Source: Aestuariivirga sp.
Lineage (GTDB): Bacteria > Pseudomonadota > Alphaproteobacteria > Rhizobiales > Aestuariivirgaceae
Direction of reading: 5' to 3'
Assembly (NCBI RefSeq): GCF_020252395.1
Contig: NZ_JADCDB010000028.1
Location: forward strand, 1 to 64,000
Length of the DNA stretch: 64,000 nucleotides
The notes beneath the pieces are model-generated. The model ran no database searches. It saw nothing but the letters and a program-made list of their open reading frames with translations, and was not told the DNA's origin. Every line of letters begins with the position of its first letter. The stretch's first letter is position 1. Shown piece by piece: positions 1-64,000 of the stretch. A program made the translations under genes and the position numbers.

Positions 1-58
1 CGGCTTCAACACACTCAACCAGACGCAAGCGCAGATCGTTCGATAGCGGTTTAGGCAT
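1..58 (-). CDS. IS630-family transposase, N-terminal fragment (runs off the window)
   Basis: Only the first 19 codons lie in the window. They read MPKPLSNDLRLRLVECVEA, which resembles the start of the N-terminal helix-turn-helix of IS630-type transposases. The ATG at 58-56 is preceded by a strong ribosome site, GGAGGTGACC, a few bases upstream. The rest of the gene lies to the left, so I cannot tell whether the transposase is intact. The assignment rests on a short stretch plus the terminal structure at 60-140. Confidence 0.6.
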   Translation of the reverse strand, partial: MPKPLSNDLRLRLVECVEA

Positions 59-140
59 GGCGGTCACCTCCGCTTACCTTGAATCACTCCAGAACTGATT
101 TGGGAAGACTTCAGATTCAATCTGACCGCCCGATGCTCTA
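1..140 (-). mobile_element. One end of an IS630-type insertion sequence
   Basis: Upstream of the transposase start is a non-coding end of about 80 bp. It contains a perfect 7-1-7 palindrome, TCAGATTCAATCTGA (111-125), of the sort seen near IS630-family termini. The outer edge probably falls at the CTAG at 138-141, because IS630 elements insert at TA, often within CTAG. From 142 onward the sequence reads as an interrupted EamA transporter gene, which supports this boundary. The other end, terminal inverted repeat and target duplication are outside the window. Confidence 0.55.
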
Positions 141-141
141 G

Positions 142-720
142 GGACGGCGGACAATCTGGCACGGTCCACCAGCAACGCGGTAGGGCCCATCACGGCCTTC
201 ACCTATGTCGTGATGCTCCGCACACTTATGATGACTGGTTTCACGTTCATCACTGGCGAGGAGTTGAGGGTCACCGGGTTCGGACTGGTGATGTCCTGCC
301 TTCATGGACTCTGCGTTACGGCGATGTCCGTGATGCTCTATGCGGCCCTGGTCCGGGGGCCCGTGAGCTTGGTAGCCCCGGTCGTGGCTGCACACCCTGT
401 GTTGATCTTATTCTATGCGGTTGCGTTCGGGGCATTCAGCCTGTCGGCTGGGCAGGTCATGGCCGCAGCTTTGGTGATCGCCGGTGTTGTGGGCACGAGT
501 GTCTTCAGCTTTTGGCAGCATGCCGCTCCTGAAAATCGGCCGGAAATCCCAGACCGCCGAAAGAGCACCACGCTTCTATTGGCGCTTGGAGCGTGCCTTG
601 CCTACGCCCTGTTGATAATTATGGGGCAGGCCGCAGCCTCCGGAATGGGGCAGATCAGCGTGGCCTTGATCGGTCGCGCCGCAAGTGCAGCCATCCTGAT
701 TGCGGCGCTTGCCGTGGGTC
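142..720 (+). pseudogene. EamA/DMT-family transporter remnant, cut at both ends
   Basis: The plus frame is open from the IS630 edge to about 720. It encodes several hydrophobic helices of the EamA (drug/metabolite transporter) type, for example around 255-345, 375-500 and 575-700. The native start is missing because the IS630 end abuts the coding frame; the GTG/ATG near 210 is internal. The second half of the fold is also absent: the reading loses its membrane character at about 720 and runs into the 3' end of the opposing SMP-30 gene. It is therefore a dead fragment of roughly half to two thirds of a transporter. Confidence 0.6.
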
Positions 721-769
721 GTGTCCCCGGGCGTGGTGCAGGTTCTGGAGGTGAAGGCCGGCCGCCGGC

Positions 770-1657
770 TCAGCGCGGCGGCATGGGAAATTCGGGCTCG
801 GCGAGGCCGTGGATTCCGGTGTCATAGGCGAGAAGGGCGCCTCCCGGGCCCGGCTCATCCTCCGCGCGTGCGACGCCCGGCGTCCAGCCGGTGGTGACAT
901 AGAGCGTGGTCATGTCAGGGCCGCCGAAGCCCATGGACGTGACGATGGGGCAGGGGACGTCAATCGTCGTCAGCACGTGGCCGTCGGGCGCGAAGCGGGT
1001 GAGGCGGCCTGCGCCATAATGCGCGCACCAAACGCCGCCTTCAGCATCGACGGTCAGGCCATCGGGCACGCCATCCTCCGGCCCCATGCTGACGAAGAGG
1101 CGGCGATTGCGCAGCCGTGAGCTGCCGGGCGCGAGATCATAGGCGATCAACCTGCGGCCAATCGAATCGCTGAAGTAGAGAGTGCCGCCGTCCGGCGAGA
1201 AGGCGGGGCCGTTGCAGACGGCGAAGCCGCTGTCGCCGACGTGCGGCCGACCTGAGGCATCGACGCAATAGAGGATGCCGCGCGGTGCCACCTCGGCGAG
1301 GTCCGCTGTGCCCACCCACAGGCGCCCCGACCGGTCGAGCTTGCTGTCATTATAAATGACGCCCTCACGGCCCTCGTTGGGATCGCCGAAGGGCGTGAAG
1401 GCGGTGGTGGTGGGGTTGAACAGCACCAGGCCTGTATCGATCGCCAGCAGCAGCCAGCCGCCGGAGACGAAGACGAAGGAGCCGAGGTGCTTCGTCCCGG
1501 GCACCCTCCAGCTTTCCACCGCGCCGCCCTCCCGCAGGCGGTGGATGGTGGGGCCATAGAGGTCGGTCCAGTAGATCGCCTGTTCGCCCGCATGCCACAG
1601 TGGGCTCTCGCCAAGCCGGTCGCGCGTCTGTGCCACGATGCGGGGGACAAGTGCCAT
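770..1657 (-). CDS. SMP-30/gluconolactonase-family sugar lactonase
   Basis: A 295-residue beta-propeller protein of the SMP-30/gluconolactonase/LRE-like family, full length. The expected divalent-metal ligands can be placed: E17 (in GESPLW), N103 (in YNDSK), N149 (in CNGPAFSPDG) and D199 (in PDG). Family members hydrolyse aldonolactones to aldonic acids in non-phosphorylative sugar oxidation. It is the last gene of the minus-strand cluster, 23 bp after the enolase-superfamily dehydratase, with a dehydrogenase and mutarotase further upstream. A role in opening the lactone made by the SDR enzyme fits this context, but the sugar is unknown. Its 3' end faces the EamA remnant. Confidence 0.85.
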   Translation of the reverse strand: MALVPRIVAQTRDRLGESPLWHAGEQAIYWTDLYGPTIHRLREGGAVESWRVPGTKHLGSFVFVSGGWLLLAIDTGLVLFNPTTTAFTPFGDPNEGREGVIYNDSKLDRSGRLWVGTADLAEVAPRGILYCVDASGRPHVGDSGFAVCNGPAFSPDGGTLYFSDSIGRRLIAYDLAPGSSRLRNRRLFVSMGPEDGVPDGLTVDAEGGVWCAHYGAGRLTRFAPDGHVLTTIDVPCPIVTSMGFGGPDMTTLYVTTGWTPGVARAEDEPGPGGALLAYDTGIHGLAEPEFPMPPR

Positions 1658-1680
1658 GATGCGGATAATCCTCTCCGGGG

Positions 1681-2856
1681 TTAGAGCGGCGGACTGCGGT
1701 AAAGCACCCTGCCATGGGCGCTAATTTCTACATCTACCATGTACTTGCGCATCCCGGCAGGACTCATGGCGATGCCGAGGCCGGGGGTTGCTGGAATGTT
1801 GACGAGGCCGTTGGCATCGGGCGTAAGGTGAGTCTCGCTCATCTCCCAGGCGACGGACTTCGGTGCGAAGGGATATTCGCAGATGCGGTGGCTCTCGAGC
1901 CCGGCATAGGGCTGCAGCGATGCGCACAGCGCCAGATGGGAAGTGAAGGTGTGGTTCACATAGATGACGCCGCGCGCCGCCGCATAGTCTGCTGCGCGCT
2001 TGGCGGGGCCAATGCCGCCGATGCGGCCGCAGTCGATCTGGATGAAGCCGACCTTGCCATATTCGATCAGCTGCTGGGCCATGTAGAAGTTATGCGAGGC
2101 CTCGCCGCCGGCGAGCGTCACCTCGCCGCTCCGCGCGGCGAGCCCCGCGTAGGCGCCATAGGCACCGCCGAGGAAGGGCTCCTCGAACCACAAGGTGTTT
2201 ACTTCCTCGAGCAGGGGAATGCGCAGAGCCGCGGCGTCTACATCCTCGCGGAAGATCTGGCCGGCATCGATCAGCAGCGTGCCCTCGGGGCCGATCCCTT
2301 CGCGGGCGGCGTGAAGGTGGTCCCGGTCCTCCGCCAGGGTGCCGCGGCCGAAGGGGCCCCAGCCGCATTTCACCGCGCGGTAGCCCGCCTCGCGCGCCCG
2401 GCGGCAGCCGGCCAGAGTCTCCGCCGGGGTGTCGCCGAAGAGCTGCGAGGCATAGGGCAGCTTGGGATAGGCCTTGCGGTAGCCGAGAAGTTCATAGACC
2501 GGCGCGTTGCGCTTGCGGCCGAGCAGGTCCCAGAGCGCCATCTCGATTCCGGAGAAGGTGTGGGCAGCTTGCAGCAGGTCCATGCATTCCATCTCGACGG
2601 CGGCATGGAGCGCCGCAATGTCTGCCGCGCTGCCGATGGGCTTTCCCAGCACCACGTCGCGCACGGGCTTGCAGGCGCCATGCGACATGGGCGTCACGAA
2701 GGCCGCGATGGAAACGAGCGGCGAAGCCTCGCATTCGCCCCAGCCCTCGACGCCATCGGCGCTGACGCGCACCACCAGCGCATCCTGGCTGCCGTCGCCG
2801 ATATCCTCGACTTTCGGCATGGAGAGATAGAAGAAGTCGACGGCGTCGATGGTCAT
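1681..2856 (-). CDS. Mandelate racemase/muconate lactonizing enzyme family, probable sugar-acid dehydratase
   Basis: A 391-residue enolase-superfamily protein with an N-terminal capping domain (about 1-120) and a C-terminal barrel. The active-site pattern of the mandelate racemase group is visible: K163 (AVKCGWG), metal ligands D197 (LLIDAG), E225 (WFEEPF) and E252 (AGGEA), and the D275 (IQIDCG) and H302 (NHTFTSH) pair. The usual KxK motif reads KCG, so the second lysine is missing. I start it at ATG 2856 (MTIDAV); the longer open frame upstream is antisense to nothing useful and lies inside the neighbour. The ATG overlaps the stop of the mutarotase-like gene by 4 bp, so the two are translationally coupled. 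Dehydration of an aldonate to a 2-keto-3-deoxy acid is inferred from context. Confidence 0.85.
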   Translation of the reverse strand: MTIDAVDFFYLSMPKVEDIGDGSQDALVVRVSADGVEGWGECEASPLVSIAAFVTPMSHGACKPVRDVVLGKPIGSAADIAALHAAVEMECMDLLQAAHTFSGIEMALWDLLGRKRNAPVYELLGYRKAYPKLPYASQLFGDTPAETLAGCRRAREAGYRAVKCGWGPFGRGTLAEDRDHLHAAREGIGPEGTLLIDAGQIFREDVDAAALRIPLLEEVNTLWFEEPFLGGAYGAYAGLAARSGEVTLAGGEASHNFYMAQQLIEYGKVGFIQIDCGRIGGIGPAKRAADYAAARGVIYVNHTFTSHLALCASLQPYAGLESHRICEYPFAPKSVAWEMSETHLTPDANGLVNIPATPGLGIAMSPAGMRKYMVDVEISAHGRVLYRSPPL

Positions 2857-3851
2857 GATGGCTTGGTTCCTTGCTGGGTGCCGATGCCGGCGGGACCGTT
2901 GACCGGCCCCCTGGGTTTGAAGACATGGAGCGTGATCGACGCCGAAAGGTGCGCGCCGGGTTTGAGGCGCAGCAGCGGCGCGCGGCGTCTGATGGCTTCT
3001 CCGAGGCCCAGCGCGCAGGGCGTGGTGTTGGGCTCGATGCCGATGAGGCGGGTGCGGCCGTTCCACGGTGCGTCAGGCGTCGCTTCGAGTTCGTACCACA
3101 GCCAGGCGCAGGGAAAGCGCGCGCCGTCCCATGTGAGCAACACGGCGATGGCATCGTCCATCCGGCGGATGGCGGCCCAGGGGAAGGCGAAACCGGTGAG
3201 ATAAGCGACGCAGGCCCAGGGCTGCTGCGGATGAGCGAGGTCGATGCGGCCTCCTGTCTTCGCGGGAAGCATGGGCCATAGCCCGCCGGCGCCGGGCGCA
3301 ATCGGGTTGGCGGGCGGATCAAATTGCGCTTCACACTGGACGTGTTGCGCAGCGCAGGTGATTTCGACGGGCGCCGCGAGAAGGTCTCCGCCGAAGGTTG
3401 GATGGTGGCCCCACATCACCTCGGCGGACCTATCGCCGTCATAGCTGAGGTCTTCGGCGATGGTCAGTGTCTCGCCGTCCACGCGCATCCTGCGGCGCAT
3501 GGTGGCGGCGAGCGTGGCGAAGCGGCGGGTGAGAACGAGCGCGCCCCCGGCTTGCTCCGCCTCCCACGGCGCGAGCGAGGCTTCGCCATGGAAGCCGTGG
3601 AACACGCCGTCCACCGTGCAGGCATCGCCGCCATTGGGAAAGAGCAGCGGCCAGCCGCCGCTATAGCGCGTCAGCCATTCGGGCTCGTCGCGCGCGGCGA
3701 GGCTGGGCAAGGGTGCTTCGATGACGTCCCACGGCACGGTGCCGAGAACCGACAGGCCCGTCGGCTTGTGGCGCACAGCGGTGATGGCGCCGCCCAGCTG
3801 CGGGTTGACCGTCACCTCCAGCGACGGGCTTTCGAGCGTCACCCGCTTCAC
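2853..3851 (-). CDS. Aldose 1-epimerase/galactose mutarotase-like protein
   Basis: A 332-residue protein with the fold pattern of the galactose mutarotase-like superfamily. Features include the early GGAITAVRHKPTG stretch, GGWPLLFPNGG near residue 70, the FHGFHGEA stretch with a family histidine (about 85-95), and WGHHPTFGG around residue 150 carrying a second histidine. It would interconvert sugar anomers before oxidation. It overlaps the permease gene upstream and the dehydratase gene downstream by 4 bp each (ATGA). The C-terminal 20 residues are proline/glycine-rich and probably disordered. The exact sugar cannot be read from the sequence. Confidence 0.8.
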   Translation of the reverse strand: MKRVTLESPSLEVTVNPQLGGAITAVRHKPTGLSVLGTVPWDVIEAPLPSLAARDEPEWLTRYSGGWPLLFPNGGDACTVDGVFHGFHGEASLAPWEAEQAGGALVLTRRFATLAATMRRRMRVDGETLTIAEDLSYDGDRSAEVMWGHHPTFGGDLLAAPVEITCAAQHVQCEAQFDPPANPIAPGAGGLWPMLPAKTGGRIDLAHPQQPWACVAYLTGFAFPWAAIRRMDDAIAVLLTWDGARFPCAWLWYELEATPDAPWNGRTRLIGIEPNTTPCALGLGEAIRRRAPLLRLKPGAHLSASITLHVFKPRGPVNGPAGIGTQQGTKPS

Positions 3852-4678
3852 TTTATGGCGCCCGACATGAGGCCGCGGATGAACTGCTTCTGGAACAGCA
3901 CGTAGAGGATGAACATCGGCGCGCTGGCAATCACCATGCCCGCCATGGTGAGCGGTACCTGGTTGTTGTAGCGGCCGGAGAACACGCTGATGCCGGCCAT
4001 CAGCGTGCGCTTGGCATCATCCTGCAGGAAGATGATGGCGATCAGCAGGTCGTTCCACACATAGAGCGAGTTGACCACCACCAGCGTGACGAGTGCCGGC
4101 ATCGACAGTGGCAGCACCACCTTCGTCAGGATGGTGAACTGTCCCGCCCCGTCGATGTGGGCGGCCTCGTAGAGTTCGCGCGGCACGGTGCGGAAAAAGG
4201 TGGTGAGCAGATAGACCGAGAAGGGCGTGATGAGGCCGGCATAGATCAGAATGGCGCCCGTATAGGTGCTGACCATGCCGAGCCGGGTGTAAAGCACGAA
4301 GAGTGGCACGATCATGACGACTGGCGGCACCGCCATGAGCGAGGTGGAGACGGCGAGAAGCGTGTTCCGCCCGCGGAACGCCATTGTGGCGATGGCATAG
4401 GCACCCAGCACCGAGATGGCGGTGGAGAGGATGACTGAGCCCGCCACGAGAACTGCGCTGTTCAGCATCCAGTGCAGGAAGGGACTATCGACCAGAACGG
4501 AGCGGAAATTGTCGATGACCGGCGCCCGCGGGAATCCCAGCTTATCGACGGCATACCCGGCGTCCGACTTCAGCGCGGTGAGCACCATGTAGAGCGTGGG
4601 CACGAGGGCAAGGAAGGAAGCGATGAGCAGCACGGCCTGCTTCACCACGGCGCCTGGCTGCAGGGCCTGCGCGCTCAT
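3848..4678 (-). CDS. Carbohydrate ABC transporter permease, MalG type
   Basis: A 276-residue inner-membrane permease with six predicted helices. It carries the EAA loop (EAAHIDGAGQFTILTKVVLP) that docks on the ATPase of CUT1 sugar importers. I start it at MSAQALQ (ATG 4678), which overlaps the stop of the partner permease by 4 bp; the longer open frame is out-of-frame sequence of that gene. It pairs with the permease at 4675-5550 and the binding protein at 5612-6955. No MalK/UgpC-type ATPase is encoded in the cluster. Confidence 0.9.
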   Translation of the reverse strand: MSAQALQPGAVVKQAVLLIASFLALVPTLYMVLTALKSDAGYAVDKLGFPRAPVIDNFRSVLVDSPFLHWMLNSAVLVAGSVILSTAISVLGAYAIATMAFRGRNTLLAVSTSLMAVPPVVMIVPLFVLYTRLGMVSTYTGAILIYAGLITPFSVYLLTTFFRTVPRELYEAAHIDGAGQFTILTKVVLPLSMPALVTLVVVNSLYVWNDLLIAIIFLQDDAKRTLMAGISVFSGRYNNQVPLTMAGMVIASAPMFILYVLFQKQFIRGLMSGAIK

Positions 4679-5550
4679 TGTGTGGCCTCCGCCCGCTGGC
4701 GCACATTGAACAGCAGGAAGATAAGGATGCCGGTGACGAGGAACAGCATCACCGAGGCGGCCGCCGCGATGCCGGGCAGGCTCGACCGGATCAGCGCGTT
4801 GAAGATGTAGAGTTCGACGACCTCGGTCGAGGTGCCGGGGCCACCGCGCCCGCCGCCCATGATATAGATGTAGGAGAACACCGCCGCCAGCATGGTGATG
4901 ACGCTGACCACCACGTAGAATTCGATGACGCCGCGCATCTCGGGGATGATGATGTGCCACAGCCGGCGCCACCAGCCGGCACCGTCGATCTTGGCGGCCT
5001 CGGTCACCGATTCATCGAGGCTCAGCAGGCGGGCGAGGAACAGGATGATGCCCAAGGCCGACTCGCGCCAGATGATGAGGATCATCACCGTCCACAGCGC
5101 GACACTGGAAGAGCCGATCCAATCCAGCGCCATGAAGTCGAGGCTCATCCAGCGCAGCATCTCGTTCACGGGGCCTGAAAACTGGAACATGCGCTTCATC
5201 ACCACCGCGACGATGGGAATGGCCAGCACGAAGGGCACGAAGACGATGATGCGGTAGAGCTTCCAGCCCGCCACCCGCTCCGCCAGCAGCACCGAGACGA
5301 TGAGCGAGATTGCCACCATCACCGGAATGGCGAGCAGGAGCTGCAGGTTGTGCAGCACCGACTCCCAGAACAGCGACTGGCCGAGGATGAGCTGATAGTT
5401 GCGAAAGCCGATCCACGGCCCGTCGATGCCGCGCACCATCTTGAAGCTGAACTCGAAAATCTTCAGCAGCGGATAGCCGAAGACGAAGCCCAGCAGAGCA
5501 ACGAGCGGCAGGACATAGAGATAGGGTGTGAGCCGGGATGAAGGCGTCAT
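4675..5550 (-). CDS. Carbohydrate ABC transporter permease, MalF type
   Basis: A 291-residue permease starting MTPSSRLTPYLYVLPL, with six membrane segments and the EAA loop EAAKIDGAGWWRRLWHIIIP around residues 185-205. It forms the transmembrane pair with the MalG-type permease, to which it is coupled by an ATGA overlap. The 61-bp gap to the binding-protein gene upstream is short enough for one transcript. Family membership (CUT1 sugar importers) is clear; the substrate is not. Confidence 0.9.
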   Translation of the reverse strand: MTPSSRLTPYLYVLPLVALLGFVFGYPLLKIFEFSFKMVRGIDGPWIGFRNYQLILGQSLFWESVLHNLQLLLAIPVMVAISLIVSVLLAERVAGWKLYRIIVFVPFVLAIPIVAVVMKRMFQFSGPVNEMLRWMSLDFMALDWIGSSSVALWTVMILIIWRESALGIILFLARLLSLDESVTEAAKIDGAGWWRRLWHIIIPEMRGVIEFYVVVSVITMLAAVFSYIYIMGGGRGGPGTSTEVVELYIFNALIRSSLPGIAAAASVMLFLVTGILIFLLFNVRQRAEATQ

Positions 5551-5611
5551 GAAGCCGCGCGAGAGTGAGAGGCCGGAGCCAGCGCATGCGCATCGGTCCC
5601 GGCCGGTTGCA

Positions 5612-6955
5612 TCAGGTGGGGGAGGCGAGGTCCTTCGCCCACTTGCGGTAGTTCTCGACCATGTCGGGATTGAAGTCCTTCCATTCCTTGGCCGTGTTGG
5701 CGGCGAGCTCGCCTGCCTGTTCGCCGGTCATCGAACCGGCCACGATCTGCTGGCCGGTGGGGATGGCGGCGCGTTCGTAGAACTGACCCGGCACCAGATT
5801 GGTGACGTTGGAAATGTTGGGCGTGAGCCCCCAGTTCTGCCACAGTCCGCGCACCGAAGGATCCTGGATGACGCTGGCATCAAAGGTGGTGTTGGAGGGA
5901 AGCCAGCTGGTCGCCTCCCAGAAGGCTTTGAGCTGGTCCGGTGACTGCAGGAACTCGAGGAAGGCCGCCGCGGCCGCCGGGTCTTCGGCGTCCTTCGAGA
6001 TGCCGAGGCCCTGCACATCGACCACCGGCGTTGCCGCCAGCTTGCCCTTGCCGAAGACCGGCATGGTCATATAGCCGATCTTGCCGCCGGTCGCCTTGCT
6101 GTCGGCTGGCATTCTGGTGCCGATCGACTGGCCGATGCCGAGCTTGCCCGCCACCACGAGGTCGATGCCGGGGTAAAGCTCGAGGGACGACATGTCCTTG
6201 TTGAGGAAGCCCTTGTTCTTCAGCTCCTCGAGCTTCACCCAGTGCTCGTGATACTTGGGGTCGCGGAAGTCGCGGTCGCCGATGAAGAGCTCCACGGCCT
6301 CGCCGAAACTGTCGAGCTGCTGGGGCAGCGAGTGGGTGATGTACCATTCGCTCCAGTAGCCATCCTGAATGCCGCCGCCCAGCGCCTCGACGCCGGAGCT
6401 CTTGAGCTTGTCGCAGGCAACCAGCAGCTCGTCCCAGGTCTTGGGCGGCGCTTCGGGGTCAAGCCCCGCCTTCTCGAACAGCGCCTTGTTGTAGCACCAG
6501 AACATCGGCAACGGATACCAGCCGGTGCGATAGACGTCGCCGCCGAAGTGGCTGAGCAGCGTGGGGTTCGAGGCCGCCAGCACCTCCGGCTTGACCAGGT
6601 TGTTGAGGCCGCGAAGATAGCCCAGCCAGACGCTTTCCATGTGGTAGATGCCGTTCCACAGATACTGCACGTCGGGCGCATTGCCGGCGGCGGCCGCTGT
6701 CTGGAACTGCGAGATCACCACGGCGGTGTCCTGCAGCATGGGCTTCACATTGGCGGCCTTGTACCTCGCCACCGAGTCGTTGACGTATTTCTGCAGTCCG
6801 GGGAGCTCCTGTTCGCCCCAGTACCACATGTCCATGTCCTTGACCTGTGCGGCGGCTCCCCTGGAGAGACCGCCGAGCGCCGCGCCGCCCGCCAGCATGG
6901 CGGAGGTGAGCATTAGGCTGCGGCGAGTGAACATTGGCAATGCTCGTTCGTCCAT
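5612..6955 (-). CDS. Extracellular carbohydrate-binding protein of ABC importer (family 1)
   Basis: A 447-residue periplasmic binding protein. The N-terminus has a twin-arginine-like stretch (FTRRSLMLTS), then a hydrophobic segment ending GGLSRGAAAQ, so cleavage is likely after about residue 36. Export may be by Tat or Sec. The start MDERALP is preferred because AGGAAGG lies about 8 bases before this ATG; a second ATG seven codons in (MFTRRS) is possible. The mature part has the alternating lobes of family 1 sugar-binding proteins (WYWGEQELPG near the start, WNGIYHMES, WLPSNTTFDA). It feeds the two permeases downstream. Confidence 0.9.
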   Translation of the reverse strand: MDERALPMFTRRSLMLTSAMLAGGAALGGLSRGAAAQVKDMDMWYWGEQELPGLQKYVNDSVARYKAANVKPMLQDTAVVISQFQTAAAAGNAPDVQYLWNGIYHMESVWLGYLRGLNNLVKPEVLAASNPTLLSHFGGDVYRTGWYPLPMFWCYNKALFEKAGLDPEAPPKTWDELLVACDKLKSSGVEALGGGIQDGYWSEWYITHSLPQQLDSFGEAVELFIGDRDFRDPKYHEHWVKLEELKNKGFLNKDMSSLELYPGIDLVVAGKLGIGQSIGTRMPADSKATGGKIGYMTMPVFGKGKLAATPVVDVQGLGISKDAEDPAAAAAFLEFLQSPDQLKAFWEATSWLPSNTTFDASVIQDPSVRGLWQNWGLTPNISNVTNLVPGQFYERAAIPTGQQIVAGSMTGEQAGELAANTAKEWKDFNPDMVENYRKWAKDLASPT

Positions 6956-6998
6956 GTCGTTTCCTTCCTGTCATCTTCCAGTTGGCTTTTATGATCGC

Positions 6999-7775
6999 TC
7001 AGAACGTACTCATCAGGCCGCCGTCGACGACGAGGAGCTGACCCGTCATGTAGCGGCAGTAATCCGAGGCGAGGAACACCACCGTGCCGGACACGTCCTC
7101 CGGCAATCCGCTGCGGCCGAGCGCGATCTTGCGCCTGTCGATGTACCAGTCGACGAATTCGGGTGTGGTGGTCTCGTCGACGCCGTTCACGACCGACATC
7201 GGCGTCACCATGAAACCGGGCGCCACCGCATTGACCAGGATGTTGTGGGGCGCCAGCTCCACCGCCATGGACTTGGTATAGGCAATGAGGGCACCCTTGG
7301 CGGCATTGTAGGAGCCGCACAGGCCGCTCGAGGCGAAGCCCTGGATCGACGAGATGTGGATGATGCGGCCGCTGTTCTGACGCGCCATGATCGGCGCCAC
7401 CAGTTTCGAGCCCATGTAGACCGCCTCGAGATTGATGGCGATGGTGCGGCGCCATTCCTCCAGCGTGTCGTCGAGGATGCTTTTGGTCGCCGGATTGATG
7501 CCGGCATTGTTGACCAGCGTGTCGATGCGGCCATGGCGCGCCTCGACATCGGCGATGGTGCGCGCATAGGCATCATAGTCGGTGACGTCGAAGGCATGGA
7601 CACTGCAGTTGCCGCCACCGCGTGCGATCTCTTCGGCCACATCGACGAGCGTATTGGGGTTGCGGTCGATGAGGACCACGGTGGCGCCTTCGCGGCTCAT
7701 CTCGAGGGCGATGGCGCGGCCAAGGCCCTGGCCCGCGCCCGTTACAATGCAGATCTGGCCGTTCAAAAGACCCAT
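6999..7775 (-). CDS. SDR-family NAD(P)-dependent oxidoreductase
   Basis: A 258-residue classical short-chain dehydrogenase. It has the nucleotide-binding TGAGQGLG (12-19), NNAG (89-92), catalytic serine in ISSIQG (142/143) and the YNAAK motif (Y156, K160). An acidic residue after the second strand (LIDRN) suggests NAD preference. I start at ATG 7775 (MGLLNGQ); a GTG six codons upstream would add MWGGLA but the family begins here. It stands between the fusion-aminotransferase gene (70 bp upstream) and the sugar-binding protein gene (43 bp downstream). A sugar or sugar-alcohol dehydrogenase role in the pathway is inferred. Confidence 0.85.
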   Translation of the reverse strand: MGLLNGQICIVTGAGQGLGRAIALEMSREGATVVLIDRNPNTLVDVAEEIARGGGNCSVHAFDVTDYDAYARTIADVEARHGRIDTLVNNAGINPATKSILDDTLEEWRRTIAINLEAVYMGSKLVAPIMARQNSGRIIHISSIQGFASSGLCGSYNAAKGALIAYTKSMAVELAPHNILVNAVAPGFMVTPMSVVNGVDETTTPEFVDWYIDRRKIALGRSGLPEDVSGTVVFLASDYCRYMTGQLLVVDGGLMSTF

Positions 7776-7845
7776 CGCAAGCCCGCCCCACACAAATGCA
7801 CGACTATATGTGCGCTGGAGAAGGCGTCAAGCGCGAGGCGGGTGC

Positions 7846-10800
7846 TCATATGCGCCCCAGCGCCGCGTCCAGCGCATCCGCCATGATGTCTGCCTCGGCG
7901 AGGCCGAAGGCCATGGGCGGCTTGATCTTGAGCACATTGTCGAAGGGCCCGTCGGTGGAGATCAGCACGCCGTGATTGCGCATGTCATTGGCGATGAGGT
8001 TTGCTTTGTCTGTCGCGGGCTCCAGCGTCTCCCGGTCCTGCACCAGCTCGACGCCGAGGAACAGGCCTTCGCCGCGCACGTCGCCGATGAGCGGGTATCT
8101 TTCCGCAAGGGCATGGAAGCGCGCCTTGAGGTGATCGCCGGTGATGCGCGCCTTCTGCTGCAGACCTTCCTGCTCGAGCACGTCGAGCACCGCCATGCCG
8201 GCGGCGGCGGAGACGGGATTGCCGCCGAAAGAGGAAAAGAATTCCATACCGTTGGCAAAGGCCTTGGCGATTTCCGGCGTGGTGACGACGGCGGCCATGG
8301 GGTGGCCGTTGCCGATGGGTTTCCCAAGCGTCACGATATCCGGCACGACTCCTTGCGGCCCGTGCGCCCACATGTGGTTGCCCACGCGGCCGAAACCCGT
8401 CTGCACTTCGTCGACAATGACCAGGCCGCCGGCCTTCCGCACATGTTCGGCGGCGGTGCGGAGATAGGCTTGCGGGAAGAACACCTGGCCGCCGCAGCCC
8501 GAGATCGCCTCTGCGATGAAGGCGGCGGGGCCCTGACCCGTCTTCGCGCGGATCAGCTCCACCTTCTCGGCAACGGAGGCCGCATAGGCGATACCGCTGT
8601 TTTCCCCGGTGCCCTTGACGCGGCCGCGATAGGGATCAGCCAGTTCGGCAATCTCGACGTAATCCGGCTTGCCGCGCCCGCCCTTGCGGTTGAACTTATA
8701 GGGGCTGACGTCGATGAGGCCGTTGGTGTTGCCGTGATAGCCCCAGTCCAGCGTGATGGTGGCGCGCCGCCCCGTCACCGTGCGCGCCATGCGCAGCGCC
8801 AGCTCATTGGCCTCCGAACCCGAGCACACGAAATAGACGACGGACAACGGCCTGGGAAAATAGGAGCCCAGCCGCTCCGCATAGTCGAGGATTGTGTCGT
8901 GCAGGTAGCGCGTGTTGGTGTTGAGGATCGCCGCTTGCCGTGCGAGGGCATCCACCACATGCGGGTGGCTGTGGCCGACGTGGCAGATGTTGTTGACGCC
9001 GTCGAGGAAGGCGCGGCCGGTGTGGTCATAGAGATAGGCGCCGCGCCCGCGCACGATCTTGAGCTTCTTGCGGTAGTTGATGGACAGTGAGGGGCCCAGC
9101 ACCTGCTGGCGGCGCTTCAGCAGCACCTCAGGCGGTGTTGCGTCGCGGCTGAAGCTTTCGGGCGCGAGACGGAGGATGAGGTTGGGGTCGGGCGAGATCG
9201 CCCGCCAGATGGGCCACAGGGAGGGCTGGCCAACGCCGGGGAACTCGCCCGACTGGCCGAGCCTGTCGGTGATGATCTGGAAATGAAGATGCGGCGCCCA
9301 GCCGCCATTCACCGTGCGATCGCCGATCGTCGCGATCTGCTGGCCCGCCGCGATCTCCTGTCCGGCCTTCACCATGCCCAGCGTCTCGCGCGAGAGGTGG
9401 CCGTAGAGCGTCCAGAAGACGGGACCGGTCTCGCCGGCGCGATGCTCGAGGATGACGGTCGGGCCGTAGTCATAGGGCAGTGCATTGTCGGCGACGCTTA
9501 GCACCTTGCCCGGAAGCGGTGCATAGAGCGGCGTTCCGGCGGCGATGAAGATGTCCTGCCCCAGGTGCTGCGCGCGCCATTCGGGCGAGGCGGCACTGGC
9601 GAACTGCTCGCCCTTGTAGACATTGCGCACCTCGCCATAGAGGCCGATTGCGAACTGTGCGTTTTCGGCTCGAAAGCGGCTCTCGATCCAGCTCCAGTAG
9701 GCCTCGGCGTCGGAGGCATGTTCCATGCCGGGCGCACCCTCCTGCAGTTCGAGCAGGATGCGGCCCGAACGGTCGAGGTCGATGTCGAAAATCGGGTGCG
9801 GCCGGCAGTCTGGCGAGGCCAGCCACTGTACCACGGCAGAGCTGGCCGGCACCGGTGCAAGGCCGGCGGCCTGCCGCGTGAAGGCAGCGAGGAAGTTTGG
9901 ATTGGTCTTGTCCAGCCGGTCCAGCAGGCGGAAGGCGGGTGCCTGCGAGACGAGCAGGTAGCCGTTGTCGGGGAAGTCCTTGGCGCGGTGAGACGAGATG
10001 CAGACACTCATGGCAAGCCGCGCCGCGAGGAGGTCGAAGAGGATATCCGCTTCCTCCGCTTCGATCGGGAATTGCTGCGCATAAGCAGAAATGAGCGGGG
10101 CGGCAGACTTGTAGACGTCCTCCACGTCGAGCAGCGCATAGGCCAGCGTCACGGCGAGTTCGTTGATCTGGCGGCCATGCGTCATGTCGCCGAAGTCGAT
10201 GAGGCCGGTGACGGTGCAGGTTGAGGCGTCCACTACGATGTTGTTGTCGTTCGCATCCTGGTGCAGCACGGCGCCGCGCAGCAGGGGAAGGCGCGGCAGC
10301 ACGCGGCTCTCGTAGCGCGCGAAGATGCGGGCCACGAGGCCGCGCCGCTCCGCCACGATGTCGGGGAGCCACGGTTTCACCGCCATGGCCTCGTCGAGGT
10401 TCCACAGGAAACCGGGGCGGAAGGCGGCGGGGCGGCTAAAGCCTTTCAGGGCGCGCGACAGGCGGCCCATGAAGGCGCCCAGGCTTGCGAGCAGGGCGGG
10501 CAAACTGCCGGCCGCCGAATAGAGTTCGCCCGGCAGATAGGAGAGAAGCCGCACGGCATGGCGCGACGTGCCGTTTTCCCACCGGACGATGCCATCGCCG
10601 GAGTTGGCCGCGATGACGCGCTGCAGGCCGAGCGTGGGGTCGGCCTGCGCCACATGCTTCATCGCGGCGTTCTGCAGTGCGAGGAAGGCGTGATCCTCCA
10701 ACGCATTGGCGATCTTCAGCACGAATTTTCCGGCGGGGGAGTCGACGAGGAAGTTCTGGTCGCGCTCGCTCACCAGGTCCTTGAGCGTGCCGTCGATCCC

Positions 10801-10881
10801 GTAGTCACGCGCCAGCAGGTGGCGTGCCTCTTCTGGTGAGAAGGCGGGCTTGGGGGAGTCGAAGACGGAGATCTGGTTCAC
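7846..10881 (-). CDS. Three-domain fusion: APH-type kinase, M23 metallopeptidase-like domain, class III aminotransferase/phospho-lyase-like
   Basis: A 1011-residue single frame with three recognisable domains. Residues about 10-330 form an aminoglycoside/choline kinase-like (APH) domain with the catalytic loop H207-Q-D209...N and the DFG-like LIDFGD (D229). Residues about 420-560 form an M23/LytM-like domain that keeps all usual zinc ligands, H439-x3-D443 and H531-x-H533. Residues about 590-1011 are a class III PLP enzyme with VDEVQ (D824) and the PLP lysine K854 in [12 protein letters not shown] and class III PLP proteins are known to act in sequence on hydroxylysine and ethanolamine (kinase, then phospho-lyase), so a kinase/phospho-lyase pair on a hydroxyamine or hydroxy-amino acid is a reasonable inference. 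There is no signal peptide, so the M23 part is presumably cytoplasmic and its role is unclear. It lies 23 bp after a second class III enzyme. Confidence 0.85.
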
Positions 10882-10904
10882 GGGTCTATCCTTCGGCGCG
10901 CGGG

Positions 10905-12218
10905 CTACCAGCCCACGAATTCTTTCACGGCGTCATCGCTCACGCGGCCTTGTTCCACATCGGAGAGCGCCCTGTCGAGGAGGGAGATGGCATCGGAGGC
11001 TTGCGCCCGCGTCAGGACCAGCGGCGGGGTAAGTTCCAGCACGTTGGAGTTGAGGCCGACGTAATAGAGCACGAGCCCCAGCTCGAAGGCGCGGTAGACG
11101 GTCTTGGCGGCCAGCAGCTTGGAGGGCGTCTTCGCCATGCGGTCCGACACCAGTTCCACCCCGATCGCAAGGCCCCGGCCGCGCACATCGCCGATCGAGG
11201 GATGGCGGGCTTTCAGGCCTTCGAGGCCTTCGCGCAAGAAAGTGCCGACCGTGGCGGCGTTTTCTGCGAGACCCTCGCCTTCAATCGCGGAGAGCACGGC
11301 CGACGCGGTCGCGACGGAGACGGGATTGCCGTGCAATGTCTGCATGGCGAAGGAGGTGGCGTGGTCCATAACCGCGCGGGGACCGGCGAGGGCGGATATG
11401 GCGAGACCGCCGCCCAGCCCCTTGCCGAGGCAGACGAGGTCCGGCGTGAAGCCTTCGTGACGGAAGCAATGCATTTGCCCCGTGCGGCCGAGGCCGACCT
11501 TGACCTCGTCGCAGACGATAAGGATGCCATGAGCGCGGCACATCCCGGCGAGCTTCTTCAGGAAGCCCGGCGGCGGCATGATGAGGCCGCCGTCGGACTG
11601 GATCGGCTCGATGAACAGCGCGCCCACCTCGGCGGGCGGCAGGGTGGTGGCGAAGAGTCCGGCCAGATGCGCCAGCACGGCCGCGCCATCCTCGCCGCGA
11701 TAGGGGTTGGGATAGGGGATGAGCGTCAGGCCCTCGGCGCGGGCGGCATGGGATTGGACGGCGTGACCCGAGATCGCCATCGAGCCCGCCGTGCCGCCGT
11801 GATAGGCACCGCGGAAGGCGATGACGCGCGGCCGGCCGGTCGCGGCCGCGATGGCGCGGAACGCCGTCTCGTTGGCATCCGAGCCCGAATGGCCGAACCA
11901 CACTTTGTGGTCAGCGAGCTCCGGCAGCGTGGCGAGGATCCGCTCAGCGAGGTCAACGGCGCGGCGATGCGTGGCGGACAGGATGCTGGCGCCCGCGGGA
12001 TTCTTCACCGCCTGTGTGACGGCCTCGACGATGGCCGGATGGCCATAGCCGAGGCTTGCGGCACCCCAGGCGGCGGAGAGGTCGAGCAGGCGGCGGCCCT
12101 GTTCGTCGATGACGTAAGCGCCGTCGCCACCCTCGATCGCCAGCGGGAAGAAGCGTAGCTTCTGCAGGCCGGCGATGAGTTGTCCGTCCCGGGCATAGAT
12201 GGAATTCCCAGTCGTCAT
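10905..12218 (-). CDS. Class III pyridoxal-phosphate aminotransferase
   Basis: A 437-residue PLP enzyme of the ornithine/GABA aminotransferase group. Visible are the phosphate-binding SGSDANE (111-117), FRGAYHGGT (135-143), VCDEV (D237, cofactor ring) and the Schiff-base lysine K266 in LGKGLGGG. I choose ATG 12218 (MTTGNS) because it overlaps the stop of the LivH-type permease as TGATG; the longer frame upstream is a shadow of that permease gene. Position between an amino-acid-type importer and the kinase/phospho-lyase-like fusion suggests it deaminates the imported compound or a product of it. Substrate unknown. Confidence 0.88.
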   Translation of the reverse strand: MTTGNSIYARDGQLIAGLQKLRFFPLAIEGGDGAYVIDEQGRRLLDLSAAWGAASLGYGHPAIVEAVTQAVKNPAGASILSATHRRAVDLAERILATLPELADHKVWFGHSGSDANETAFRAIAAATGRPRVIAFRGAYHGGTAGSMAISGHAVQSHAARAEGLTLIPYPNPYRGEDGAAVLAHLAGLFATTLPPAEVGALFIEPIQSDGGLIMPPPGFLKKLAGMCRAHGILIVCDEVKVGLGRTGQMHCFRHEGFTPDLVCLGKGLGGGLAISALAGPRAVMDHATSFAMQTLHGNPVSVATASAVLSAIEGEGLAENAATVGTFLREGLEGLKARHPSIGDVRGRGLAIGVELVSDRMAKTPSKLLAAKTVYRAFELGLVLYYVGLNSNVLELTPPLVLTRAQASDAISLLDRALSDVEQGRVSDDAVKEFVGW

Positions 12219-13105
12219 CAGCTGCGCCGCGCGGCCGGGGCGGGGATCAGCCCGTCCGGCCGCCAGATGAGAATGAGGATCACGAAGCCCAGCACGAAGG
12301 CATCGCGGAAGGGGAGTGCCGCATCGGGCAGGAAGGCCTGGAACAGCACTTCGAGGATGCCGAGCGCGAAACCGCCCGCCACAGCTCCCGTGAGCGAGCC
12401 GAGCCCGCCGATGACCGCCGCGACGAAGGCCTTGAGCACCGGCACGAAGCCCATCAGCGGATCGACCGAGCCGCGCTGCGCGATCCACAATACGGCTGCG
12501 ATGCCGGCCAGCGCGCCGGACACGGCGAAGGCCACCGCGATCACCCGGTTGGCCTTGATGCCCATGAGGCGCAGCACCTGGAAATCCTCCGCCGCGGCGC
12601 GCATTGCCTTGCCCAGCGTGGTGCGGTTGAGGAAGAGCGTGAGAGCCACCAATGACAGCGCCGTCATGACGATCGAGAGCAGCGGCACGATGCCGACATG
12701 GAGGACGCCGAGGTCGATGACGCCGGCGAAGCCCGATGGCAGCGGCACGGGCTTGGGCCTGGCCGAGATGCCGTTCTGGAAGATGACGCGCAGGATGGCG
12801 GAGACGGCGAAGCTGGTGAGCAGCAACCCCGTCGCATCGGCCTTGCGCATGGGGCGGAAGGCGAAGCGCTCGGTGAGGAGTGCCGCGATCACCGCGAAGA
12901 GAACGGCGGCGCAGACGGCGAAGGGGAATGGCAGCGACACGGCAGCGGCGAAGAACATGCCATAGCCCGCCACCGTCATCAGCTCGCCATGGGCGAAGTT
13001 GATGAGCGAGACGATGGAGAAGACCACCGCGAGGCCCAGCGCCAGCAGCGCATAGATGCCGCCGAGGCTGATGGCGTTGACGATCTGCTGCAGGACGATG
13101 TCCAT
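12218..13105 (-). CDS. livH: Branched-chain-amino-acid-type ABC permease, LivH family
   Basis: A 295-residue integral membrane permease starting MDIVLQQIVNAISLGGIYAL, typical of LivH. It has about eight hydrophobic segments, the FAHGELMTVAGY motif near residue 40, and the ATPase-facing AVIGGLGSLTGAVAGG loop around residue 240. It pairs with the LivM part of the fusion at 15025-16821. It is 4 bp from livF upstream and overlaps the aminotransferase by one base. The Liv family also imports amides, urea and aromatic acids, so the symbol marks family, not substrate. Confidence 0.88.
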   Translation of the reverse strand: MDIVLQQIVNAISLGGIYALLALGLAVVFSIVSLINFAHGELMTVAGYGMFFAAAVSLPFPFAVCAAVLFAVIAALLTERFAFRPMRKADATGLLLTSFAVSAILRVIFQNGISARPKPVPLPSGFAGVIDLGVLHVGIVPLLSIVMTALSLVALTLFLNRTTLGKAMRAAAEDFQVLRLMGIKANRVIAVAFAVSGALAGIAAVLWIAQRGSVDPLMGFVPVLKAFVAAVIGGLGSLTGAVAGGFALGILEVLFQAFLPDAALPFRDAFVLGFVILILIWRPDGLIPAPAARRS

Positions 13106-13109
13106 GGGG

Positions 13110-13811
13110 TCACTCCGCCAGATAGGCCTGTTTGACGAGATCGCTGCGGGCGAGCTCCGGGCCTGAGCCTTCAAGCACGATCTGCCCCGTCTGCAGCACA
13201 TAGCCGTGATCGGCGATCTCGAGGGCGCGCTCGGCATTCTGCTCGACCAGCAGAATGGTGAGGCCGCGCTGCTTCAGGCCGAGGATCAGGTCGAAGACCT
13301 TGTCGACGATGAGCGGCGCAAGCCCAAGCGAGGGCTCGTCGAGGAGGAGAAGCTGCGGGCCCGCCATCAGCGAGCGGGCGATGGCCAGCATCTGCTGTTC
13401 GCCGCCCGAGAGGAGGCCCGCCTTCTGGCGATAGCGCTCGCGCAGAATGGGGAAGCGGTCGAGCTCCGCCTCCACCCGCTTCTTGAGCTCGTCGCCCGAG
13501 GCATGGGCCGCGCCGCCGAGGTGCAGATTGTCGGCAACCGACAGCGACGGGAAGACGCGCCGCCCCTCCGGCGTCAACGCAATGCCGCGCTTGACGATAT
13601 CCTCTGCCGGCTGGCCGGAGAGGGGCTTTCCTTCGAAGCTGATGGACCCCGTGGAGGCCACGAGACCCGCAATTGCGTTGAGGGTGGAGCTTTTGCCCGC
13701 GCCATTGGCGCCCAGCAGCACGACGACGGCGCCCTTGGATACGGATAAGCTGACGCCCTTCACGGCCGTCACCTCGCCGTACTTCACCTTCAGGCCAGAG
13801 ACCTCAAGCAT
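13110..13811 (-). CDS. livF: Branched-chain-amino-acid-type ABC ATPase, LivF family
   Basis: A 233-residue cytoplasmic ATPase. Walker A is GANGAGKS near residue 35, the ABC signature is LSGGEQQMLAIARSL near 135, and Walker B is LLLLDEPSLGLAP. The start MLEVSGLKVKYGEVTAVKGV and length are normal for LivF. It works with the LivG domain of the permease-ATPase fusion to energise one importer. Spacing is 30 bp from the binding-protein gene and 4 bp to livH, consistent with one transcript. Confidence 0.9.
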   Translation of the reverse strand: MLEVSGLKVKYGEVTAVKGVSLSVSKGAVVVLLGANGAGKSSTLNAIAGLVASTGSISFEGKPLSGQPAEDIVKRGIALTPEGRRVFPSLSVADNLHLGGAAHASGDELKKRVEAELDRFPILRERYRQKAGLLSGGEQQMLAIARSLMAGPQLLLLDEPSLGLAPLIVDKVFDLILGLKQRGLTILLVEQNAERALEIADHGYVLQTGQIVLEGSGPELARSDLVKQAYLAE

Positions 13812-13841
13812 CGGGCATCACTGGCGCGCTGCCGCTCATGA

Positions 13842-14999
13842 TCAGGGCTTCGGCACGTCGGCCGGGTCCGGCATGGCGGTGAGGATGGGCTTTCGCTTGC
13901 CGTCCTCGATCTCAACGATGGTGATGTCGCGGATCGGCATGCGGTTGGTGCCGGCATAGGTCACCTTGCCGGTGAGCACCTCGACGTCCTTGAGGTTGGC
14001 CAGCGCATCGCGCAGGGCCGGGCCGTCGACCGATCCAGCAGCCTTCACTGCGGCATCGAGGATGTAGGGGATCTCGTAGCCGGTGGCGACATAGACGGTC
14101 TCGGGGGCGGCGCCCGTCTTCTCCTTGAACTTGTCATAGAAGGCCGCGAGCTTCGAACCGGCGACGGGCGAGCCCGCCGTGGTGTGCACGATGCCGTTGG
14201 CGATGGCGCCCAGACCGGTGATGGTCGGGCTGTCGATGCCGTCGGAGCCGATGACCGGAGCAGCGACACCCGCGCCGCGCAGCTGCTGCAGGAAGGCCGG
14301 GAAGTCCGGCTCATAGGCAGCCGTCATGATGGCGTCGGGCTGCGGGTTCATCGCCTTGATCTTGGTGACCTCGGCGGCGAAGTCCTGCTGGCCCATGGTG
14401 TAGGTGCCTTCGCCCACGATAGCGCCGCCCTTCTTCTTGAACACCTCCTCGAAATACTCCGGCAAGCGCAGCGTATAGGCGCTGTCGGGGGACTTGAGGA
14501 TGTAGATGTTCTTGTATCCCTTGCTGGCCGCATAATCGGCAAGCAGCGCCGCCTGGCCGTTGTCAGCGGGGTAGGTGCCGAACATGTAGTCGCCCACGGC
14601 TTCGGTGATGGTGGGCGTGGTGCCGCAGAAGGTGAGGGTGGGGATCTGTGCGGGCTGGCTGATCTGGCCTGCGGCGATCGAGGGGTCCGCGTCGCAAGGC
14701 GTGATCATGACCTTGACGCCGTCCGCGACCAGTTCCTGCGCCGCCTGCACCGTGGCGGCGGTATCGGTGCGCGTGTCCTTGATGTCGAGGACGATCTTGT
14801 ACTTGCCGCCAAGGCCTCCGGCGGCGTTGATTTCATCGACCGCCATCTTGAAGCCGGCCAGCGAAGGCTGGTCGGCATAGGCGAGGCCGCCGGTCTGGGC
14901 GGTGGCGAGCCCGATGGTCACATCTTCGGCGAAGGCCCCGGTGGTGAGCCCGGCGAGGCTCATGGCGCCTGCAAGCACGGTGAAACGGAAGTTCTTCAT
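13842..14999 (-). CDS. Periplasmic binding protein of Liv-type ABC importer
   Basis: A 385-residue receptor with an N-terminal Sec signal (MKNFRFTVLAGAMSLAGLTT, cleavage likely after GAFA at about residue 24). The mature sequence opens EDVTIGLATAQTGGLAYADQ, the usual start of family 5 (Leu/Ile/Val, amide or urea) receptors, and continues with the two-lobed pattern (GGKYKIVLDIKDTRTD). It delivers substrate to the LivH/LivM pair. It lies 25 bp after the LivMG fusion gene and 30 bp before livF. The ligand could be an amino acid, amine or amide. Confidence 0.9.
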   Translation of the reverse strand: MKNFRFTVLAGAMSLAGLTTGAFAEDVTIGLATAQTGGLAYADQPSLAGFKMAVDEINAAGGLGGKYKIVLDIKDTRTDTAATVQAAQELVADGVKVMITPCDADPSIAAGQISQPAQIPTLTFCGTTPTITEAVGDYMFGTYPADNGQAALLADYAASKGYKNIYILKSPDSAYTLRLPEYFEEVFKKKGGAIVGEGTYTMGQQDFAAEVTKIKAMNPQPDAIMTAAYEPDFPAFLQQLRGAGVAAPVIGSDGIDSPTITGLGAIANGIVHTTAGSPVAGSKLAAFYDKFKEKTGAAPETVYVATGYEIPYILDAAVKAAGSVDGPALRDALANLKDVEVLTGKVTYAGTNRMPIRDITIVEIEDGKRKPILTAMPDPADVPKP

Positions 15000-15024
15000 G
15001 GTCGTTTCCTCCAGTTGTGTTTTC

Positions 15025-16821
15025 TCAGTGTCTTGAACGCTTGGTCCCGATATAGGCCTCGATCACCTTGGGGTCGCCGCGGATCTCCTGCGGCGTGCCC
15101 TCGGCGATCTTCTGGCCCTTGTTCAGCACCACCATGCGGTCGGACAGCCGCATGATGAGCCGCATGTCATGCTCCACCACGAGAAGCCCAATCTCGTGTT
15201 CGGAGCGGATCGATTCCAGAACGCGGATAAGCGCATCGGTTTCCGCCGGGTTCATACCGGCGGCGGGCTCGTCGAGGAGCAGGAATTTCGGTTCGAGGGC
15301 CAGTGCCCGCGCGATCTCGAGGCGCCGCCGGTCGCCATAGGCGAAGGAGCCAGCGAGGTCCTCGGCGCGGCCTGCGAGGCCGAGGCGAGCCAATTCGGCG
15401 AGCGCGATCCGCCGCGCCGTGGCCGCGTCATGGCTCTTGGACAGGGCGGCGATGGTGACGTTCTCCAGCGCGGTCATGCGGTCGAAGAGGCGGATGTTCT
15501 GGAAGGTGCGGCCAAGGCCGGCCACCGCAACGCGGTGCGGCGCCTCGCCCGTCATGTCCGCACCGCCGATGACGATGCGCCCCAAGGTCGGCCTCGTCTG
15601 GCCGCAGATGATGTTGATCAGCGTGGTCTTGCCCGCGCCATTGGGGCCGATGAGGCCCGTCACCTGGCGGCACGGCACGCTGAAGCTGATGTCGTCGAGC
15701 GCCACCAAGCCGCCGAAGCGCATGGTGATGTTGGCCACCTCAAGCGGGGCACCCGCGGGGGCGGTGTGGAGGGCCTTCGCCGGCATCGGTTCAAGCTTGC
15801 GTCTCGGCCAGTCTGGCCCGATCTCGCGCAGGCCGAGGAGGCCCAGCGGGCGGCGCCAGATGGTGAGCAGCAGGGCGAGGCCCATGCCGAGCTGCGGCAG
15901 GCCGAAGATGCCGGGAATATGGAATGAACCAAAGTCGATGCCGGTTTCCGCCTGGCGCAGGATCTGCACCACGCCAGCCAGCAGCACCGTGCCCGCCACC
16001 GCGCCGCTCACGGTGAGCATGCCGCCGACGATGAGCATGGCAACGAGCGTGAAGATCAGGTCGAAGTAGAAATCCTTGGGCGAGAAGGCGCCGAGGAAGC
16101 TGCCATAGAGTGCGCCCACCAGCACGCTCATGGCGATGCTCACCGCCCAGCCCTTGCGGCGCGACAGGCGGACGTCGACGCCCGAGGCCGCCGCCGCCAC
16201 CTCGTTCTCGCGCGCGGCGCGCAGGCGGAGGCCCAGCGGCGTCTCCTTGAGGATGCGGGCGATGAGGATGAACAGGGCCGCCGCCACGAAGGCCACATAG
16301 ACCGTGGTGAGGCGCGGCACGCCATAGAAGGTCTGGCTGCCGCGGGTGAAATCGCGCGCCCCGATCAGCGTCACATGAATGATGATCAGGAAGGCGAGCG
16401 TGCCGATCGCCGCCGAACCCGTGGACAGCCTGGCTAGCGGAAAGCCCGACAGGATACCGGCCACGAGGCCAACCGCCACGACGACGAGCAGGGCTGCAAC
16501 GAGCGACAGCTGATGACCCTGCAGCCATTGGGGCAGGTTGGGAAGAGCGGAGGCCTGGATATCCCTGGGCATGGCCAGCACGCCGAACACATAGGCGCCG
16601 ATGCCCATGAAGGCCGAGTGGCCGAAGGAGACGATGCCTGAATTGCCGCTGAAGGCGGCGAGCGCCAGCACGGCGGCGACCTGCAGCAGCGCCAGGGTCG
16701 CTATGTTGACGCCGGTGTTGCCGAAGGCGAGCGATACCGCGAGCGCAAGGCCGCCCACGCCTGCAATAAGCAACAGGGCGCTGGTCCATGCTCGGGGCGG
16801 AACGCCGGTCCAGGGCAGCAT
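15025..16821 (-). CDS. LivM-LivG fusion: ABC permease joined to ATPase
   Basis: About 598 residues. Residues 1-330 are a LivM-type permease with about ten hydrophobic segments and the GGMLTVSGAVAGT loop. Residues about 350-598 are a LivG-type ATPase with Walker A GPNGAGKTT near 390, signature FAYGDRRRLEIARAL and Walker B LLLDEPAAGMNP. The two are usually separate genes, but such fusions occur. I start at ATG 16821 (MLPWTG), preceded by AAGGA at good spacing; earlier in-frame ATGs at 16890 and 16857 have no better site. It is the first gene of the minus-strand cluster, 130 bp from the divergent RpiR regulator. Confidence 0.88.
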   Translation of the reverse strand: MLPWTGVPPRAWTSALLLIAGVGGLALAVSLAFGNTGVNIATLALLQVAAVLALAAFSGNSGIVSFGHSAFMGIGAYVFGVLAMPRDIQASALPNLPQWLQGHQLSLVAALLVVVAVGLVAGILSGFPLARLSTGSAAIGTLAFLIIIHVTLIGARDFTRGSQTFYGVPRLTTVYVAFVAAALFILIARILKETPLGLRLRAARENEVAAAASGVDVRLSRRKGWAVSIAMSVLVGALYGSFLGAFSPKDFYFDLIFTLVAMLIVGGMLTVSGAVAGTVLLAGVVQILRQAETGIDFGSFHIPGIFGLPQLGMGLALLLTIWRRPLGLLGLREIGPDWPRRKLEPMPAKALHTAPAGAPLEVANITMRFGGLVALDDISFSVPCRQVTGLIGPNGAGKTTLINIICGQTRPTLGRIVIGGADMTGEAPHRVAVAGLGRTFQNIRLFDRMTALENVTIAALSKSHDAATARRIALAELARLGLAGRAEDLAGSFAYGDRRRLEIARALALEPKFLLLDEPAAGMNPAETDALIRVLESIRSEHEIGLLVVEHDMRLIMRLSDRMVVLNKGQKIAEGTPQEIRGDPKVIEAYIGTKRSRH

Positions 16822-16912
16822 CGGGTGTCCTTGGTGTTCGAGGGCGAAGCCTAACATGGGGTTTGGAGGAGGTGTCAATATTTGTTTCAATTTGCGCGCA
16901 CCTCAGGAGTTG

Positions 16913-16929
16913 TTGTAATGAATTCCACA
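16913..16929. promoter_or_regulatory. Candidate operator between the divergent importer operon and rpiR-type gene
   Basis: The 130-bp divergent spacer contains an AT-rich patch in otherwise GC-rich DNA. Within it TTGTAATGAATTCCACA has a TGTAAT half-site and an imperfect second arm, resembling operators reported for MurR/RpiR-family proteins such as HexR. It sits about 20-40 bp before the regulator start, a plausible place for autoregulation. This is motif resemblance only. Confidence 0.3.
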
Positions 16930-16951
16930 TCACCCATCCGAGCTCGAGTCG

Positions 16952-17896
16952 ATGACCAGCACTGAGGCCACAGTTTACCGCGACTCACCCGCGCGAAAGC
17001 CCAGCCGCAGCGTGCGTGACCGCCTGCTCGAGCCCAACCGCAAGTTCTCCAACTCGGAAATGAAGGCAGTGCGCGTGCTGCTCGCCAATTACCCCGCGGC
17101 CGGACTGACCACCGTGTCGAAGCTCGCCAAGCAGGCGGGGGTGAGCGACCCCACCGTGCTGCGCCTGGCGCAGCGGCTGGGCTACGACGGCTTTGCCGGC
17201 ATGCAAGAGGCGCTGCTGGCCGAGGTCGAGGCGCATATGCGCTCGCCGCTGACGCTGCCCGCCGCCGCGCCTTCGCGCAAGAAACCCAATGCCTATCAGG
17301 CGTTCTTCGCCGAGACGCTGAGCCAATGCGAGGCGGTGGTGCGCGAGACGGCGACGGCGGATTACGAGCGCGCCGTGGCGCTGCTCACCGATGCGCGCAT
17401 GGAAGTGCTGTGCCTCGGCGGCCGCTTCAGCCGCTTTCTCGCGGGCATATTGCAGCGCTGCCTGCATCACCTGCGGGAAGGCACAAGGCTGCTCGACGGC
17501 ACGGCCGCCGACCTGGTGGACGAGATCGCCTCGCTCGGCAAGCGCCATGTACTCGTCGTCTTCGACTATCGCCGCTACCAGACCGACGTGGTGCGCTTCG
17601 CTTCGGAAGCATCAGCGCGCGGCGCGCACATCATCCTGTTCACCGACCAGTGGTCCTCGCCCATCGCCGAATTCGCCGAGGTGGTCATCATCGCGCCCAC
17701 CGCCACCTCCTCGCCCTTCGACACGCTGGTGACGCCATTGCTGCAAGTGGAGGCCGTCGCCGTGGGCGTGGCCGGGCGGCTGGGGGCCGACTGGCGCAGC
17801 CGCGCCGCACTGCTCGAAGAGGTGCGCAACGATCACAGCGTGACGCTGGACTCACCCTCCGGCCTCTCCGGACGCAAACGCCAACGCAAGGGATAG
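16952..17896 (+). CDS. MurR/RpiR-family transcriptional regulator
   Basis: A 314-residue regulator with an N-terminal HTH_6 domain (about 30-105; KLAKQAGVSDPTVLRLAQRL is the recognition region) and a C-terminal SIS domain (about 130-280; VLCLGGRFSRFLAGIL and LVVFDYRRYQ). SIS domains of this family bind phosphosugars or related metabolites. It is divergent from the importer/aminotransferase cluster and 4 bp before the cysteine hydrolase gene, so it is the obvious candidate regulator of both sides. RpiR members also control amino-acid and amine catabolism. Confidence 0.9.
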   Translation: MTSTEATVYRDSPARKPSRSVRDRLLEPNRKFSNSEMKAVRVLLANYPAAGLTTVSKLAKQAGVSDPTVLRLAQRLGYDGFAGMQEALLAEVEAHMRSPLTLPAAAPSRKKPNAYQAFFAETLSQCEAVVRETATADYERAVALLTDARMEVLCLGGRFSRFLAGILQRCLHHLREGTRLLDGTAADLVDEIASLGKRHVLVVFDYRRYQTDVVRFASEASARGAHIILFTDQWSSPIAEFAEVVIIAPTATSSPFDTLVTPLLQVEAVAVGVAGRLGADWRSRAALLEEVRNDHSVTLDSPSGLSGRKRQRKG

Positions 17897-17900
17897 AACG

Positions 17901-18548
17901 ATGAGCAAGCCGGACAGGCGCGAGGCACATTACACGGCGGGCGAGACGGCCGTGCTCTTCGTCGACATGCAGAAGATGTTCTGCGCGCCGGGGCTCGATC
18001 CCGCGCACCCGGAGATGGACGCCGGGCACTATTACTTCCGCCGCCTGCGCGAGGTCGTCATTCCCAACCAGATGCGCATCCTCGAAGCGGCGCGCTCACG
18101 TGGCGTGCAGGTCATGCACACCATCATCGAGGCGCTGACGGAGGACTGCCGCGATGCCTCGCTCGACCACAAGCTGTCGAACCTGCTCGTGCCCAAGGGC
18201 CATCCCCTGGCCCCGCCCATCGACGAGCTCTCTCCCATCCGCAACGAGATTGTGCTGCCCAAGACGTCGTCCGGCGTCTTCAACTCCACCAACATCGACT
18301 ATGTGCTGCGGAACCTCGGCATTCGCTACCTGATCGTGTCGGGCGTGGTCACCGACCAATGCGTGGACATGGCGGTGCGCGATGCGGCCGACCGCGGCTA
18401 TCTCGTTTCGGTGCCGGGCGATGCCTGCGCCACCTACACGCAGGAGCGGCATGACAATGCGCTGAAGGCCTATGCCGGCTATTGCTGGATTACCGACACC
18501 GATACGGTTGTCGGGCGCATCAACGCCATCGCCAAGGCTGCGGCATGA
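17901..18548 (+). CDS. Isochorismatase-like cysteine hydrolase (amidase)
   Basis: A 215-residue cysteine hydrolase. The catalytic triad is D22 (LFVDMQ), K121 (VLPKTSSG) and C154 (TDQCVD), with the usual cis-peptide before the cysteine region (SGVVTDQC). Relatives include N-carbamoylsarcosine amidase, RutB ureidoacrylate hydrolase, biuret hydrolase and nicotinamidase, so an amide or carbamoyl bond is the likely target. It follows the RpiR gene by 4 bp and overlaps the GS-like gene by 4 bp (ATGA), showing tight co-expression. Which amide it cleaves cannot be told. Confidence 0.85.
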   Translation: MSKPDRREAHYTAGETAVLFVDMQKMFCAPGLDPAHPEMDAGHYYFRRLREVVIPNQMRILEAARSRGVQVMHTIIEALTEDCRDASLDHKLSNLLVPKGHPLAPPIDELSPIRNEIVLPKTSSGVFNSTNIDYVLRNLGIRYLIVSGVVTDQCVDMAVRDAADRGYLVSVPGDACATYTQERHDNALKAYAGYCWITDTDTVVGRINAIAKAAA

Positions 18549-19873
18549 GCGGCAACCCCCTGCACGAGCCGCTGATCAGCTTCGTCACGACGGATTATGC
18601 GGGCATTACCCGCGGGCGCTCCATCGCCGCCTCGTCCTATGTGCCGGGGCAGACGAAGACGGTTGGGTGGGTGCCGGCCAACATGTCGCTCACGCCTTTC
18701 GATCTCATTGCCGACCCCAACCCCTGGGGCTCCTCCGGCGACCTGCGGCTGCTTCCCGACGACACTGCGCGTTTCCGCTTCGCCATCGAGGGCTCGGCAA
18801 CACCGCTCGACATCATCATGAGCGACATCGTGGAGCTCGACGGCACGCCCTGGGTGTGCTGCCCGCGTAGCTTCCTGAAACAGGCGCTGGCCGATCTCGA
18901 GCGCGAGACGGGGCTCGCCATGCTGGTGTCCTTCGAGCACGAGTTCCAGATGCTGGACGCCGCCTGGCCCGCGGCCCCCGCCTTCGCGCTGCAGGCGCAG
19001 CGCCGCGCCGATCCCTTCGGCCCCGCGCTGGTGGGTGCGCTGCGCGACGCTGGGGTTTCGCCGGAAGTGTTCATCCCCGAATATGGCAAGGACCAGTTCG
19101 AGATAACGCTCGCGCCCGCCGCTGCGCTCGCCGCCGCCGACCGCGCCGTGGTGCTGAGGGAGACGGTGCGCGAGCTTTCCCGCAACCGCGGCTGGCGCTG
19201 TTCGTTCGCACCCAAGACGGCAGTGGACGGCGTGGGCAATGGCGTTCACATCCATTTTTCGTTCCGCGATGCTGAGGGCGCGCCTGCAACGCATGATCCC
19301 GCGCGCCCCGGCGGCGTTTCGGAGATGGCCGGCAGCTTCGTCGCGGGTATCCTGAAGCACCTTCCCGCACTCACCGCCTTCACCGCGCCGAGCCCTATCT
19401 CCTACCTGCGGCTCAAGCCCCATCACTGGAGTTCGAGCTATACCTGGTTCGGCGAGCGTGACCGCGAGGCGAGCCTGCGCATCTGCCCGGTGAGCCAGGT
19501 GGGCAAGACCGATCCCGCCAAGGCTTTCAACATCGAATATCGCCCGGCTGATGCTTGCGCCTGCCCGCACTTGGCGCTCGGCGTCATGGTGCGCGCTGGT
19601 CTCGAGGGCATCCAGCAGAAGCTGGCTGCACCGCCGCTGTTCTCCGGCGACCCCGCGCTCCTCGACGGCGATCAGAGAGCCGCGCTGGGGCTGAGGCGCC
19701 TGCCGCAGTCGCTGGCGGAGGCGCTCGACACCATGCTGGCGGACGAGACCGTGCGCGGCTGGTTTGCGCCAGTCGCCATCGAAACCTATGCCGGCATGAA
19801 GCTCAGGGAATTGGAACTCGCAGGCGATATGGTGGATGCCGCGATGTGCCAGCGCTATGCGGAGATCTATTGA
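18545..19873 (+). CDS. Glutamine synthetase-like ATP-dependent amine ligase
   Basis: A 442-residue protein of the GS superfamily. It has the N-terminal beta-grasp region, the metal-binding FEHEFQ (about residue 125), GNGVHIHFSF in place of the GS NGSGxHxHxS motif, and an altered ATP/ammonia loop ISYLRLKPHHWSS followed by REASLRICP. True GlnA has NSYKRL and a tyrosine-containing adenylylation site; both are lost. It is therefore more like gamma-glutamyl-amine ligases (PuuA, GlnA-type) than ammonia-assimilating GS. Start ATG 18545 overlaps the cysteine hydrolase stop, and its TGA overlaps the next start (TGATG). A gamma-glutamylation step in amine catabolism is inferred. Confidence 0.82.
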   Translation: MSGNPLHEPLISFVTTDYAGITRGRSIAASSYVPGQTKTVGWVPANMSLTPFDLIADPNPWGSSGDLRLLPDDTARFRFAIEGSATPLDIIMSDIVELDGTPWVCCPRSFLKQALADLERETGLAMLVSFEHEFQMLDAAWPAAPAFALQAQRRADPFGPALVGALRDAGVSPEVFIPEYGKDQFEITLAPAAALAAADRAVVLRETVRELSRNRGWRCSFAPKTAVDGVGNGVHIHFSFRDAEGAPATHDPARPGGVSEMAGSFVAGILKHLPALTAFTAPSPISYLRLKPHHWSSSYTWFGERDREASLRICPVSQVGKTDPAKAFNIEYRPADACACPHLALGVMVRAGLEGIQQKLAAPPLFSGDPALLDGDQRAALGLRRLPQSLAEALDTMLADETVRGWFAPVAIETYAGMKLRELELAGDMVDAAMCQRYAEIY

Positions 19874-20622
19874 TGGATTCCACCGCACGTCTGCCGCCGC
19901 CGGTGCGCGTCATCAATGCGCAAGGGTCCTCGCCCTATGTGCTGCTGTGCGAACATGCCTCGCGCTTCATTCCCGATGAGCACAAGGGGCTTGGCCTCGG
20001 CGAGGCCGATCTGACGCGTCACATCGCCTGGGACATCGGCGCGGCTCAGGTGGCGGAAGCGCTGGCGCAGGCGCTCGATGCGCCGCTGGCGATGGCGGGC
20101 TATTCGCGCCTGCTCATCGACCTCAACCGGCCGCTGGACAGCGCCACCTCGATCCCCGAGGTGAGCGAGACCACGGTGATCCCTGGTAACCTGAACCTTG
20201 GGGCAGAGGAACGCGCGCGGCGCGTTGCGCTTTATTTTGAACCCTTCCAGGCAGCTGTGCGGCAGCTGCTCGATGCCCGGCTGGAGAAGGGCAGGGCAAC
20301 CGTCATCGTCGGCGTACACAGCTTCACGCCGGTGTTCAAGGGCGTGGCGCGGCCCTGGCATGCGGGCGTTCTCTACCGCCGGGCGCAGGACTTCGGCCAT
20401 GCGCTGGCGCAAGCGTTGGGAGGGCCCGGCCAGGCCATTGCCGAAAACCAACCCTATCAGATTGAGGATGGCAGCGACTACACCGTGCCCGTCCACGGCG
20501 AGGCGCGCGGCCTCGATGCGGTGCTGGTGGAAATCCGGCAGGATCTCATCGGCGATGCGGCGGGCGCGGCCACTTGGGCGGCGCGTCTTGCCGCGGCACT
20601 GGCCGCCGTGGCCCGGAGCTAA
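19873..20622 (+). CDS. N-formylglutamate amidohydrolase-family protein
   Basis: A 249-residue protein of the N-formylglutamate amidohydrolase (HutG-like) family. Visible motifs are LLCEHASRFIP (zinc histidine), AWDIGA, SRLLIDLNRP and VHSFTPVF, and the C-terminal HGEARGLDAVLVEIRQDL. Family members are metallohydrolases that remove formyl or related acyl groups from glutamate. Coupling to a GS-like ligase suggests it may hydrolyse an N-acyl or gamma-glutamyl product of that enzyme rather than act in histidine breakdown; no other hut gene is present. The start is ATG 19873 (TGATG overlap). Its stop overlaps that of the convergent LysR gene. Confidence 0.85.
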   Translation: MDSTARLPPPVRVINAQGSSPYVLLCEHASRFIPDEHKGLGLGEADLTRHIAWDIGAAQVAEALAQALDAPLAMAGYSRLLIDLNRPLDSATSIPEVSETTVIPGNLNLGAEERARRVALYFEPFQAAVRQLLDARLEKGRATVIVGVHSFTPVFKGVARPWHAGVLYRRAQDFGHALAQALGGPGQAIAENQPYQIEDGSDYTVPVHGEARGLDAVLVEIRQDLIGDAAGAATWAARLAAALAAVARS

Positions 20623-21482
20623 TGCGCCGCCGCCAGCAGGCCGGCCAGCAGCGGATTGGGAAAACGCCGCTCCCGCGTCACCGCGAGGAAGTGTTCGCGG
20701 ATGCCGTCAAGCCGCGCCACCTCGACGAGAAGGCCTGAGGACAGCTCGTCGCGCACCACGATCGGCGGGATGACGGCGAGCCCCGCATCCTCGCGCGCCA
20801 GAAGGCGAAGCATGGCCATGTCGTCGGCCTCAGCCGCGATGTGCGGAGTGAGGGCATAGCGCGCCATCAGGGCATCGAAGGCGGAGCGCAGGGCTGAGTC
20901 CTTGGCGGGGAGCACGAGGGCTTCCTCGCGCAGAAGGGCCTGCATGGGCCGGCCGGCGATGCGCGCCGGCGTGCCGATGAGGCTCACCGGCTGTTCGCCG
21001 ATCTGGTGCACGAGCCAGGGCGTGTCCGCCTCGCGCGGTGGTGCGAGATTGGTGAGCAACACGTCGAGGGCGAGCGAGTCCAGCTCGCGAAGCAGCTCCG
21101 CCTGACTGCCGGAGCGCAGGATCACCTCGACATCGCGGCGGCCGACCAGCGGATGAAGGAACTCCATCTGGAAATTGCGCGACAGGGTGGCGAGCGCGCC
21201 GACACGCAGTGCGCGGCGGACATTGCCGGTCTCGCGCATCACGGCGGCCAGGTCCTCCGCCGTGCGGAAGATGGCATCGGCATGGTCAAGCGCGATGCGG
21301 CCCGCCTCGGTGAGGACGAGGCTGCGGCCCCGGCGCTCGAACAGCGCATGCCCGAGCGAGGCCTCCAGCGCCCTGATTTGGGTGGACAAGGCCGACTGCG
21401 ATAGGTTCAGCCGCCTGGCGGCTCCGGTGAGGGTGCCGTCCGCTGCCACGGCGCGGAAGAGGCGGAGGTGATGCAGATTCAT
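20619..21482 (-). CDS. LysR-family transcriptional regulator, probable regulator of dabBA
   Basis: A 287-residue LysR regulator with the winged HTH at 1-60 (GTLTGAARRLNLSQSALSTQIRALE) and an effector-binding domain after residue 90. I start at ATG 21482 (MNLHHL); the longer frame upstream is non-coding. The gene is divergent from dabB with a 100-bp spacer, the arrangement seen for CbbR/CcmR-type control of inorganic-carbon pumps. The spacer is AT-rich (about 21480-21535), suitable for a promoter-operator. A carbon-status role is inferred from position. Confidence 0.85.
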   Translation of the reverse strand: MNLHHLRLFRAVAADGTLTGAARRLNLSQSALSTQIRALEASLGHALFERRGRSLVLTEAGRIALDHADAIFRTAEDLAAVMRETGNVRRALRVGALATLSRNFQMEFLHPLVGRRDVEVILRSGSQAELLRELDSLALDVLLTNLAPPREADTPWLVHQIGEQPVSLIGTPARIAGRPMQALLREEALVLPAKDSALRSAFDALMARYALTPHIAAEADDMAMLRLLAREDAGLAVIPPIVVRDELSSGLLVEVARLDGIREHFLAVTRERRFPNPLLAGLLAAAH

Positions 21483-21582
21483 ATCACTTCTATAAAATAG
21501 AACGATACGCTGCAAAAGATGTAATTTTATGGAAGAGTGAATCCCCTTATGCGTCCGGAAATGCCCGGAACGGAGTCGACCG

Positions 21583-23142
21583 ATGAACGCGCTTCCCCCG
21601 CTCTCTGCCTTTGCCCCGCTTGTGTTGCTGGCGGTTGCCGCGCTGAGCCTGATCAACCCTGGCCGCCGCCCCGGCCTGCTGCCGCGCGTCGCAGAAGGGG
21701 CAAGTCTCGCCGCGCTGGGCCTAGCGCTTGCCGGGCTGGTGCCGCTGCTGTGGACGGGCCCCGCCTCGTTTAGCATTGGCAGCGGAGCAGCACTGTTGGC
21801 GCTGCGGCTCGACGCGGTGAGCGTGAGCATGGCGCTTCTCGTCAGCTTCGTCGGTTGGATCGTGGTGCGCTACTCGCGGAGTTACCTCGACGGCGAGGCG
21901 CGCGAGGGGCGCTTCCACGGGCTGATGCTGGCCACACTGGCGGCGGTGCTGGTGCTGGTGCAGGCGGGCAGCCTCACAATGGTGGTGCTCGGCTTCATCG
22001 CCATTGGTGTGGTGCTGCGGCAGCTCCTGCTGTTCTACCCCGAGCGTGCCGAGGCGCGGCGGGCGGCGGCGAAGTTCTCGCTGGTCTGGGGCGCGGGTGA
22101 CGTGGCGCTCGTGATCGCCTCGCTGCTGATCGGCTGGAGCATCGGCTCCGCGAGCATGGCGGAAATTGGCGCCAAGTCGGCGCAAGGCATGCCACTCGCC
22201 GCCGAGATCGGCGTGGCGCTGTTGGTGGTCGCCGCGGCGCTCAAGACCGCGGCTTTCCCGCTCCATGGCTGGCTGACCGAGGTGATGGAGGCGCCGACGC
22301 CGGTCTCAGCCCTTTTGCATGCCGGCATCATCAATTCGGGCGGCGTGCTGCTGATCGCCGTTGCGCCTCTGGTGCAGGCGAGCACCGGTGCGATGGCCGC
22401 GCTCGTGATGATCGGCGGTCTGACCGCGCTGTTCGGCGCAGCGGTGATGCTGACGCAGAGTGCGGTGAAGACAGCACTCGCCTGGTCCACCGTCGCTCAG
22501 ATGGGCTTCATGCTGTTGCAATGTGGCTTAGGCCTCTGGACGCTGGCGCTGCTGCACATCGTGGCGCACTCGCTCTACAAGGCGCATGCCTTCCTGTCCT
22601 CCGGCGGTGCGGTGCGCGCCGTGGCGGCGGTGAAACGGCCGGGGCCCGTCGCGGTGCCCGGTGTCGCGGCGGTGGCCAAGGCCTTCCTTCTGGCGCTCGC
22701 GCTCTTCGCCATCGTGGCGAGCCTGTTCTCGCTCGTCGTAACCAAGTCGCCGCAGTCGCTTGCCCTCGGCGCGATCCTGATCTTCGGTGTCGCCTATCTG
22801 GTGGCGCAGGGCCTTGCCGATGCCGCGCCACGCGCGCTGACGCTGCGCACCGCTCTCGCCTCGACAGCAGCGGCCATCGCCTACTTCAGCTTCCAGCTAA
22901 TCGCCCATGCGCTGTGGGGATCGAGCCTACCGAACCCGCCGGAGGCTGGTCCGCTGGAATGGGCGCTGATCGTGCTGGCGCTCCTCTCCTTCGGCATCGT
23001 CGCGGTGGCGCAGGCGCTGTTCCCGCTCTGGGCGCACCACCCGGCGACCGCGGGCCTGCGCGTCCACCTCGCCAACGGACTTTACCTCAATGCGCTGCTC
23101 GACCGGGCGACCGGCGGCTTCCGCTCCACCCGCACCGCCTGA
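21583..23142 (+). CDS. dabB: DabB-type membrane subunit of inorganic-carbon pump (NuoL-like)
   Basis: A 519-residue, highly hydrophobic NuoL/MrpA-like protein. The conserved proton-channel core is visible, including KTAAFPLHGWLTEVMEAPTP and ALLHAGIINSGGVLL around residues 225-260. Standing next to a DabA gene identifies it as the cation-translocating DabB partner rather than complex I subunit L. The pair is known to accumulate bicarbonate/CO2 using the ion gradient. Only 18 bp, with a GGAGAG site, separate it from dabA. Confidence 0.9.
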   Translation: MNALPPLSAFAPLVLLAVAALSLINPGRRPGLLPRVAEGASLAALGLALAGLVPLLWTGPASFSIGSGAALLALRLDAVSVSMALLVSFVGWIVVRYSRSYLDGEAREGRFHGLMLATLAAVLVLVQAGSLTMVVLGFIAIGVVLRQLLLFYPERAEARRAAAKFSLVWGAGDVALVIASLLIGWSIGSASMAEIGAKSAQGMPLAAEIGVALLVVAAALKTAAFPLHGWLTEVMEAPTPVSALLHAGIINSGGVLLIAVAPLVQASTGAMAALVMIGGLTALFGAAVMLTQSAVKTALAWSTVAQMGFMLLQCGLGLWTLALLHIVAHSLYKAHAFLSSGGAVRAVAAVKRPGPVAVPGVAAVAKAFLLALALFAIVASLFSLVVTKSPQSLALGAILIFGVAYLVAQGLADAAPRALTLRTALASTAAAIAYFSFQLIAHALWGSSLPNPPEAGPLEWALIVLALLSFGIVAVAQALFPLWAHHPATAGLRVHLANGLYLNALLDRATGGFRSTRTA

Positions 23143-23160
23143 CCTTTACAGGAGAGAGAC

Positions 23161-25539
23161 ATGTTCATGATGCATCCGCAGTTTCCCGCCGCCCGGATCT
23201 CGAGCACGCTCAAGGCCGCGGAAGATGCCGTGCGCGCCATTCCGCCCGCCTTCCCGCTCACCGCGACCGTGGCGGTGAATCCCTTCCTCGGCCAGACGGG
23301 CCAGGACCTCGCCACCACCGCGGCGCTTCTGGCACGCGTCGCCGGCACGCGCGTCACGCTGCCGCGCGGCGACTATGCCGCGAAGCTGCGCGGCGGCGAG
23401 ATGACGGAGGGCGACCTCGCCGCGGCCCTCGATGCATCAACCTCGCCGCTGAAGCCCAGGGACGTGACGGCGCTGAAGGCCCTGCTGGCGCAGGAGCGCG
23501 CGCCCTCGGCTGCGCTGCCCACCGTGGCGGAACTCGCCGCGCGGGACGATGGTACCGACTGGCCGGGCGTCATCGCACGCGCCATCGGGCTGTGGGCGGC
23601 AGGGCACTTCGACCGCGGCCAGGCGCTGTGGTCGCCCGCCCCCGGCCGCAGCACCTATGCCGCCTGGCGGGCCTGGGCGGTGCATGACCTGACGCCCGAG
23701 ATCGCCGGCCTCACCGGCTTCTGCACGCATGTGGCGGAAGCCCCCGACACCGCCGAGCGCGCCATCCTGCGCGCGGCGGAAGCGCTGTGCCTGAACGAAG
23801 CGGCGGCGGGCACGGCCTTCCACCGGCTGATGATCGATCTGGGCGGCTGGGCGCAGCATGCGCGCTGGCTGTTGTGGGAGGCGGAGCTCAAGGGCGAGAC
23901 CGATTCAACGCTCACCGACCTTCTCGCCATCCGCCTCGTCTGGGAGGAGGCGATGCTAGCGCACCGGCCCTATCTCTCCGGCACCTGGCAGCAAGTGGTG
24001 GAAGCCCATGCCGCACCGGTGGCGGCCTCGGCCGACGACGTCGCCGACGCCGTCCTGCAGGAGGCAGCGGAGCGGGCGCAGCAGCGGAAGCTGGCGCTGA
24101 AGCTGGAGAGCGGTCACGCACCGAAGGGACGTCCCAGCCTGCAGGCGGCCTTCTGCATCGATGTGCGCTCTGAGGTGGTCCGCCGCGCGCTGGAGGCGGT
24201 GGACCCCACCGTCGAGACCATCGGCTTCGCCGGTTTCTTCGGCCTGTCCGTCAAGCACCGGCCGCATGGCACGGAGCTGACGGAGGCGCATCTGCCCGTG
24301 CTGCTCAACCCCGCACTCACCTCGACCGGGCATGAGAGTGCGAAGTCCGAAGAGGACGCACGCATTGCGGCGCGCACGGTCAGGGCCTGGGGCCGCTTCC
24401 GGCAGGCGGCGGTCTCGTCTTTCGCCTTCGTCGAGGCGGCGGGGCCCGGCTATGCGCTGAAGCTGGTCAAGGACGCGCTCGCCCTCGTCAGGAAGAGAGA
24501 CACGCCGGAACCCGCCCCGCGCATCGAAGGCGGACTGACGGCGGAAGCCAAGGCTGCGACAGCCGCGGCGGTGCTGAAGGCGATGAGCATGACCACCGGC
24601 CACGCGCCGCTGGTGCTGCTGCTGGGCCATGGCGCACATGTCACCAACAATCCGCATGAGAGCGCCTATCACTGCGGCGCCTGCGGCGGGCATACGGGCG
24701 AAGTTTCCGCCCGGTTGCTGGCGCAGCTGCTGAACGACCCGGAGACGCAAAGCGGCCTGGCGCAGCACGGCATCAGCCTGCCGCAGGACACGCTCTTCGT
24801 GGCGGGCCTCCATGACACGACGACGGATGAGGTGACGCTCTACGAGGATGGCTTCTCGCCGCAGCAGTGCGCACGGCTCGCCGCCGCGCGGCAGCTGCTG
24901 ACGCGCGCAGCCCAGATGACACGGGCCGAGCGGGCGCTGCGGCTGCCCGGTTCGACGGCCGGCACGATCGCGCAACGCGCGGTCAACTGGGCCGAGGTGC
25001 GGCCGGAATGGGGGCTCGCCGGCTGCTCCGCCTTCATCGCCGCGCCGCGCCGCGTAACCTCGAAAGCCGATCTCGGCGGCAGGAGCTTCCTGCACAGCTA
25101 TGACTGGACCGCCGACACGGACTTCGCCACGCTGGAGCTGATCGTCACCGCGCCCGTCGTCGTCGCCAGCTGGATCAGTCTGCAGTATTACGGTTCGGCG
25201 GTCGCGCCCGAGGTGTTCGGCGGCGGCAACAAGCTGATCCACAATGTGGTGGGCGGCATCGGCGTGCTGCAGGGCAATGGCGGCACGCTCCGTGCCGGGC
25301 TACCCTGGCAAGCGGTGCATGATGGGACAAGGCTGGTCCATGAGCCGCTGCGCCTCTCCGTGATGATCGAGGCGCCACAGGAGGCAATCGGCGCGGTGCT
25401 GGCCAAGCACCCGCAGGTGGCCTCCCTCTTCGACAATGGCTGGCTGCACCTCATCGCGCTCGAAGATGGCGCGGTGAGCGCGCGCTACCGTCCGGGCGGC
25501 ACGTGGGAGCAGCTGACCGACACCCGCCGCGCGGCATGA
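23161..25539 (+). CDS. dabA: DabA-type carbonic-anhydrase-like subunit (DUF2309/UPF0753)
   Basis: A 792-residue cytoplasmic-face partner of DabB. The beta-carbonic-anhydrase-like zinc/active-site residues can be placed at C332 and D334 (CIDVRSE), H490 (LLGHGAHV) and C505 (YHCGAC). The 15-residue spacing between H490 and C505 matches that of characterised DabA. DabA is thought to hydrate CO2 vectorially when complexed with DabB. The first ATG follows an AGGAGAGAGAC site. Its stop overlaps the start of the DUF6671 gene by 4 bp, so that protein is made with the pump. Confidence 0.92.
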   Translation: MFMMHPQFPAARISSTLKAAEDAVRAIPPAFPLTATVAVNPFLGQTGQDLATTAALLARVAGTRVTLPRGDYAAKLRGGEMTEGDLAAALDASTSPLKPRDVTALKALLAQERAPSAALPTVAELAARDDGTDWPGVIARAIGLWAAGHFDRGQALWSPAPGRSTYAAWRAWAVHDLTPEIAGLTGFCTHVAEAPDTAERAILRAAEALCLNEAAAGTAFHRLMIDLGGWAQHARWLLWEAELKGETDSTLTDLLAIRLVWEEAMLAHRPYLSGTWQQVVEAHAAPVAASADDVADAVLQEAAERAQQRKLALKLESGHAPKGRPSLQAAFCIDVRSEVVRRALEAVDPTVETIGFAGFFGLSVKHRPHGTELTEAHLPVLLNPALTSTGHESAKSEEDARIAARTVRAWGRFRQAAVSSFAFVEAAGPGYALKLVKDALALVRKRDTPEPAPRIEGGLTAEAKAATAAAVLKAMSMTTGHAPLVLLLGHGAHVTNNPHESAYHCGACGGHTGEVSARLLAQLLNDPETQSGLAQHGISLPQDTLFVAGLHDTTTDEVTLYEDGFSPQQCARLAAARQLLTRAAQMTRAERALRLPGSTAGTIAQRAVNWAEVRPEWGLAGCSAFIAAPRRVTSKADLGGRSFLHSYDWTADTDFATLELIVTAPVVVASWISLQYYGSAVAPEVFGGGNKLIHNVVGGIGVLQGNGGTLRAGLPWQAVHDGTRLVHEPLRLSVMIEAPQEAIGAVLAKHPQVASLFDNGWLHLIALEDGAVSARYRPGGTWEQLTDTRRAA

Positions 25540-26354
25540 GCTATCGCGGGCTGACGGCAGCGCTGGCGACCCAGCATGCGAAGGAGCGCGCTATAGCACC
25601 CGCCTTCGCGGAGCGGCTGGGGCTTGCCGTGCGGGTGGCGTCCAGCATCGACACCGATGCGCTGGGTACCTTCACCGGCGAAGTTCCGCGCGCGGGCTCG
25701 ATGCGCGAGGCAGCGCGGGCCAAGGCGCGGCTCGGCATGCAGGCCACAGGCTTGCCCATGGGCATTGCCAGCGAGGGCAGTTTCGGGCCGCATCCCTTCA
25801 TGCCTTTCATCGCGGCGGGCCGCGAGATGATGATCTTCATCGACGTCACGCGCGGGCTCGAGGTGGTGGAGGAATGCGTTTCCGAGACGACCAACTTCGC
25901 CGCGCTGGAATTGACTGAAGGGGCAGATATCGAGGGCTTTCTCGATCGCGCCGGTTTTCCGTCGCATGCGCTGGTGCTGCGCCGCTGTGGACACATCACG
26001 AAGGGCATCAACGATCGCGCTGCGCTCGAGAGCCTGCTTTCCGCCGGCCGGGGTGAGGGATGGCTCGAGACCGACATGCGGGCCCATGTGAACCCCACGC
26101 GCATGGCCGAAATCGGGAAGTTGGCAGCAAAGCTCGCCGCAAGGATCGCAACCCCCTGCCCCGCCTGCGCCGCGCCCGGCTTCGGCACGGTCCGCAGCGA
26201 GGCGGGATTGCCCTGCGCGGCGTGCGAAACCCCAACAGCGCAGGTGCGCAGCCTGATCTCGGGCTGCGCGCTGTGCGGATATGAACAAAGCTCGGCCCGT
26301 CCCGACGGCCGCACGGCCGCAACGCCTGCCGAATGCCCGGAGTGCAATCCATGA
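25536..26354 (+). CDS. DUF6671-family protein with C-terminal zinc ribbon
   Basis: A 272-residue protein whose function I do not know. I recognise the family from cyanobacterial and other proteins sharing [35 protein letters not shown] and a terminal CNP. The last 65 residues hold four CxxC pairs (CPAC, CAAC, CALC, CPEC), enough for two zinc sites. There is no signal or membrane segment. ATG 25536 overlaps the dabA stop, and its TGA overlaps the cysD start, so it sits in a coupled dabBA-DUF6671-cysD operon. A role in inorganic-carbon handling is only guilt by association. Confidence 0.8.
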
Positions 26355-27250
26355 GCCTGTCCCATCTCGACCGCCTCGAAGCCGAGGCCATCCACATCAT
26401 CCGCGAGACGGCCGCACAGTTCAGGAAGCCCGTGCTGCTTTATTCGATCGGCAAGGATTCGACCACGCTGCTGCACCTCTGCGCCAAGGCCTTCTATCCG
26501 GGGAAGCCTCCCTTCCCGCTCCTCCACATCGACTCGACCTGGGAATTCCGCGATGCGCTGGCCTTCCGCGACTGGGTGGTGAAGCATTATGGCGTGGAGC
26601 TCGTGGTCTATCGCAACGAGGATGGCGTTCGGAAGAACATCAATCCCTTCGATCACGGCTCGAGCCTCTATACCGAGATCATGCGCACCGTGCCGCTGAA
26701 GCAGGCGATCACGGAGCTCGGCTTCGATGCGGCGGTGGGTGGTGCGCGCCGCGACGAGGAGAAGTCGCGCGCCAAGGAGCGCGTGTTCTCGGTGCGCGAT
26801 GCGAACCATGGCTGGAACCCCAAGAACCAGCGGCCCGAACTGTGGGACAATTACAATGGCCGCCTCGCCCCCGGCCAGACGATGCGCGTGTTCCCCATCT
26901 CCAACTGGACGGAACTCGACGTGTGGCTCTACATCCTGCGCGAGGATATCCCCCTGCCGCCTGTCTATTTCGCGACCGAGCGCGCAATCGTGCGGCGCGA
27001 CGGGCAGATCATCCTCGTCGATGACGCGCGCATGCGGCTTCACCCTGGCGAGACACCCGAAACGCTGTCGGTGCGCTTCCGCACCTGCGGCTGCTATCCT
27101 TTGACCGGCGGCATGGAGTCATCGGCGAAGAACGTGCGCGAGGTGATCCTCGAAACGGTGCAGGCGTCGGGCTCCGAACGCGCCGGACGCATGATCGACA
27201 AGGACGGCGCCTCCGCCATGGAGGACAAGAAGCGCCAGGGCTATTTCTGA
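26351..27250 (+). CDS. cysD: Sulfate adenylyltransferase subunit 2 (CysD)
   Basis: A 299-residue PP-loop ATP sulfurylase subunit, full length. It has the PP-loop [12 protein letters not shown] (about 32-43), [23 protein letters not shown] (about 135-150), WNPKNQRPE and [11 protein letters not shown]. CysD makes adenosine 5'-phosphosulfate and normally needs the GTPase CysN, encoded just downstream. Here no cysN follows: a hairpin and convergent gene come next. The partner must be elsewhere or this copy works differently. It is coupled to the DUF6671 gene by an ATGA overlap. Confidence 0.9.
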
Positions 27251-27271
27251 GGCGCGCCAATCCGCGCGCCT
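27250..27271 (+). terminator. GC-rich hairpin after cysD
   Basis: A perfect 8-bp stem (AGGCGCGC/GCGCGCCT) with a 6-base loop begins at the last base of the cysD stop codon. There is no following T run, so it is not a classical intrinsic terminator, but its place at the operon end suggests 3'-end protection or Rho-assisted termination. Confidence 0.4.
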
Positions 27272-27341
27272 GGCCGCACAATGTCACCGCCATGCCACGC
27301 GGCGCGGGCGCAGCCCAAGGCCATCTGAGTGCGATCCCTCG

Positions 27342-27797
27342 TCAGTCGTCGAGCTTAATGTGGTAGAGCTGGCCGAAGAAGCTGACCAGCACGGCGGTTG
27401 ACCAGCTTAGACAGAACACGCCCGACATCGAGATCATCGGCGCCAGCATGCGCCAGCGGTCATCGACATTGACCCGCGTAAGGCCTAACGAGGTGTAGTT
27501 CTCGAGGGAATAGTAGACGCCCTCACGATAGGCCAGCAGGGCGCCAGCCAGGTACATGAACAGGCCACATGCGAAATCGGTCATCATGTAAAGGCAGAAC
27601 AGAAGCATCATCGCCGAAAGAATGACGATCACCGCCTTGTGGTAGACCGGCGAATGGGTTTCACCGACCTTGAATTTCACGCGGAACAGCCGGATCGAGG
27701 CGTGAAGGCCCATCAGGTGGAGCGCCACGATCACCACGAAGGCAAGCACGCACAGGCCGAAGGATTCGAGCACGAGGTTTTCGGGAGTGGATAACAT
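27342..27797 (-). CDS. Small potassium-channel-like membrane protein with degenerate selectivity filter
   Basis: A 151-residue membrane protein with about three or four hydrophobic helices. The segment YYSLENYTSLGLTRVN (near 90-105) followed by WRMLAPMISMSGVFCLSWST matches the pore-helix/filter/last-helix layout of small two-helix K+ channel relatives (LVTYTTLGYGD...WRLL...GWST), but the TLGYGD filter has become SLGLTR. It may therefore not conduct K+. I choose ATG 27797 (MLSTPEN), which has AGGA about 8 bases upstream; two upstream ATGs are possible. It converges on cysD and is divergent from the LuxR-type gene. Confidence 0.55.
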   Translation of the reverse strand: MLSTPENLVLESFGLCVLAFVVIVALHLMGLHASIRLFRVKFKVGETHSPVYHKAVIVILSAMMLLFCLYMMTDFACGLFMYLAGALLAYREGVYYSLENYTSLGLTRVNVDDRWRMLAPMISMSGVFCLSWSTAVLVSFFGQLYHIKLDD

Positions 27798-27867
27798 GAA
27801 CATTTCCTGGAGCATTGGCCGGGCAAGCGGAATCGCCCGCGGCGCGAGAGATGCTCCAGAGTGGAAT

Positions 27868-28012
27868 GCCGGCGCAACCTTCCGCTCGCATGTGCGGCGG
27901 CACTTGACGGCCAGTTGCGTCAGCCCGCCGCGACCCAATGCCAAAGTGAGGTTGCGCCGGCCGCGCATATGTTTCGAGGGCGCGACGGTATGGCGCCCTG
28001 CGCAACCTTCCG
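27868..28012. repeat. Three copies of a GCGCAACCT motif in the divergent spacer
   Basis: The 269-bp spacer between the channel-like gene and the LuxR-type gene holds GCCGGCGCAACCT (27868-27880) and its exact inverse AGGTTGCGCCGGC (27949-27961). A 13-bp direct repeat, GCGCAACCTTCCG, occurs at 27872-27884 and 28000-28012. Three sites of one motif in a spacer beside a LuxR-type gene suggest operator sites; they could also be fragments of a dispersed repeat. Confidence 0.5.
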
Positions 28013-28066
28013 GGCGACATAATCGATGACTAAGCTGACTGCTACAAGTCTGAACCGGACCTTTTG

Positions 28067-28594
28067 ATGAAACACCGCCTTCCAGTCCTGATCATGGCCC
28101 TGATCGCGGCGCAAGTCATTTGCGCTGTTGTCTTCTTTGTTGACGTCATGCGGGACGCCGCGGATCCCGGGAGGGTCGGCTGGGGTCTGCTGCCGGAAGC
28201 CCTGGCGAGCCTCGCCCTGTTCGTCGGCATCGCCTTCGAGGCGGTCTGCCTCGCGCACCTGCTGCGGCGCAAGGCAAGCCTGGAGCGCAGCGTGGGGCTC
28301 GCCTCCTCGGCGCTGCAAGGGGTGATCGAGAACCATTTCGACGCATGGAAACTTACGGCCAGCGAGCGTGACGTGGCCGCCCTCATGGTGAAGGGCCTGT
28401 CCATTTCCGAGATTGCAGGGGTCCGTGGCTCGGCGGAGGGCACCGTCAAGGCCCACCTCAACGCCATCTACCGCAAGGCCAACGCACGCAACCGCGCCGA
28501 GGTGCTGAGCCACATTATGGACACGCTCATCGACAAGCCGCTCCTGTCTGCCGAGGAGCGCCCGTTCGCCGAAACACGCAAGACCGTCAACTGA
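28067..28594 (+). CDS. Membrane-anchored LuxR-type helix-turn-helix regulator
   Basis: A 175-residue protein. Two hydrophobic helices (about 6-26 and 43-66) are followed by a short coiled linker and a LuxR/GerE DNA-binding domain (about 95-155: LTASERDVAALMVKGLSISE, then GTVKAHLNAIYRKANARNRAE). It has no receiver or autoinducer domain. Such small membrane LuxR proteins are common in alphaproteobacteria and mostly uncharacterised. ATG 28067 is preferred to the adjacent TTG. The upstream GCGCAACCT repeats may be its targets. Confidence 0.8.
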   Translation: MKHRLPVLIMALIAAQVICAVVFFVDVMRDAADPGRVGWGLLPEALASLALFVGIAFEAVCLAHLLRRKASLERSVGLASSALQGVIENHFDAWKLTASERDVAALMVKGLSISEIAGVRGSAEGTVKAHLNAIYRKANARNRAEVLSHIMDTLIDKPLLSAEERPFAETRKTVN

Positions 28595-28678
28595 AGGATT
28601 GTGCCGTCAATCGAACCCATGGGGCTTCCCCCGTGCCCCGTGGCGAAGGGCCGTGTCCGGGTCCGCCAATCCACTTGC

Positions 28679-30187
28679 TCACACGATGATCGGGGAGCCG
28701 AACGTCCCCGCATACCGCTTGCGCAGTTCTGCCTTCTGCACTTTGCCGATGGCGTTGCGCGGCAGCTCGGCCACTTCGAAGATGCGCTTCGGCACCTTGA
28801 ACTTGGCGAGTGATGACGACAGCGCGGAGACGATCTCCGCCTCCGGCGGCAGCTTGGCTTCGGCGGTCACCACCGCGACAACGCCTTCGCCGAAATCCGG
28901 GTGCGGCACGCCGATGACGGCGCTCTCGCAGATCCCCGGCAGGGCATCCAGCACCTCCTCGATCTCCCTCGGATAGACGTTGAAGCCACCGGAGATGATG
29001 AGGTCCTTGGCGCGCCCGACGATCGATACGCGGCCTTCCACGTCGATGGAGCCGACGTCGCCGGTGATGAACCAGCGGTCTGGCGTGAAGTCTTCACGCG
29101 TCTTCTCCGGCATGCGCCAGTAACCCTTGAAGACATTGGGGCCCTTCACCTCCAGCACGCCGGGCTGCTCGCCCCTGACGCGCACGGAAACATCCGGCAG
29201 GGCAAAGCCCACCGTGCCGGCCAGACGTGCGCCGTCATAGGGGTTGGACGCGATCATGCCCGTTTCGGTCATGCCATAGCGTTCGAGGATGGCGTGGCCA
29301 GTGCGCTGCGCGAAGGCCGTGTGGGTTTCCGCGAGCAGCGGGGCCGAGCCCGAGATGAACAGCCGCATGTTTCGCGCCGTTTCCCGGGTGAATGAAGGTT
29401 CCGAAAGCAGCCGTGTATAGAAGGTGGGCACACCCATCATCAGCGTCGCCCGCGGCATCGCCGCGATCATCGCCTTTGTGTCGAGCTTGTTGAACCAGAT
29501 GATGGATGCGGCAGAGAGAAAGGCCGTGTTCAGCGCCACGTAAAGCCCATGCACATGGAAGACCGGCAGCGCATGGAGCAGAGTGTCGTCCGGTGTCATG
29601 CGCCACAGGTCAACCAGCGCTCTGGCGTTCGACTCCAGATTGGCATGGGTGATCATCGCGCCCTTGGAGCGGCCGGTGGTGCCGGAGGTGTAGAGAAGGC
29701 CTGCAAGATCATCGCCGTCCCGCGTCACCGTCTCGTGCCGGTCGTCCATTGTTGCGGCCATGGTGGCGAGCGAGCCGTTGCCTTCGGCGTTGAGGTTCAC
29801 CACGGCGAAAACCTTCGCCGCGTCGGCCAGCGCCCGCATCATGGCCTGGCGTGACGGATCGCAGACGATCAGCTTCGGCTGCGCATCTTCCACGAAGTGG
29901 GAGACTTCCGCTGCGGTGTAGGCCGTGTTGAGCGGCTGGTAGACCGCGCCCGCCTTCATCACGGCGAGATAGAGCAACACATTGGCCACGGATTTCTCGA
30001 CCTGTACCGTCACCCGGTCGCCGGGCGTGACGCCCAGCGCCGCGAGCGCATTGGCATAGCGCGCAGCACCGCGGGCCAGTTCGCCGAAGGTGAGGCACTC
30101 GCGCCCATCGGCGGTGCGGATGGCTATGCGCTCCGCATGAGCCGCGAAGGCCTGCTCGAAGCGGAGGTAGAGATTCCCGCCGCTCAT
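28679..30187 (-). CDS. matB: Malonyl-CoA synthetase-like acyl-CoA ligase (MatB family)
   Basis: A 502-residue AMP-forming ligase. It has the P-loop LLYTSGTTGRSKGA (near 165), YGMTETGM (near 300), the hinge GRAKDLIISGGFNVYP (near 405) and the catalytic lysine near the end (NAIGKVQK). The N-terminal stretch VQVEKSVANVLLYLAVMKAG and PLNTAYT are typical of malonyl-CoA synthetases. It activates malonate or methylmalonate with CoA. It is last in a three-gene minus-strand operon and overlaps the aminotransferase gene by 4 bp. Confidence 0.85.
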   Translation of the reverse strand: MSGGNLYLRFEQAFAAHAERIAIRTADGRECLTFGELARGAARYANALAALGVTPGDRVTVQVEKSVANVLLYLAVMKAGAVYQPLNTAYTAAEVSHFVEDAQPKLIVCDPSRQAMMRALADAAKVFAVVNLNAEGNGSLATMAATMDDRHETVTRDGDDLAGLLYTSGTTGRSKGAMITHANLESNARALVDLWRMTPDDTLLHALPVFHVHGLYVALNTAFLSAASIIWFNKLDTKAMIAAMPRATLMMGVPTFYTRLLSEPSFTRETARNMRLFISGSAPLLAETHTAFAQRTGHAILERYGMTETGMIASNPYDGARLAGTVGFALPDVSVRVRGEQPGVLEVKGPNVFKGYWRMPEKTREDFTPDRWFITGDVGSIDVEGRVSIVGRAKDLIISGGFNVYPREIEEVLDALPGICESAVIGVPHPDFGEGVVAVVTAEAKLPPEAEIVSALSSSLAKFKVPKRIFEVAELPRNAIGKVQKAELRKRYAGTFGSPIIV

Positions 30188-31353
30188 GCCTCTATGAAGG
30201 CCTTCATGCGCCTCAGCGCTTCCGTAATATCAGCCTCGCTCGCCGCATAGGAAAGGCGCATGAAGCCCTTGCCGTTAACGCCGAAACTGTCGCCAAAGAT
30301 CAGCGCCACATAGGCCTTGTCGAGCAGTTCGCGCGCCAGATCGCGCGACTGCCAGCCGGTGCCCGAGATGTTGGGGAAGGCATAGAAGGCGCCGCCGGGC
30401 ACGCGGCAGCGCACGCCCTTGATGTCATTGAGCCCCTTGACCACCATATTCCGCCGCCGCTGGAAGCTCTGTCGGAAACCCTCGATCTCGTCCATCGGCC
30501 CGGTGATGGCGGCAAGCCCCGCCATCTGGGTGGCAACGCTGGTGCAGGAATGATCGACGGTGATCAGCTTTTTCACATAATCGATCAAATGCCTGGGCCA
30601 GATCCCGAAGCCCAGACGCCAGCCCGTCATCGCAAATGTCTTGGACCAGCCGTCGAGGATGATGGTGCGGTCCCTGAGCTCCGGGAAGGAGAGGAAGCTT
30701 ACGAAGTCGACCCCGTCATAGACCTGGTGGCTGTAAATCTCGTCCGAGAGCACCGCAACGTCCGGATGCCTTGCCAGCCCGTGGGCAAGCTTGGTGATCT
30801 CCGCGCGCGAGACGACCCCGCCCGTCGGATTGGCGGGCGAGTTGATGATGATGAGGCGCGTCGCCGGCGTGATCAGCGACAACACTTCCTCCGCGTCGAA
30901 GCCGAAGTCCTTCTCCTCGCGGATCGGGTAGGCCACCGCCTTCGCCCCGCTCGAGCGCGCGGCATCGCGATAGGGCGGGAAGCCCGGATCGGGGTAGAGG
31001 ATTTCCGCTCCGGGCCCGCCGAATATCTGGCAGGCGAAATAGAAGGTCACCTTGCCGCCCGGCACGATCACCACCTCATCGCCCGAGACCGGCGCCTTGA
31101 AGCGTCCGCCCACATATTGCGCAACCGCGTCGCGCAGCACGGGCAGGCCTTGCGGGCTGGTATAGCCATGCGGCCCGTCGCGCACCGCTTTGCCGGCTGC
31201 CTCGAGGATGTGTTTCGGCGGCGTGAAGTCCGGCTGGCCGATCCCCAGATTGATGACCGGATGGCCCTTGGCCTTCAGCGCGTTGGCGCGGTCGAGGACG
31301 GTGAAGGCGGTCTCTTCTTCGATCGCCGCCACGGCAGGATTGATTTTCAGCAT
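30184..31353 (-). CDS. Class I/II pyridoxal-phosphate aminotransferase
   Basis: A 389-residue fold-type I aminotransferase with the pattern of AspC-like enzymes: GIGQPDFTPP (37-46), YTSPQGLPVLRDA, NSPANPTGG (171-179), SDEIYSHQVY (203-212) and the PLP lysine K238 in SKTFAMTGWR. The conserved C-terminal arginine region (MRLSYA) is present. ATG at 31353 overlaps the stop of the dehydrogenase gene by one base. It could form or use a 3-oxo acid such as malonate semialdehyde given its neighbours, but the family covers many amino acids. Confidence 0.85.
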   Translation of the reverse strand: MLKINPAVAAIEEETAFTVLDRANALKAKGHPVINLGIGQPDFTPPKHILEAAGKAVRDGPHGYTSPQGLPVLRDAVAQYVGGRFKAPVSGDEVVIVPGGKVTFYFACQIFGGPGAEILYPDPGFPPYRDAARSSGAKAVAYPIREEKDFGFDAEEVLSLITPATRLIIINSPANPTGGVVSRAEITKLAHGLARHPDVAVLSDEIYSHQVYDGVDFVSFLSFPELRDRTIILDGWSKTFAMTGWRLGFGIWPRHLIDYVKKLITVDHSCTSVATQMAGLAAITGPMDEIEGFRQSFQRRRNMVVKGLNDIKGVRCRVPGGAFYAFPNISGTGWQSRDLARELLDKAYVALIFGDSFGVNGKGFMRLSYAASEADITEALRRMKAFIEA

Positions 31354-32216
31354 CAGCTCACATCGTCGATTGCAGGGTCAAGCAGGTGGCTGACGTTTCG
31401 TCCGCCATGGCCTGTTTCTACGGCGCGGGCGAAGATCTCCGCAACGGTTTCCGTCAGTTGGGAACTGCAACCCAGCCCTTCCGCCAGTTCGGCGTAATAG
31501 CCGATGTCCTTCGCCGCATTCGCAACTGCAAAACGGTAGCCGTCGAAATCGCCCCTCAAGGCGGGCTCCACCATCTTGCGCAGCACGCCGGAATTGCCGG
31601 AACCATTGAGCATCGCCTCGTACAGGTCCTTCCAGCCGATCCCGGCGCGCCGCGCGGCGCCGAAGGCCTCCGCCACAAGCGCCACCATGCCGGTGACGAG
31701 ATAGTTGGAGATGAGCTTTGCCGTGTGTCCCGATCCCGGCGGCCCCACATGCCGGATGGTGGTGGCAAAGCAAGAGAGCAAAGCCTCGATCCGCACGAAG
31801 GTCTCGGGGCTGGCCCCGCACAACACGCCGAGCACGCCCTGTTCCGCCTGTTCCGGCCCGCCGGTGAGCGGAATGTCGGCAAAGGCGACGCCCAGCCCCT
31901 CCAGCTCATGCGCCAGCTTCTTGGTGGCGGCGGGAGCGGAGGTGCCGGCATCCATGATGATCTGGCCCGGCCGCAGATGAAACCTAAGCTGTCGAATGGT
32001 GTGCTCCACCACCTTCGACGTCGTGACGCAGAGCAAGATCGCCTCGGCCTGCGCGATCTCCGCCAGTGTCTTTGCCTCGACGGCGCCTTTCGCCACGAGA
32101 TCCTCGACAGGCGCCCGGTTGCGATGCGCGATCACCGTCACCCGATGTCCAGCCCTCAGCAAGTTGGCTGCCATGCCATGGCCCATCATCCCCGCCCCGA
32201 TCAGCCCGACATGCAT
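31353..32216 (-). CDS. Beta-hydroxyacid dehydrogenase (3-hydroxyisobutyrate dehydrogenase-like)
   Basis: A 287-residue NAD(P)-dependent enzyme: Rossmann motif GLIGAGMMGHGMA at the N-terminus, MDAGTSAP substrate motif (88-95), DIPLTGG (114-120) and catalytic lysine K167 in GSGHTAKLISN. The family oxidises 3-hydroxyisobutyrate, tartronate, 3-hydroxypropionate and similar acids. It is first in the operon with an aminotransferase and MatB. The 62-bp spacer to the divergent aldehyde dehydrogenase must hold both promoters. Confidence 0.85.
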   Translation of the reverse strand: MHVGLIGAGMMGHGMAANLLRAGHRVTVIAHRNRAPVEDLVAKGAVEAKTLAEIAQAEAILLCVTTSKVVEHTIRQLRFHLRPGQIIMDAGTSAPAATKKLAHELEGLGVAFADIPLTGGPEQAEQGVLGVLCGASPETFVRIEALLSCFATTIRHVGPPGSGHTAKLISNYLVTGMVALVAEAFGAARRAGIGWKDLYEAMLNGSGNSGVLRKMVEPALRGDFDGYRFAVANAAKDIGYYAELAEGLGCSSQLTETVAEIFARAVETGHGGRNVSHLLDPAIDDVS

Positions 32217-32278
32217 GCTTGCCTCAACGGTCCCGCGTCCTTATGGTCCGCCCCGAAAATCAGGGAGTTATCCGCATC

Positions 32279-33715
32279 ATGGCGCTGCACCGCAATTTCA
32301 TCAATGGTGAATGGCTGGAAGGCAAAGGGGTCCGCGAGAACGTCAATCCCTCCGACCTCAGCGATATCGTCGGTGAATATGCCCAGGCCGGCGAGGCGCA
32401 GACCGAGGCCGCTATCGCCGCGGCACGCGCCGCGCAACCCGCCTGGGCTGCCGCCACGCCCCAGCTGCGTGCTGACGCGCTGGAGTTCATCGGTGTTGAG
32501 CTTCTGGCCCGCAAGGACGAAATCGGCCGGCTGCTGTCGCGCGAGGAGGGAAAACCCCTCGCCAACGGCATCGCGGAAACCATGCGCGCCGCACAGATCT
32601 TCAAGTTCTTCGCGCAGGAGGCGCTGCGCGTCGAAGGCGTTGCGATCTCCTCCATCCGCCCCGGCGTCGATGTGACGATCACGCGCGAGCCCCTGGGCGT
32701 GGTGGGGCTCATCTGCCCATGGAACTTCCCGATCGCCATTCCCGCCTGGAAAATGGCGCCGGCGCTGGCCTTCGGTAACGCCGTGGTGTTCAAGCCCGCC
32801 GATCTCGTTCCAGGCTCGGCCTGGGCGCTCTCCGAGATCATCTCGCGCTCCGGCGTTCCCAAGGGCGTGTTCAACCTGGTGATGGGCCGCGGCTCGGTGG
32901 TGGGCCAGACGCTGCTCGATTCAGCGGACGTGCACGCCATCTCCTTCACGGGCTCGGTCGAGACTGGCAGCAAGGTTGCCATGGCCTGTGCCGCGCGCGG
33001 CGCCAAGTTCCAGCTCGAAATGGGCGGCAAGAACCCGCTCGTGGTGCTGGACGACGCCGACCTCGACATCGCGGTGGCGGCAGCGCTTGACGGCGCCTTC
33101 TACCAGACCGGCCAGCGCTGCACGGCCTCCTCCCGCCTCATCGTGCAGTCGAAGGTTCACGATGCCTTTGTCGAGCGCATGGTGGAGGGCATGAAGAAAC
33201 TGAAGGTCGATCACGCGCTGAAGGAGGGCACGGTGATCGGCCCCGTCGTCGACGAGAACCAGATGGCGCAGGACGAGCGCTATATCCAGATCGCGCGCGG
33301 CGAGGGCGGCGAACTCGTCTGGGGCGGCGAGCGGCTGAACCGCGATACCAAGGGCTTCTACCTCAGCCCCGCGCTCTTCGTGGGCACGAAGAACGGCATG
33401 CGCATCAACCGCGAAGAGGTCTTCGGCCCCGTCGCCTCGGTGATCAAGGTCGACAGCTATGACGAGGCGCTGAGCGTGGCCAACGACACGGCCTTCGGCC
33501 TGTCCTCGGGCATCGTCACCACCTCGCTCAATCATGCCTCCGACTTCCGCAAGAAGTCGGCGGCGGGCATGGTGATGGTGAACCTCGCCACCGCGGGTGT
33601 GGACTATCACGTGCCCTTCGGCGGCCGCAAAGGTTCGAGCTACGGCGCACGCGAGCAGGGCCGCTTTGCGGCGGAGTTCTACACCGCCGTCAAGACGGCC
33701 TATACGCAGGCCTGA
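32279..33715 (+). CDS. NAD(P)-dependent aldehyde dehydrogenase
   Basis: A 478-residue ALDH. The conserved PWNFPIAIPAWKMAPAL (147-163), FTGSVETG (223-230), general base E247 (LEMGGKNP) and nucleophile C281 (QTGQRCTASS) are all present. The sequence looks most like semialdehyde dehydrogenases of the succinate or alpha-ketoglutarate semialdehyde type. The start is ATG 32279; the longer frame upstream is antisense to the dehydrogenase gene. It is divergent from the hydroxyacid dehydrogenase-aminotransferase-matB operon, so malonate semialdehyde is a possible substrate. Its stop abuts that of the convergent EamA gene. Confidence 0.88.
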   Translation: MALHRNFINGEWLEGKGVRENVNPSDLSDIVGEYAQAGEAQTEAAIAAARAAQPAWAAATPQLRADALEFIGVELLARKDEIGRLLSREEGKPLANGIAETMRAAQIFKFFAQEALRVEGVAISSIRPGVDVTITREPLGVVGLICPWNFPIAIPAWKMAPALAFGNAVVFKPADLVPGSAWALSEIISRSGVPKGVFNLVMGRGSVVGQTLLDSADVHAISFTGSVETGSKVAMACAARGAKFQLEMGGKNPLVVLDDADLDIAVAAALDGAFYQTGQRCTASSRLIVQSKVHDAFVERMVEGMKKLKVDHALKEGTVIGPVVDENQMAQDERYIQIARGEGGELVWGGERLNRDTKGFYLSPALFVGTKNGMRINREEVFGPVASVIKVDSYDEALSVANDTAFGLSSGIVTTSLNHASDFRKKSAAGMVMVNLATAGVDYHVPFGGRKGSSYGAREQGRFAAEFYTAVKTAYTQA

Positions 33716-34591
33716 TCACGCAGCAGGGGCGCGGGCCTTGAATGCCCCCGCCTCGCCCGCGAAGACGAAGAGTCCGCTCGCCACCACGATGGCCGCGCCC
33801 ACAAGCGTCCACAGGTCCGGCAGGTGGCCGAAGAACAGGTAGCCGGCCGCGATCATCCACACGATCTGCGTATACATGTAAGGCGCCAGCGCGCTGGCGG
33901 GCGCCAGCCGATGCGCCTGGATCAGCATGAAGTGGCCGATCGTCCCAGCCAGTCCCATGAAGCCGAGCATCACCCATTGCAGGCCGTCAGGCGTTTTCCA
34001 CAGGAAGGGCAGCGGCGTGGCGGCGGCGAGCGCGCCGACGAAGCCCACGTAGAAGAGCGAGGTCTCCGCCCGGTCGCGCCCGCCCACCTTGCGCGTCACA
34101 ATGTTGTAGACGGCGCCGCACAGCGAGGCGGAGACTGACAGGATCATGGCCCAGTGAAACGAGCCCGTGCCCGGCCGCATGATCAACAGCACGCCGCAGA
34201 AGCCGACGGCCACCGCGATCCAGCGGCGCAAGCCCACCTTCTCGCCGAGGATCGGCACGGAGAGCGCGCAGACCCACAGCGGAATGGAGAAGAAGATCGC
34301 CGCCGTCTGGGCGAGTTGCAGATACATGATGGCCACGAAATTGAGCAGAGTTGAGGTCACCAGCAGCAGCCCGCGCAGCACCTGCAGCACCGGATAGCCG
34401 GTGATCATCAGCTGCATGTTCCCTTTCCGCAGGATGACAGCGAGCGACAGGCCCAGCGCCACGATGTATCGGCCGAACACCGCCACCACGGGCGGCAGGC
34501 TCTGCACCAGGTGCTTGGCGGTGGCATCGAGCAGCGTGAAGAAGACCATGGAGGTCACCATCAGTAGGATGCCTGTAAGGCGTGGTGTCAT
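33716..34591 (-). CDS. EamA-family (DMT) transporter
   Basis: A 291-residue inner-membrane protein with ten predicted helices in two EamA repeats (about 5-140 and 150-285). It is intact, unlike the remnant at 142-720. Typical motifs include VAVFGRYIVALGLSL in the first repeat and GFMGLAGTIGHFMLIQAHRLAP in the second. Members export amino acids or metabolites; the substrate is unknown. It ends exactly beside the convergent aldehyde dehydrogenase stop, with no space for a separate terminator. Confidence 0.85.
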   Translation of the reverse strand: MTPRLTGILLMVTSMVFFTLLDATAKHLVQSLPPVVAVFGRYIVALGLSLAVILRKGNMQLMITGYPVLQVLRGLLLVTSTLLNFVAIMYLQLAQTAAIFFSIPLWVCALSVPILGEKVGLRRWIAVAVGFCGVLLIMRPGTGSFHWAMILSVSASLCGAVYNIVTRKVGGRDRAETSLFYVGFVGALAAATPLPFLWKTPDGLQWVMLGFMGLAGTIGHFMLIQAHRLAPASALAPYMYTQIVWMIAAGYLFFGHLPDLWTLVGAAIVVASGLFVFAGEAGAFKARAPAA

Positions 34592-34680
34592 GACCTGCGC
34601 TTAGCGCGAAGCGGCCGCATGCGCATCCGTCTTCGCCGCGAGCCTACCTGCGCGGCACGCATGGGGGGTGAGACCGGGCC

Positions 34681-35286
34681 TTAGGCCAGGGCGATGCCGT
34701 GTTCGGCGAAACTCTTGCGCGCGGCCGCCGCCGAGCCGTCCAAATCGATCGACCGGCAGGCCGCCTCGATCACCTCCGTCTCGAAGCCCAGCCGCCTGGC
34801 ATCCTCGGCCGAGAAGCGCACGCAATAGTCGAAGGCGAGGCCGGCGCAGACCACCTTCTCGATACCCCGCTCCTTGAGGTAACCGCCGAGCCCGGTGGGC
34901 GTCTTACGGTCATTCTCGAAGAAGGCCGAATAGCTGTCGATCTCCTCGCGGAACCCCTTGCGGATGATCAGCTCGGCGTTGGGAATGTGCAAGTCTTTGT
35001 GGAAGGCAGCACCCGGCGTGTCCTGGATGCAGTGGTCGGGCCACAGCGTCTGATGGCCGTAATGCATCATGGCTGTCTCGAATGGGTTCTTGGCGGGGTG
35101 CTGGGTCGCGAAGGACTTGTGTTCGGCGGGGTGCCAGTCCTGCGTCAGCACCACGTGGCGGAAGCCCTTGGCCAGCCGGTTGATCAGCGGCACCACTTCG
35201 TTGCCGCCGGGAACCGCCAGCTTGCCACCCGGACAGAAGTCGTTTTGCACGTCGATGACCAGAAGGATGTCGGTGTCTTTCCACAT
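34681..35286 (-). CDS. pncA: Nicotinamidase
   Basis: A 201-residue cysteine hydrolase of the PncA type. The catalytic triad is D12 (LVIDVQNDF), K110 (IIRKGF) and C155 (AFDYCVR). Metal ligands are likely D50 and H52 (TQDWHP) and H85 (PDHC). PncA converts nicotinamide to nicotinate for NAD salvage. It lies 4 bp after the glucokinase gene, so the two are co-transcribed. Distinct from the shorter-motif amidase at 17901. Confidence 0.9.
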   Translation of the reverse strand: MWKDTDILLVIDVQNDFCPGGKLAVPGGNEVVPLINRLAKGFRHVVLTQDWHPAEHKSFATQHPAKNPFETAMMHYGHQTLWPDHCIQDTPGAAFHKDLHIPNAELIIRKGFREEIDSYSAFFENDRKTPTGLGGYLKERGIEKVVCAGLAFDYCVRFSAEDARRLGFETEVIEAACRSIDLDGSAAAARKSFAEHGIALA

Positions 35287-35290
35287 GGCT

Positions 35291-36238
35291 TCACCTCATG
35301 CCGGCAATGGCGGCGGCACAGCCCTTGAAGGCCGGGAACTTGTCGACGATAACATAGATCGGGATCGGCTTCATCACGAAGGCCAGCCGTCCCTTCTCCT
35401 CGAAGATGGACCTGAAGGGTCCGGATTTCAACTTGCCCACGATTGAAGGTGCAATGCCGCCCGCGAGATAGACCCCACCCTTGGCCTGCATGGTCATGGC
35501 TGCATCGCCCGCCACGCGCGCGAGCCACACGATGAATTGGTCCAGCGTCTTCACCGCGGCCTGATCGGTTCCGGCAAGGGCGGCCTGCAGCACGGCCTCG
35601 GGCGTCTCCAGCACGGGCCTTTCGGTAGCGGCGCGGTACATGCGTAAGAGCCCGCCACCCGTGATCGCATCTTCCGACTCGAACAGCACGCCGGGCTTCG
35701 ACATCTTCTCGCGCCAGTCGAACTCTTCCTGCGTGACGACGGGCAGGGTGATATGGCCCACCTCGCCCGGCAGCGCCATCCAGCCGCCTTGCGGCAGCGG
35801 CGCCAGTGTGGCCATGCCAAGCCCGGTGCCGGGGCCCAGCACGATCTTCACCGCCGGCTTCTGCGGCAGTTCGCCACCGATTTGCACCACGTCCTCGCCA
35901 TCGAGATGAGGGAGCGCCAAAGCCAGCGCTTCGAAATCATTGAGCAGGCGGAACTGGCGTGCGTCCGCCGCTTTGCGGAGCGACTCCCGGGTGAAGCTCC
36001 AGTTGCGGTTGGTGAGGTGCACCACCTCGCCCTCGACCGGACCGGCCACGGCGATAGCAGCGCCCGCCAGGTTTGAAACGCCCTTGGCCATCACATAGGC
36101 GGCAATCGAGTCCTCCAAAGAGGCGAAATTGTCGTTCTTCTGCACGGCGACCTCAGCCACCCGCGTGGTTCCGGGCTCAACCAGCCCGAAGCGCGAATTG
36201 GTGCCTCCGATATCGCCGACAAGTGCCAGTTCCGTCAT
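35291..36238 (-). CDS. glk: Glucokinase
   Basis: A 315-residue ASKHA-fold kinase of the bacterial Glk family. Visible are the ATP-binding GDIGGTNSRFGL (9-20), LLNDFEALA (about 97-105), GPGTGLGMA (about 135-143), the GEVGHI motif and the C-terminal GVYLAGGIAPSI. It phosphorylates glucose to feed the Entner-Doudoroff genes encoded nearby. It is divergent from prfC (109-bp spacer) and followed by pncA. Confidence 0.9.
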   Translation of the reverse strand: MTELALVGDIGGTNSRFGLVEPGTTRVAEVAVQKNDNFASLEDSIAAYVMAKGVSNLAGAAIAVAGPVEGEVVHLTNRNWSFTRESLRKAADARQFRLLNDFEALALALPHLDGEDVVQIGGELPQKPAVKIVLGPGTGLGMATLAPLPQGGWMALPGEVGHITLPVVTQEEFDWREKMSKPGVLFESEDAITGGGLLRMYRAATERPVLETPEAVLQAALAGTDQAAVKTLDQFIVWLARVAGDAAMTMQAKGGVYLAGGIAPSIVGKLKSGPFRSIFEEKGRLAFVMKPIPIYVIVDKFPAFKGCAAAIAGMR

Positions 36239-36347
36239 GGCTTTTCCCCCGGCCCCTCAACTGCCATGAAGGCGCGTTTTCGGCAAGCTTTACCCTGCCA
36301 CAAAAGCCGTCTAGGAAGCGCCTCACCCTTCATTTTTCAGGTTTCAA

Positions 36348-37931
36348 GTGACCAACCCGCTCGAACAGGAAGTGGCGCGCCGGCGCACCTTCGCAATCAT
36401 CTCCCACCCGGACGCCGGCAAGACCACGCTGACCGAAAAGCTGCTGCTGTTTGGCGGCGCCATCCAGCTTGCCGGCCAGGTGCGCGCCAAGGGCGACCGC
36501 CGCCGCACCCGCTCCGACTGGATGTCGATCGAGCGCGCCCGCGGCATCTCGGTCGTCACCTCCGTCATGACCTTCGAATATGACGGCACGGTCTTCAACC
36601 TGCTCGACACGCCGGGCCACGAGGACTTCTCGGAAGACACCTACCGCACCCTCACCGCGGTCGACGCCGCCGTCATGGTCATCGACGCCGCCAAGGGCAT
36701 CGAGGCGCGCACCCGCAAGCTGTTCGAGATCTGCCGCCTGCGGGACATTCCGATCATCACTTTCGTCAACAAGATGGACCGCGAGGCGCGCGACCCGCTG
36801 GACTTGCTCGACGAGATCGAGAAGGGTTTGGCGCTCAGTGTTGCTCCCATGGTCTGGCCCATTGGCCAGGGCAAGGACTTCGCCGGCACCTATGACCTCA
36901 ACGCTCCGCGCGTCCGCCAGCTCGAGCAGGACCCCGAGGGGGTTCCCGTCTCCGGCCCCGACGATCCGCTGATCCCCACACTCATCAAACCGGACACTTT
37001 CGCCAAGTGGCGCGACGAGATCGAGCTGGTGAAGGACCTCTGCACCAGCTTCGACCGGCAGGCCTTTCTCGAAGGCCATCTCTCGCCCGTCTATTTCGGT
37101 TCGGCGCTCAAGAATTTCGGCGTGCGCGATCTGCTGGAGGCCTTGATCGCTTATGCGCCCCCGCCGCGTGATCAGCAGGCGGCTGGCCGCGTTGTGCATG
37201 CCACCGAGCCGAAGATGACCGGCATCGTCTTCAAGATCCAGGCCAACATGGACCCGAACCACCGCGACCGCATCGCCTTCATGCGCCTTGCCTCGGGCAA
37301 GCTCACGCGCGGCATGAAAGCCAAGCTCGTGCGCACCGGCAAGACGGTGGCGCTCAACGCGCCGCAATTCTTCTTCGCGCAGGACCGCTCGATCGCGGAT
37401 GAGGCCTTCGCAGGCGACGTTGTCGGCATTCCGAACCATGGCCTGCTGCGCATCGGCGACACGCTGACGGAGGGCGAAGACGTGGTCTTCACCGGCGTTC
37501 CCAGCTTCGCGCCGGAAATCCTGAGGCGCGTGAAGCTCGGCGACCCGATGAAGGCCAAGAAGCTGCGCGAGGCGCTGGAGCAGCTGGCGGAAGAGGGGGT
37601 CGTGCAGCTCTTCATCCCGGCCGATGGCTCGCCGGCTATCGTCGGCGTCGTCGGCGCCCTGCAGCTCGACGTGCTGGCGGACCGGCTGGCCAATGAATAT
37701 GGGGTGCCCGTCAGCTTCGAGCCGGCGCGCTATGAGGTGATGCGCTGGATCTTCTGCGACGACGCGAAGAAGCTCGACGAGTTCATTACCAACAATCGCT
37801 TCTCGATCGCCCATGACCTTGATGGCGACCCGGTCTTCATGGCGCAATCGGCCTTCAACCTGAACTACACGCTCGAGCGCGCACCGGAGATCCGCACGAC
37901 CGAGATCAAGGAGATGCACAAGCCGCAATGA
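36348..37931 (+). CDS. prfC: Peptide chain release factor 3
   Basis: A 527-residue translational GTPase. G1 is SHPDAGKTT, the RF3-typical R-x-R-T-R-SDWMSIERARGISV region covers G2, G3 is DTPGHEDFSEDT, and NKMDREARDPLD (G4) is characteristic of RF3. It recycles RF1/RF2 from the ribosome. The start is GTG 36348 (VTNPLEQEVARRRTFAIISHP). The stop overlaps the start of the DUF599 gene by 4 bp. Confidence 0.95.
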   Translation: MTNPLEQEVARRRTFAIISHPDAGKTTLTEKLLLFGGAIQLAGQVRAKGDRRRTRSDWMSIERARGISVVTSVMTFEYDGTVFNLLDTPGHEDFSEDTYRTLTAVDAAVMVIDAAKGIEARTRKLFEICRLRDIPIITFVNKMDREARDPLDLLDEIEKGLALSVAPMVWPIGQGKDFAGTYDLNAPRVRQLEQDPEGVPVSGPDDPLIPTLIKPDTFAKWRDEIELVKDLCTSFDRQAFLEGHLSPVYFGSALKNFGVRDLLEALIAYAPPPRDQQAAGRVVHATEPKMTGIVFKIQANMDPNHRDRIAFMRLASGKLTRGMKAKLVRTGKTVALNAPQFFFAQDRSIADEAFAGDVVGIPNHGLLRIGDTLTEGEDVVFTGVPSFAPEILRRVKLGDPMKAKKLREALEQLAEEGVVQLFIPADGSPAIVGVVGALQLDVLADRLANEYGVPVSFEPARYEVMRWIFCDDAKKLDEFITNNRFSIAHDLDGDPVFMAQSAFNLNYTLERAPEIRTTEIKEMHKPQ

Positions 37932-38665
37932 CCGCGCTGGCCGCCGAGTACTTGCCCCTGGGGTTTGGCTTCGCCCACGCCGCGGCCATCGTGCTGATCC
38001 TCGCGCTGTGGGGCTTCTATACGCCCATCCTCGGGCTTCTCGGCCGCGGCTCGCTCAACTCGCAGCTCCACTCTGTGCGGCTCCGCTGGTTCGAGGTCCA
38101 TCAGGATACGGATCGTGAGCACCGCGTCTTCGACGCAATCCTGCTTGGCCACATCTCGAACTCGATTTCCTATTTCGGCTCGGGCACGCTGCTGGTGCTG
38201 GCGGGCCTCGTCGGTGCGCTGGCCAACGTCAACAATGTCTTCCTGTTAACCCGCGGCCTCGCCTTTACCGACCATTCCATGTCGCTGCAGCTCTTCACGC
38301 TCTGCGTCTTCCTGCTCACCGCCATCCTGGCACAGTGCTTCTTCTCGTTCACCTATGCGCTGCGCAAGATGGCCTATACCTTCGCCATGTTGGGCGGATT
38401 GCAGTCGACCAAGGCGGATTCACCGCAGGCCCGCATCATGGGCGAACAGTCAGCGGTGGTCCTGACGGAGGCCGTGCGCTCGATCAACACCGGCATCCGC
38501 GGCTATTACTATGCCGTGGCGGCGCTGTTCCTCTTCGCTGGCCCCTGGGCCTGCATCGCCGCGACGCTGGTCATCACCGCGCTGCTCTACTACCGCCAGC
38601 TCTTCTCGCCGACGGCGGTGGCGATCGCGAGATATGTGGACGTGCTGAAGAGCGTGAAGGGGTAA
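37928..38665 (+). CDS. DUF599-family membrane protein
   Basis: A 245-residue membrane protein with about four hydrophobic stretches (about 12-32, 80-102, 112-135, 188-220). The segment around residues 55-75 (HQDTDREHRVFDAILLGHIS, then NSISYF) is typical of DUF599 proteins, whose function is unknown. It is coupled to prfC by a 4-bp overlap, which may be chance. The 228 bp after it hold no feature I can name. Confidence 0.8.
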   Translation: MTALAAEYLPLGFGFAHAAAIVLILALWGFYTPILGLLGRGSLNSQLHSVRLRWFEVHQDTDREHRVFDAILLGHISNSISYFGSGTLLVLAGLVGALANVNNVFLLTRGLAFTDHSMSLQLFTLCVFLLTAILAQCFFSFTYALRKMAYTFAMLGGLQSTKADSPQARIMGEQSAVVLTEAVRSINTGIRGYYYAVAALFLFAGPWACIAATLVITALLYYRQLFSPTAVAIARYVDVLKSVKG

Positions 38666-38893
38666 CTGCCGCAAGTCCTTTTCCCGCCCTGAAGGGATGG
38701 GCGAAGGGCATGAACGCCGACGGTTGCTGACTGGATGATGCGAAAACCGCACCCTGACATCACGTCACCCTGGCGAAGTCCGGGGGCACCCAACCTCGGG
38801 CATTGGCGACGCGGAAAGCCGGGCGCCAGCTTTCGCTGACATGACGGCGTTGCGGGTTGGAGCGGACGCGATGAAATCTGGATCCTGGCCTCT

Positions 38894-41326
38894 TTATCTC
38901 AGTCTTCTGGGCTTCACCGGCTCGGCGTCCAGCGGGTCCTCGGGCCAGGCGTGCTTGGGGTAGCGGCCGCGCATGTCGGAGCGAACGCTTGGGTAGCCGT
39001 TGGTCCAGAAGGTTTCGAGCGACTGGGTGACGGCGACGGGGCGGCCTGCAGGTGACAGCAACTCGATACGCAAAGGGCTGCGGCCTTCGGCGATGGCGGG
39101 GGTCTTGGCGAGGCCGAACATTTCCTGCAGCCTCACGCGCAAAACGGGATCGCCTTCCGTCTCATAGTCGATACGGACGGCGGCGCCGGAAGGCACCTCG
39201 ATGCGGACGGGGGCGAGGCGATCCATCTTGCGGGCCAGCTCGTGCGGGATCAGCGACTGGATGATCTGGTGCATGTCCAGGCGGTCGAGATGGGCTTTGC
39301 GGCTGATGGCGGCGAGGTAGGGCGTGAGCCACTCGGAAAGATTAGCGAGTAACGCTTCGTCGGAGAGGTCCGGCCAGCCGTCTTCCGGGAACAGGCGGCG
39401 GAGGAAGAGGACGCGGGCGCGGAGGATTTTCGAAGCTTCCGTCCATGGCAGCGATGCAAAGCCCATCTCGCGCACACCTTGCGTCATGGCTTCGGCGATG
39501 AGCGTGGGGTCGGCGTTGGTGGACGGCTTCTCCTCCAGCACCAGCGCGCCGAGGCGGCGGGATTTCGACGCGCTGACGGCCTTCGCGCGGCTGTCCCAGA
39601 ACACGCCGTCGCGCGCCTCGATCTGATCCTTGAAATGCTCCTCAATTTCCTTCAGCGACAGCGGAGCCGCGAGGAAGATCTTCTGGTCGCCCGAGGCGCC
39701 GTCTGTCGTTGCCACCGCAAGAAAATCCTGCGTGACCAGTGCATCATGCTCGGGCAGCACCGCGCCGCCACCGCCCGACAGGCGATAGCGGCGGTCGCCG
39801 CTGCGCGCCTGCGCAATACGGTCCGGGAAGGCGTAGGCGACGAGCACGCCGGGGCTGACGTCGCTCGCCTCATCCTTGATGCCGGCGATCTGGCGGATCT
39901 GCCTTGCAGACTGGCGCATGCGGTCGCGTGCGCCGCCGCGGAGATGCGCGAGGCGGGACGTGATGTCGACGCCCACATCGCGCGGCAGGCCATCGCGCTC
40001 CGACAGCATGGCGGCGAGGTCGGCGGCGAGCGCATTGTTGCCCTTCACCACCATGTGGGCCAAACGCGGGTGGAGCGGCAGGCGCACCATCTGCTTGCCC
40101 ATGGCGGTGATCTTGTTCTCCTGATCGAGCGCTTCGAGACGCCGCAGCAGGTCCTGGGCTTGCGCAAAAGGGGCGGCTGGCGGCAGGTCGAGCCAGGGCA
40201 GCGATTTCGGATCGGTGACGCCCCAGGCGGCGAGTTCCAGCACCAGGGGCGCCAGGTCGGCGACGAATATCTCTGGCTCGTCATGCGGTTTCAGGGCGCG
40301 CGATTCAGACTCGGGCCACAGGCGATAGCCAATGCCCGGCCCCAGGCGGCCCGCGCGGCCTCGGCGCTGGTCGGCGGAGGCGAGCGACACGCGCACGGTT
40401 TCGAGTGCTGTCATGCCCGAGGCCGGATCGAAGCGCGGCACGCGCTTGAAGCCGGTGTCGATGACGGCGCCGATGCCGTCGATGGTGAGGCTGGTTTCGG
40501 CGATCGTCGTGGCGAGCACCACCTTGCGCTCGCCCGCAGGCGACGGCCTTATCGCCGCGTCCTGCTCGGCGAAGCTCATGGCGCCATAGAGCGGGCGCAC
40601 GACGGTGTTGCGCGGCAGATTCGAATTGTTGAGCGCGTCCTTGGTGCGGCGGATTTCAGCCTCGCCGGGCAGAAAGACGAGGATCGATTTGTCCGTCTCG
40701 TCCAGCGCGCGCTGCACAGCGCGGACGGCATCGGCCGAGATGGTCTGGCGCTGCGCCTTGTCAAGGTAACGCGTCTCCACGGGGAAGACGCCGCCCGGCG
40801 CATCGATGATTGGGGCGTCACCTAAGTGTGCCGCAACGCGCGCGGCATCGAGTGTCGCTGACATGACAAGGATCTTCAGGTCGTCGCGCAAGCCCCGCTG
40901 GATGTCGAGGGTAAGCGCTAGCCCTAAATCGGCGTCGAGGGAGCGTTCGTGGAATTCGTCGAAGATGACGAGGCCGGTGCCCGCGAGTTCCGGGTCCTGC
41001 TGCAAACGGCGCGTGAGAATGCCTTCGGTGACGACCTCGATGCGCGTCCTGGCCGAGACGCGGCGCTCGAGGCGGACGGTGTAACCCACGGTCTCGCCCA
41101 CCTTCTCGCCCAGCGTCTCCGCCATGCGGTGCGCGGCATTGCGCGCGGCGAGGCGGCGGGGTTCGAGCATCACGATCTTGCTGCGTCCGAGCCAAGGTGC
41201 ATCGAGCAGCTTCGGCGGCACGCGCGTGGTCTTGCCCGCGCCGGGCTCGGCGACGAGGAGCGCTGCGGGCCCCTTGGCGAGGGCGTCCAAGAGCTGCGGG
41301 ATGATTTGGTCGACGGGGAAATCCAT
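38894..41326 (-). CDS. hrpB: ATP-dependent RNA helicase HrpB
   Basis: An 810-residue DEAH-box helicase. Motif I is AEPGAGKTTRVP, motif II DEFHE (in VIFDEFHERSLDADLGLAL), motif III MSATLDA, and motif VI QRRGRAGRLGPG. The length, the HrpB-specific C-terminal region (LLSPAGRPVAVTQSLETFW) and the closing PEDPLDAEPVKPR identify HrpB rather than HrpA. Its cellular role in bacteria is poorly known. It stands alone on the minus strand. Confidence 0.92.
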   Translation of the reverse strand: MDFPVDQIIPQLLDALAKGPAALLVAEPGAGKTTRVPPKLLDAPWLGRSKIVMLEPRRLAARNAAHRMAETLGEKVGETVGYTVRLERRVSARTRIEVVTEGILTRRLQQDPELAGTGLVIFDEFHERSLDADLGLALTLDIQRGLRDDLKILVMSATLDAARVAAHLGDAPIIDAPGGVFPVETRYLDKAQRQTISADAVRAVQRALDETDKSILVFLPGEAEIRRTKDALNNSNLPRNTVVRPLYGAMSFAEQDAAIRPSPAGERKVVLATTIAETSLTIDGIGAVIDTGFKRVPRFDPASGMTALETVRVSLASADQRRGRAGRLGPGIGYRLWPESESRALKPHDEPEIFVADLAPLVLELAAWGVTDPKSLPWLDLPPAAPFAQAQDLLRRLEALDQENKITAMGKQMVRLPLHPRLAHMVVKGNNALAADLAAMLSERDGLPRDVGVDITSRLAHLRGGARDRMRQSARQIRQIAGIKDEASDVSPGVLVAYAFPDRIAQARSGDRRYRLSGGGGAVLPEHDALVTQDFLAVATTDGASGDQKIFLAAPLSLKEIEEHFKDQIEARDGVFWDSRAKAVSASKSRRLGALVLEEKPSTNADPTLIAEAMTQGVREMGFASLPWTEASKILRARVLFLRRLFPEDGWPDLSDEALLANLSEWLTPYLAAISRKAHLDRLDMHQIIQSLIPHELARKMDRLAPVRIEVPSGAAVRIDYETEGDPVLRVRLQEMFGLAKTPAIAEGRSPLRIELLSPAGRPVAVTQSLETFWTNGYPSVRSDMRGRYPKHAWPEDPLDAEPVKPRRLR

Positions 41327-41419
41327 GGGGGGATCACGTCGGCGGAGCGCGCAGGAATGTCAAGGGAGGGTGATTTGATGTGTGCATACCTCTTGTGCCG
41401 CCCTCCCTTCCCGCGCTGC

Positions 41420-41502
41420 CTCATCATGCCCGGGCATGTCCCGGGCATCCTTGCCAGACCACCAAAAAGGATCGCCGGGACAAGCCCGGCGATGATGATG
41501 AG
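41420..41502. repeat. Inverted pair of REP-like hairpins (REPIN-type element)
   Basis: Two perfect 9-bp-stem, 5-base-loop hairpins lie 22 bp apart: ATGCCCGGG/CCCGGGCAT at 41426-41448 and ATCGCCGGG/CCCGGCGAT at 41471-41493. Read inward from either side, both begin CTCATCAT and end ATCCTT, so they are inverted copies of one unit. This is the build of alphaproteobacterial extragenic palindromic repeats. It occupies the spacer between the hrpB start and the fructokinase stop. Confidence 0.75.
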
Positions 41503-41538
41503 GATTTGATAAGAAAGTGGGGTCAGGTGATTGATGCG

Positions 41539-42462
41539 TTACACCATCTCCCGCGCCCAGGGCGGGTTGGCACCCGGCCTGGAGCAGGTGATCGCCGCAG
41601 CCTTGGCGGCAAAGCCCAGCGCCAGAGCAAGGTCTTCGGCCTTGAGTGCCGTGAGCTTCCTTTTGTCCAGCAGCTTCATGGCGCGGAGTGCCGTGAGGAG
41701 GCCCGCGGTGAAGGTGTCACCCGCGCCCACCGTATCGGCGACCTTCACTTTCTGCGCCGCCATGCTCATGGACCCTTGCGCGGTGAAGGCCTCTACACCC
41801 TTTGCGCCGCGGGTGACGACGACCAGTTTGGCGCCGAGCTTCAGCCACTTCCTGGCTGCGGCCGCGGCATCGTCCTTAGCCGTCATCCAGGCCACGTCCT
41901 CGTCCGAGACCTTCAAGATGTCGGCCATAGCGATCATGCGGGTGAGGCGCGCCATGTGCTTCCGCCTGTCCTTGATCATGCCCGGGCGGATGTTGGGGTC
42001 GAGGCAGATGACGCGCGATTTCGCCTCGCGCTTCATCATCTGTTCCAGCGTGCCGCCGCCCGGCTCCGGGATCAGGCTGATCGAGCCGAAGTGCAGCGCC
42101 TGGATCTTCTTCTCAAGCTTCGGCAGGTCGCGCTTGGTCAGCATCCGGCCCGCTGAATTGTCGTCGAAGAAGGAATAACGGGCGTGGCCCTTGCTGAGCT
42201 TGACGAAGGCCAGCGTCGAGGGCTTGTCCCGTTCCTTGATGAAGGCGAGGCTTACCTTCGAGGCCTTGAGGCCATCGCGCAGCATGTCGCCGAAGAAATC
42301 GGTCGACAACCCGGTGAACAGGCCCACCGACACGCCGAGGCGGCCAAGTGCGATCGCCGTGTTGTAGACGGAGCCGCCGCAGACCGGTTCATAGACAGCC
42401 GACCCATCTGCCGCTTTTCCAGGCAGGAAATCGATCAAGGCCTCGCCGCAACACAGGATCAT
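41539..42462 (-). CDS. PfkB-family carbohydrate kinase, probable fructokinase
   Basis: A 307-residue ribokinase-fold kinase. It opens MILCCGEALIDFLP, has GGSVYNTAIALGRLG (first PfkB signature, about 29-43) and ends with the anion-hole/catalytic DTVGAGDTFTAGLL near 240-255. GEALIDF and the GD-type ends match bacterial fructokinases. ATG 42462 is supported by GGGAGGG about 7 bases upstream; the longer frame has no such site. It is divergent from zwf (156-bp spacer) and probably supplies fructose 6-phosphate to the Entner-Doudoroff route via isomerisation. Confidence 0.85.
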   Translation of the reverse strand: MILCCGEALIDFLPGKAADGSAVYEPVCGGSVYNTAIALGRLGVSVGLFTGLSTDFFGDMLRDGLKASKVSLAFIKERDKPSTLAFVKLSKGHARYSFFDDNSAGRMLTKRDLPKLEKKIQALHFGSISLIPEPGGGTLEQMMKREAKSRVICLDPNIRPGMIKDRRKHMARLTRMIAMADILKVSDEDVAWMTAKDDAAAAARKWLKLGAKLVVVTRGAKGVEAFTAQGSMSMAAQKVKVADTVGAGDTFTAGLLTALRAMKLLDKRKLTALKAEDLALALGFAAKAAAITCSRPGANPPWAREMV

Positions 42463-42618
42463 GCCACCCTCCCAACCTGCTGATTTTTCAGGAATCATGA
42501 GCCGTTTCGTTGAGGATTGCAATAAATCACTTGCCCTGACGTATTGACGCCTCCATTGACTCACTATTGGAAGCCGCTATTTGAGTGGCGCACATCAAAC
42601 TCGGCGAAAAGATTTTCA

Positions 42619-44103
42619 ATGACCCCGCGCATTATCCCGGTGGAGCTGTTCGACCTCGTGGTCTTCGGCGCCACGGGCGACCTTTCCCAGCGCAAGCTGC
42701 TGCCCGCACTGTTCCACCGCGATCTGCAGGGCCAGATCCCGCCCGGCTCGCGCATCATCGGCTGCTCGCGCCGGGCCATGACCAGTGAAGAGTTCCAGGC
42801 CTTTGCCCGCAGGGCCATCGAAGACCACGTGCCGGAGACCGATCGACCCGCCGACGTGATGGCCCGCTTCCTCGAGCGGGTGAGCTATGTGACGGCGGAT
42901 GCCGCGCGGGATGCCGGCTGGGCCGAACTCGGCAAGGTCCTGAGACCCGAGTCGCATCGCATCCGTGTCTTTTATCTGGCCGTTGGGCCGGACCTGTTCG
43001 GGCCGATCTGCGACAGGCTGGGCGCCTGTAACCTCGTCACCCCGCAGACGCGCGTCGTCATCGAGAAGCCGCTCGGCAAGTCGGGCGCGTCCGCACATGC
43101 GCTGAACGAGCAAGTCGGCAAAGTGTTCAAGGAACCGCAGATCTACCGCATCGACCATTACCTTGGGAAGGAGACGGTGCAGAACCTGATGGCGCTGCGC
43201 TTCGCCAACGCGCTGTTCGAGCCCGTGTGGAACTCCGGCCACGTCGACCATGTGCAGATCACCGTGGCGGAGACGCTGGGTGTCGAGGGCCGCGCGGGCT
43301 ACTACGACACTGCGGGCGCGCTGCGCGACATGGTGCAGAACCACATGCTGCAGCTTTTGTGTCTGGTCGCCATGGAACCGCCGACGTCGACCCAGGCCGA
43401 CGCGCTGCGCGACGAGAAGCTCAAAGTTCTGAAGTCGCTGAAGCCGGTCACCGCGGAGGCCGTGCCCAACGTCACCGTGCGCGGCCAGTACCGCGCCGGT
43501 GCGGCCAATGGCGGGGCGGTGAAGGGCTATCTCGAGGAGCTGGGCTCTTCGATATCCAGGACCGAAACCTTCGTGGCGCTGAAGGCTGAGATCAACAACT
43601 GGCGCTGGTCGGGTGTGCCCTTCTATCTCCGCACCGGCAAGCGGCTGCCCTCGCGCGTGTCCGAGATTGTCGTCACCTTCAAGCCCATCCCGCATTCGGT
43701 TTTCGACGGGCAGGCGGGGCCGATTGCGCCCAACCGCCTCGTCATCCGCCTCCAGCCCGACGAGGGCGTGAAGCTGTGGCTGATGATCAAGGACCCCGGT
43801 CCGGGCGGCATGCGGCTCTCCAACGTGCCGCTCGACATGAGCTTCGCGGATGCCTTCAACGTGCGCAATCCGGATGCCTATGAGCGCCTCATCATGGATG
43901 TCGTGCGTGGCAACCAGGCGCTGTTCATGCGCCGCGACGAGGTCGAGGCGGCATGGGCCTGGATCGATCCGGTGCTCGAAGCCTGGGCCGCTTCCAGCGA
44001 GACGCCGAAGCCCTATACTGCGGGCACATGGGGCCCCTCTTCCGCCGTGGCGCTGATCGAGCGCGACGGCCGCACATGGTACGAGGACCAGGACATTGAT
44101 TGA
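42619..44103 (+). CDS. zwf: Glucose-6-phosphate 1-dehydrogenase
   Basis: A 494-residue NADP enzyme. The N-terminal coenzyme motif is VVFGATGDLSQRKLLPAL, and the active-site RIDHYLGKETVQN is intact (about 172-184). Length and order match Zwf. It makes 6-phosphogluconolactone at the head of the Entner-Doudoroff pathway. ATG 42619 follows GGCGAAAAG. Its 3' end overlaps the pgl start by 8 bp, so zwf and pgl are coupled; edd and eda follow. Confidence 0.95.
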   Translation: MTPRIIPVELFDLVVFGATGDLSQRKLLPALFHRDLQGQIPPGSRIIGCSRRAMTSEEFQAFARRAIEDHVPETDRPADVMARFLERVSYVTADAARDAGWAELGKVLRPESHRIRVFYLAVGPDLFGPICDRLGACNLVTPQTRVVIEKPLGKSGASAHALNEQVGKVFKEPQIYRIDHYLGKETVQNLMALRFANALFEPVWNSGHVDHVQITVAETLGVEGRAGYYDTAGALRDMVQNHMLQLLCLVAMEPPTSTQADALRDEKLKVLKSLKPVTAEAVPNVTVRGQYRAGAANGGAVKGYLEELGSSISRTETFVALKAEINNWRWSGVPFYLRTGKRLPSRVSEIVVTFKPIPHSVFDGQAGPIAPNRLVIRLQPDEGVKLWLMIKDPGPGGMRLSNVPLDMSFADAFNVRNPDAYERLIMDVVRGNQALFMRRDEVEAAWAWIDPVLEAWAASSETPKPYTAGTWGPSSAVALIERDGRTWYEDQDID

Positions 44104-44752
44104 AGCCGAACGTATCTTCGAAGCCCGCGAGGCTCTGGCCGAAGGGCTTGCCCGCGACGTGGGCGAGGAACTGGCCCGCGCCATCGAGGCCAAGGGCAAG
44201 GCGACGTTGGCCGTCTCCGGCGGCACGACGCCAAAGCTGTTCTTCGAAAAGCTGTCGCAGATCGATATTCCGTGGAGCCGCGTGTCGGTGACGCTGGTCG
44301 ACGAGCGCCAGGTGCCGGAGAGCTCCGGGCGTTCCAACGCCCGGCTGGTGCGCGCACATCTCCTGCAGAACAAGGCGGCCGCCGCGCGCTTCGTGCCGCT
44401 GGTAGGCAACCCGGATGCCGAGAAGCTGCCGGCCTTCGACGTTGCCGTGCTGGGCATGGGTAATGACGGCCACACGGCCTCTTTCTTCCCCGGCGGCGAC
44501 ACGCTGGCCGAGGCCATTGATCCCGGGACAAGCAAGCGCCTCATTGCCATCAGTGCGCCGGGGGCAGGCGAGCCGCGCCTCACTTTCACGCTGCCCGTGC
44601 TCGAATCCGCCGCCAGGCTTGCGCTCCACATCGAAGGGGCCGAGAAGAAGCAGGTGCTGAAGCATGCTCTGGGCGATGGCCCGCAAGAAGACATGCCGGT
44701 GCGCGCGGTGCTGCGCAGTGCGACTCCCGTGACACTCTACTGGTGCCCTTGA
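44096..44752 (+). CDS. pgl: 6-phosphogluconolactonase
   Basis: A 218-residue DevB/Pgl-type protein of the glucosamine-6-phosphate isomerase fold. It has VSGGTTPKLFFEKL (about 40-53), LVDERQVP (about 67-74), and LGMGNDGHTASFFPGG (about 118-133). It hydrolyses 6-phosphogluconolactone. The start is a TTG inside the last codons of zwf; no ATG or GTG of suitable length exists, so this unusual start is likely real. Edd follows after 9 bp. Confidence 0.92.
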   Translation: MIEAERIFEAREALAEGLARDVGEELARAIEAKGKATLAVSGGTTPKLFFEKLSQIDIPWSRVSVTLVDERQVPESSGRSNARLVRAHLLQNKAAAARFVPLVGNPDAEKLPAFDVAVLGMGNDGHTASFFPGGDTLAEAIDPGTSKRLIAISAPGAGEPRLTFTLPVLESAARLALHIEGAEKKQVLKHALGDGPQEDMPVRAVLRSATPVTLYWCP

Positions 44753-44761
44753 GATAGATCC

Positions 44762-46564
<1,803 letters not shown>

Positions 46565-46576
<12 letters not shown>

Positions 46577-46615
46577 TAAGCGAGGCTGTGTGATGAGCGA
46601 GGCTGCGTGATGAGC
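46565..46615 (+). repeat. Three tandem 17-bp repeats across the edd/eda junction
   Basis: Units at 46565-46581, 46582-46598 and 46599-46615. The middle one reads GAGGCTGTGTGATGAGC; the first has TGATAAGC and the third GCGTGATGAGC. The unit holds the edd C-terminal codons plus a stop-start overlap. The first copy supplies the real edd stop (46574-46576). The second starts a five-codon minicistron (ATG 46593, peptide MSEAA) whose TGA overlaps the eda ATG at 46610 as TGATG. The ancestral state was probably a direct edd-eda TGATG overlap, copied twice. Confidence 0.85.
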
Positions 46616-47263
46616 AAAGTCTATCAAAAGGGCCTCGCCGAGGCGCTGGCGCTGGCGCCGGCCGTTCCGGTGCTGGTGATCGAGAAGGTGGAGGACGCCG
46701 TGCCGCTGGCACGCGCGCTGGTGAAGGGCGGGCTCCCCGTTCTCGAGATCACCCTGCGCACCGAGAAAGCGATGGACTGCATCCGCGCCATCGTCGCGGA
46801 AGTCGAGGGCGCCATCGTCGGCTGCGGAACGGTGCTGGCGCCGGAGCAATTGCGCGACTGCGACCGGCTGGGCTGCAAGTTCGCGGTCTCGCCGGGGTCC
46901 ACCGGCCGGCTGCTGGGCGCCGCGGAAGACTACGACATCGCGCTGCTGCCCGGTGGTGCGACGGCCTCCGAATGCATGGCGCTGCTGGAGTGGGGATACT
47001 CCATCCAGAAGTTCTTCCCCGCGGAACCCGCGGGCGGGACGGCTTATCTTTCGTCTCTCGCTTCACCGCTGCCGCGCATCCGCTTCTGCCCGACAGGCGG
47101 GATCACGCCGGAGAAGGCGGTGTCCTACCTGGAGCTCTCCAACGTCATCACCGTGGGCGGCTCGTGGATGGCGCCGAGGAAACTCGTCGAGGCGAAGGAC
47201 TGGGCAGGGATCGAAAAGCTGGCGCGCGAGGCGGCGCTACTCGGATCATCCCCGTCGCGGTGA
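46610..47263 (+). CDS. eda: 2-dehydro-3-deoxyphosphogluconate (KDPG) aldolase
   Basis: A 217-residue class I aldolase. Visible are [19 protein letters not shown] near the start, [10 protein letters not shown] (catalytic glutamate), GCGTVL, KFAVSPG, the Schiff-base region [11 protein letters not shown] (near 133) and FCPTGGI. It splits KDPG into pyruvate and glyceraldehyde 3-phosphate, the last Entner-Doudoroff step. I start it at ATG 46610, not the GTG three bases earlier, because ATG forms TGATG with the minicistron in the tandem repeat. A strong palindrome follows its stop. Confidence 0.93.
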
Positions 47264-47286
47264 CAGCCGGGGCCGGCCCCGGCTGT
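47263..47286 (+). terminator. Perfect 24-bp GC palindrome at the eda stop
   Basis: A perfect 12+12 palindrome (half ACAGCCGGGGCC) starts at the last base of the eda TGA. In RNA it could fold as a very stable hairpin with a small loop. No T run follows, so it is likely a 3'-end stabiliser or Rho-linked terminator for zwf-pgl-edd-eda. It may also derive from a dispersed GC palindrome. Confidence 0.5.
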
Positions 47287-47355
47287 CCGATGAGGTGACG
47301 GGGACGCTGGCCCTGTCTCATTCCCTTGCACCGCGACTCACTCTAACTTCGCCCC

Positions 47356-47931
47356 ATGCTCGATGCCGCTGCCTTCCGTGAGATCGCTCTCTCGAACCCG
47401 CACAATCGCCGGCTCCTCGAAGGCCTTGCGGAACTCGCCCTGCCGCAGTGCCACCTCACCGCCGGCTGCCTGTTCCAAACCCTGTGGAACGTCCTCTCCA
47501 GCCGCCCGCCGCCCGAGAACATCAAGGACTATGATGTTTTCTATTTCGATGGCGGAGACCTCTCGTGGGAGGCGGAGGACGCTGTCATCCGCCGCGTGGC
47601 GCCGCTCGCTGAACGGCTCGGCCTGCCGGTCGAGGTGAAGAACCAGGCCCGCGTCCACCTTTGGTACCGTCAACGCTTCGGCGGCGATTACCCGCAGCTC
47701 CATTCGGCGCGGGATGGCATCTCCCGCTACCTCGTGCGCTGCACCTGTGCCGGCATCGATGTGGCGACGGGCGAGGTTTTCGCTCCTGACGGCTTCGCCG
47801 ACCTCGCGGCCGGCATCCTCCGCATCAACCCGCTCATCCCGCAGCCAGGCAAATGGCAGACGAAAGCGCAGAGCTACCGCGCCAGGTGGCCGTGGCTCCG
47901 GATCGTGGAGGAGGGCGATGAGTTGGCTTGA
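47356..47931 (+). CDS. Nucleotidyltransferase-family protein (DUF925/NTP_transf_6)
   Basis: A 191-residue protein of the DUF925 family. The diagnostic parts are CLFQTLWNVLSSRPP (about 38-52), IKDYDVFYFDGGDLSWEAED (about 56-75, with the DxFYFD acidic pair), VEVKNQARVHLWY (about 94-106) and the C-terminal KAQSYRARWPWL. It is predicted to have a nucleotidyltransferase fold; the substrate is unknown. It stands alone between eda and lepA. Confidence 0.82.
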   Translation: MLDAAAFREIALSNPHNRRLLEGLAELALPQCHLTAGCLFQTLWNVLSSRPPPENIKDYDVFYFDGGDLSWEAEDAVIRRVAPLAERLGLPVEVKNQARVHLWYRQRFGGDYPQLHSARDGISRYLVRCTCAGIDVATGEVFAPDGFADLAAGILRINPLIPQPGKWQTKAQSYRARWPWLRIVEEGDELA

Positions 47932-48376
47932 GGAACACGCCCTTCGACTGTCATGCCCCCTTGCGGCCGGCATCCCTCTTAAACCCGTCATCATACCCCT
48001 TGCAGCCGTCGTATCCGCGGCAACCGTCATGCCGGCGATGAAAAGGCGCGGTCCACCCAAACACTCCCAGGAATTTTAGGCGTGCCTTTATTCCTGATCT
48101 ATGATGCGCATTTACCACTCCTTCCATCTATGTCCTGCTCGCCACGGTGAGCTCGGGCGGGGTGGAGGGCAGGCCTGCGGGTGTGGCTCAATGTAGTCCG
48201 CACTCCCCGGAGCCGGGAGTGAGACCCGTGAGCATTGCGGCCCCCGCGCCGGGCAGCGCCCGCGCCTCCGCTTTCGACCCTCGGGGGGCCATCTCCAACT
48301 CCGCAAAGTCGGCTCCGTGCCTGCGACCCGGCAAAGCTTGACCTTGCCCACCCCCAATGCCAAACAGCCCGCAATC
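47932..48376. other. 445-bp non-coding spacer with degenerate REP-like sequence
   Basis: No convincing gene. Two similar stretches, 47949-47975 (GTCATGCCCCCTTGCGGCC...) and 47987-48015 (GTCATCATACCCCTTGCAGC...), look like decayed copies of one extragenic repeat; a near-palindrome TCATGCCGGCGATGA lies at 48027-48041. A clean 6-bp-stem hairpin, ACTCCC/GGGAGT, is at 48202-48220. The last 150 bp must contain the lepA promoter, but I see no clear -35/-10 pair. Short open frames here lack family resemblance. Confidence 0.45.
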
Positions 48377-50179
48377 ATGATCGACACCGCGCACATCCGG
48401 AATTTCTCCATCATCGCCCACATCGACCACGGCAAATCGACTCTTGCCGACCGGTTGATCCAGCTCTGCGGCGCCGTCTCCGACCGCGAGATGGTGGACC
48501 AGATCCTCGACTCGATGGACATCGAGCGCGAGCGCGGCATCACCATCAAGGCCAACACCGTCCGCCTCGACTACACCGCGAAGAACGGCGAGAAATACGT
48601 TTTGAACCTCATCGACACGCCCGGCCACGTCGATTTCGCCTACGAAGTCTCCCGCTCGCTCGCCGCCTGCGAGGGCTCGCTGCTGGTGGTCGACGCCAGC
48701 CAGGGCGTCGAGGCTCAGACGCTCGCCAACGTTTACCAGGCGATCAACAACAACCACGAGATCGTGCCGGTCCTCAACAAGGTGGACCTGCCGGCTGCCG
48801 ATGCCGACCGCGTGCGCCAGCAGATCGAGGACGTGATCGGCATCGATGCCTCCGATGCGATTCCGATCTCCGCCAAGACGGGCGTGGGCGTGCCCGATGT
48901 GCTGGAAGCCATCGTGCACCGCCTGCCGGCGCCCAAGGGCGACCGCGGCAAACCCCTCAAGGCGCTCCTCGTTGACTCCTGGTACGATTCCTATCTCGGC
49001 GTGGTCGTGCTGGTGCGCATCGTCGATGGGGTGATGAGGAAAGGCCAGAAGGTCCGCCTCGTCTCCACCAACGCCGTCTACCAGCTCGACCGCGTGGGCG
49101 TATCGAGGCCAAAGAAGGAGAATGTGGACGAACTTGGCCCCGGCGAAATCGGCTTCTTCACCGCCTCGATCAAGCAGGTGGCCGACACGCGCGTCGGCGA
49201 CACCGTCGTCGACGAGAAGAACATGGACGTCGTGCCGTTGCCGGGCTTCCGGCCCGCGCAGTCCGTCGTGTTCGCGGGCTTCTTCCCTGTCGACGCGGCG
49301 CGCTTCGAGGAGCTGCGCGAGGCGATGGGCAGGCTCCGCCTCAACGACGCGAGCTTCACCTATGACATGGAAACCTCCGCGGCGCTCGGCTTCGGGTTCC
49401 GCTGCGGCTTCCTCGGCCTTCTCCACCTCGAAATCGTCCGCGAGCGGATCGAGCGCGAGTTCAACGTCGATATCATCACCACAGCGCCGTCGGTCATCTA
49501 CAAGGTCAACATGCGCGACGGCACGCATATCGACCTGCACAACCCGGCCGACCTGCCCGACCAGACGCTGATCGAATCGGTAGAGGAGCCGTGGATCGAG
49601 GCCACGATCCTCGTGCCCGACGACTACCTCGGTTCCATCCTCAAGCTCTGCGAGGACCGCCGCGGCCGTCAAAAGCAGCTTACCTATGCCGGCTCGCGCG
49701 CCATGGTGGTCTATGAATTGCCGCTCAACGAGGTGGTGTTCGACTTCTACGACCGCCTGAAGTCCGTTTCCCGCGGCTATGCCTCTTTCGACTACAGGAT
49801 GACCGGCTATGAAAAGGGCGACCTCGTGCGCTTGGGAATCCTTGTTAATGCCGAGCCGGTCGATGCGCTGGCGATGATCGTGCACAGGAACCGCGCCGAA
49901 CAGCGCGGCCGCGCGATGTGCGAGAAGCTGAAGGAGCTGATCCCGCGCCACATGTTCCAGATACCGATTCAGGCGGCGATCGGCGGCAAGATCGTTGCGC
50001 GCGAGACGCTCTCGGCGCTGCGCAAGGACGTCACCAGCAAGTGCTACGGCGGCGACATCAGCCGCAAGAGGAAGCTTCTGGACAAGCAGAAGGAGGGCAA
50101 GAAGAAGATGCGGCAGTTCGGCAAGGTCGATATCCCGCAGGAGGCCTTCATCTCCGCCCTCAAGATGGACGAGAACTGA
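48377..50179 (+). CDS. lepA: Elongation factor 4 (LepA, ribosome back-translocase)
   Basis: A 600-residue translational GTPase. It opens with [20 protein letters not shown] (G1), has RERGITIKA (G2), DTPGHVDF (G3) and NKVDLPAAD (G4). The LepA-specific C-terminal domain ends [20 protein letters not shown] and AFISALK. ATG 48377 gives the normal length; an upstream in-frame start would add 20 unconserved residues. LepA promotes translation under stress. It is followed directly by a junction with gene remnants. Confidence 0.95.
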
Positions 50180-50220
50180 CGAACGGGGGTAGTGTCCAGA
50201 TTCTTTCGCACATTTTTTCA

Positions 50221-50430
50221 AGCGACAGCGGCTTCGGTTTGGGTTTCCTCGGCCTTAAGGCGCACCGCGGGCAGCAGTTCGTGGCGCAGCTCGACCATGG
50301 CGATCCCCTGTGGAAGGCCATGACGACCGGCGATCCGCTGGCCGCCATGATGATGATGAATGAAGGCGGCGTGCCGGTCTCCATCGACGCCGACCTGAAG
50401 TCCGAAGCCGCGCTCGAGCTCTGCGGTTTG
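50221..50430 (+). pseudogene. Unidentified coding remnant downstream of lepA
   Basis: From about 50221 the plus frame reads SDSGFGLGFLGLKAHRGQQF and continues to NEGGVPVSIDADLKSEAALE. Third positions are almost all G or C, as in real genes of this genome, until about 50430, where the bias stops; the frame itself closes at 50493. There is no good start codon or ribosome site. I do not recognise the family. It looks like a leftover of a gene truncated at both ends. The minus strand is also open here, so the strand is not certain. Confidence 0.25.
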
Positions 50431-50486
50431 TCTGGTTTAAACAAGCAATTGCAGGGTCATCCGGAAGCGGGGCTGGGCCATATTTC

Positions 50487-50497
50487 GGAATAATTCC
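50487..50497. promoter_or_regulatory. Palindrome GGAATAATTCC ahead of the MbfA-like fragment
   Basis: An 11-bp perfect palindrome in AT-richer DNA, 36 bp before the GTG of the MbfA-like fragment. Genes of the mbfA type are often controlled by the iron regulator Irr, whose sites are AT-rich palindromes of similar layout, so this could be a relic operator. Weak evidence. Confidence 0.25.
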
Positions 50498-50532
50498 AGC
50501 CTGATGGCCAGAGTGAAGGGGCAAAGCCAGCA

Positions 50533-50595
50533 GTGAAAGGCTTCTCCGGCCTCACCGAACAGGAAATCCTCGCTCTCGCCGATCTGTCGCTTTGA
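50533..50595 (+). pseudogene. N-terminal stub of a rubrerythrin/VIT (MbfA-like) protein
   Basis: A GTG-started frame of 20 codons reads VKGFSGLTEQEILALADLSL and stops. The core LTEQEILALA matches the start of membrane-bound ferritin-like MbfA/erythrin-VIT1 proteins, where it is followed by an acidic ferroxidase motif that is missing here. The upstream sequence AGTGAAGGGG can act as a ribosome site. It is probably the 5' end of an mbfA gene whose remainder was lost when the less GC-rich tad region came to lie here. Confidence 0.4.
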
Positions 50596-50600
50596 AATCG

Positions 50601-50649
50601 GGAGCATCTTTCGCTTCGCAAGCAATTACACTTGCTCTCACGATGCTCC
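50601..50649 (-). terminator. Nested inverted repeat before the TadE-like gene end
   Basis: GGAGCATC (50601-50608) pairs with GATGCTCC (50642-50649), and within the loop AGCAA pairs with TTGCT. The structure lies 32 bp downstream of the stop of the minus-strand TadE-like gene at 50681, so it may end that transcript. The outer stem is only 8 bp with a long loop, and no T run is obvious. Confidence 0.3.
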
Positions 50650-50680
50650 AAGCCCGGCAGACTGCGCTTCGGTCGTCAGT

Positions 50681-51265
50681 TCATGGACATGGGGTCAAAA
50701 TGCAAAGCGTTTGCGACTCACGAAGTGCCATGAACATCTGCCTTTCGATAACCTTGTTATTGAACGCAGTGCCCAACCACGGAATACCGGGCATGGAGAA
50801 TGGCACGCACACGACGGCCAGCACCACGTCGGTGGTCTGTCCGGCAACAACCAGTTTGCTGATAGGAGAGGTACTGGAGGTATCGGGCTCACTACAGGCC
50901 GTGCCATTTGACGACGACTTGCTCCAGCGTAGGGTCGCCTGCGTGTCTGTCTTGTTTTTTAGATAAAAATTGTATACGTCGACCCGGACGTTCGTGGCGT
51001 CGATTGGCCGGAGTGACAACTCGGCGGCGGTGAAGTAGTCGTCGATGTCCGAGGTTTTAATTGTGTCTTTATGACGGGTGACAAGATCTGCGGCCAGTTC
51101 CGCCGCCGCCTTCACCTTTAGGTTTACATTCATAAACTTAGTTATGTTGATCGTGCCGATGAACAGCAACAGCAGCATCGGGAAGACGATGATAAACTCA
51201 ATTGCAGCGACGCCCCGGTCCCCGCGTGACCTTGTCCGGGTGTGACGAGTGGCTGCGACCGTCAT
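50681..51265 (-). CDS. TadE/TadG-like pseudopilin, pilus assembly
   Basis: A 194-residue protein with a short basic N-terminus, then RGVAAIEFIIVFPMLLLLFIG, the TadE-like processing site and hydrophobic helix (about 17-40). The remainder is predicted extracytoplasmic and has five cysteines, two in the C-terminal part. TadE-type pseudopilins are cleaved by the CpaA/TadV prepilin peptidase and needed for Flp pili. It overlaps the second TadE-like gene by 4 bp. It is transcribed away from the main cpa operon. GC content is lower than in the flanking metabolic genes. Confidence 0.82.
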   Translation of the reverse strand: MTVAATRHTRTRSRGDRGVAAIEFIIVFPMLLLLFIGTINITKFMNVNLKVKAAAELAADLVTRHKDTIKTSDIDDYFTAAELSLRPIDATNVRVDVYNFYLKNKTDTQATLRWSKSSSNGTACSEPDTSSTSPISKLVVAGQTTDVVLAVVCVPFSMPGIPWLGTAFNNKVIERQMFMALRESQTLCILTPCP

Positions 51266-51834
51266 TGCTGTCCCTCGTTTTTGAAAACGGCGGTTGCCAC
51301 AAGACGCCTGATGCCTGGATATGTGCTAACATTGCCGAATAAAAGCGCAGGTCCGGGAAAGGCGAATTTCCAGTCGTAGGTGACGATCAGAGACCCCGCC
51401 ATGCCTGGCCCACCCGGTTCGTATGTCTCGGTATATCCCGCTTGGTTATTCGTTTTTCCAACACCTGTCGCCGGATTGGGAATGGCTGTTTTGATGTCTG
51501 CAAATTTCTTGCCGTTCCGGACGTCCACACTGAGGTCCGTGCAGGTTGTCATTTGCATTCCCGAGCAAACCAAGGTCTTGAAAGCGGAGATGTTCATCTG
51601 TGGCGTGTTATTTGTGTTATCGGGCGGCCCTACTTTCAAAAGCCAAATGCTCCGCGCGGCCTTCTCCGTTGCGAATTGAAGCCGGTTCTGCATGAAGATA
51701 AATGTGCCGATCTCGAAGATCGCGCCGAACAACAGTATGAGAATGGGGGCGACGATGGCAAATTCGATGGCGGTGACGCCCGCCTCGCCCCGCCGCAACC
51801 TCCCCGGTGATAATGACCGCGCCAAGTTTGCCAT
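51262..51834 (-). CDS. TadE-like pseudopilin, pilus assembly
   Basis: A 190-residue protein. GEAGVTAIEFAIVAPILILL (about 17-36) is the G/E processing motif and helix of TadE-like pseudopilins. The rest is an exported domain with a cysteine pair (CSGMQMTTC). It is the first of two coupled minus-strand pseudopilin genes; its partner starts inside its stop codon. Flp systems usually need TadE and TadF/TadG together, so this pair probably fills both roles. Confidence 0.82.
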   Translation of the reverse strand: MANLARSLSPGRLRRGEAGVTAIEFAIVAPILILLFGAIFEIGTFIFMQNRLQFATEKAARSIWLLKVGPPDNTNNTPQMNISAFKTLVCSGMQMTTCTDLSVDVRNGKKFADIKTAIPNPATGVGKTNNQAGYTETYEPGGPGMAGSLIVTYDWKFAFPGPALLFGNVSTYPGIRRLVATAVFKNEGQQ

Positions 51835-51927
51835 TAATTGGACTCCGCTTCAGCCAATCCGATAACCGGATATGACTTCTACAGAGCATTTCGGTGCAGA
51901 GCAATGATTAAAGGAAGGACAAGATCC

Positions 51928-52530
51928 TTACTGAGGGAGGGGGGATGTTGGAATGGTGATCGTTGTTACTGTTGGCTGTGTCACCACCGGTTGCGTAACC
52001 ATGGGTTGAGTAGTTACTTGTTGTGCACCCGTTTGTTGCGCCGTCATAGCGTCGCCAATGACTTGACCCAACGCGAGGCCGGACTTTTGACCGGCTTGGC
52101 CGACGTAGTTTCCGGAAAACTCAGCTGAGTCGCCGATCCGCAGAGCCGGTTCGCAGTCCCTCGGGCAGGTATAGGTCTTTCGCCCGGCCGGCGAATACAT
52201 CGAGACGCTGTAGCGGTCCTCGAAGATTACCCGCACCAAGTAGTCTCCGAGTTTCCTGCCCTTGGCGTCCAGCGCGACGACATTGGTCAGACCCCAGGCC
52301 CTGGGATGAAAGAACAGAGACTGGCCGTCCATAGTGACGTCAGCCACTGAAGGATTTCCGATGACCACCGTTGCCGGAGCTTCGGGCAGGGTTACAATCT
52401 TCGACTGATCGGCGATCAGTACGATTTCCTGCGCCGCGTGCACGGCCGACGCAGCGGAGATTGAGGTGGCCATGCCGAGGGCGACGAATGACAATGTCCG
52501 ATGAAATCGATAACGCAGCAGACTAAACAT
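51928..52530 (-). CDS. Secretin N-terminal-like pilus assembly protein (CpaC-N family)
   Basis: A 200-residue exported protein. A signal sequence (about 1-33, ending SAVHAA) precedes a domain (about 35-110) resembling the N-terminal domain of the CpaC/RcpA secretin: ADQSKIVTLPEAPATVVIGN, then PSVADVTMDGQSLFF and TNVVALDAKGR. It has no secretin core. A CPRDC cysteine pair follows. The C-terminus carries TQPMVTQPVVTQPTVT-type repeats and is likely disordered. It starts 506 bp from flp on the opposite strand. It may help anchor or pilot the secretin. Confidence 0.75.
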   Translation of the reverse strand: MFSLLRYRFHRTLSFVALGMATSISAASAVHAAQEIVLIADQSKIVTLPEAPATVVIGNPSVADVTMDGQSLFFHPRAWGLTNVVALDAKGRKLGDYLVRVIFEDRYSVSMYSPAGRKTYTCPRDCEPALRIGDSAEFSGNYVGQAGQKSGLALGQVIGDAMTAQQTGAQQVTTQPMVTQPVVTQPTVTTITIPTSPLPQ

Positions 52531-53036
52531 GACAAATCCTCGTCCTACGGTTGTCTAACCCATAACAGGGAACCGGTGAATCTTCCCTTAAGCGCCCTCA
52601 GGCTACACCAACATCCACTTCCTCATCTTCGTGAATGAATAGTCCCTGCCCTTGGGAGACATAAGCAAGTAGAATCTTGTAAGATCACGTACTGAAAACA
52701 TGGACTGAAATATAATAGAATCCCGAAACAGCAATTAGATCGAAAATTAATGAAATTGTTGTTTGCAATTGATGCTGTACTATTTATTTCCATCATGGGT
52801 ATGCGCGTATAGGGCAGTATATAAGTGGATTTATTGCCATATCCGGAGGGGATGTTGTGAGTATTAAAGTAAATTGAAATCCCCGCGTGCCCGTTCGCGT
52901 CGATTCTCTCGCTAAGTTCACTTGACGGACGGCTTCATTTCTCCTTAAAAGATGACCGCGAATATGCAAATGGTGGTTTCGGATAAGGGCTAACGTCCGG
53001 TATTCTGGACCATGTCATAACTGAACGGAGTTCGAT
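52531..53036. other. 506-bp AT-rich divergent regulatory region before flp
   Basis: This spacer separates the minus-strand CpaC-N-like gene from flp. It is much richer in A+T than the rest of the window, especially 52670-52880. No gene is evident. A strong ribosome-like GGAGGGG at about 52846 precedes a five-codon frame (GTG AGT ATT AAA GTA), which may be chance. A promoter candidate for flp lies at 52922-52950. The length and composition suggest binding sites for regulators or nucleoid proteins. Confidence 0.5.
52922..52950 (+). promoter_or_regulatory. Candidate sigma-70 promoter for flp
   Basis: TTGACG (52922-52927) and TTAAAA (52945-52950) are separated by exactly 17 bp and stand about 87 bp before the flp ATG. 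The -35 box is near consensus; the -10 box is weaker. Pilin genes are usually the most highly expressed of the cluster, which fits a promoter of their own. Confidence 0.45.
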
Positions 53037-53204
53037 ATGAACAACATCGTAAGATTCCTCAAAGACGAGTCGGGGGCCACCGCGATTGAATACGGTCTCC
53101 TGGCGGCCCTTATTGCAGTCGTGATCATCACGTCTGTCAGGCTTCTCGGAAACACACTCAATTCGAAGTTCTCGGCGATCGCGAACGCGATCAACGCAAC
53201 CTAA
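53037..53204 (+). CDS. flp: Flp/Fap-type pilin
   Basis: A 55-residue pilin precursor. It reads MNNIVRFLKDESGATAIEYG at the start: a short basic leader, the G/A processing site before TAIEYG, and then a hydrophobic helix (LLAALIAVVIITSV). The glutamate and tyrosine of the Flp motif are present. After cleavage by CpaA it polymerises into the adhesive Flp pilus. GGAG lies 6 bases upstream of the ATG. The prepilin peptidase gene follows after 53 bp. Confidence 0.93.
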   Translation: MNNIVRFLKDESGATAIEYGLLAALIAVVIITSVRLLGNTLNSKFSAIANAINAT

Positions 53205-53257
53205 GCAGCAGGGTTCGTTTGCGCTCTGTAGGATAGAATTTCGGATTTCCTGCAGAC

Positions 53258-53779
53258 ATGGCCAATTTGCCGATTGGAGAACTACCAGTACTTCTTTTCA
53301 CATTCGCTTTGATTTTGGCGGGTGCGGAAGATGTTTTTTCAAGGCGTATTCCGAATGCGTTGACATTAGGGATGGTTCTCGGTTTCCTGCTCTTGGCTCC
53401 TTCAAGTGGGTTGACGGGCTGGGAATTACTTCAGCATATGCTCGCATCGTGTGTGCTGTTGTTGTTGGGCTACGGTCTTTTTTCTCTTGGCTTCATGGGC
53501 GGGGGAGATGCAAAGTTGATGGCAGCGGCCGGGCTTTGGCTCGGTCCGCTGCCGTCAGTCGTTTTTACACTTTTCACGACGCTTTGCGGCGGCGTTCTTG
53601 CGGCAGCTATCGGGTGCTGGTTCATGGCACGCGGTGAGATCGGTATGAGGAGTCGTACGGCAGACCGGATGTTAAGCCGGGTCGCTCCCGACGTGCCTTA
53701 TGGATTTGCTTTTGCTGCCGGCGCTATTCTCGCCACTCCTTACAGTTGGATGACTGTGGCCGCTGCGGGGCAAACATAG
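53258..53779 (+). CDS. cpaA: Prepilin peptidase CpaA/TadV (A24 family)
   Basis: A 173-residue membrane aspartyl protease with about six helices. The two catalytic aspartates are in GAEDVFSRRIPN (about residue 24) and FMGGGDAKLMAAAG (about residue 84). It lacks the N-methyltransferase domain of type IV pilus PilD, as expected for TadV. It matures Flp and the TadE-like pseudopilins. Confidence 0.92.
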   Translation: MANLPIGELPVLLFTFALILAGAEDVFSRRIPNALTLGMVLGFLLLAPSSGLTGWELLQHMLASCVLLLLGYGLFSLGFMGGGDAKLMAAAGLWLGPLPSVVFTLFTTLCGGVLAAAIGCWFMARGEIGMRSRTADRMLSRVAPDVPYGFAFAAGAILATPYSWMTVAAAGQT

Positions 53780-53850
53780 TTAACGCAAATTTGACGATTT
53801 CGCCCCATGATGGCCTTGTTGTCATTTTGGTTTGCTCTGGGACCTGATTA

Positions 53851-54678
53851 ATGAACAGAACGCGGCTCATTCTCCTGACAGTGGCGCTCGTAACGGCGTT
53901 TGTTGCTGCGTATCTTTCAACCGTCATCCTGTCACGCCAGCCTGCGCCCCAGGCGCCTGGACCTGTCGTTATTCAGAACAACGACACGGTGGACGTTCTT
54001 GTCGCCGCGAAGGATTTGGCGCAGGGCGAACAGCTTGGAGGTTTTTCTTTGGAATGGCGGTCTTGGCCGAAGAATGGCATTACTCCGCAAATGATCACCA
54101 AGGAGTCGATGCCCGATGCGTTGGATCAGATGCAGCAGGCCCGCGCCAAACTGCCGATAGTTGCAGGAGAGCTGATCGTATCCGCCAAGATTGTGCGGCC
54201 CGGCGACCGGAGCTTCATGAGCGCAATTCTGCCGCAAGGCATGCGCGCGGTTGCCGTGCCGATTGGCGAAACCACAAGTGTGAGTGGCTTCGTTCTGCCG
54301 AATGACCGGGTGGATGTTCTCCTGGCCCGCCAGTTGACTGACCCGGCCTCGGGAGAAAAGGTTTCGTATTCCGAAACCGTGCTCAACAATGTCAAGGTTC
54401 TGGCTATCAATCAATCGATGAGCGCCGGGGATGACCAAGCCGCGATTCCTGCCGGACGCACCGCCGTTCTCGAACTCGATCCGCTGCAGACGGAAATCGT
54501 CACCGGCCTCATTTCATCCGGCACGCTGACGCTGGTTCTTCGGTCGCTGGCCGAGGGCGGGTCTGAGGGAATGGCGGACGACCGCCCGACGATCTCGGAC
54601 AGCTTTCTCACGCCTCGTAACGCAAGCGGTACGCTGGTGATCCGCTACGGCGTCGAACGCACGGTACCTTCCCGGTGA
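53851..54678 (+). CDS. cpaB: Flp pilus assembly protein CpaB/RcpC
   Basis: A 275-residue periplasmic protein with an N-terminal membrane anchor or signal (LILLTVALVTAFVAAYLST). A SAF domain follows (about 48-110: VDVLVAAKDLAQGEQLG) and then the RcpC/CpaB domain (RAVAVPIGETTSVSGFVLPNDRVDVLL, given in part). It is thought to bind the secretin or peptidoglycan during pilus assembly. Its TGA overlaps the cpaC GTG. Confidence 0.9.
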   Translation: MNRTRLILLTVALVTAFVAAYLSTVILSRQPAPQAPGPVVIQNNDTVDVLVAAKDLAQGEQLGGFSLEWRSWPKNGITPQMITKESMPDALDQMQQARAKLPIVAGELIVSAKIVRPGDRSFMSAILPQGMRAVAVPIGETTSVSGFVLPNDRVDVLLARQLTDPASGEKVSYSETVLNNVKVLAINQSMSAGDDQAAIPAGRTAVLELDPLQTEIVTGLISSGTLTLVLRSLAEGGSEGMADDRPTISDSFLTPRNASGTLVIRYGVERTVPSR

Positions 54679-56156
54679 AAAGAGAGATGATGCACAATAC
54701 TCATCCCCATTTTAGACATTTCTGTAAAAGGCATCCGCGCCGCATGCTCCGCACCCTGCTGGCCGCTGCGTTCATGTTCGGTCAGCTTTGTCTGACCGGC
54801 TCACTGACCGGGATTGGGCATGCCAATGAAACCGGAAGTGAAATCGACCTCAGCAGTCCGCAAGCGGTGCGATCATTGCGGCTGGGGCTGTCCAAGAGCG
54901 CGGTTCTGAAGCTTCCCACCGTGGTGAAGGATGTGATTGTCGGCAACCCCGACATGGTCGATGTTGTTCTCAAGAACCGTAACACGGCCTATCTCTTCGC
55001 CCGGTCGTCCGGCCAGACCAACGTGTTCTTTCTGGACGAAGCCGGGCGCCAGCTTCTGCAGCTCAATCTCGAGGTCACACTCGATACGTCGAGCCTGAAA
55101 TCGTTGCTTGAGCGCTCACTGCCCGGCAGCGCAATCACCGTCGACAGCAGCGGCCGCAACATTGTGCTTAGGGGCACCGTGGCCGATGCTCAGCAGGGCA
55201 AGACGGCGGAGAATCTCGCCGCGCGCTTCATGACCACCTACGAAGGCGGAGCTGACTCCGTGGTCAATCTGCTCACGATCACGGAAAGCAATCAGGTGAT
55301 GCTCAAGGTTCGCGTCGTCGAGCTCAAGCGAACGATCCTAAAGCAGCTCGGCATTAACCTCGACGGCAGCATCACTGCCGGCCCGGTGAATTTCAAGTGG
55401 GTCAACAACACCTATCCGATCAGCAGTCAACGGACGCTCGATGGATTACTGAATATTCCCGGCGGGCCTGTCACCATCGACGCCACCGTCCGCGCGCTGG
55501 AAGCGAGCGGCTTGGCGACGGTTCTGGCGGAACCCACCCTCACCGCCCTTTCGGGCGCAAAGGCCAAGTTCCATGCCGGTGGCCAATATCCCTATTCCGA
55601 GTGCAACCTGCCGGACACGACCACGCTAAGCTATATCTGCAACGTGCAGTTCCAGCCATACGGCATAACGCTCGACTTCACTCCAACAGTGCTGTCGGAA
55701 GGGCGGATTGCCCTCAACATCTTCACCGAAGTCAGCGATCTGGCGGACAATCCGTACGGCGGGCCGGGCGCGCAGCCGGTCATCGACTTCCGCAACGCAT
55801 CGACGTCGATCGAACTTCCGTCCGGCGGCTCCATGATGCTTGCCGGTCTGATCAAGAACGTCTCGCTGCAGAAAATCAACTCAACGCCTGGTCTCCGTGC
55901 GCTTCCCGTTCTGGGCGCGCTGTTCTCGAGCCAGAGCTTCCAGCGCAACCAGAGCGAACTGGTGGTCATCGTGACGCCCTATGTGGTCGGCGCCGCCAAC
56001 GCGGATCAAATGGCCACGCCGATCGACCGCTTCAACCACGCCACCGATCTGCAGCAAATCTTCCTTGGGCGCCTTAACCGTGTTTTCGGCCCCCCCGGCA
56101 GCGAAGGGAACCCGGCAGGCAGCTATCATGGCGAAATCGGACACATCATCGAATGA
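54675..56156 (+). CDS. cpaC: Outer-membrane secretin CpaC/RcpA
   Basis: A 493-residue secretin. A long N-terminal leader ends GIGHAN (about residue 43). Next come the CpaC N-domain (SLRLGLSKSAVLKLPTVVKD), a BON domain (about 135-200) and the secretin core with VLAEPTLTALSGAKAKFHAG and ALPVLGALFSSQSFQ. It forms the pilus exit channel. The start is GTG 54675 (4-bp overlap with cpaB); ATG 54687 is an alternative that keeps the signal. It shares its N-domain type with the protein at 51928. Confidence 0.92.
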   Translation: MKREMMHNTHPHFRHFCKRHPRRMLRTLLAAAFMFGQLCLTGSLTGIGHANETGSEIDLSSPQAVRSLRLGLSKSAVLKLPTVVKDVIVGNPDMVDVVLKNRNTAYLFARSSGQTNVFFLDEAGRQLLQLNLEVTLDTSSLKSLLERSLPGSAITVDSSGRNIVLRGTVADAQQGKTAENLAARFMTTYEGGADSVVNLLTITESNQVMLKVRVVELKRTILKQLGINLDGSITAGPVNFKWVNNTYPISSQRTLDGLLNIPGGPVTIDATVRALEASGLATVLAEPTLTALSGAKAKFHAGGQYPYSECNLPDTTTLSYICNVQFQPYGITLDFTPTVLSEGRIALNIFTEVSDLADNPYGGPGAQPVIDFRNASTSIELPSGGSMMLAGLIKNVSLQKINSTPGLRALPVLGALFSSQSFQRNQSELVVIVTPYVVGAANADQMATPIDRFNHATDLQQIFLGRLNRVFGPPGSEGNPAGSYHGEIGHIIE

Positions 56157-56857
56157 AGGTGCACAGCGATATGAAGCATTCCCGGATTAAGCCGCAGTGG
56201 CGGCGGCCGCTCGGCGCGGCGCTGCTCGCTGCCGCGGCAGTCCTGAGCGCCGGATGCGCGTCGACCGAGCTTGCGAGCTTCGATGACGTTCATGTGCCGG
56301 ACAGCGTGGGCGAAAATTATCCTATCAAGGTGGCCGAGCGGCCTGTCAAGCTCACCTTCGATGCTGCGCCTGGCGGTCTGCGCCCCTCTGACTTCGACCA
56401 GGTCACGTCTTTTGCGCAACAGGCGTCCTCGCGCGCCAATACGCCGGTCACCGTCGCCTATGCGGCCCGCAGCAAACCGGCGCATCTGGCCGCCAACCAG
56501 GCTGCCCAGGTTCTCGCCCGGCAGGGCGTGGCGCGGCCGTCCATTCTCGTGACGCCGCAGGACAGCCCCGGAAATGTGGTCACCCTCGCCTTTGGGACCA
56601 AGGTTGCGGAGACCAAGCCTTGCGGGGACTTCTCGGAGAATCTGCGTGGCAATCAGCGGAACCTTTCAGGTCCCAACTTCGGCTGTGCCTTCCAGCAGAA
56701 CGTCGCGGCGATGATCGCCAACCCCTCGGACCTGCAGCACCGGCGCGCGGAAACTCCCGCCTACAGCGCGGCGCAGTCAAAGATCTTGGACGCCTACTAC
56801 GCTGGAACTTGGTTGGAACCCATCGAAGACAGTTCGAACTCGGGCTCGGGCAACTGA
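56153..56857 (+). CDS. cpaD: Pilus assembly lipoprotein CpaD
   Basis: A 234-residue lipoprotein with the lipobox LSAGCAS (cysteine at about residue 35). The CpaD-family stretch NYPIKVAERPVKLTF and the C-terminal CAFQQNVAAMIANPSDL, shared across CpaD proteins, are present. It is thought to assist secretin assembly in the outer membrane. The start overlaps the cpaC stop (ATGA). The last residues are serine/glycine-rich. Confidence 0.9.
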   Translation: MKVHSDMKHSRIKPQWRRPLGAALLAAAAVLSAGCASTELASFDDVHVPDSVGENYPIKVAERPVKLTFDAAPGGLRPSDFDQVTSFAQQASSRANTPVTVAYAARSKPAHLAANQAAQVLARQGVARPSILVTPQDSPGNVVTLAFGTKVAETKPCGDFSENLRGNQRNLSGPNFGCAFQQNVAAMIANPSDLQHRRAETPAYSAAQSKILDAYYAGTWLEPIEDSSNSGSGN

Positions 56858-56903
56858 TGTCAATTGCCTTTTGCCAGAAGCCGGCTGAATTGAGTGAGGC
56901 CAT

Positions 56904-58163
56904 ATGACGATGCGAAGCGCTCCGGAAATTGAGGCGCGGGCAAGCGATCTGGGTCCTGTGGCCCTCATTCCGCGTATCAACATGCAGGCTTTCTGCGAAC
57001 GGCAGCAGACGATGGAAGCTATTCAGAGCGCCTTCGCCGATCGGCGCATGGCGCGGGCTCACGGTTCCGTCGTAACGGGCGGAATTCCGGCCGCGATCAG
57101 GCTTTATCACACCCAGTCCTCGCCCAACCTTCTGCTGATCGAGGCGGATACCACTCGCGATAAGCTGCTTGCGCAGTTGGCTGCGCTCGCCGAAGTGTGC
57201 CAGCCAGACACCAAGGTGGTGGTGATCGGCCACCTCAACGATGTCATTCTCTATCGCGAACTGATCCAGCAGGGCATCAGCGAATACGTGGTCGCGCCCG
57301 TCTCCCCGCTGCAGATTATCGAAACCGTTGCCTCGCTCTATCGCCAGGAAAAGGCAGCATCAATCGGGAAAGTTATCGCCTTCTTGGGCGCCAAGGGTGG
57401 CGCAGGCTCGAGCACGATCGCCCACAACTGCGCGTGGGAGCTTGCGCGCGTCACCGATTTGGAAACGACGATCCTCGATCTCGACATTGCCTATGGTACC
57501 GCCGCCCTCGATTTCAACCTGGATTCTTCGGGCGGCATACTGGAAGCCATTACGCAGCCAGAGCGTGTCGACAGCCTGCTGCTGGACCGTTTGCTGGTGC
57601 GCCTTGGGGGCAAGCTCAGTCTCTTGGCCGGGCCGGGTGGGGTCGACCGGGATTTCACCATCGAGCCTCATGCCGTGGAAGCCATCCTGACGGCAATGCG
57701 CATGAGCATTCCTGCGACCATCATCGACGTGCCCAATATCTGGGCTCCCTGGGTAAGGTTTACGCTGCTTCATGCGGATCAGGTTGTTTTGACGGCGGAA
57801 CCGGAACTGGCCAGCCTCCGGAATGCGCGCGCCCTGGTCGACTTGCTGAGGACGGCGCGCCCGAACGATCCTCCCCCAATGGTCGTTCTCAACAAGATCG
57901 GTGTGCCAAAGCGCCCAGAAATCCCCGCGCCTGAGTTCCGCAAGGCAATCGGCTCAGACTTGACCGACGTCGTTCCATTCGATCCGCAGAGCTTCGGTAC
58001 GGCTCTGAACAACGGCAAGATGCTCCTTGAAGTTGCCCCCCGGACGAAGGCGGCGGATGTGCTTCGCAAACTGGCAGCCGGATTTGCCGGCGAACGGACC
58101 GTCAAGCCCCCGCCGGCCAGTAAGTCCCTTCTTAAGAAATTCATGGTGCTGGGCAAAAAGTGA
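56904..58163 (+). CDS. cpaE: Pilus localisation ATPase CpaE/TadZ
   Basis: A 419-residue protein. An atypical receiver-like domain (about 75-150) lacks the phosphorylatable aspartate cluster, and a MinD/ParA-type ATPase domain begins at about 158 with the deviant Walker A FLGAKGGAGSSTIAHN and the later TTILDLDIAYGTAALDFN. CpaE/TadZ places the pilus machine at a cell pole. It comes 46 bp after cpaD; its TGA overlaps the cpaF ATG. Confidence 0.9.
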   Translation: MTMRSAPEIEARASDLGPVALIPRINMQAFCERQQTMEAIQSAFADRRMARAHGSVVTGGIPAAIRLYHTQSSPNLLLIEADTTRDKLLAQLAALAEVCQPDTKVVVIGHLNDVILYRELIQQGISEYVVAPVSPLQIIETVASLYRQEKAASIGKVIAFLGAKGGAGSSTIAHNCAWELARVTDLETTILDLDIAYGTAALDFNLDSSGGILEAITQPERVDSLLLDRLLVRLGGKLSLLAGPGGVDRDFTIEPHAVEAILTAMRMSIPATIIDVPNIWAPWVRFTLLHADQVVLTAEPELASLRNARALVDLLRTARPNDPPPMVVLNKIGVPKRPEIPAPEFRKAIGSDLTDVVPFDPQSFGTALNNGKMLLEVAPRTKAADVLRKLAAGFAGERTVKPPPASKSLLKKFMVLGKK

Positions 58164-59668
58164 TGTTTGGAAAGCGTTCGGGCGAAAGCCCTTCGAAAGA
58201 TCTTCTCGCACCGGTGGTGCAGCCGGGGCCGCTTGACCCGGCCGCTCCGTCGGGGAGTCAGGTGTTCGCAGGAGGTCAAGGGCAGCGCAGTCCGCTGCTG
58301 CCGCCGGGCGGAAGCGGCGCGGGTGCATTGCCCGGATCCGGCACGGCGGCCCCGAATATGGGGCAGGGCGCGCGCCGTTCCACCAACTATTACGATATCA
58401 AGAGCACGATCTTCAATGCCTTGATCGATGCCATCGACCTCACCCAGTTGTCGCAGATCGACCGGGAGGCCGCACGCGAGGAAATCCGGGACATCGTAAG
58501 CGAGATCATCACGCTGAAGGACGTGGTGATTTCTGTGCCGGAGCAGGAAGAGCTGCTTGAGGACATCTGCAATGACGTTCTCGGTTTCGGTCCGCTGGAA
58601 CCGCTGCTTGCGCGCGACGACATCTCGGACATCATGGTCAATGGGTCTGGCGCCACTTTTATCGAAGTGGCCGGTAAGGTTCAGAAAACCGGCGTCCGGT
58701 TCCGGGACAACACGCAGCTCCTCAACATCTGCCAGCGTATCGTGAGCCAGATTGGGCGCCGGGTGGACGAGGCGAGCCCGATCTGCGACGCGCGACTGCT
58801 TGACGGGTCCCGCGTCAACGTGATCGTGCCGCCGCTGGCCATCGATGGTCCGGCGCTCACCATCCGTAAATTCAAGAAAGACCGCCTCAAGCTGACGGAT
58901 CTCGTACGCTTCAGCTCTATCACGCGGGAGGGAGCAGTCTTGCTCGAGATCATCGGCAGGGTGAGGTGCAATGTCCTGATCTCGGGGGGAACGGGATCCG
59001 GAAAGACGACGTTGCTCAACTGTCTGACAGCCTACATCGAGAATGACGAGCGCATCATCACCTGTGAGGATGCCGCCGAACTGCAGCTCCAGCAGCCGCA
59101 TGTGGTTCGCCTCGAGACGCGCCCCCCCAATCTGGAAGGAGAGGGCGAAATCACCATGCGTGATCTCGTCAAGAACTGCCTGCGCATGAGGCCGGAACGG
59201 ATTATCGTCGGTGAAGTGCGCGGACCGGAGGCTTTTGACCTCCTGCAGGCGATGAACACAGGCCATGACGGGTCGATGGGAACCCTCCACTCCAACTCGC
59301 CGCGCGAAGCCTTGTCGCGGCTCGAGTCAATGATCACAATGGGCGGATTTTCGCTTCCGTCCAAGACCATCAAGGAAATGATCTGCGGCTCGATCGACGT
59401 GATCGTTCAGGCGGCCCGGTTGCGTGACGGCTCACGCCGCATCACCCACGTAACGGAGGTTGTCGGAATGGAAGGGGACGTGATCATCACCCAGGATTTG
59501 ATGGTCTACGAAATTGCCGGGGAAGACGCCAACGGCAAGATCATCGGCAAGCATCGTGGCACCGGCATCGCAAGGCCTCACTTCTGGGAACGCGCCCGCT
59601 ATTTCAATGAAGACAAGCGGTTAGCCGAGACCCTGGAACTGGCTGATGTTCAAGGCGGCGGAGAATAG
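58163..59668 (+). CDS. cpaF: Flp pilus secretion ATPase CpaF/TadA
   Basis: A 501-residue type II/IV secretion ATPase of the CpaF branch. The first 75 residues are proline/glycine-rich and variable. The core has the N-domain (FGPLEPLLARDDISDIMVNG), Walker A GGTGSGKTT (near 277), the Walker B region ending EVRGPEAFDLLQAMNTGHDG and the histidine-box. It powers pilin polymerisation. ATG 58163 (TGATG overlap) is preferred over the GTG three bases earlier. Confidence 0.94.
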   Translation: MFGKRSGESPSKDLLAPVVQPGPLDPAAPSGSQVFAGGQGQRSPLLPPGGSGAGALPGSGTAAPNMGQGARRSTNYYDIKSTIFNALIDAIDLTQLSQIDREAAREEIRDIVSEIITLKDVVISVPEQEELLEDICNDVLGFGPLEPLLARDDISDIMVNGSGATFIEVAGKVQKTGVRFRDNTQLLNICQRIVSQIGRRVDEASPICDARLLDGSRVNVIVPPLAIDGPALTIRKFKKDRLKLTDLVRFSSITREGAVLLEIIGRVRCNVLISGGTGSGKTTLLNCLTAYIENDERIITCEDAAELQLQQPHVVRLETRPPNLEGEGEITMRDLVKNCLRMRPERIIVGEVRGPEAFDLLQAMNTGHDGSMGTLHSNSPREALSRLESMITMGGFSLPSKTIKEMICGSIDVIVQAARLRDGSRRITHVTEVVGMEGDVIITQDLMVYEIAGEDANGKIIGKHRGTGIARPHFWERARYFNEDKRLAETLELADVQGGGE

Positions 59669-59674
59669 TGGGGC

Positions 59675-60685
59675 ATGCTGTTCGGGCTTGGCAGTACCGA
59701 GATCGTCCTCATGGTGATGGTGGCGCTGGCGGTCGGCTCCGGATTGTTGGCGTTGCTTCTGCCTTTCCTAGACTCGAATGGTGCGGTGGCGCGCATCAAG
59801 AGCGTGGTTTCGGAACCGAGGCGGGTAAACGCAAGCAGCCAGCCGCGTTCCGGACGCGTGATCGAGGGAAAGAATGACAACCGGCGAAAGCAGATTAAGG
59901 AAACGCTCAAGCAAGCCGATGCACGCGCGAACAAACGCAAAGGCCTGCCTCTCCGGCTGCAAATAAGCCGGGCCGGCCTTTCGATTTCTGTTTTGAAGTT
60001 CTGGCTCATTTCGGTTGGCTGCGGTGTTCTTTTCTTTCTCATCCCGTTGCTGATCGGATTTCCGACCTATGTTGGCGCTCTTAGCGCAATCGCCGCTACC
60101 TTTGGTTTGCCCCGGTGGTTCTTGTCGACTCTCGCCAATCGCCGTCAGAAGATATTTCGCGAAGAGCTCGCCGATGCCGTGGATGTGATGGTCCGAGGCC
60201 TAAAGGCTGGACTTCCCCTTTCGGACGCAATGAAGATCATTGCAACCGAGTCCGGACCGCCGATCGGCCCCGAGTTCATGGAGGTGGTGGACGGCCAGCG
60301 TCTGGGTATCACGATCGACCAGGGTCTGGAGCGCATGTTCGACAGAATGCCCATTCCTGAGGTGAGTTTTCTAGGTATCGTGATTGGCATCCAGTCCAAA
60401 ACAGGCGGTAATCTCTCGGAAACTCTCGGCAACCTGTCCCGCGTTCTGCGTGACCGCAAGAAATTGAAGGCTAAGGTTCGGTCAATGTCACAAGAGGCCA
60501 AATCGTCCGCTGCAATCATCGGGGCAATCCCCTTCTTGATTATAGGGGCGCTGTTGTTGATCAGTCCGGGCTACCTTGACCCGCTCTTGTCAACCACCAA
60601 CGGGCACCTCATCCTCGCCGGCGCGGGCGTGTGGATGCTTATCGGTGTCCTTATCATGCGCTCGATGATCAACTTCGATATCTGA
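59675..60685 (+). CDS. tadB: Flp pilus inner-membrane platform protein TadB
   Basis: A 336-residue type II secretion F-domain protein. It has an N-terminal helix (about 5-32), two helices near 105-155, and the F-domain after about 165 (RQKIFREELADAVDVMVRGL, KAGLPLSDAMKIIATE). Its C-terminal helices lie after 275. It forms the inner-membrane base with TadC. It lies 6 bp after cpaF. Confidence 0.92.
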   Translation: MLFGLGSTEIVLMVMVALAVGSGLLALLLPFLDSNGAVARIKSVVSEPRRVNASSQPRSGRVIEGKNDNRRKQIKETLKQADARANKRKGLPLRLQISRAGLSISVLKFWLISVGCGVLFFLIPLLIGFPTYVGALSAIAATFGLPRWFLSTLANRRQKIFREELADAVDVMVRGLKAGLPLSDAMKIIATESGPPIGPEFMEVVDGQRLGITIDQGLERMFDRMPIPEVSFLGIVIGIQSKTGGNLSETLGNLSRVLRDRKKLKAKVRSMSQEAKSSAAIIGAIPFLIIGALLLISPGYLDPLLSTTNGHLILAGAGVWMLIGVLIMRSMINFDI

Positions 60686-60700
60686 TGAGCTCTTCGCACC

Positions 60701-61672
60701 ATGCTTGATGCATTATCAGCCCTGCTGAAGCCGGAACTTTTGGTGACTTTGCTGGTCGCACTTGCGGCATTTGCGGCCGTGCTGAGCGTTGCCGCTCCGA
60801 TGTTGCAGAACGATCCGCTGAGGACGCGGATGAAATCCGTGAGCCTGGAGCTCGAGAGACTAAGACGCCAGCAACGCTCCGGGGCGGCTTTGGGCGAATC
60901 GCGCCTGCGCGATCGGAAGGACACTGGCTTTGCCCGCCAGATCGTGGACACCTTGTATCTGCGCAAGCTGTTCGAGGCCGAGGCATCGCGCAACCTGTTG
61001 CGCCAGGCGGGGCTGCGGTCGGAACGTCACCTGATCCTCTATCTGATGGCCCGGGTCGTCTCGCCGATTGCTGTCGGTCTCTTCGCTTTTATCTATACGT
61101 CCACGATCCTTGCGGACAGCGTCCCGCCGCAGATGCGCATCGCAGTTGCGGCACTCGGCGTTATTGCCGGCAACTACCTGCCGTACCTCCTGCTGCGCAA
61201 TAAGGTGACGCGACGTCAGGCGTCGATACGCAGCGCATGGTCCGATGCGCTCGATCTGCTGCTCATCTGCGTCGAGTCCGGCATGGCCATTGAGCCTGCA
61301 ATGCAGCGCGTGGCACGGGAAATTGGCGCCGTATCGGTGCCGCTTGCGGAAGAAATTTCCCTAACAGTGGCAGAACTCTCCTATTTGGGAGACCGCCGCA
61401 AGGCCCTGGAGAATCTGAGCAAGCGAACGGGCATGCCGCAGGTCAGGTCAGTGGTGACAAGTCTTATCCAGTCGGAGCGTTACGGCACGCCGGTGGGCAC
61501 CGCGCTGCGCGTTCTCGCTCAGGAAAACCGCGATATGCGCATGGCCGAAGCTGAGCGCAAGGCGGCCGCTCTCCCCCCCAAACTCACCGTACCGATGATG
61601 CTGTTCTTCATGCCGGTCATATTCGTGGTGATCATGACGCCCACGGTCATGAAGGTCATGGAATTCTTCTGA
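60701..61672 (+). CDS. tadC: Flp pilus inner-membrane platform protein TadC
   Basis: A 323-residue F-domain protein, paralogous to TadB. It has an N-terminal helix (about 10-32), then paired helices near 110-160. The F-domain contains SDALDLLLICVESGMAIEPA and GTPVGTALRVLAQENRDMRM. C-terminal helices (about 290-320) end the protein. It follows tadB by 15 bp and is the last plus-strand gene of the pilus operon. Confidence 0.92.
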   Translation: MLDALSALLKPELLVTLLVALAAFAAVLSVAAPMLQNDPLRTRMKSVSLELERLRRQQRSGAALGESRLRDRKDTGFARQIVDTLYLRKLFEAEASRNLLRQAGLRSERHLILYLMARVVSPIAVGLFAFIYTSTILADSVPPQMRIAVAALGVIAGNYLPYLLLRNKVTRRQASIRSAWSDALDLLLICVESGMAIEPAMQRVAREIGAVSVPLAEEISLTVAELSYLGDRRKALENLSKRTGMPQVRSVVTSLIQSERYGTPVGTALRVLAQENRDMRMAEAERKAAALPPKLTVPMMLFFMPVIFVVIMTPTVMKVMEFF

Positions 61673-61782
61673 TGACGCGCGAGCTCGAGAATACTCGCAC
61701 ATGCGGTCGAAAAGCTGCGGAAGTGTTTGAATAACGAGTCTGTTTTCCAAGCGGCTCTGCATTTTCGCGCGATTGCCGCAGA

Positions 61783-62565
61783 TCAGCCTTTCGGAGCGCC
61801 GTCGCTGATCTGTTGCCATGTGTTTGGCTGCGACAGCATCTTCTTCAGATACGCCATGTTCTCCTGCACCTGCTCGGGCGGCAGGTCTTCCTGAGCGAGC
61901 TTTGTCGCCTCGTCGAAGTGTCCCTGCAGCCCCACGACAAGCGCCAGGTTCTGACGGATGCGGGGTTCGCTCTTGGAGCGCGGCAGCGCGTCGGCGGCGC
62001 GCAGCTCCTGCTCGGCTTGCTTCAGGTTGCCTTCGAGCGCGTAAGACATGGCGAGGTTGTTCATCACCGCCAGGTTTTGAGGATCAGCCTTCAAAGCCAT
62101 TGCGTATTGTTCGCGCGCCTTCTGATAGAGGCCCTGCTGGTCGTAAGCCGAACCAAGAGCGGACATCACGCGCCAGTCCTTGTCGCCCCGCTGCCCGGCG
62201 TTCTCGAGAATGGGAACGGCCTGGTCGGTGTTGCCCGCCGCGGCGAGCTTCCGCCCATAGATCCCGGCGAGCTTGGCGTTGGACGGATTAGCCTCCGTCA
62301 GCTTGCGATAAACGTTCAGCGCCTCGTCTTTCTGACCCAGCTTTTCGAGGCCGTTGGCGTAGGCAAGGCCCTTGTTCACGTCCGAAGGATTGGCCTGCCA
62401 CTTTTCGGCAAGCTCCGCGAGTGCGCTGAGCGAAACCGGCGTGGTTGACGCTGTGTTGATGTCGCTGGCCGGGGTCAGTTGCCCCGTGAACTTGCTGCAG
62501 CCCGTGAGCATCACGGTGGAAGCCAGCAGGATAAGAATGGCGGCGCGGGGCCTGGCCCTCGGCAT
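61783..62565 (-). CDS. tadD: TadD-like TPR lipoprotein
   Basis: A 260-residue exported lipoprotein with lipobox VMLTGCSK (cysteine at about 23). It is followed by several tetratricopeptide repeats (about 60-220; for example ALGSAYDQQGLYQKAREQYA, AMALKADPQNLAVMNNLAMS). TadD proteins of this build act in pilus secretin assembly. The gene is convergent with tadC rather than downstream of it on the same strand. ATG 62565 is preferred to the preceding GTG. Confidence 0.82.
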   Translation of the reverse strand: MPRARPRAAILILLASTVMLTGCSKFTGQLTPASDINTASTTPVSLSALAELAEKWQANPSDVNKGLAYANGLEKLGQKDEALNVYRKLTEANPSNAKLAGIYGRKLAAAGNTDQAVPILENAGQRGDKDWRVMSALGSAYDQQGLYQKAREQYAMALKADPQNLAVMNNLAMSYALEGNLKQAEQELRAADALPRSKSEPRIRQNLALVVGLQGHFDEATKLAQEDLPPEQVQENMAYLKKMLSQPNTWQQISDGAPKG

Positions 62566-62672
62566 CACGAAACTCCAGTCCGGTTTGTTCGCCTACCATG
62601 GCGCGCAACGGTCAATAATTGATTAACCATAAGCCTGTTTCGCGATATGGGAAGTCAGACCGGGAGTTCGCC

Positions 62673-64000
62673 ATGACTGAGCCTGCCGAAATCCTCCTTG
62701 CCTCAACGCTACGCGGCATTCCTGTTGACGTTATTGCTGCCGTCGACTGGGCAACTAAACGCCGGGATCTTCGGGCAGAATTCCGGGATTGGGCGGATGC
62801 GAACGATTTCAAAGCCCAGGCGGGGCGTTTTCTTGTCATGCCGGGCCCCAAGGGGCAGGTGAAACAGGTTCTCGTGGGAGCCGATGCAAGCGACGCCTTC
62901 GCGCTTGGCAAGCTCTGCCGCGGCCTTCCGCCTGGGGCCTACGCGATCAGAGGCGCCGTTACCAATCTGGAGCTGATGGCGCTGGGTTGGTGCCTCGAAT
63001 CATATGGCTTCGGCCGCTATGGCAAGACCTTTCCACCCGTGGCGCAGCTCGTCTGCCCGAAGGGGGTGGACCGCGAGGCGGTGCTGCGGGCCGCGCGCGC
63101 CAGCTTCATGGTGCGCGACCTCGTCAACACACCGGCCTCCGACATGGGGCCGGATGAGTTGGAGCTAGCGGCCCGTGGCGTGGCGCGGGTCCACAGGGCC
63201 AAGCTCACCGTCACGGCGGGCAAGACGCTTGAGAGGAATTTTCCGATGATCCATGCCGTGGGCAAGGCCAGCCCCCGTGCGCCACGCCTCATCGACTTCG
63301 CCTGGGGGCCGGCGCGGGCGCCAAAGGTGACGCTCGTCGGCAAAGGCGTTTGCTTCGACACGGGCGGCCTCGACATCAAGCCGGCCTCCGGCATGGCGCT
63401 GATGAAGAAGGACATGGGCGGCGCCGCCAATGTGCTCGGCCTTGCCCAGATGATCATGGCTGCGAAGCTCAATGTGCGGCTGCGGGTGCTTATCCCGGCC
63501 GTCGAGAATGCGATCGCCGGCAATGCCTTCCGCCCGGGCGACGTGCTGAAGAGCCGCAGGGGCATCACGGTCGAGATCGGCAACACCGATGCCGAAGGCC
63601 GCATGGTGCTGGGAGATGCGTTGGCGCTGGCGGACGAGGAGAAGCCGGATCTGCTCATCGACATGGCGACGCTGACGGGTGCGGCCCGCGTGGCGCTGGG
63701 GCCGGACCTGCCCCCCTTCTACACGGATGACGATGTTCTTGCCGCAGCCATAGCCCGTGCGGGCCAGGAGGTGAATGACCCTGTCTGGCGCCTGCCATAC
63801 TGGCAGCCCTACACGCGGCTGTTCGAATCCTCCGTCGCCGATATGAGTAATTCCGGCGATTCAGGCTTCGCCGGTTCGATCACCGCCGCCCTGTTCCTCA
63901 AGCGCTTCGTGGAAAAAGCCAAGGCTTACGTGCATTTTGACATCTTTGCCTGGACACCGGCGCCGCGGCCCGGGCGGCCCAAGGGTGGCGAGGCCCAGGC
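62673..64000 (+). CDS. Leucyl aminopeptidase (M17 family), 3' end outside the window
   Basis: At least 442 residues are present and the frame is open to the window edge. The C-terminal catalytic domain is clear: GKGVCFDTGGLDIKP (metal lysine and aspartate), MKKDMGGAANVLG, and the family signature NTDAEGRMVLGDAL. Later come LTGAARVALG and FTWTP-like DIFAWTPAPRPGRPKGG. M17 enzymes remove N-terminal residues from peptides in the cytoplasm. GGGAG lies 7 bases before ATG 62673. It is divergent from the TadD-like gene and probably unrelated to pili. Perhaps only 10-20 codons are missing. Confidence 0.9.
   Translation, partial: MTEPAEILLASTLRGIPVDVIAAVDWATKRRDLRAEFRDWADANDFKAQAGRFLVMPGPKGQVKQVLVGADASDAFALGKLCRGLPPGAYAIRGAVTNLELMALGWCLESYGFGRYGKTFPPVAQLVCPKGVDREAVLRAARASFMVRDLVNTPASDMGPDELELAARGVARVHRAKLTVTAGKTLERNFPMIHAVGKASPRAPRLIDFAWGPARAPKVTLVGKGVCFDTGGLDIKPASGMALMKKDMGGAANVLGLAQMIMAAKLNVRLRVLIPAVENAIAGNAFRPGDVLKSRRGITVEIGNTDAEGRMVLGDALALADEEKPDLLIDMATLTGAARVALGPDLPPFYTDDDVLAAAIARAGQEVNDPVWRLPYWQPYTRLFESSVADMSNSGDSGFAGSITAALFLKRFVEKAKAYVHFDIFAWTPAPRPGRPKGGEAQ

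What the first reader, a model, noticed from the sequence alone, without database searches (positions are those of the whole stretch)
7846..10881. Kinase, M23 metallopeptidase-like domain and PLP phospho-lyase-like enzyme fused in one 1011-residue protein
One uninterrupted frame carries an APH-type kinase with catalytic HxD and DFG-like residues, an M23/LytM domain with all zinc ligands (H439/D443, H531/H533), and a class III PLP enzyme with K854. In known biology, APH-type hydroxylysine kinase and class III phospho-lyases act in sequence. The fusion may channel a phosphorylated hydroxyamine. Why a cytoplasmic protein keeps an intact M23 site is unexplained; it may cleave a peptide or gamma-glutamyl bond to release the substrate. 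Similar architectures may exist in databases, but I know of no described function.
Basis: partly seen in the sequence, partly recalled or inferred. Interest (0 to 1): 0.85.

Follow-up and report, generated by a model that had tools for sequence, protein, structure and literature searches.

The report
Kinase-peptidase-phospholyase fusion for hydroxylysine-like amines
A bacterial protein family without an assigned function fuses a small-molecule kinase, an apparently intact zinc peptidase and a phosphate-removing vitamin-B6 enzyme, and may be a one-protein route for breaking down an amino alcohol such as collagen-derived hydroxylysine.

Summary
It is not an assembly join: 107 of 153 loci examined carry the fused frame, and their record titles span seven phyla. 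NCBI already has a full-length model (NF004799, "hypothetical protein"), so the architecture is known and the function is not. The PLP domain is phospholyase-like: 48% identical to human ethanolamine-phosphate phospho-lyase and 40% to a bacterial phospholyase, against 33% or less for the other structures listed. Core kinase and PLP residues are invariant in 107 of 107 loci; all five M23 catalytic residues are intact in 106 of 107. Relatives without M23 exist as adjacent genes or a two-domain fusion; in the lyase tree the M23 form is one group (SH-aLRT 94). Some rhizobial and rhodobacterial M23 loci lie in tight clusters that combine lysine/arginine-type importers, sugar importers, glycosidases and regulators. 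This suggests (glucosyl)galactosyl-5-hydroxylysine, a collagen product. The window's own genome lacks GH42, so that step is inferred for relatives. Best reading: M23 frees the amine, the kinase phosphorylates it, the lyase yields a semialdehyde, phosphate and ammonia. No activity has been tested.

The parts
7846..10881 (-). fused protein, 1011 aa, GTG start: APH kinase, M23, class III PLP phospholyase-like
   Evidence: 107 of 153 examined loci carry the same fusion
9862..10860 (-). kinase domain, residues about 8-340; K56, D209, N214, D229
9268..9570 (-). M23 domain, residues 438-538; H439, D443, H495, H531, H533
   Evidence: Pfam; PDB M23 peptidases, best 9gy1 1.5e-10; all five residues in 106/107
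7858..9063 (-). PLP domain, residues 607-1008; K854, D824
   Evidence: Pfam; 6tor 48% and 5g4i 40% identity; K854 and D824 107/107
10889..10893 (-). AAGGA ribosome-binding-like sequence 7 bases before the GTG start
   Evidence: read directly
10905..12218 (-). second class III PLP enzyme, 437 aa; its start overlaps the stop of the permease gene (TGATG)
   Evidence: Pfam Aminotran_3 1.9e-89; sequence
12218..13237 (-). LivH-type branched-chain amino acid ABC permease
   Evidence: kept beside the fusion in L009, L012, L090 and L118
13110..13811 (-). LivF-type ABC ATPase
13842..14999 (-). Peripla_BP_6 amino acid/amide substrate-binding protein
15025..16890 (-). LivM-LivG fused permease/ATPase
16952..17896 (+). 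RpiR/SIS regulator, divergent
   Evidence: conserved in L118
17901..20622 (+). isochorismatase-type hydrolase, glutamine-synthetase-like ligase, N-formylglutamate amidohydrolase family gene
   Evidence: same kinds of genes near the fusion in Paracoccus seriniphilus L090

Best explanation
A cytoplasmic one-protein catabolic enzyme for a vicinal amino alcohol, most likely 5-hydroxylysine. The M23 domain is proposed to cleave a small peptide or amide carrying the hydroxyamine, the APH-type kinase phosphorylates the hydroxyl, and the PLP domain eliminates phosphate and ammonia to leave an aldehyde (2-aminoadipate semialdehyde if the substrate is hydroxylysine). In some Rhizobiaceae, Phyllobacteriaceae and Rhodobacterales the cluster adds sugar import or glycosidases without visible signal peptides, fitting (glucosyl)galactosyl-hydroxylysine from collagen. 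Shown: domains, conserved catalytic residues, phospholyase similarity, gene clusters, M23 loci forming one group. Inferred: kinase then lyase (about 0.85), hydroxylysine as substrate (about 0.5), M23 as an active substrate-releasing peptidase (about 0.5), glycosylated hydroxylysine in the clusters with glycosidases (about 0.4).
For: PLP domain nearest to the two solved phospholyases. Kinase (K56, D209, N214, D229), M23 and PLP residues kept in 107, 106 and 107 of 107 loci. Kinase-lyase logic also occurs as adjacent genes and as a two-domain fusion; a quick lyase tree of 98 dereplicated rows plus outgroup puts the 58 M23 rows on one side of one branch. Amino-acid signals: AsnC/Lrp regulator in 24 of 85 loci and family-3 binding proteins in 34 of 85 (redundant loci, one representative of each cluster annotated), one representative matching TIGR01096 lysine/arginine/ornithine at 199 bits, below its 256 cut-off. 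Sugar signals: at least one of three glycosidase types in 24 of 85 loci, with a family-3 binding protein as well in 20; in L019 the called start of the fusion lies 1 bp after a LacI gene and its end overlaps the GH42 start. D-aminopeptidase, P1/S58 and M55 peptidases beside L128. PMC8537180 passages name Glc-alpha1,2-Gal-beta on hydroxylysine as the collagen decoration.
Against: No enzyme was assayed. The own genome has no GH42 match. No aldehyde dehydrogenase stands among the products listed near the M23 loci or among the neighbours scanned; the nearest in the window contig is about 21 kb away. Several loci outside these groups sit among unrelated genes (topoisomerase, DNA ligase, malate synthase). 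M23 against no-M23 contrast: glycosidases 9 of 58 against 0 of 38 (p 0.011), AsnC 9 against 2 (p 0.19), family-3 binding proteins 9 against 1 (p 0.08), uncorrected for phylogeny and with reference families drawn from M23 loci. Peptidase genes also flank forms without an intact M23 (M20 before L107 and its cluster mate before L106, S58 after L116). The alpha-glycosidase-like protein is nearest to mannosyl/glucosylglycerate-type hydrolases, only weakly to YgjK. The kinase HxD histidine is tyrosine in 12 of 107 loci.
Confidence: 0.5

Rival explanations
1. Same kinase-lyase chemistry on another amino alcohol (ethanolamine, 1-amino-2-propanol or 2-hydroxyputrescine); M23 trims an acyl or gamma-glutamyl cap.
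For: Closest solved lyase is ethanolamine-phosphate phospho-lyase; aminopropanol kinase is among the top kinase folds; a glutamine-synthetase-like ligase and an N-formylglutamate amidohydrolase family gene lie near the window's cluster and in L090; two M23-less pairs lie by histone-deacetylase-family and ABC transporter genes.
Against: Lysine/arginine-type importers, AsnC regulators and galactosidases beside M23 forms fit a sugar-bearing amino acid better.
Confidence: 0.27
2. M23 is a structural or regulatory zinc domain, not a peptidase; only kinase and lyase catalyse. (Not exclusive of the other readings.)
For: No signal peptide is evident by eye; M23-less two-domain relatives exist, one in the own genome; two NF004800 members (L116, L117) keep the middle segment but retain only D443 of the five M23 residues, and L116 gives no Pfam M23 match.
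Against: The five catalytic residues are intact in 106 of 107 loci whose titles span seven phyla, including H495 and H531, which zinc binding alone would not need (recalled mechanism).
Confidence: 0.25
3. The substrate comes from peptidoglycan or another D-amino-acid peptide, and M23 acts on it as in wall hydrolases.
For: The M23 structures matched include wall hydrolases such as lysostaphin, LytM and ShyA; Shinella L128 has D-aminopeptidase and M55 genes next to the fusion.
Against: Seen in one annotated locus; galactosidase and lysine-type importers are not explained.
Confidence: 0.12
4. Ordinary class III transaminase fused to a kinase of unrelated role.
For: Relatives are annotated as aminotransferases.
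Against: Phospholyases rank first and second by sequence and structure with a wide gap; kinase and lyase are fused or adjacent in all but one of the 153 loci.
Confidence: 0.06

Closest known systems
NCBIfam NF004799 (PRK06148.1), 'hypothetical protein'
   Same: Full-length match 9-1009, over cut-off; this protein is a member
   Different: No function is attached to the model
NCBIfam NF004800 (PRK06149.1), 'aminotransferase'
   Same: Similar length (972 positions) and the same order of kinase and lyase, 697 bits
   Different: Below its 973 cut-off; the two members examined (L116, L117, 1603 and 1649 bits) have a degenerate M23 segment
Human hydroxylysine kinase (HYKK) with phosphohydroxylysine phospho-lyase (PHYKPL)
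   Same: APH-type kinase then class III phospholyase (recalled; reference and one sentence seen, the 2012 paper not held)
   Different: Separate proteins and no peptidase (recalled); neither sequence was compared here
Ethanolamine-phosphate phospho-lyase (6tor) and Arthrobacter phospholyase A1RDF1 (5g4i)
   Same: 48% and 40% identity over the PLP domain
   Different: Chains of 499 and 446 residues, so no room for kinase and M23
Microcompartment-associated aminopropanol kinase (6ef6)
   Different: 13% identity; 325-residue chain, not fused
M23 wall endopeptidases (LytM, lysostaphin, ShyA)
   Same: Sequence family and five catalytic residues
   Different: Those are exported wall enzymes (recalled); this one appears cytoplasmic and is embedded between two metabolic enzymes

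Membership tests
NF004799 / PRK06148 | Score over curated cut-off along the whole model | tested here: met
   1215 bits, cut-off 1128, residues 9-1009
NF004800 / PRK06149 | Score over curated cut-off | tested here: not met
   697.5 bits, cut-off 973
PLP-dependent phospholyase (ETNPPL/PHYKPL/A1RDF1 type) | Closer to phospholyases than to transaminases, decarboxylases and racemases | tested here: met
   Ranks 1-2 by phmmer, 1-4 by Foldseek
PLP-dependent phospholyase (ETNPPL/PHYKPL/A1RDF1 type) | Eliminates phosphate from an O-phospho amine | not testable with these tools
   needs assay
APH-superfamily small-molecule kinase | Pfam APH over cut-off, catalytic K, D, N, D present | tested here: met
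   80.3 bits, cut-off 23.2; K56, D209, N214, D229 in 107/107
Hydroxylysine kinase (HYKK) | Orthology or activity on 5-hydroxylysine | not tested
   no HYKK sequence compared; one homologous plasmid gene is named hydroxylysine kinase by its depositor
M23 metallopeptidase | Pfam M23 over cut-off with HxxxD, H, HxH | tested here: met
   67.3 bits, cut-off 28.7; residues in 106/107
M23 metallopeptidase | Zn-dependent peptide hydrolysis | not testable with these tools
   needs assay
Collagen glycosyl-hydroxylysine catabolic cluster (proposed) | Glycosidase together with a lysine-type importer next to the fusion | tested here: inconclusive
   both in 20 of 85 redundant loci, not seen around the window; no GH42 in own genome

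The most novel reading that the evidence does not exclude
A single-chain three-step catabolic machine for glycosylated hydroxylysine peptides of collagen: import, sugar removal by cytoplasmic glycosidases, then peptide cleavage, phosphorylation and phospholyase elimination in one protein. It would be a dedicated bacterial route for this animal-derived modification in soil and marine bacteria, with an M23 peptidase recruited for intracellular metabolism.
Probability: 0.3. Interest if true: 0.8.

Novelty: new variant of a known kind. Interest (0 to 1): 0.55.

Why it matters
It gives a testable function to an NCBI family still called 'hypothetical protein' whose loci carry titles of seven phyla. 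If right, it shows how bacteria reuse hydroxylysine, an amino acid of animal matrix, and gives an intracellular metabolic role to a peptidase family known from cell-wall cutting. Natural relatives without the M23 domain, and two with a degenerate one, are built-in controls.

Tried and rejected
Assembly join: rejected by independent fused frames. Window galactose-type pathway as part of the system: the SDR, sugar ABC, lactonase-like and enolase-family genes after the fusion (770-7793) are not seen after it in L118 of the same genus, nor in L009 or L012, so they were set aside. Own-genome GH42 search: none. Foldseek lists were filled by the kinase or the PLP domain, so the M23 part was not tested by fold; it rests on sequence. 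My first gene calling by length alone seemed to put antisense shadow frames into the neighbour rows; it was replaced by codon-usage scoring. In one search I used residue 493 instead of 495 for one M23 histidine; one search uses the right one. Paper searches listed no paper on this fusion in the open-licence library, judged by titles, abstract starts and the passages named in the report; most subscription papers are not in it. The one paper holding the string PRK06148 (PMC8249566, passage seen) uses it as a domain label for a Mycoplasma bovis lipoprotein in a table, with nothing on function.

Full report
OBSERVATION. The feature is on the minus strand of 7846-10881: a GTG-started frame of 1011 residues, 24 bp after the stop of the gene before it and with AAGGA 7 bases before the start. 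Pfam finds APH at 41-248, Peptidase_M23 at 438-538 and Aminotran_3 at 607-1008. NCBIfam NF004799 (PRK06148.1, 'hypothetical protein', 1015 positions) covers 9-1009 with 1215 bits against a cut-off of 1128. So the architecture is already in a curated library, without a function.

NOT A JOIN. With four plasmid loci and the window, 85 of 85 have one frame spanning kinase, M23 and PLP parts; L077 and L088 align only from query residue 52-53 on, L088 at a contig end. This is no random sample: most were found with the M23 form as query, and they are redundant; 98 remain after removal of near copies, 58 with M23. A same-genus genome has an 86% copy (L118). Phyla by record title among the 107: Pseudomonadota 59, Acidobacteriota 10, Chloroflexota 4, Gemmatimonadota 2, Actinomycetota 2, Rhodothermota 1, Bacteroidota 1, none given 28. 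The records outside Pseudomonadota are MAGs by title, so single placements may be binning errors.

THE THREE ACTIVE SITES. Over 107 loci: K56, D209, N214 and D229 of the kinase 107/107; H439 and D443 107/107, H495, H531 and H533 106/107 (only L065 deviates); K854, D824 and Q827 107/107. M23 mean conservation in 85 loci (0.52) lies above the kinase (0.42) and below the PLP domain (0.60). dN/dS in the M23 part is 0.10-0.13 against L118, L009 and L012, and 0.30 and 0.46 against the more distant L011 and L010. The full-length model has mean pLDDT 91.0 and pTM 0.85.

PLP DOMAIN. phmmer against the PDB: 6tor ethanolamine-phosphate phospho-lyase 2.7e-127, 5g4i phospholyase 4e-97, then dialkylglycine decarboxylase 1.2e-62. 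Foldseek gives the same order, 48% and 40% identity, all others of the 50 shown at 33% or less. This supports elimination chemistry over transamination. It does not tell the substrate.

M23. Nearest PDB chains are M23 peptidases (9gy1 1.5e-10; lysostaphin, LytM and ShyA weaker). No signal peptide is evident in P0001 by eye, and its partner domains are of ATP- and PLP-dependent families, so a cytoplasmic place is inferred.

FORMS WITHOUT M23. The own genome has a kinase-lyase fusion of 772 residues (L101). Others have adjacent, often overlapping kinase and lyase genes (28 of 153) or a two-domain fusion (15 of 153); one locus had a lyase without a recognised kinase. Two NF004800 members (L116, L117; 1603 and 1649 bits, cut-off 973) keep a middle segment in which only D443 of the five M23 residues remains; L116 gives no Pfam M23 match. 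In a quick IQ-TREE of 98 lyases plus an outgroup the M23 form needs one change on the tree (SH-aLRT 94, not starred), the two-domain form one, the split form two. Whether M23 was gained once or lost in the other lines is open: the L116/L117 branch joins near the long outgroup and its place is unsure. Three genomes carry all three forms, which argues for different substrates or roles. In the class, 20 of 289 genomes have the kinase at E 1e-25, 9 of them in the M23 form; in the order 16 of 199 pass the NF004799 cut-off.

NEIGHBOURS. Window: RpiR regulator, LIV-type amino acid importer and a second class III PLP enzyme, then the fusion; the importer is kept in L009, L012, L090 and L118. In 85 loci with flanks of up to 8-9 kb (redundant; genes clustered by BLAST, one representative of each cluster annotated): AsnC/Lrp 24, family-3 binding proteins 34, GH42 16, MGH1-like GH 16, GH1 8, any of the three GH types 24, GH and family-3 binding protein together 20. 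In Sinorhizobium meliloti 1021 the twelve genes from LacI to GH42, fusion included, run the same way; in L019 the called start of the fusion follows a LacI gene by 1 bp and its end overlaps GH42. The glycosidase starts printed show no signal peptide by eye. GH42 (one representative) matches 1kwg at 1.6e-214. The MGH1-like protein matches 2z07 at 6.2e-14 and YgjK only at 1.1e-4, so calling it an alpha-glucosidase is an inference.

CONTRAST TEST. Two genes on each side: 135 proteins from 34 M23 loci (random from the 46 others than the window with enough flank; one of 136 proteins dropped) against 132 from the 33 M23-less loci with enough flank, of 38. Pfam members: AsnC 6, LacI 5, GH42 3, MGH1-like 3, SBP_bac_3 3 in the first; none of these is among the 25 listed for the second, which shows SDR 7, SBP_bac_8 5, MFS 5, GntR 4, histone-deacetylase 2 (families with two or fewer members may be cut off). 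The first set also has SDR 2, MFS 2 and SBP_bac_8 2. Over 7 kb flanks in dereplicated loci: GH 9/58 against 0/38 (p 0.011), LacI 9 against 0 (p 0.011), family-3 binding 9 against 1 (p 0.08), AsnC 9 against 2 (p 0.19); uncorrected for kinship and biased, since the reference families came from M23 loci. The difference is suggestive, not proof.

PEPTIDE SIGNALS. L128 has AsnC, D-aminopeptidase, P1/S58 and M55 peptidases next to the fusion; L074 an M28, L033 an S8 peptidase and L036 an amidohydrolase. But forms without an intact M23 also have them: M20 before L107 (and its cluster mate before L106) and an oligopeptide-type ATPase near L114, and S58 follows L116. This fits a peptide or amide source for the whole kinase-lyase family, with M23 as one way of opening it.

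MECHANISM. Peptide or amide of a vicinal amino alcohol; M23 hydrolysis; ATP phosphorylation of the hydroxyl; PLP elimination of phosphate with loss of ammonia to an aldehyde. Hydroxylysine is chosen because it carries the glucosyl-galactosyl decoration in collagen (PMC8537180 passages) and because mammals use a hydroxylysine kinase and phospholyase (reference title and one sentence seen; the 2012 paper is not held). Glycyl specificity of M23 peptidases and the Hyl-Gly bonds of collagen are recalled, not tested.

PAPERS. PMC8154272, PMC9061262, PMC8537180, PMC6620236, PMC6787980, PMC9283133 and PMC8249566: passages only. Others: search listings. PMC6620236 predicts a transaminase step for the aminopropanol locus, so a kinase-phospholyase order there is recalled, not taken from it.

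VERDICT. Real and conserved, functionally undescribed in what I could search, and filed by NCBI as a hypothetical family: a new variant of the known kinase-phospholyase pair.

Noticed in passing
window 770-7793, minus strand: SDR, sugar-type binding protein and permeases, an enolase-superfamily (galactonate dehydratase-like) gene and an SMP-30 lactonase-family gene look like an oxidative sugar pathway; 2853-3851 has no Pfam match. The set is not seen after the fusion in L118, L009 or L012.
   Followed up: partly
window 21583-25539, plus strand: NuoL-like subunit followed by DabA (PF10070, 1.9e-244): a probable DAB inorganic carbon transporter; the LysR-type reading of 20619-21830 is by eye only.
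   Followed up: partly
L116 7193-10117, L117 7756-10674: NF004800 members whose M23 segment keeps only one of the five catalytic residues, an apparent natural inactivation of the middle domain.
   Followed up: yes
L101 (own genome) 5104-12125 and onward: A second kinase-lyase system without M23, again near a class III aminotransferase, a binding protein and a glutamine-synthetase-like gene.
   Followed up: partly
L065 7989-10970: The only M23 form of 107 with lost catalytic histidines (H495, H531 and H533 positions).
   Followed up: no
L121 1907-2947, L126 3985-5010: Histone-deacetylase-family genes beside M23-less kinase-lyase pairs, which may hint at acetylated or hydroxylated polyamines as substrates there.
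   Followed up: no
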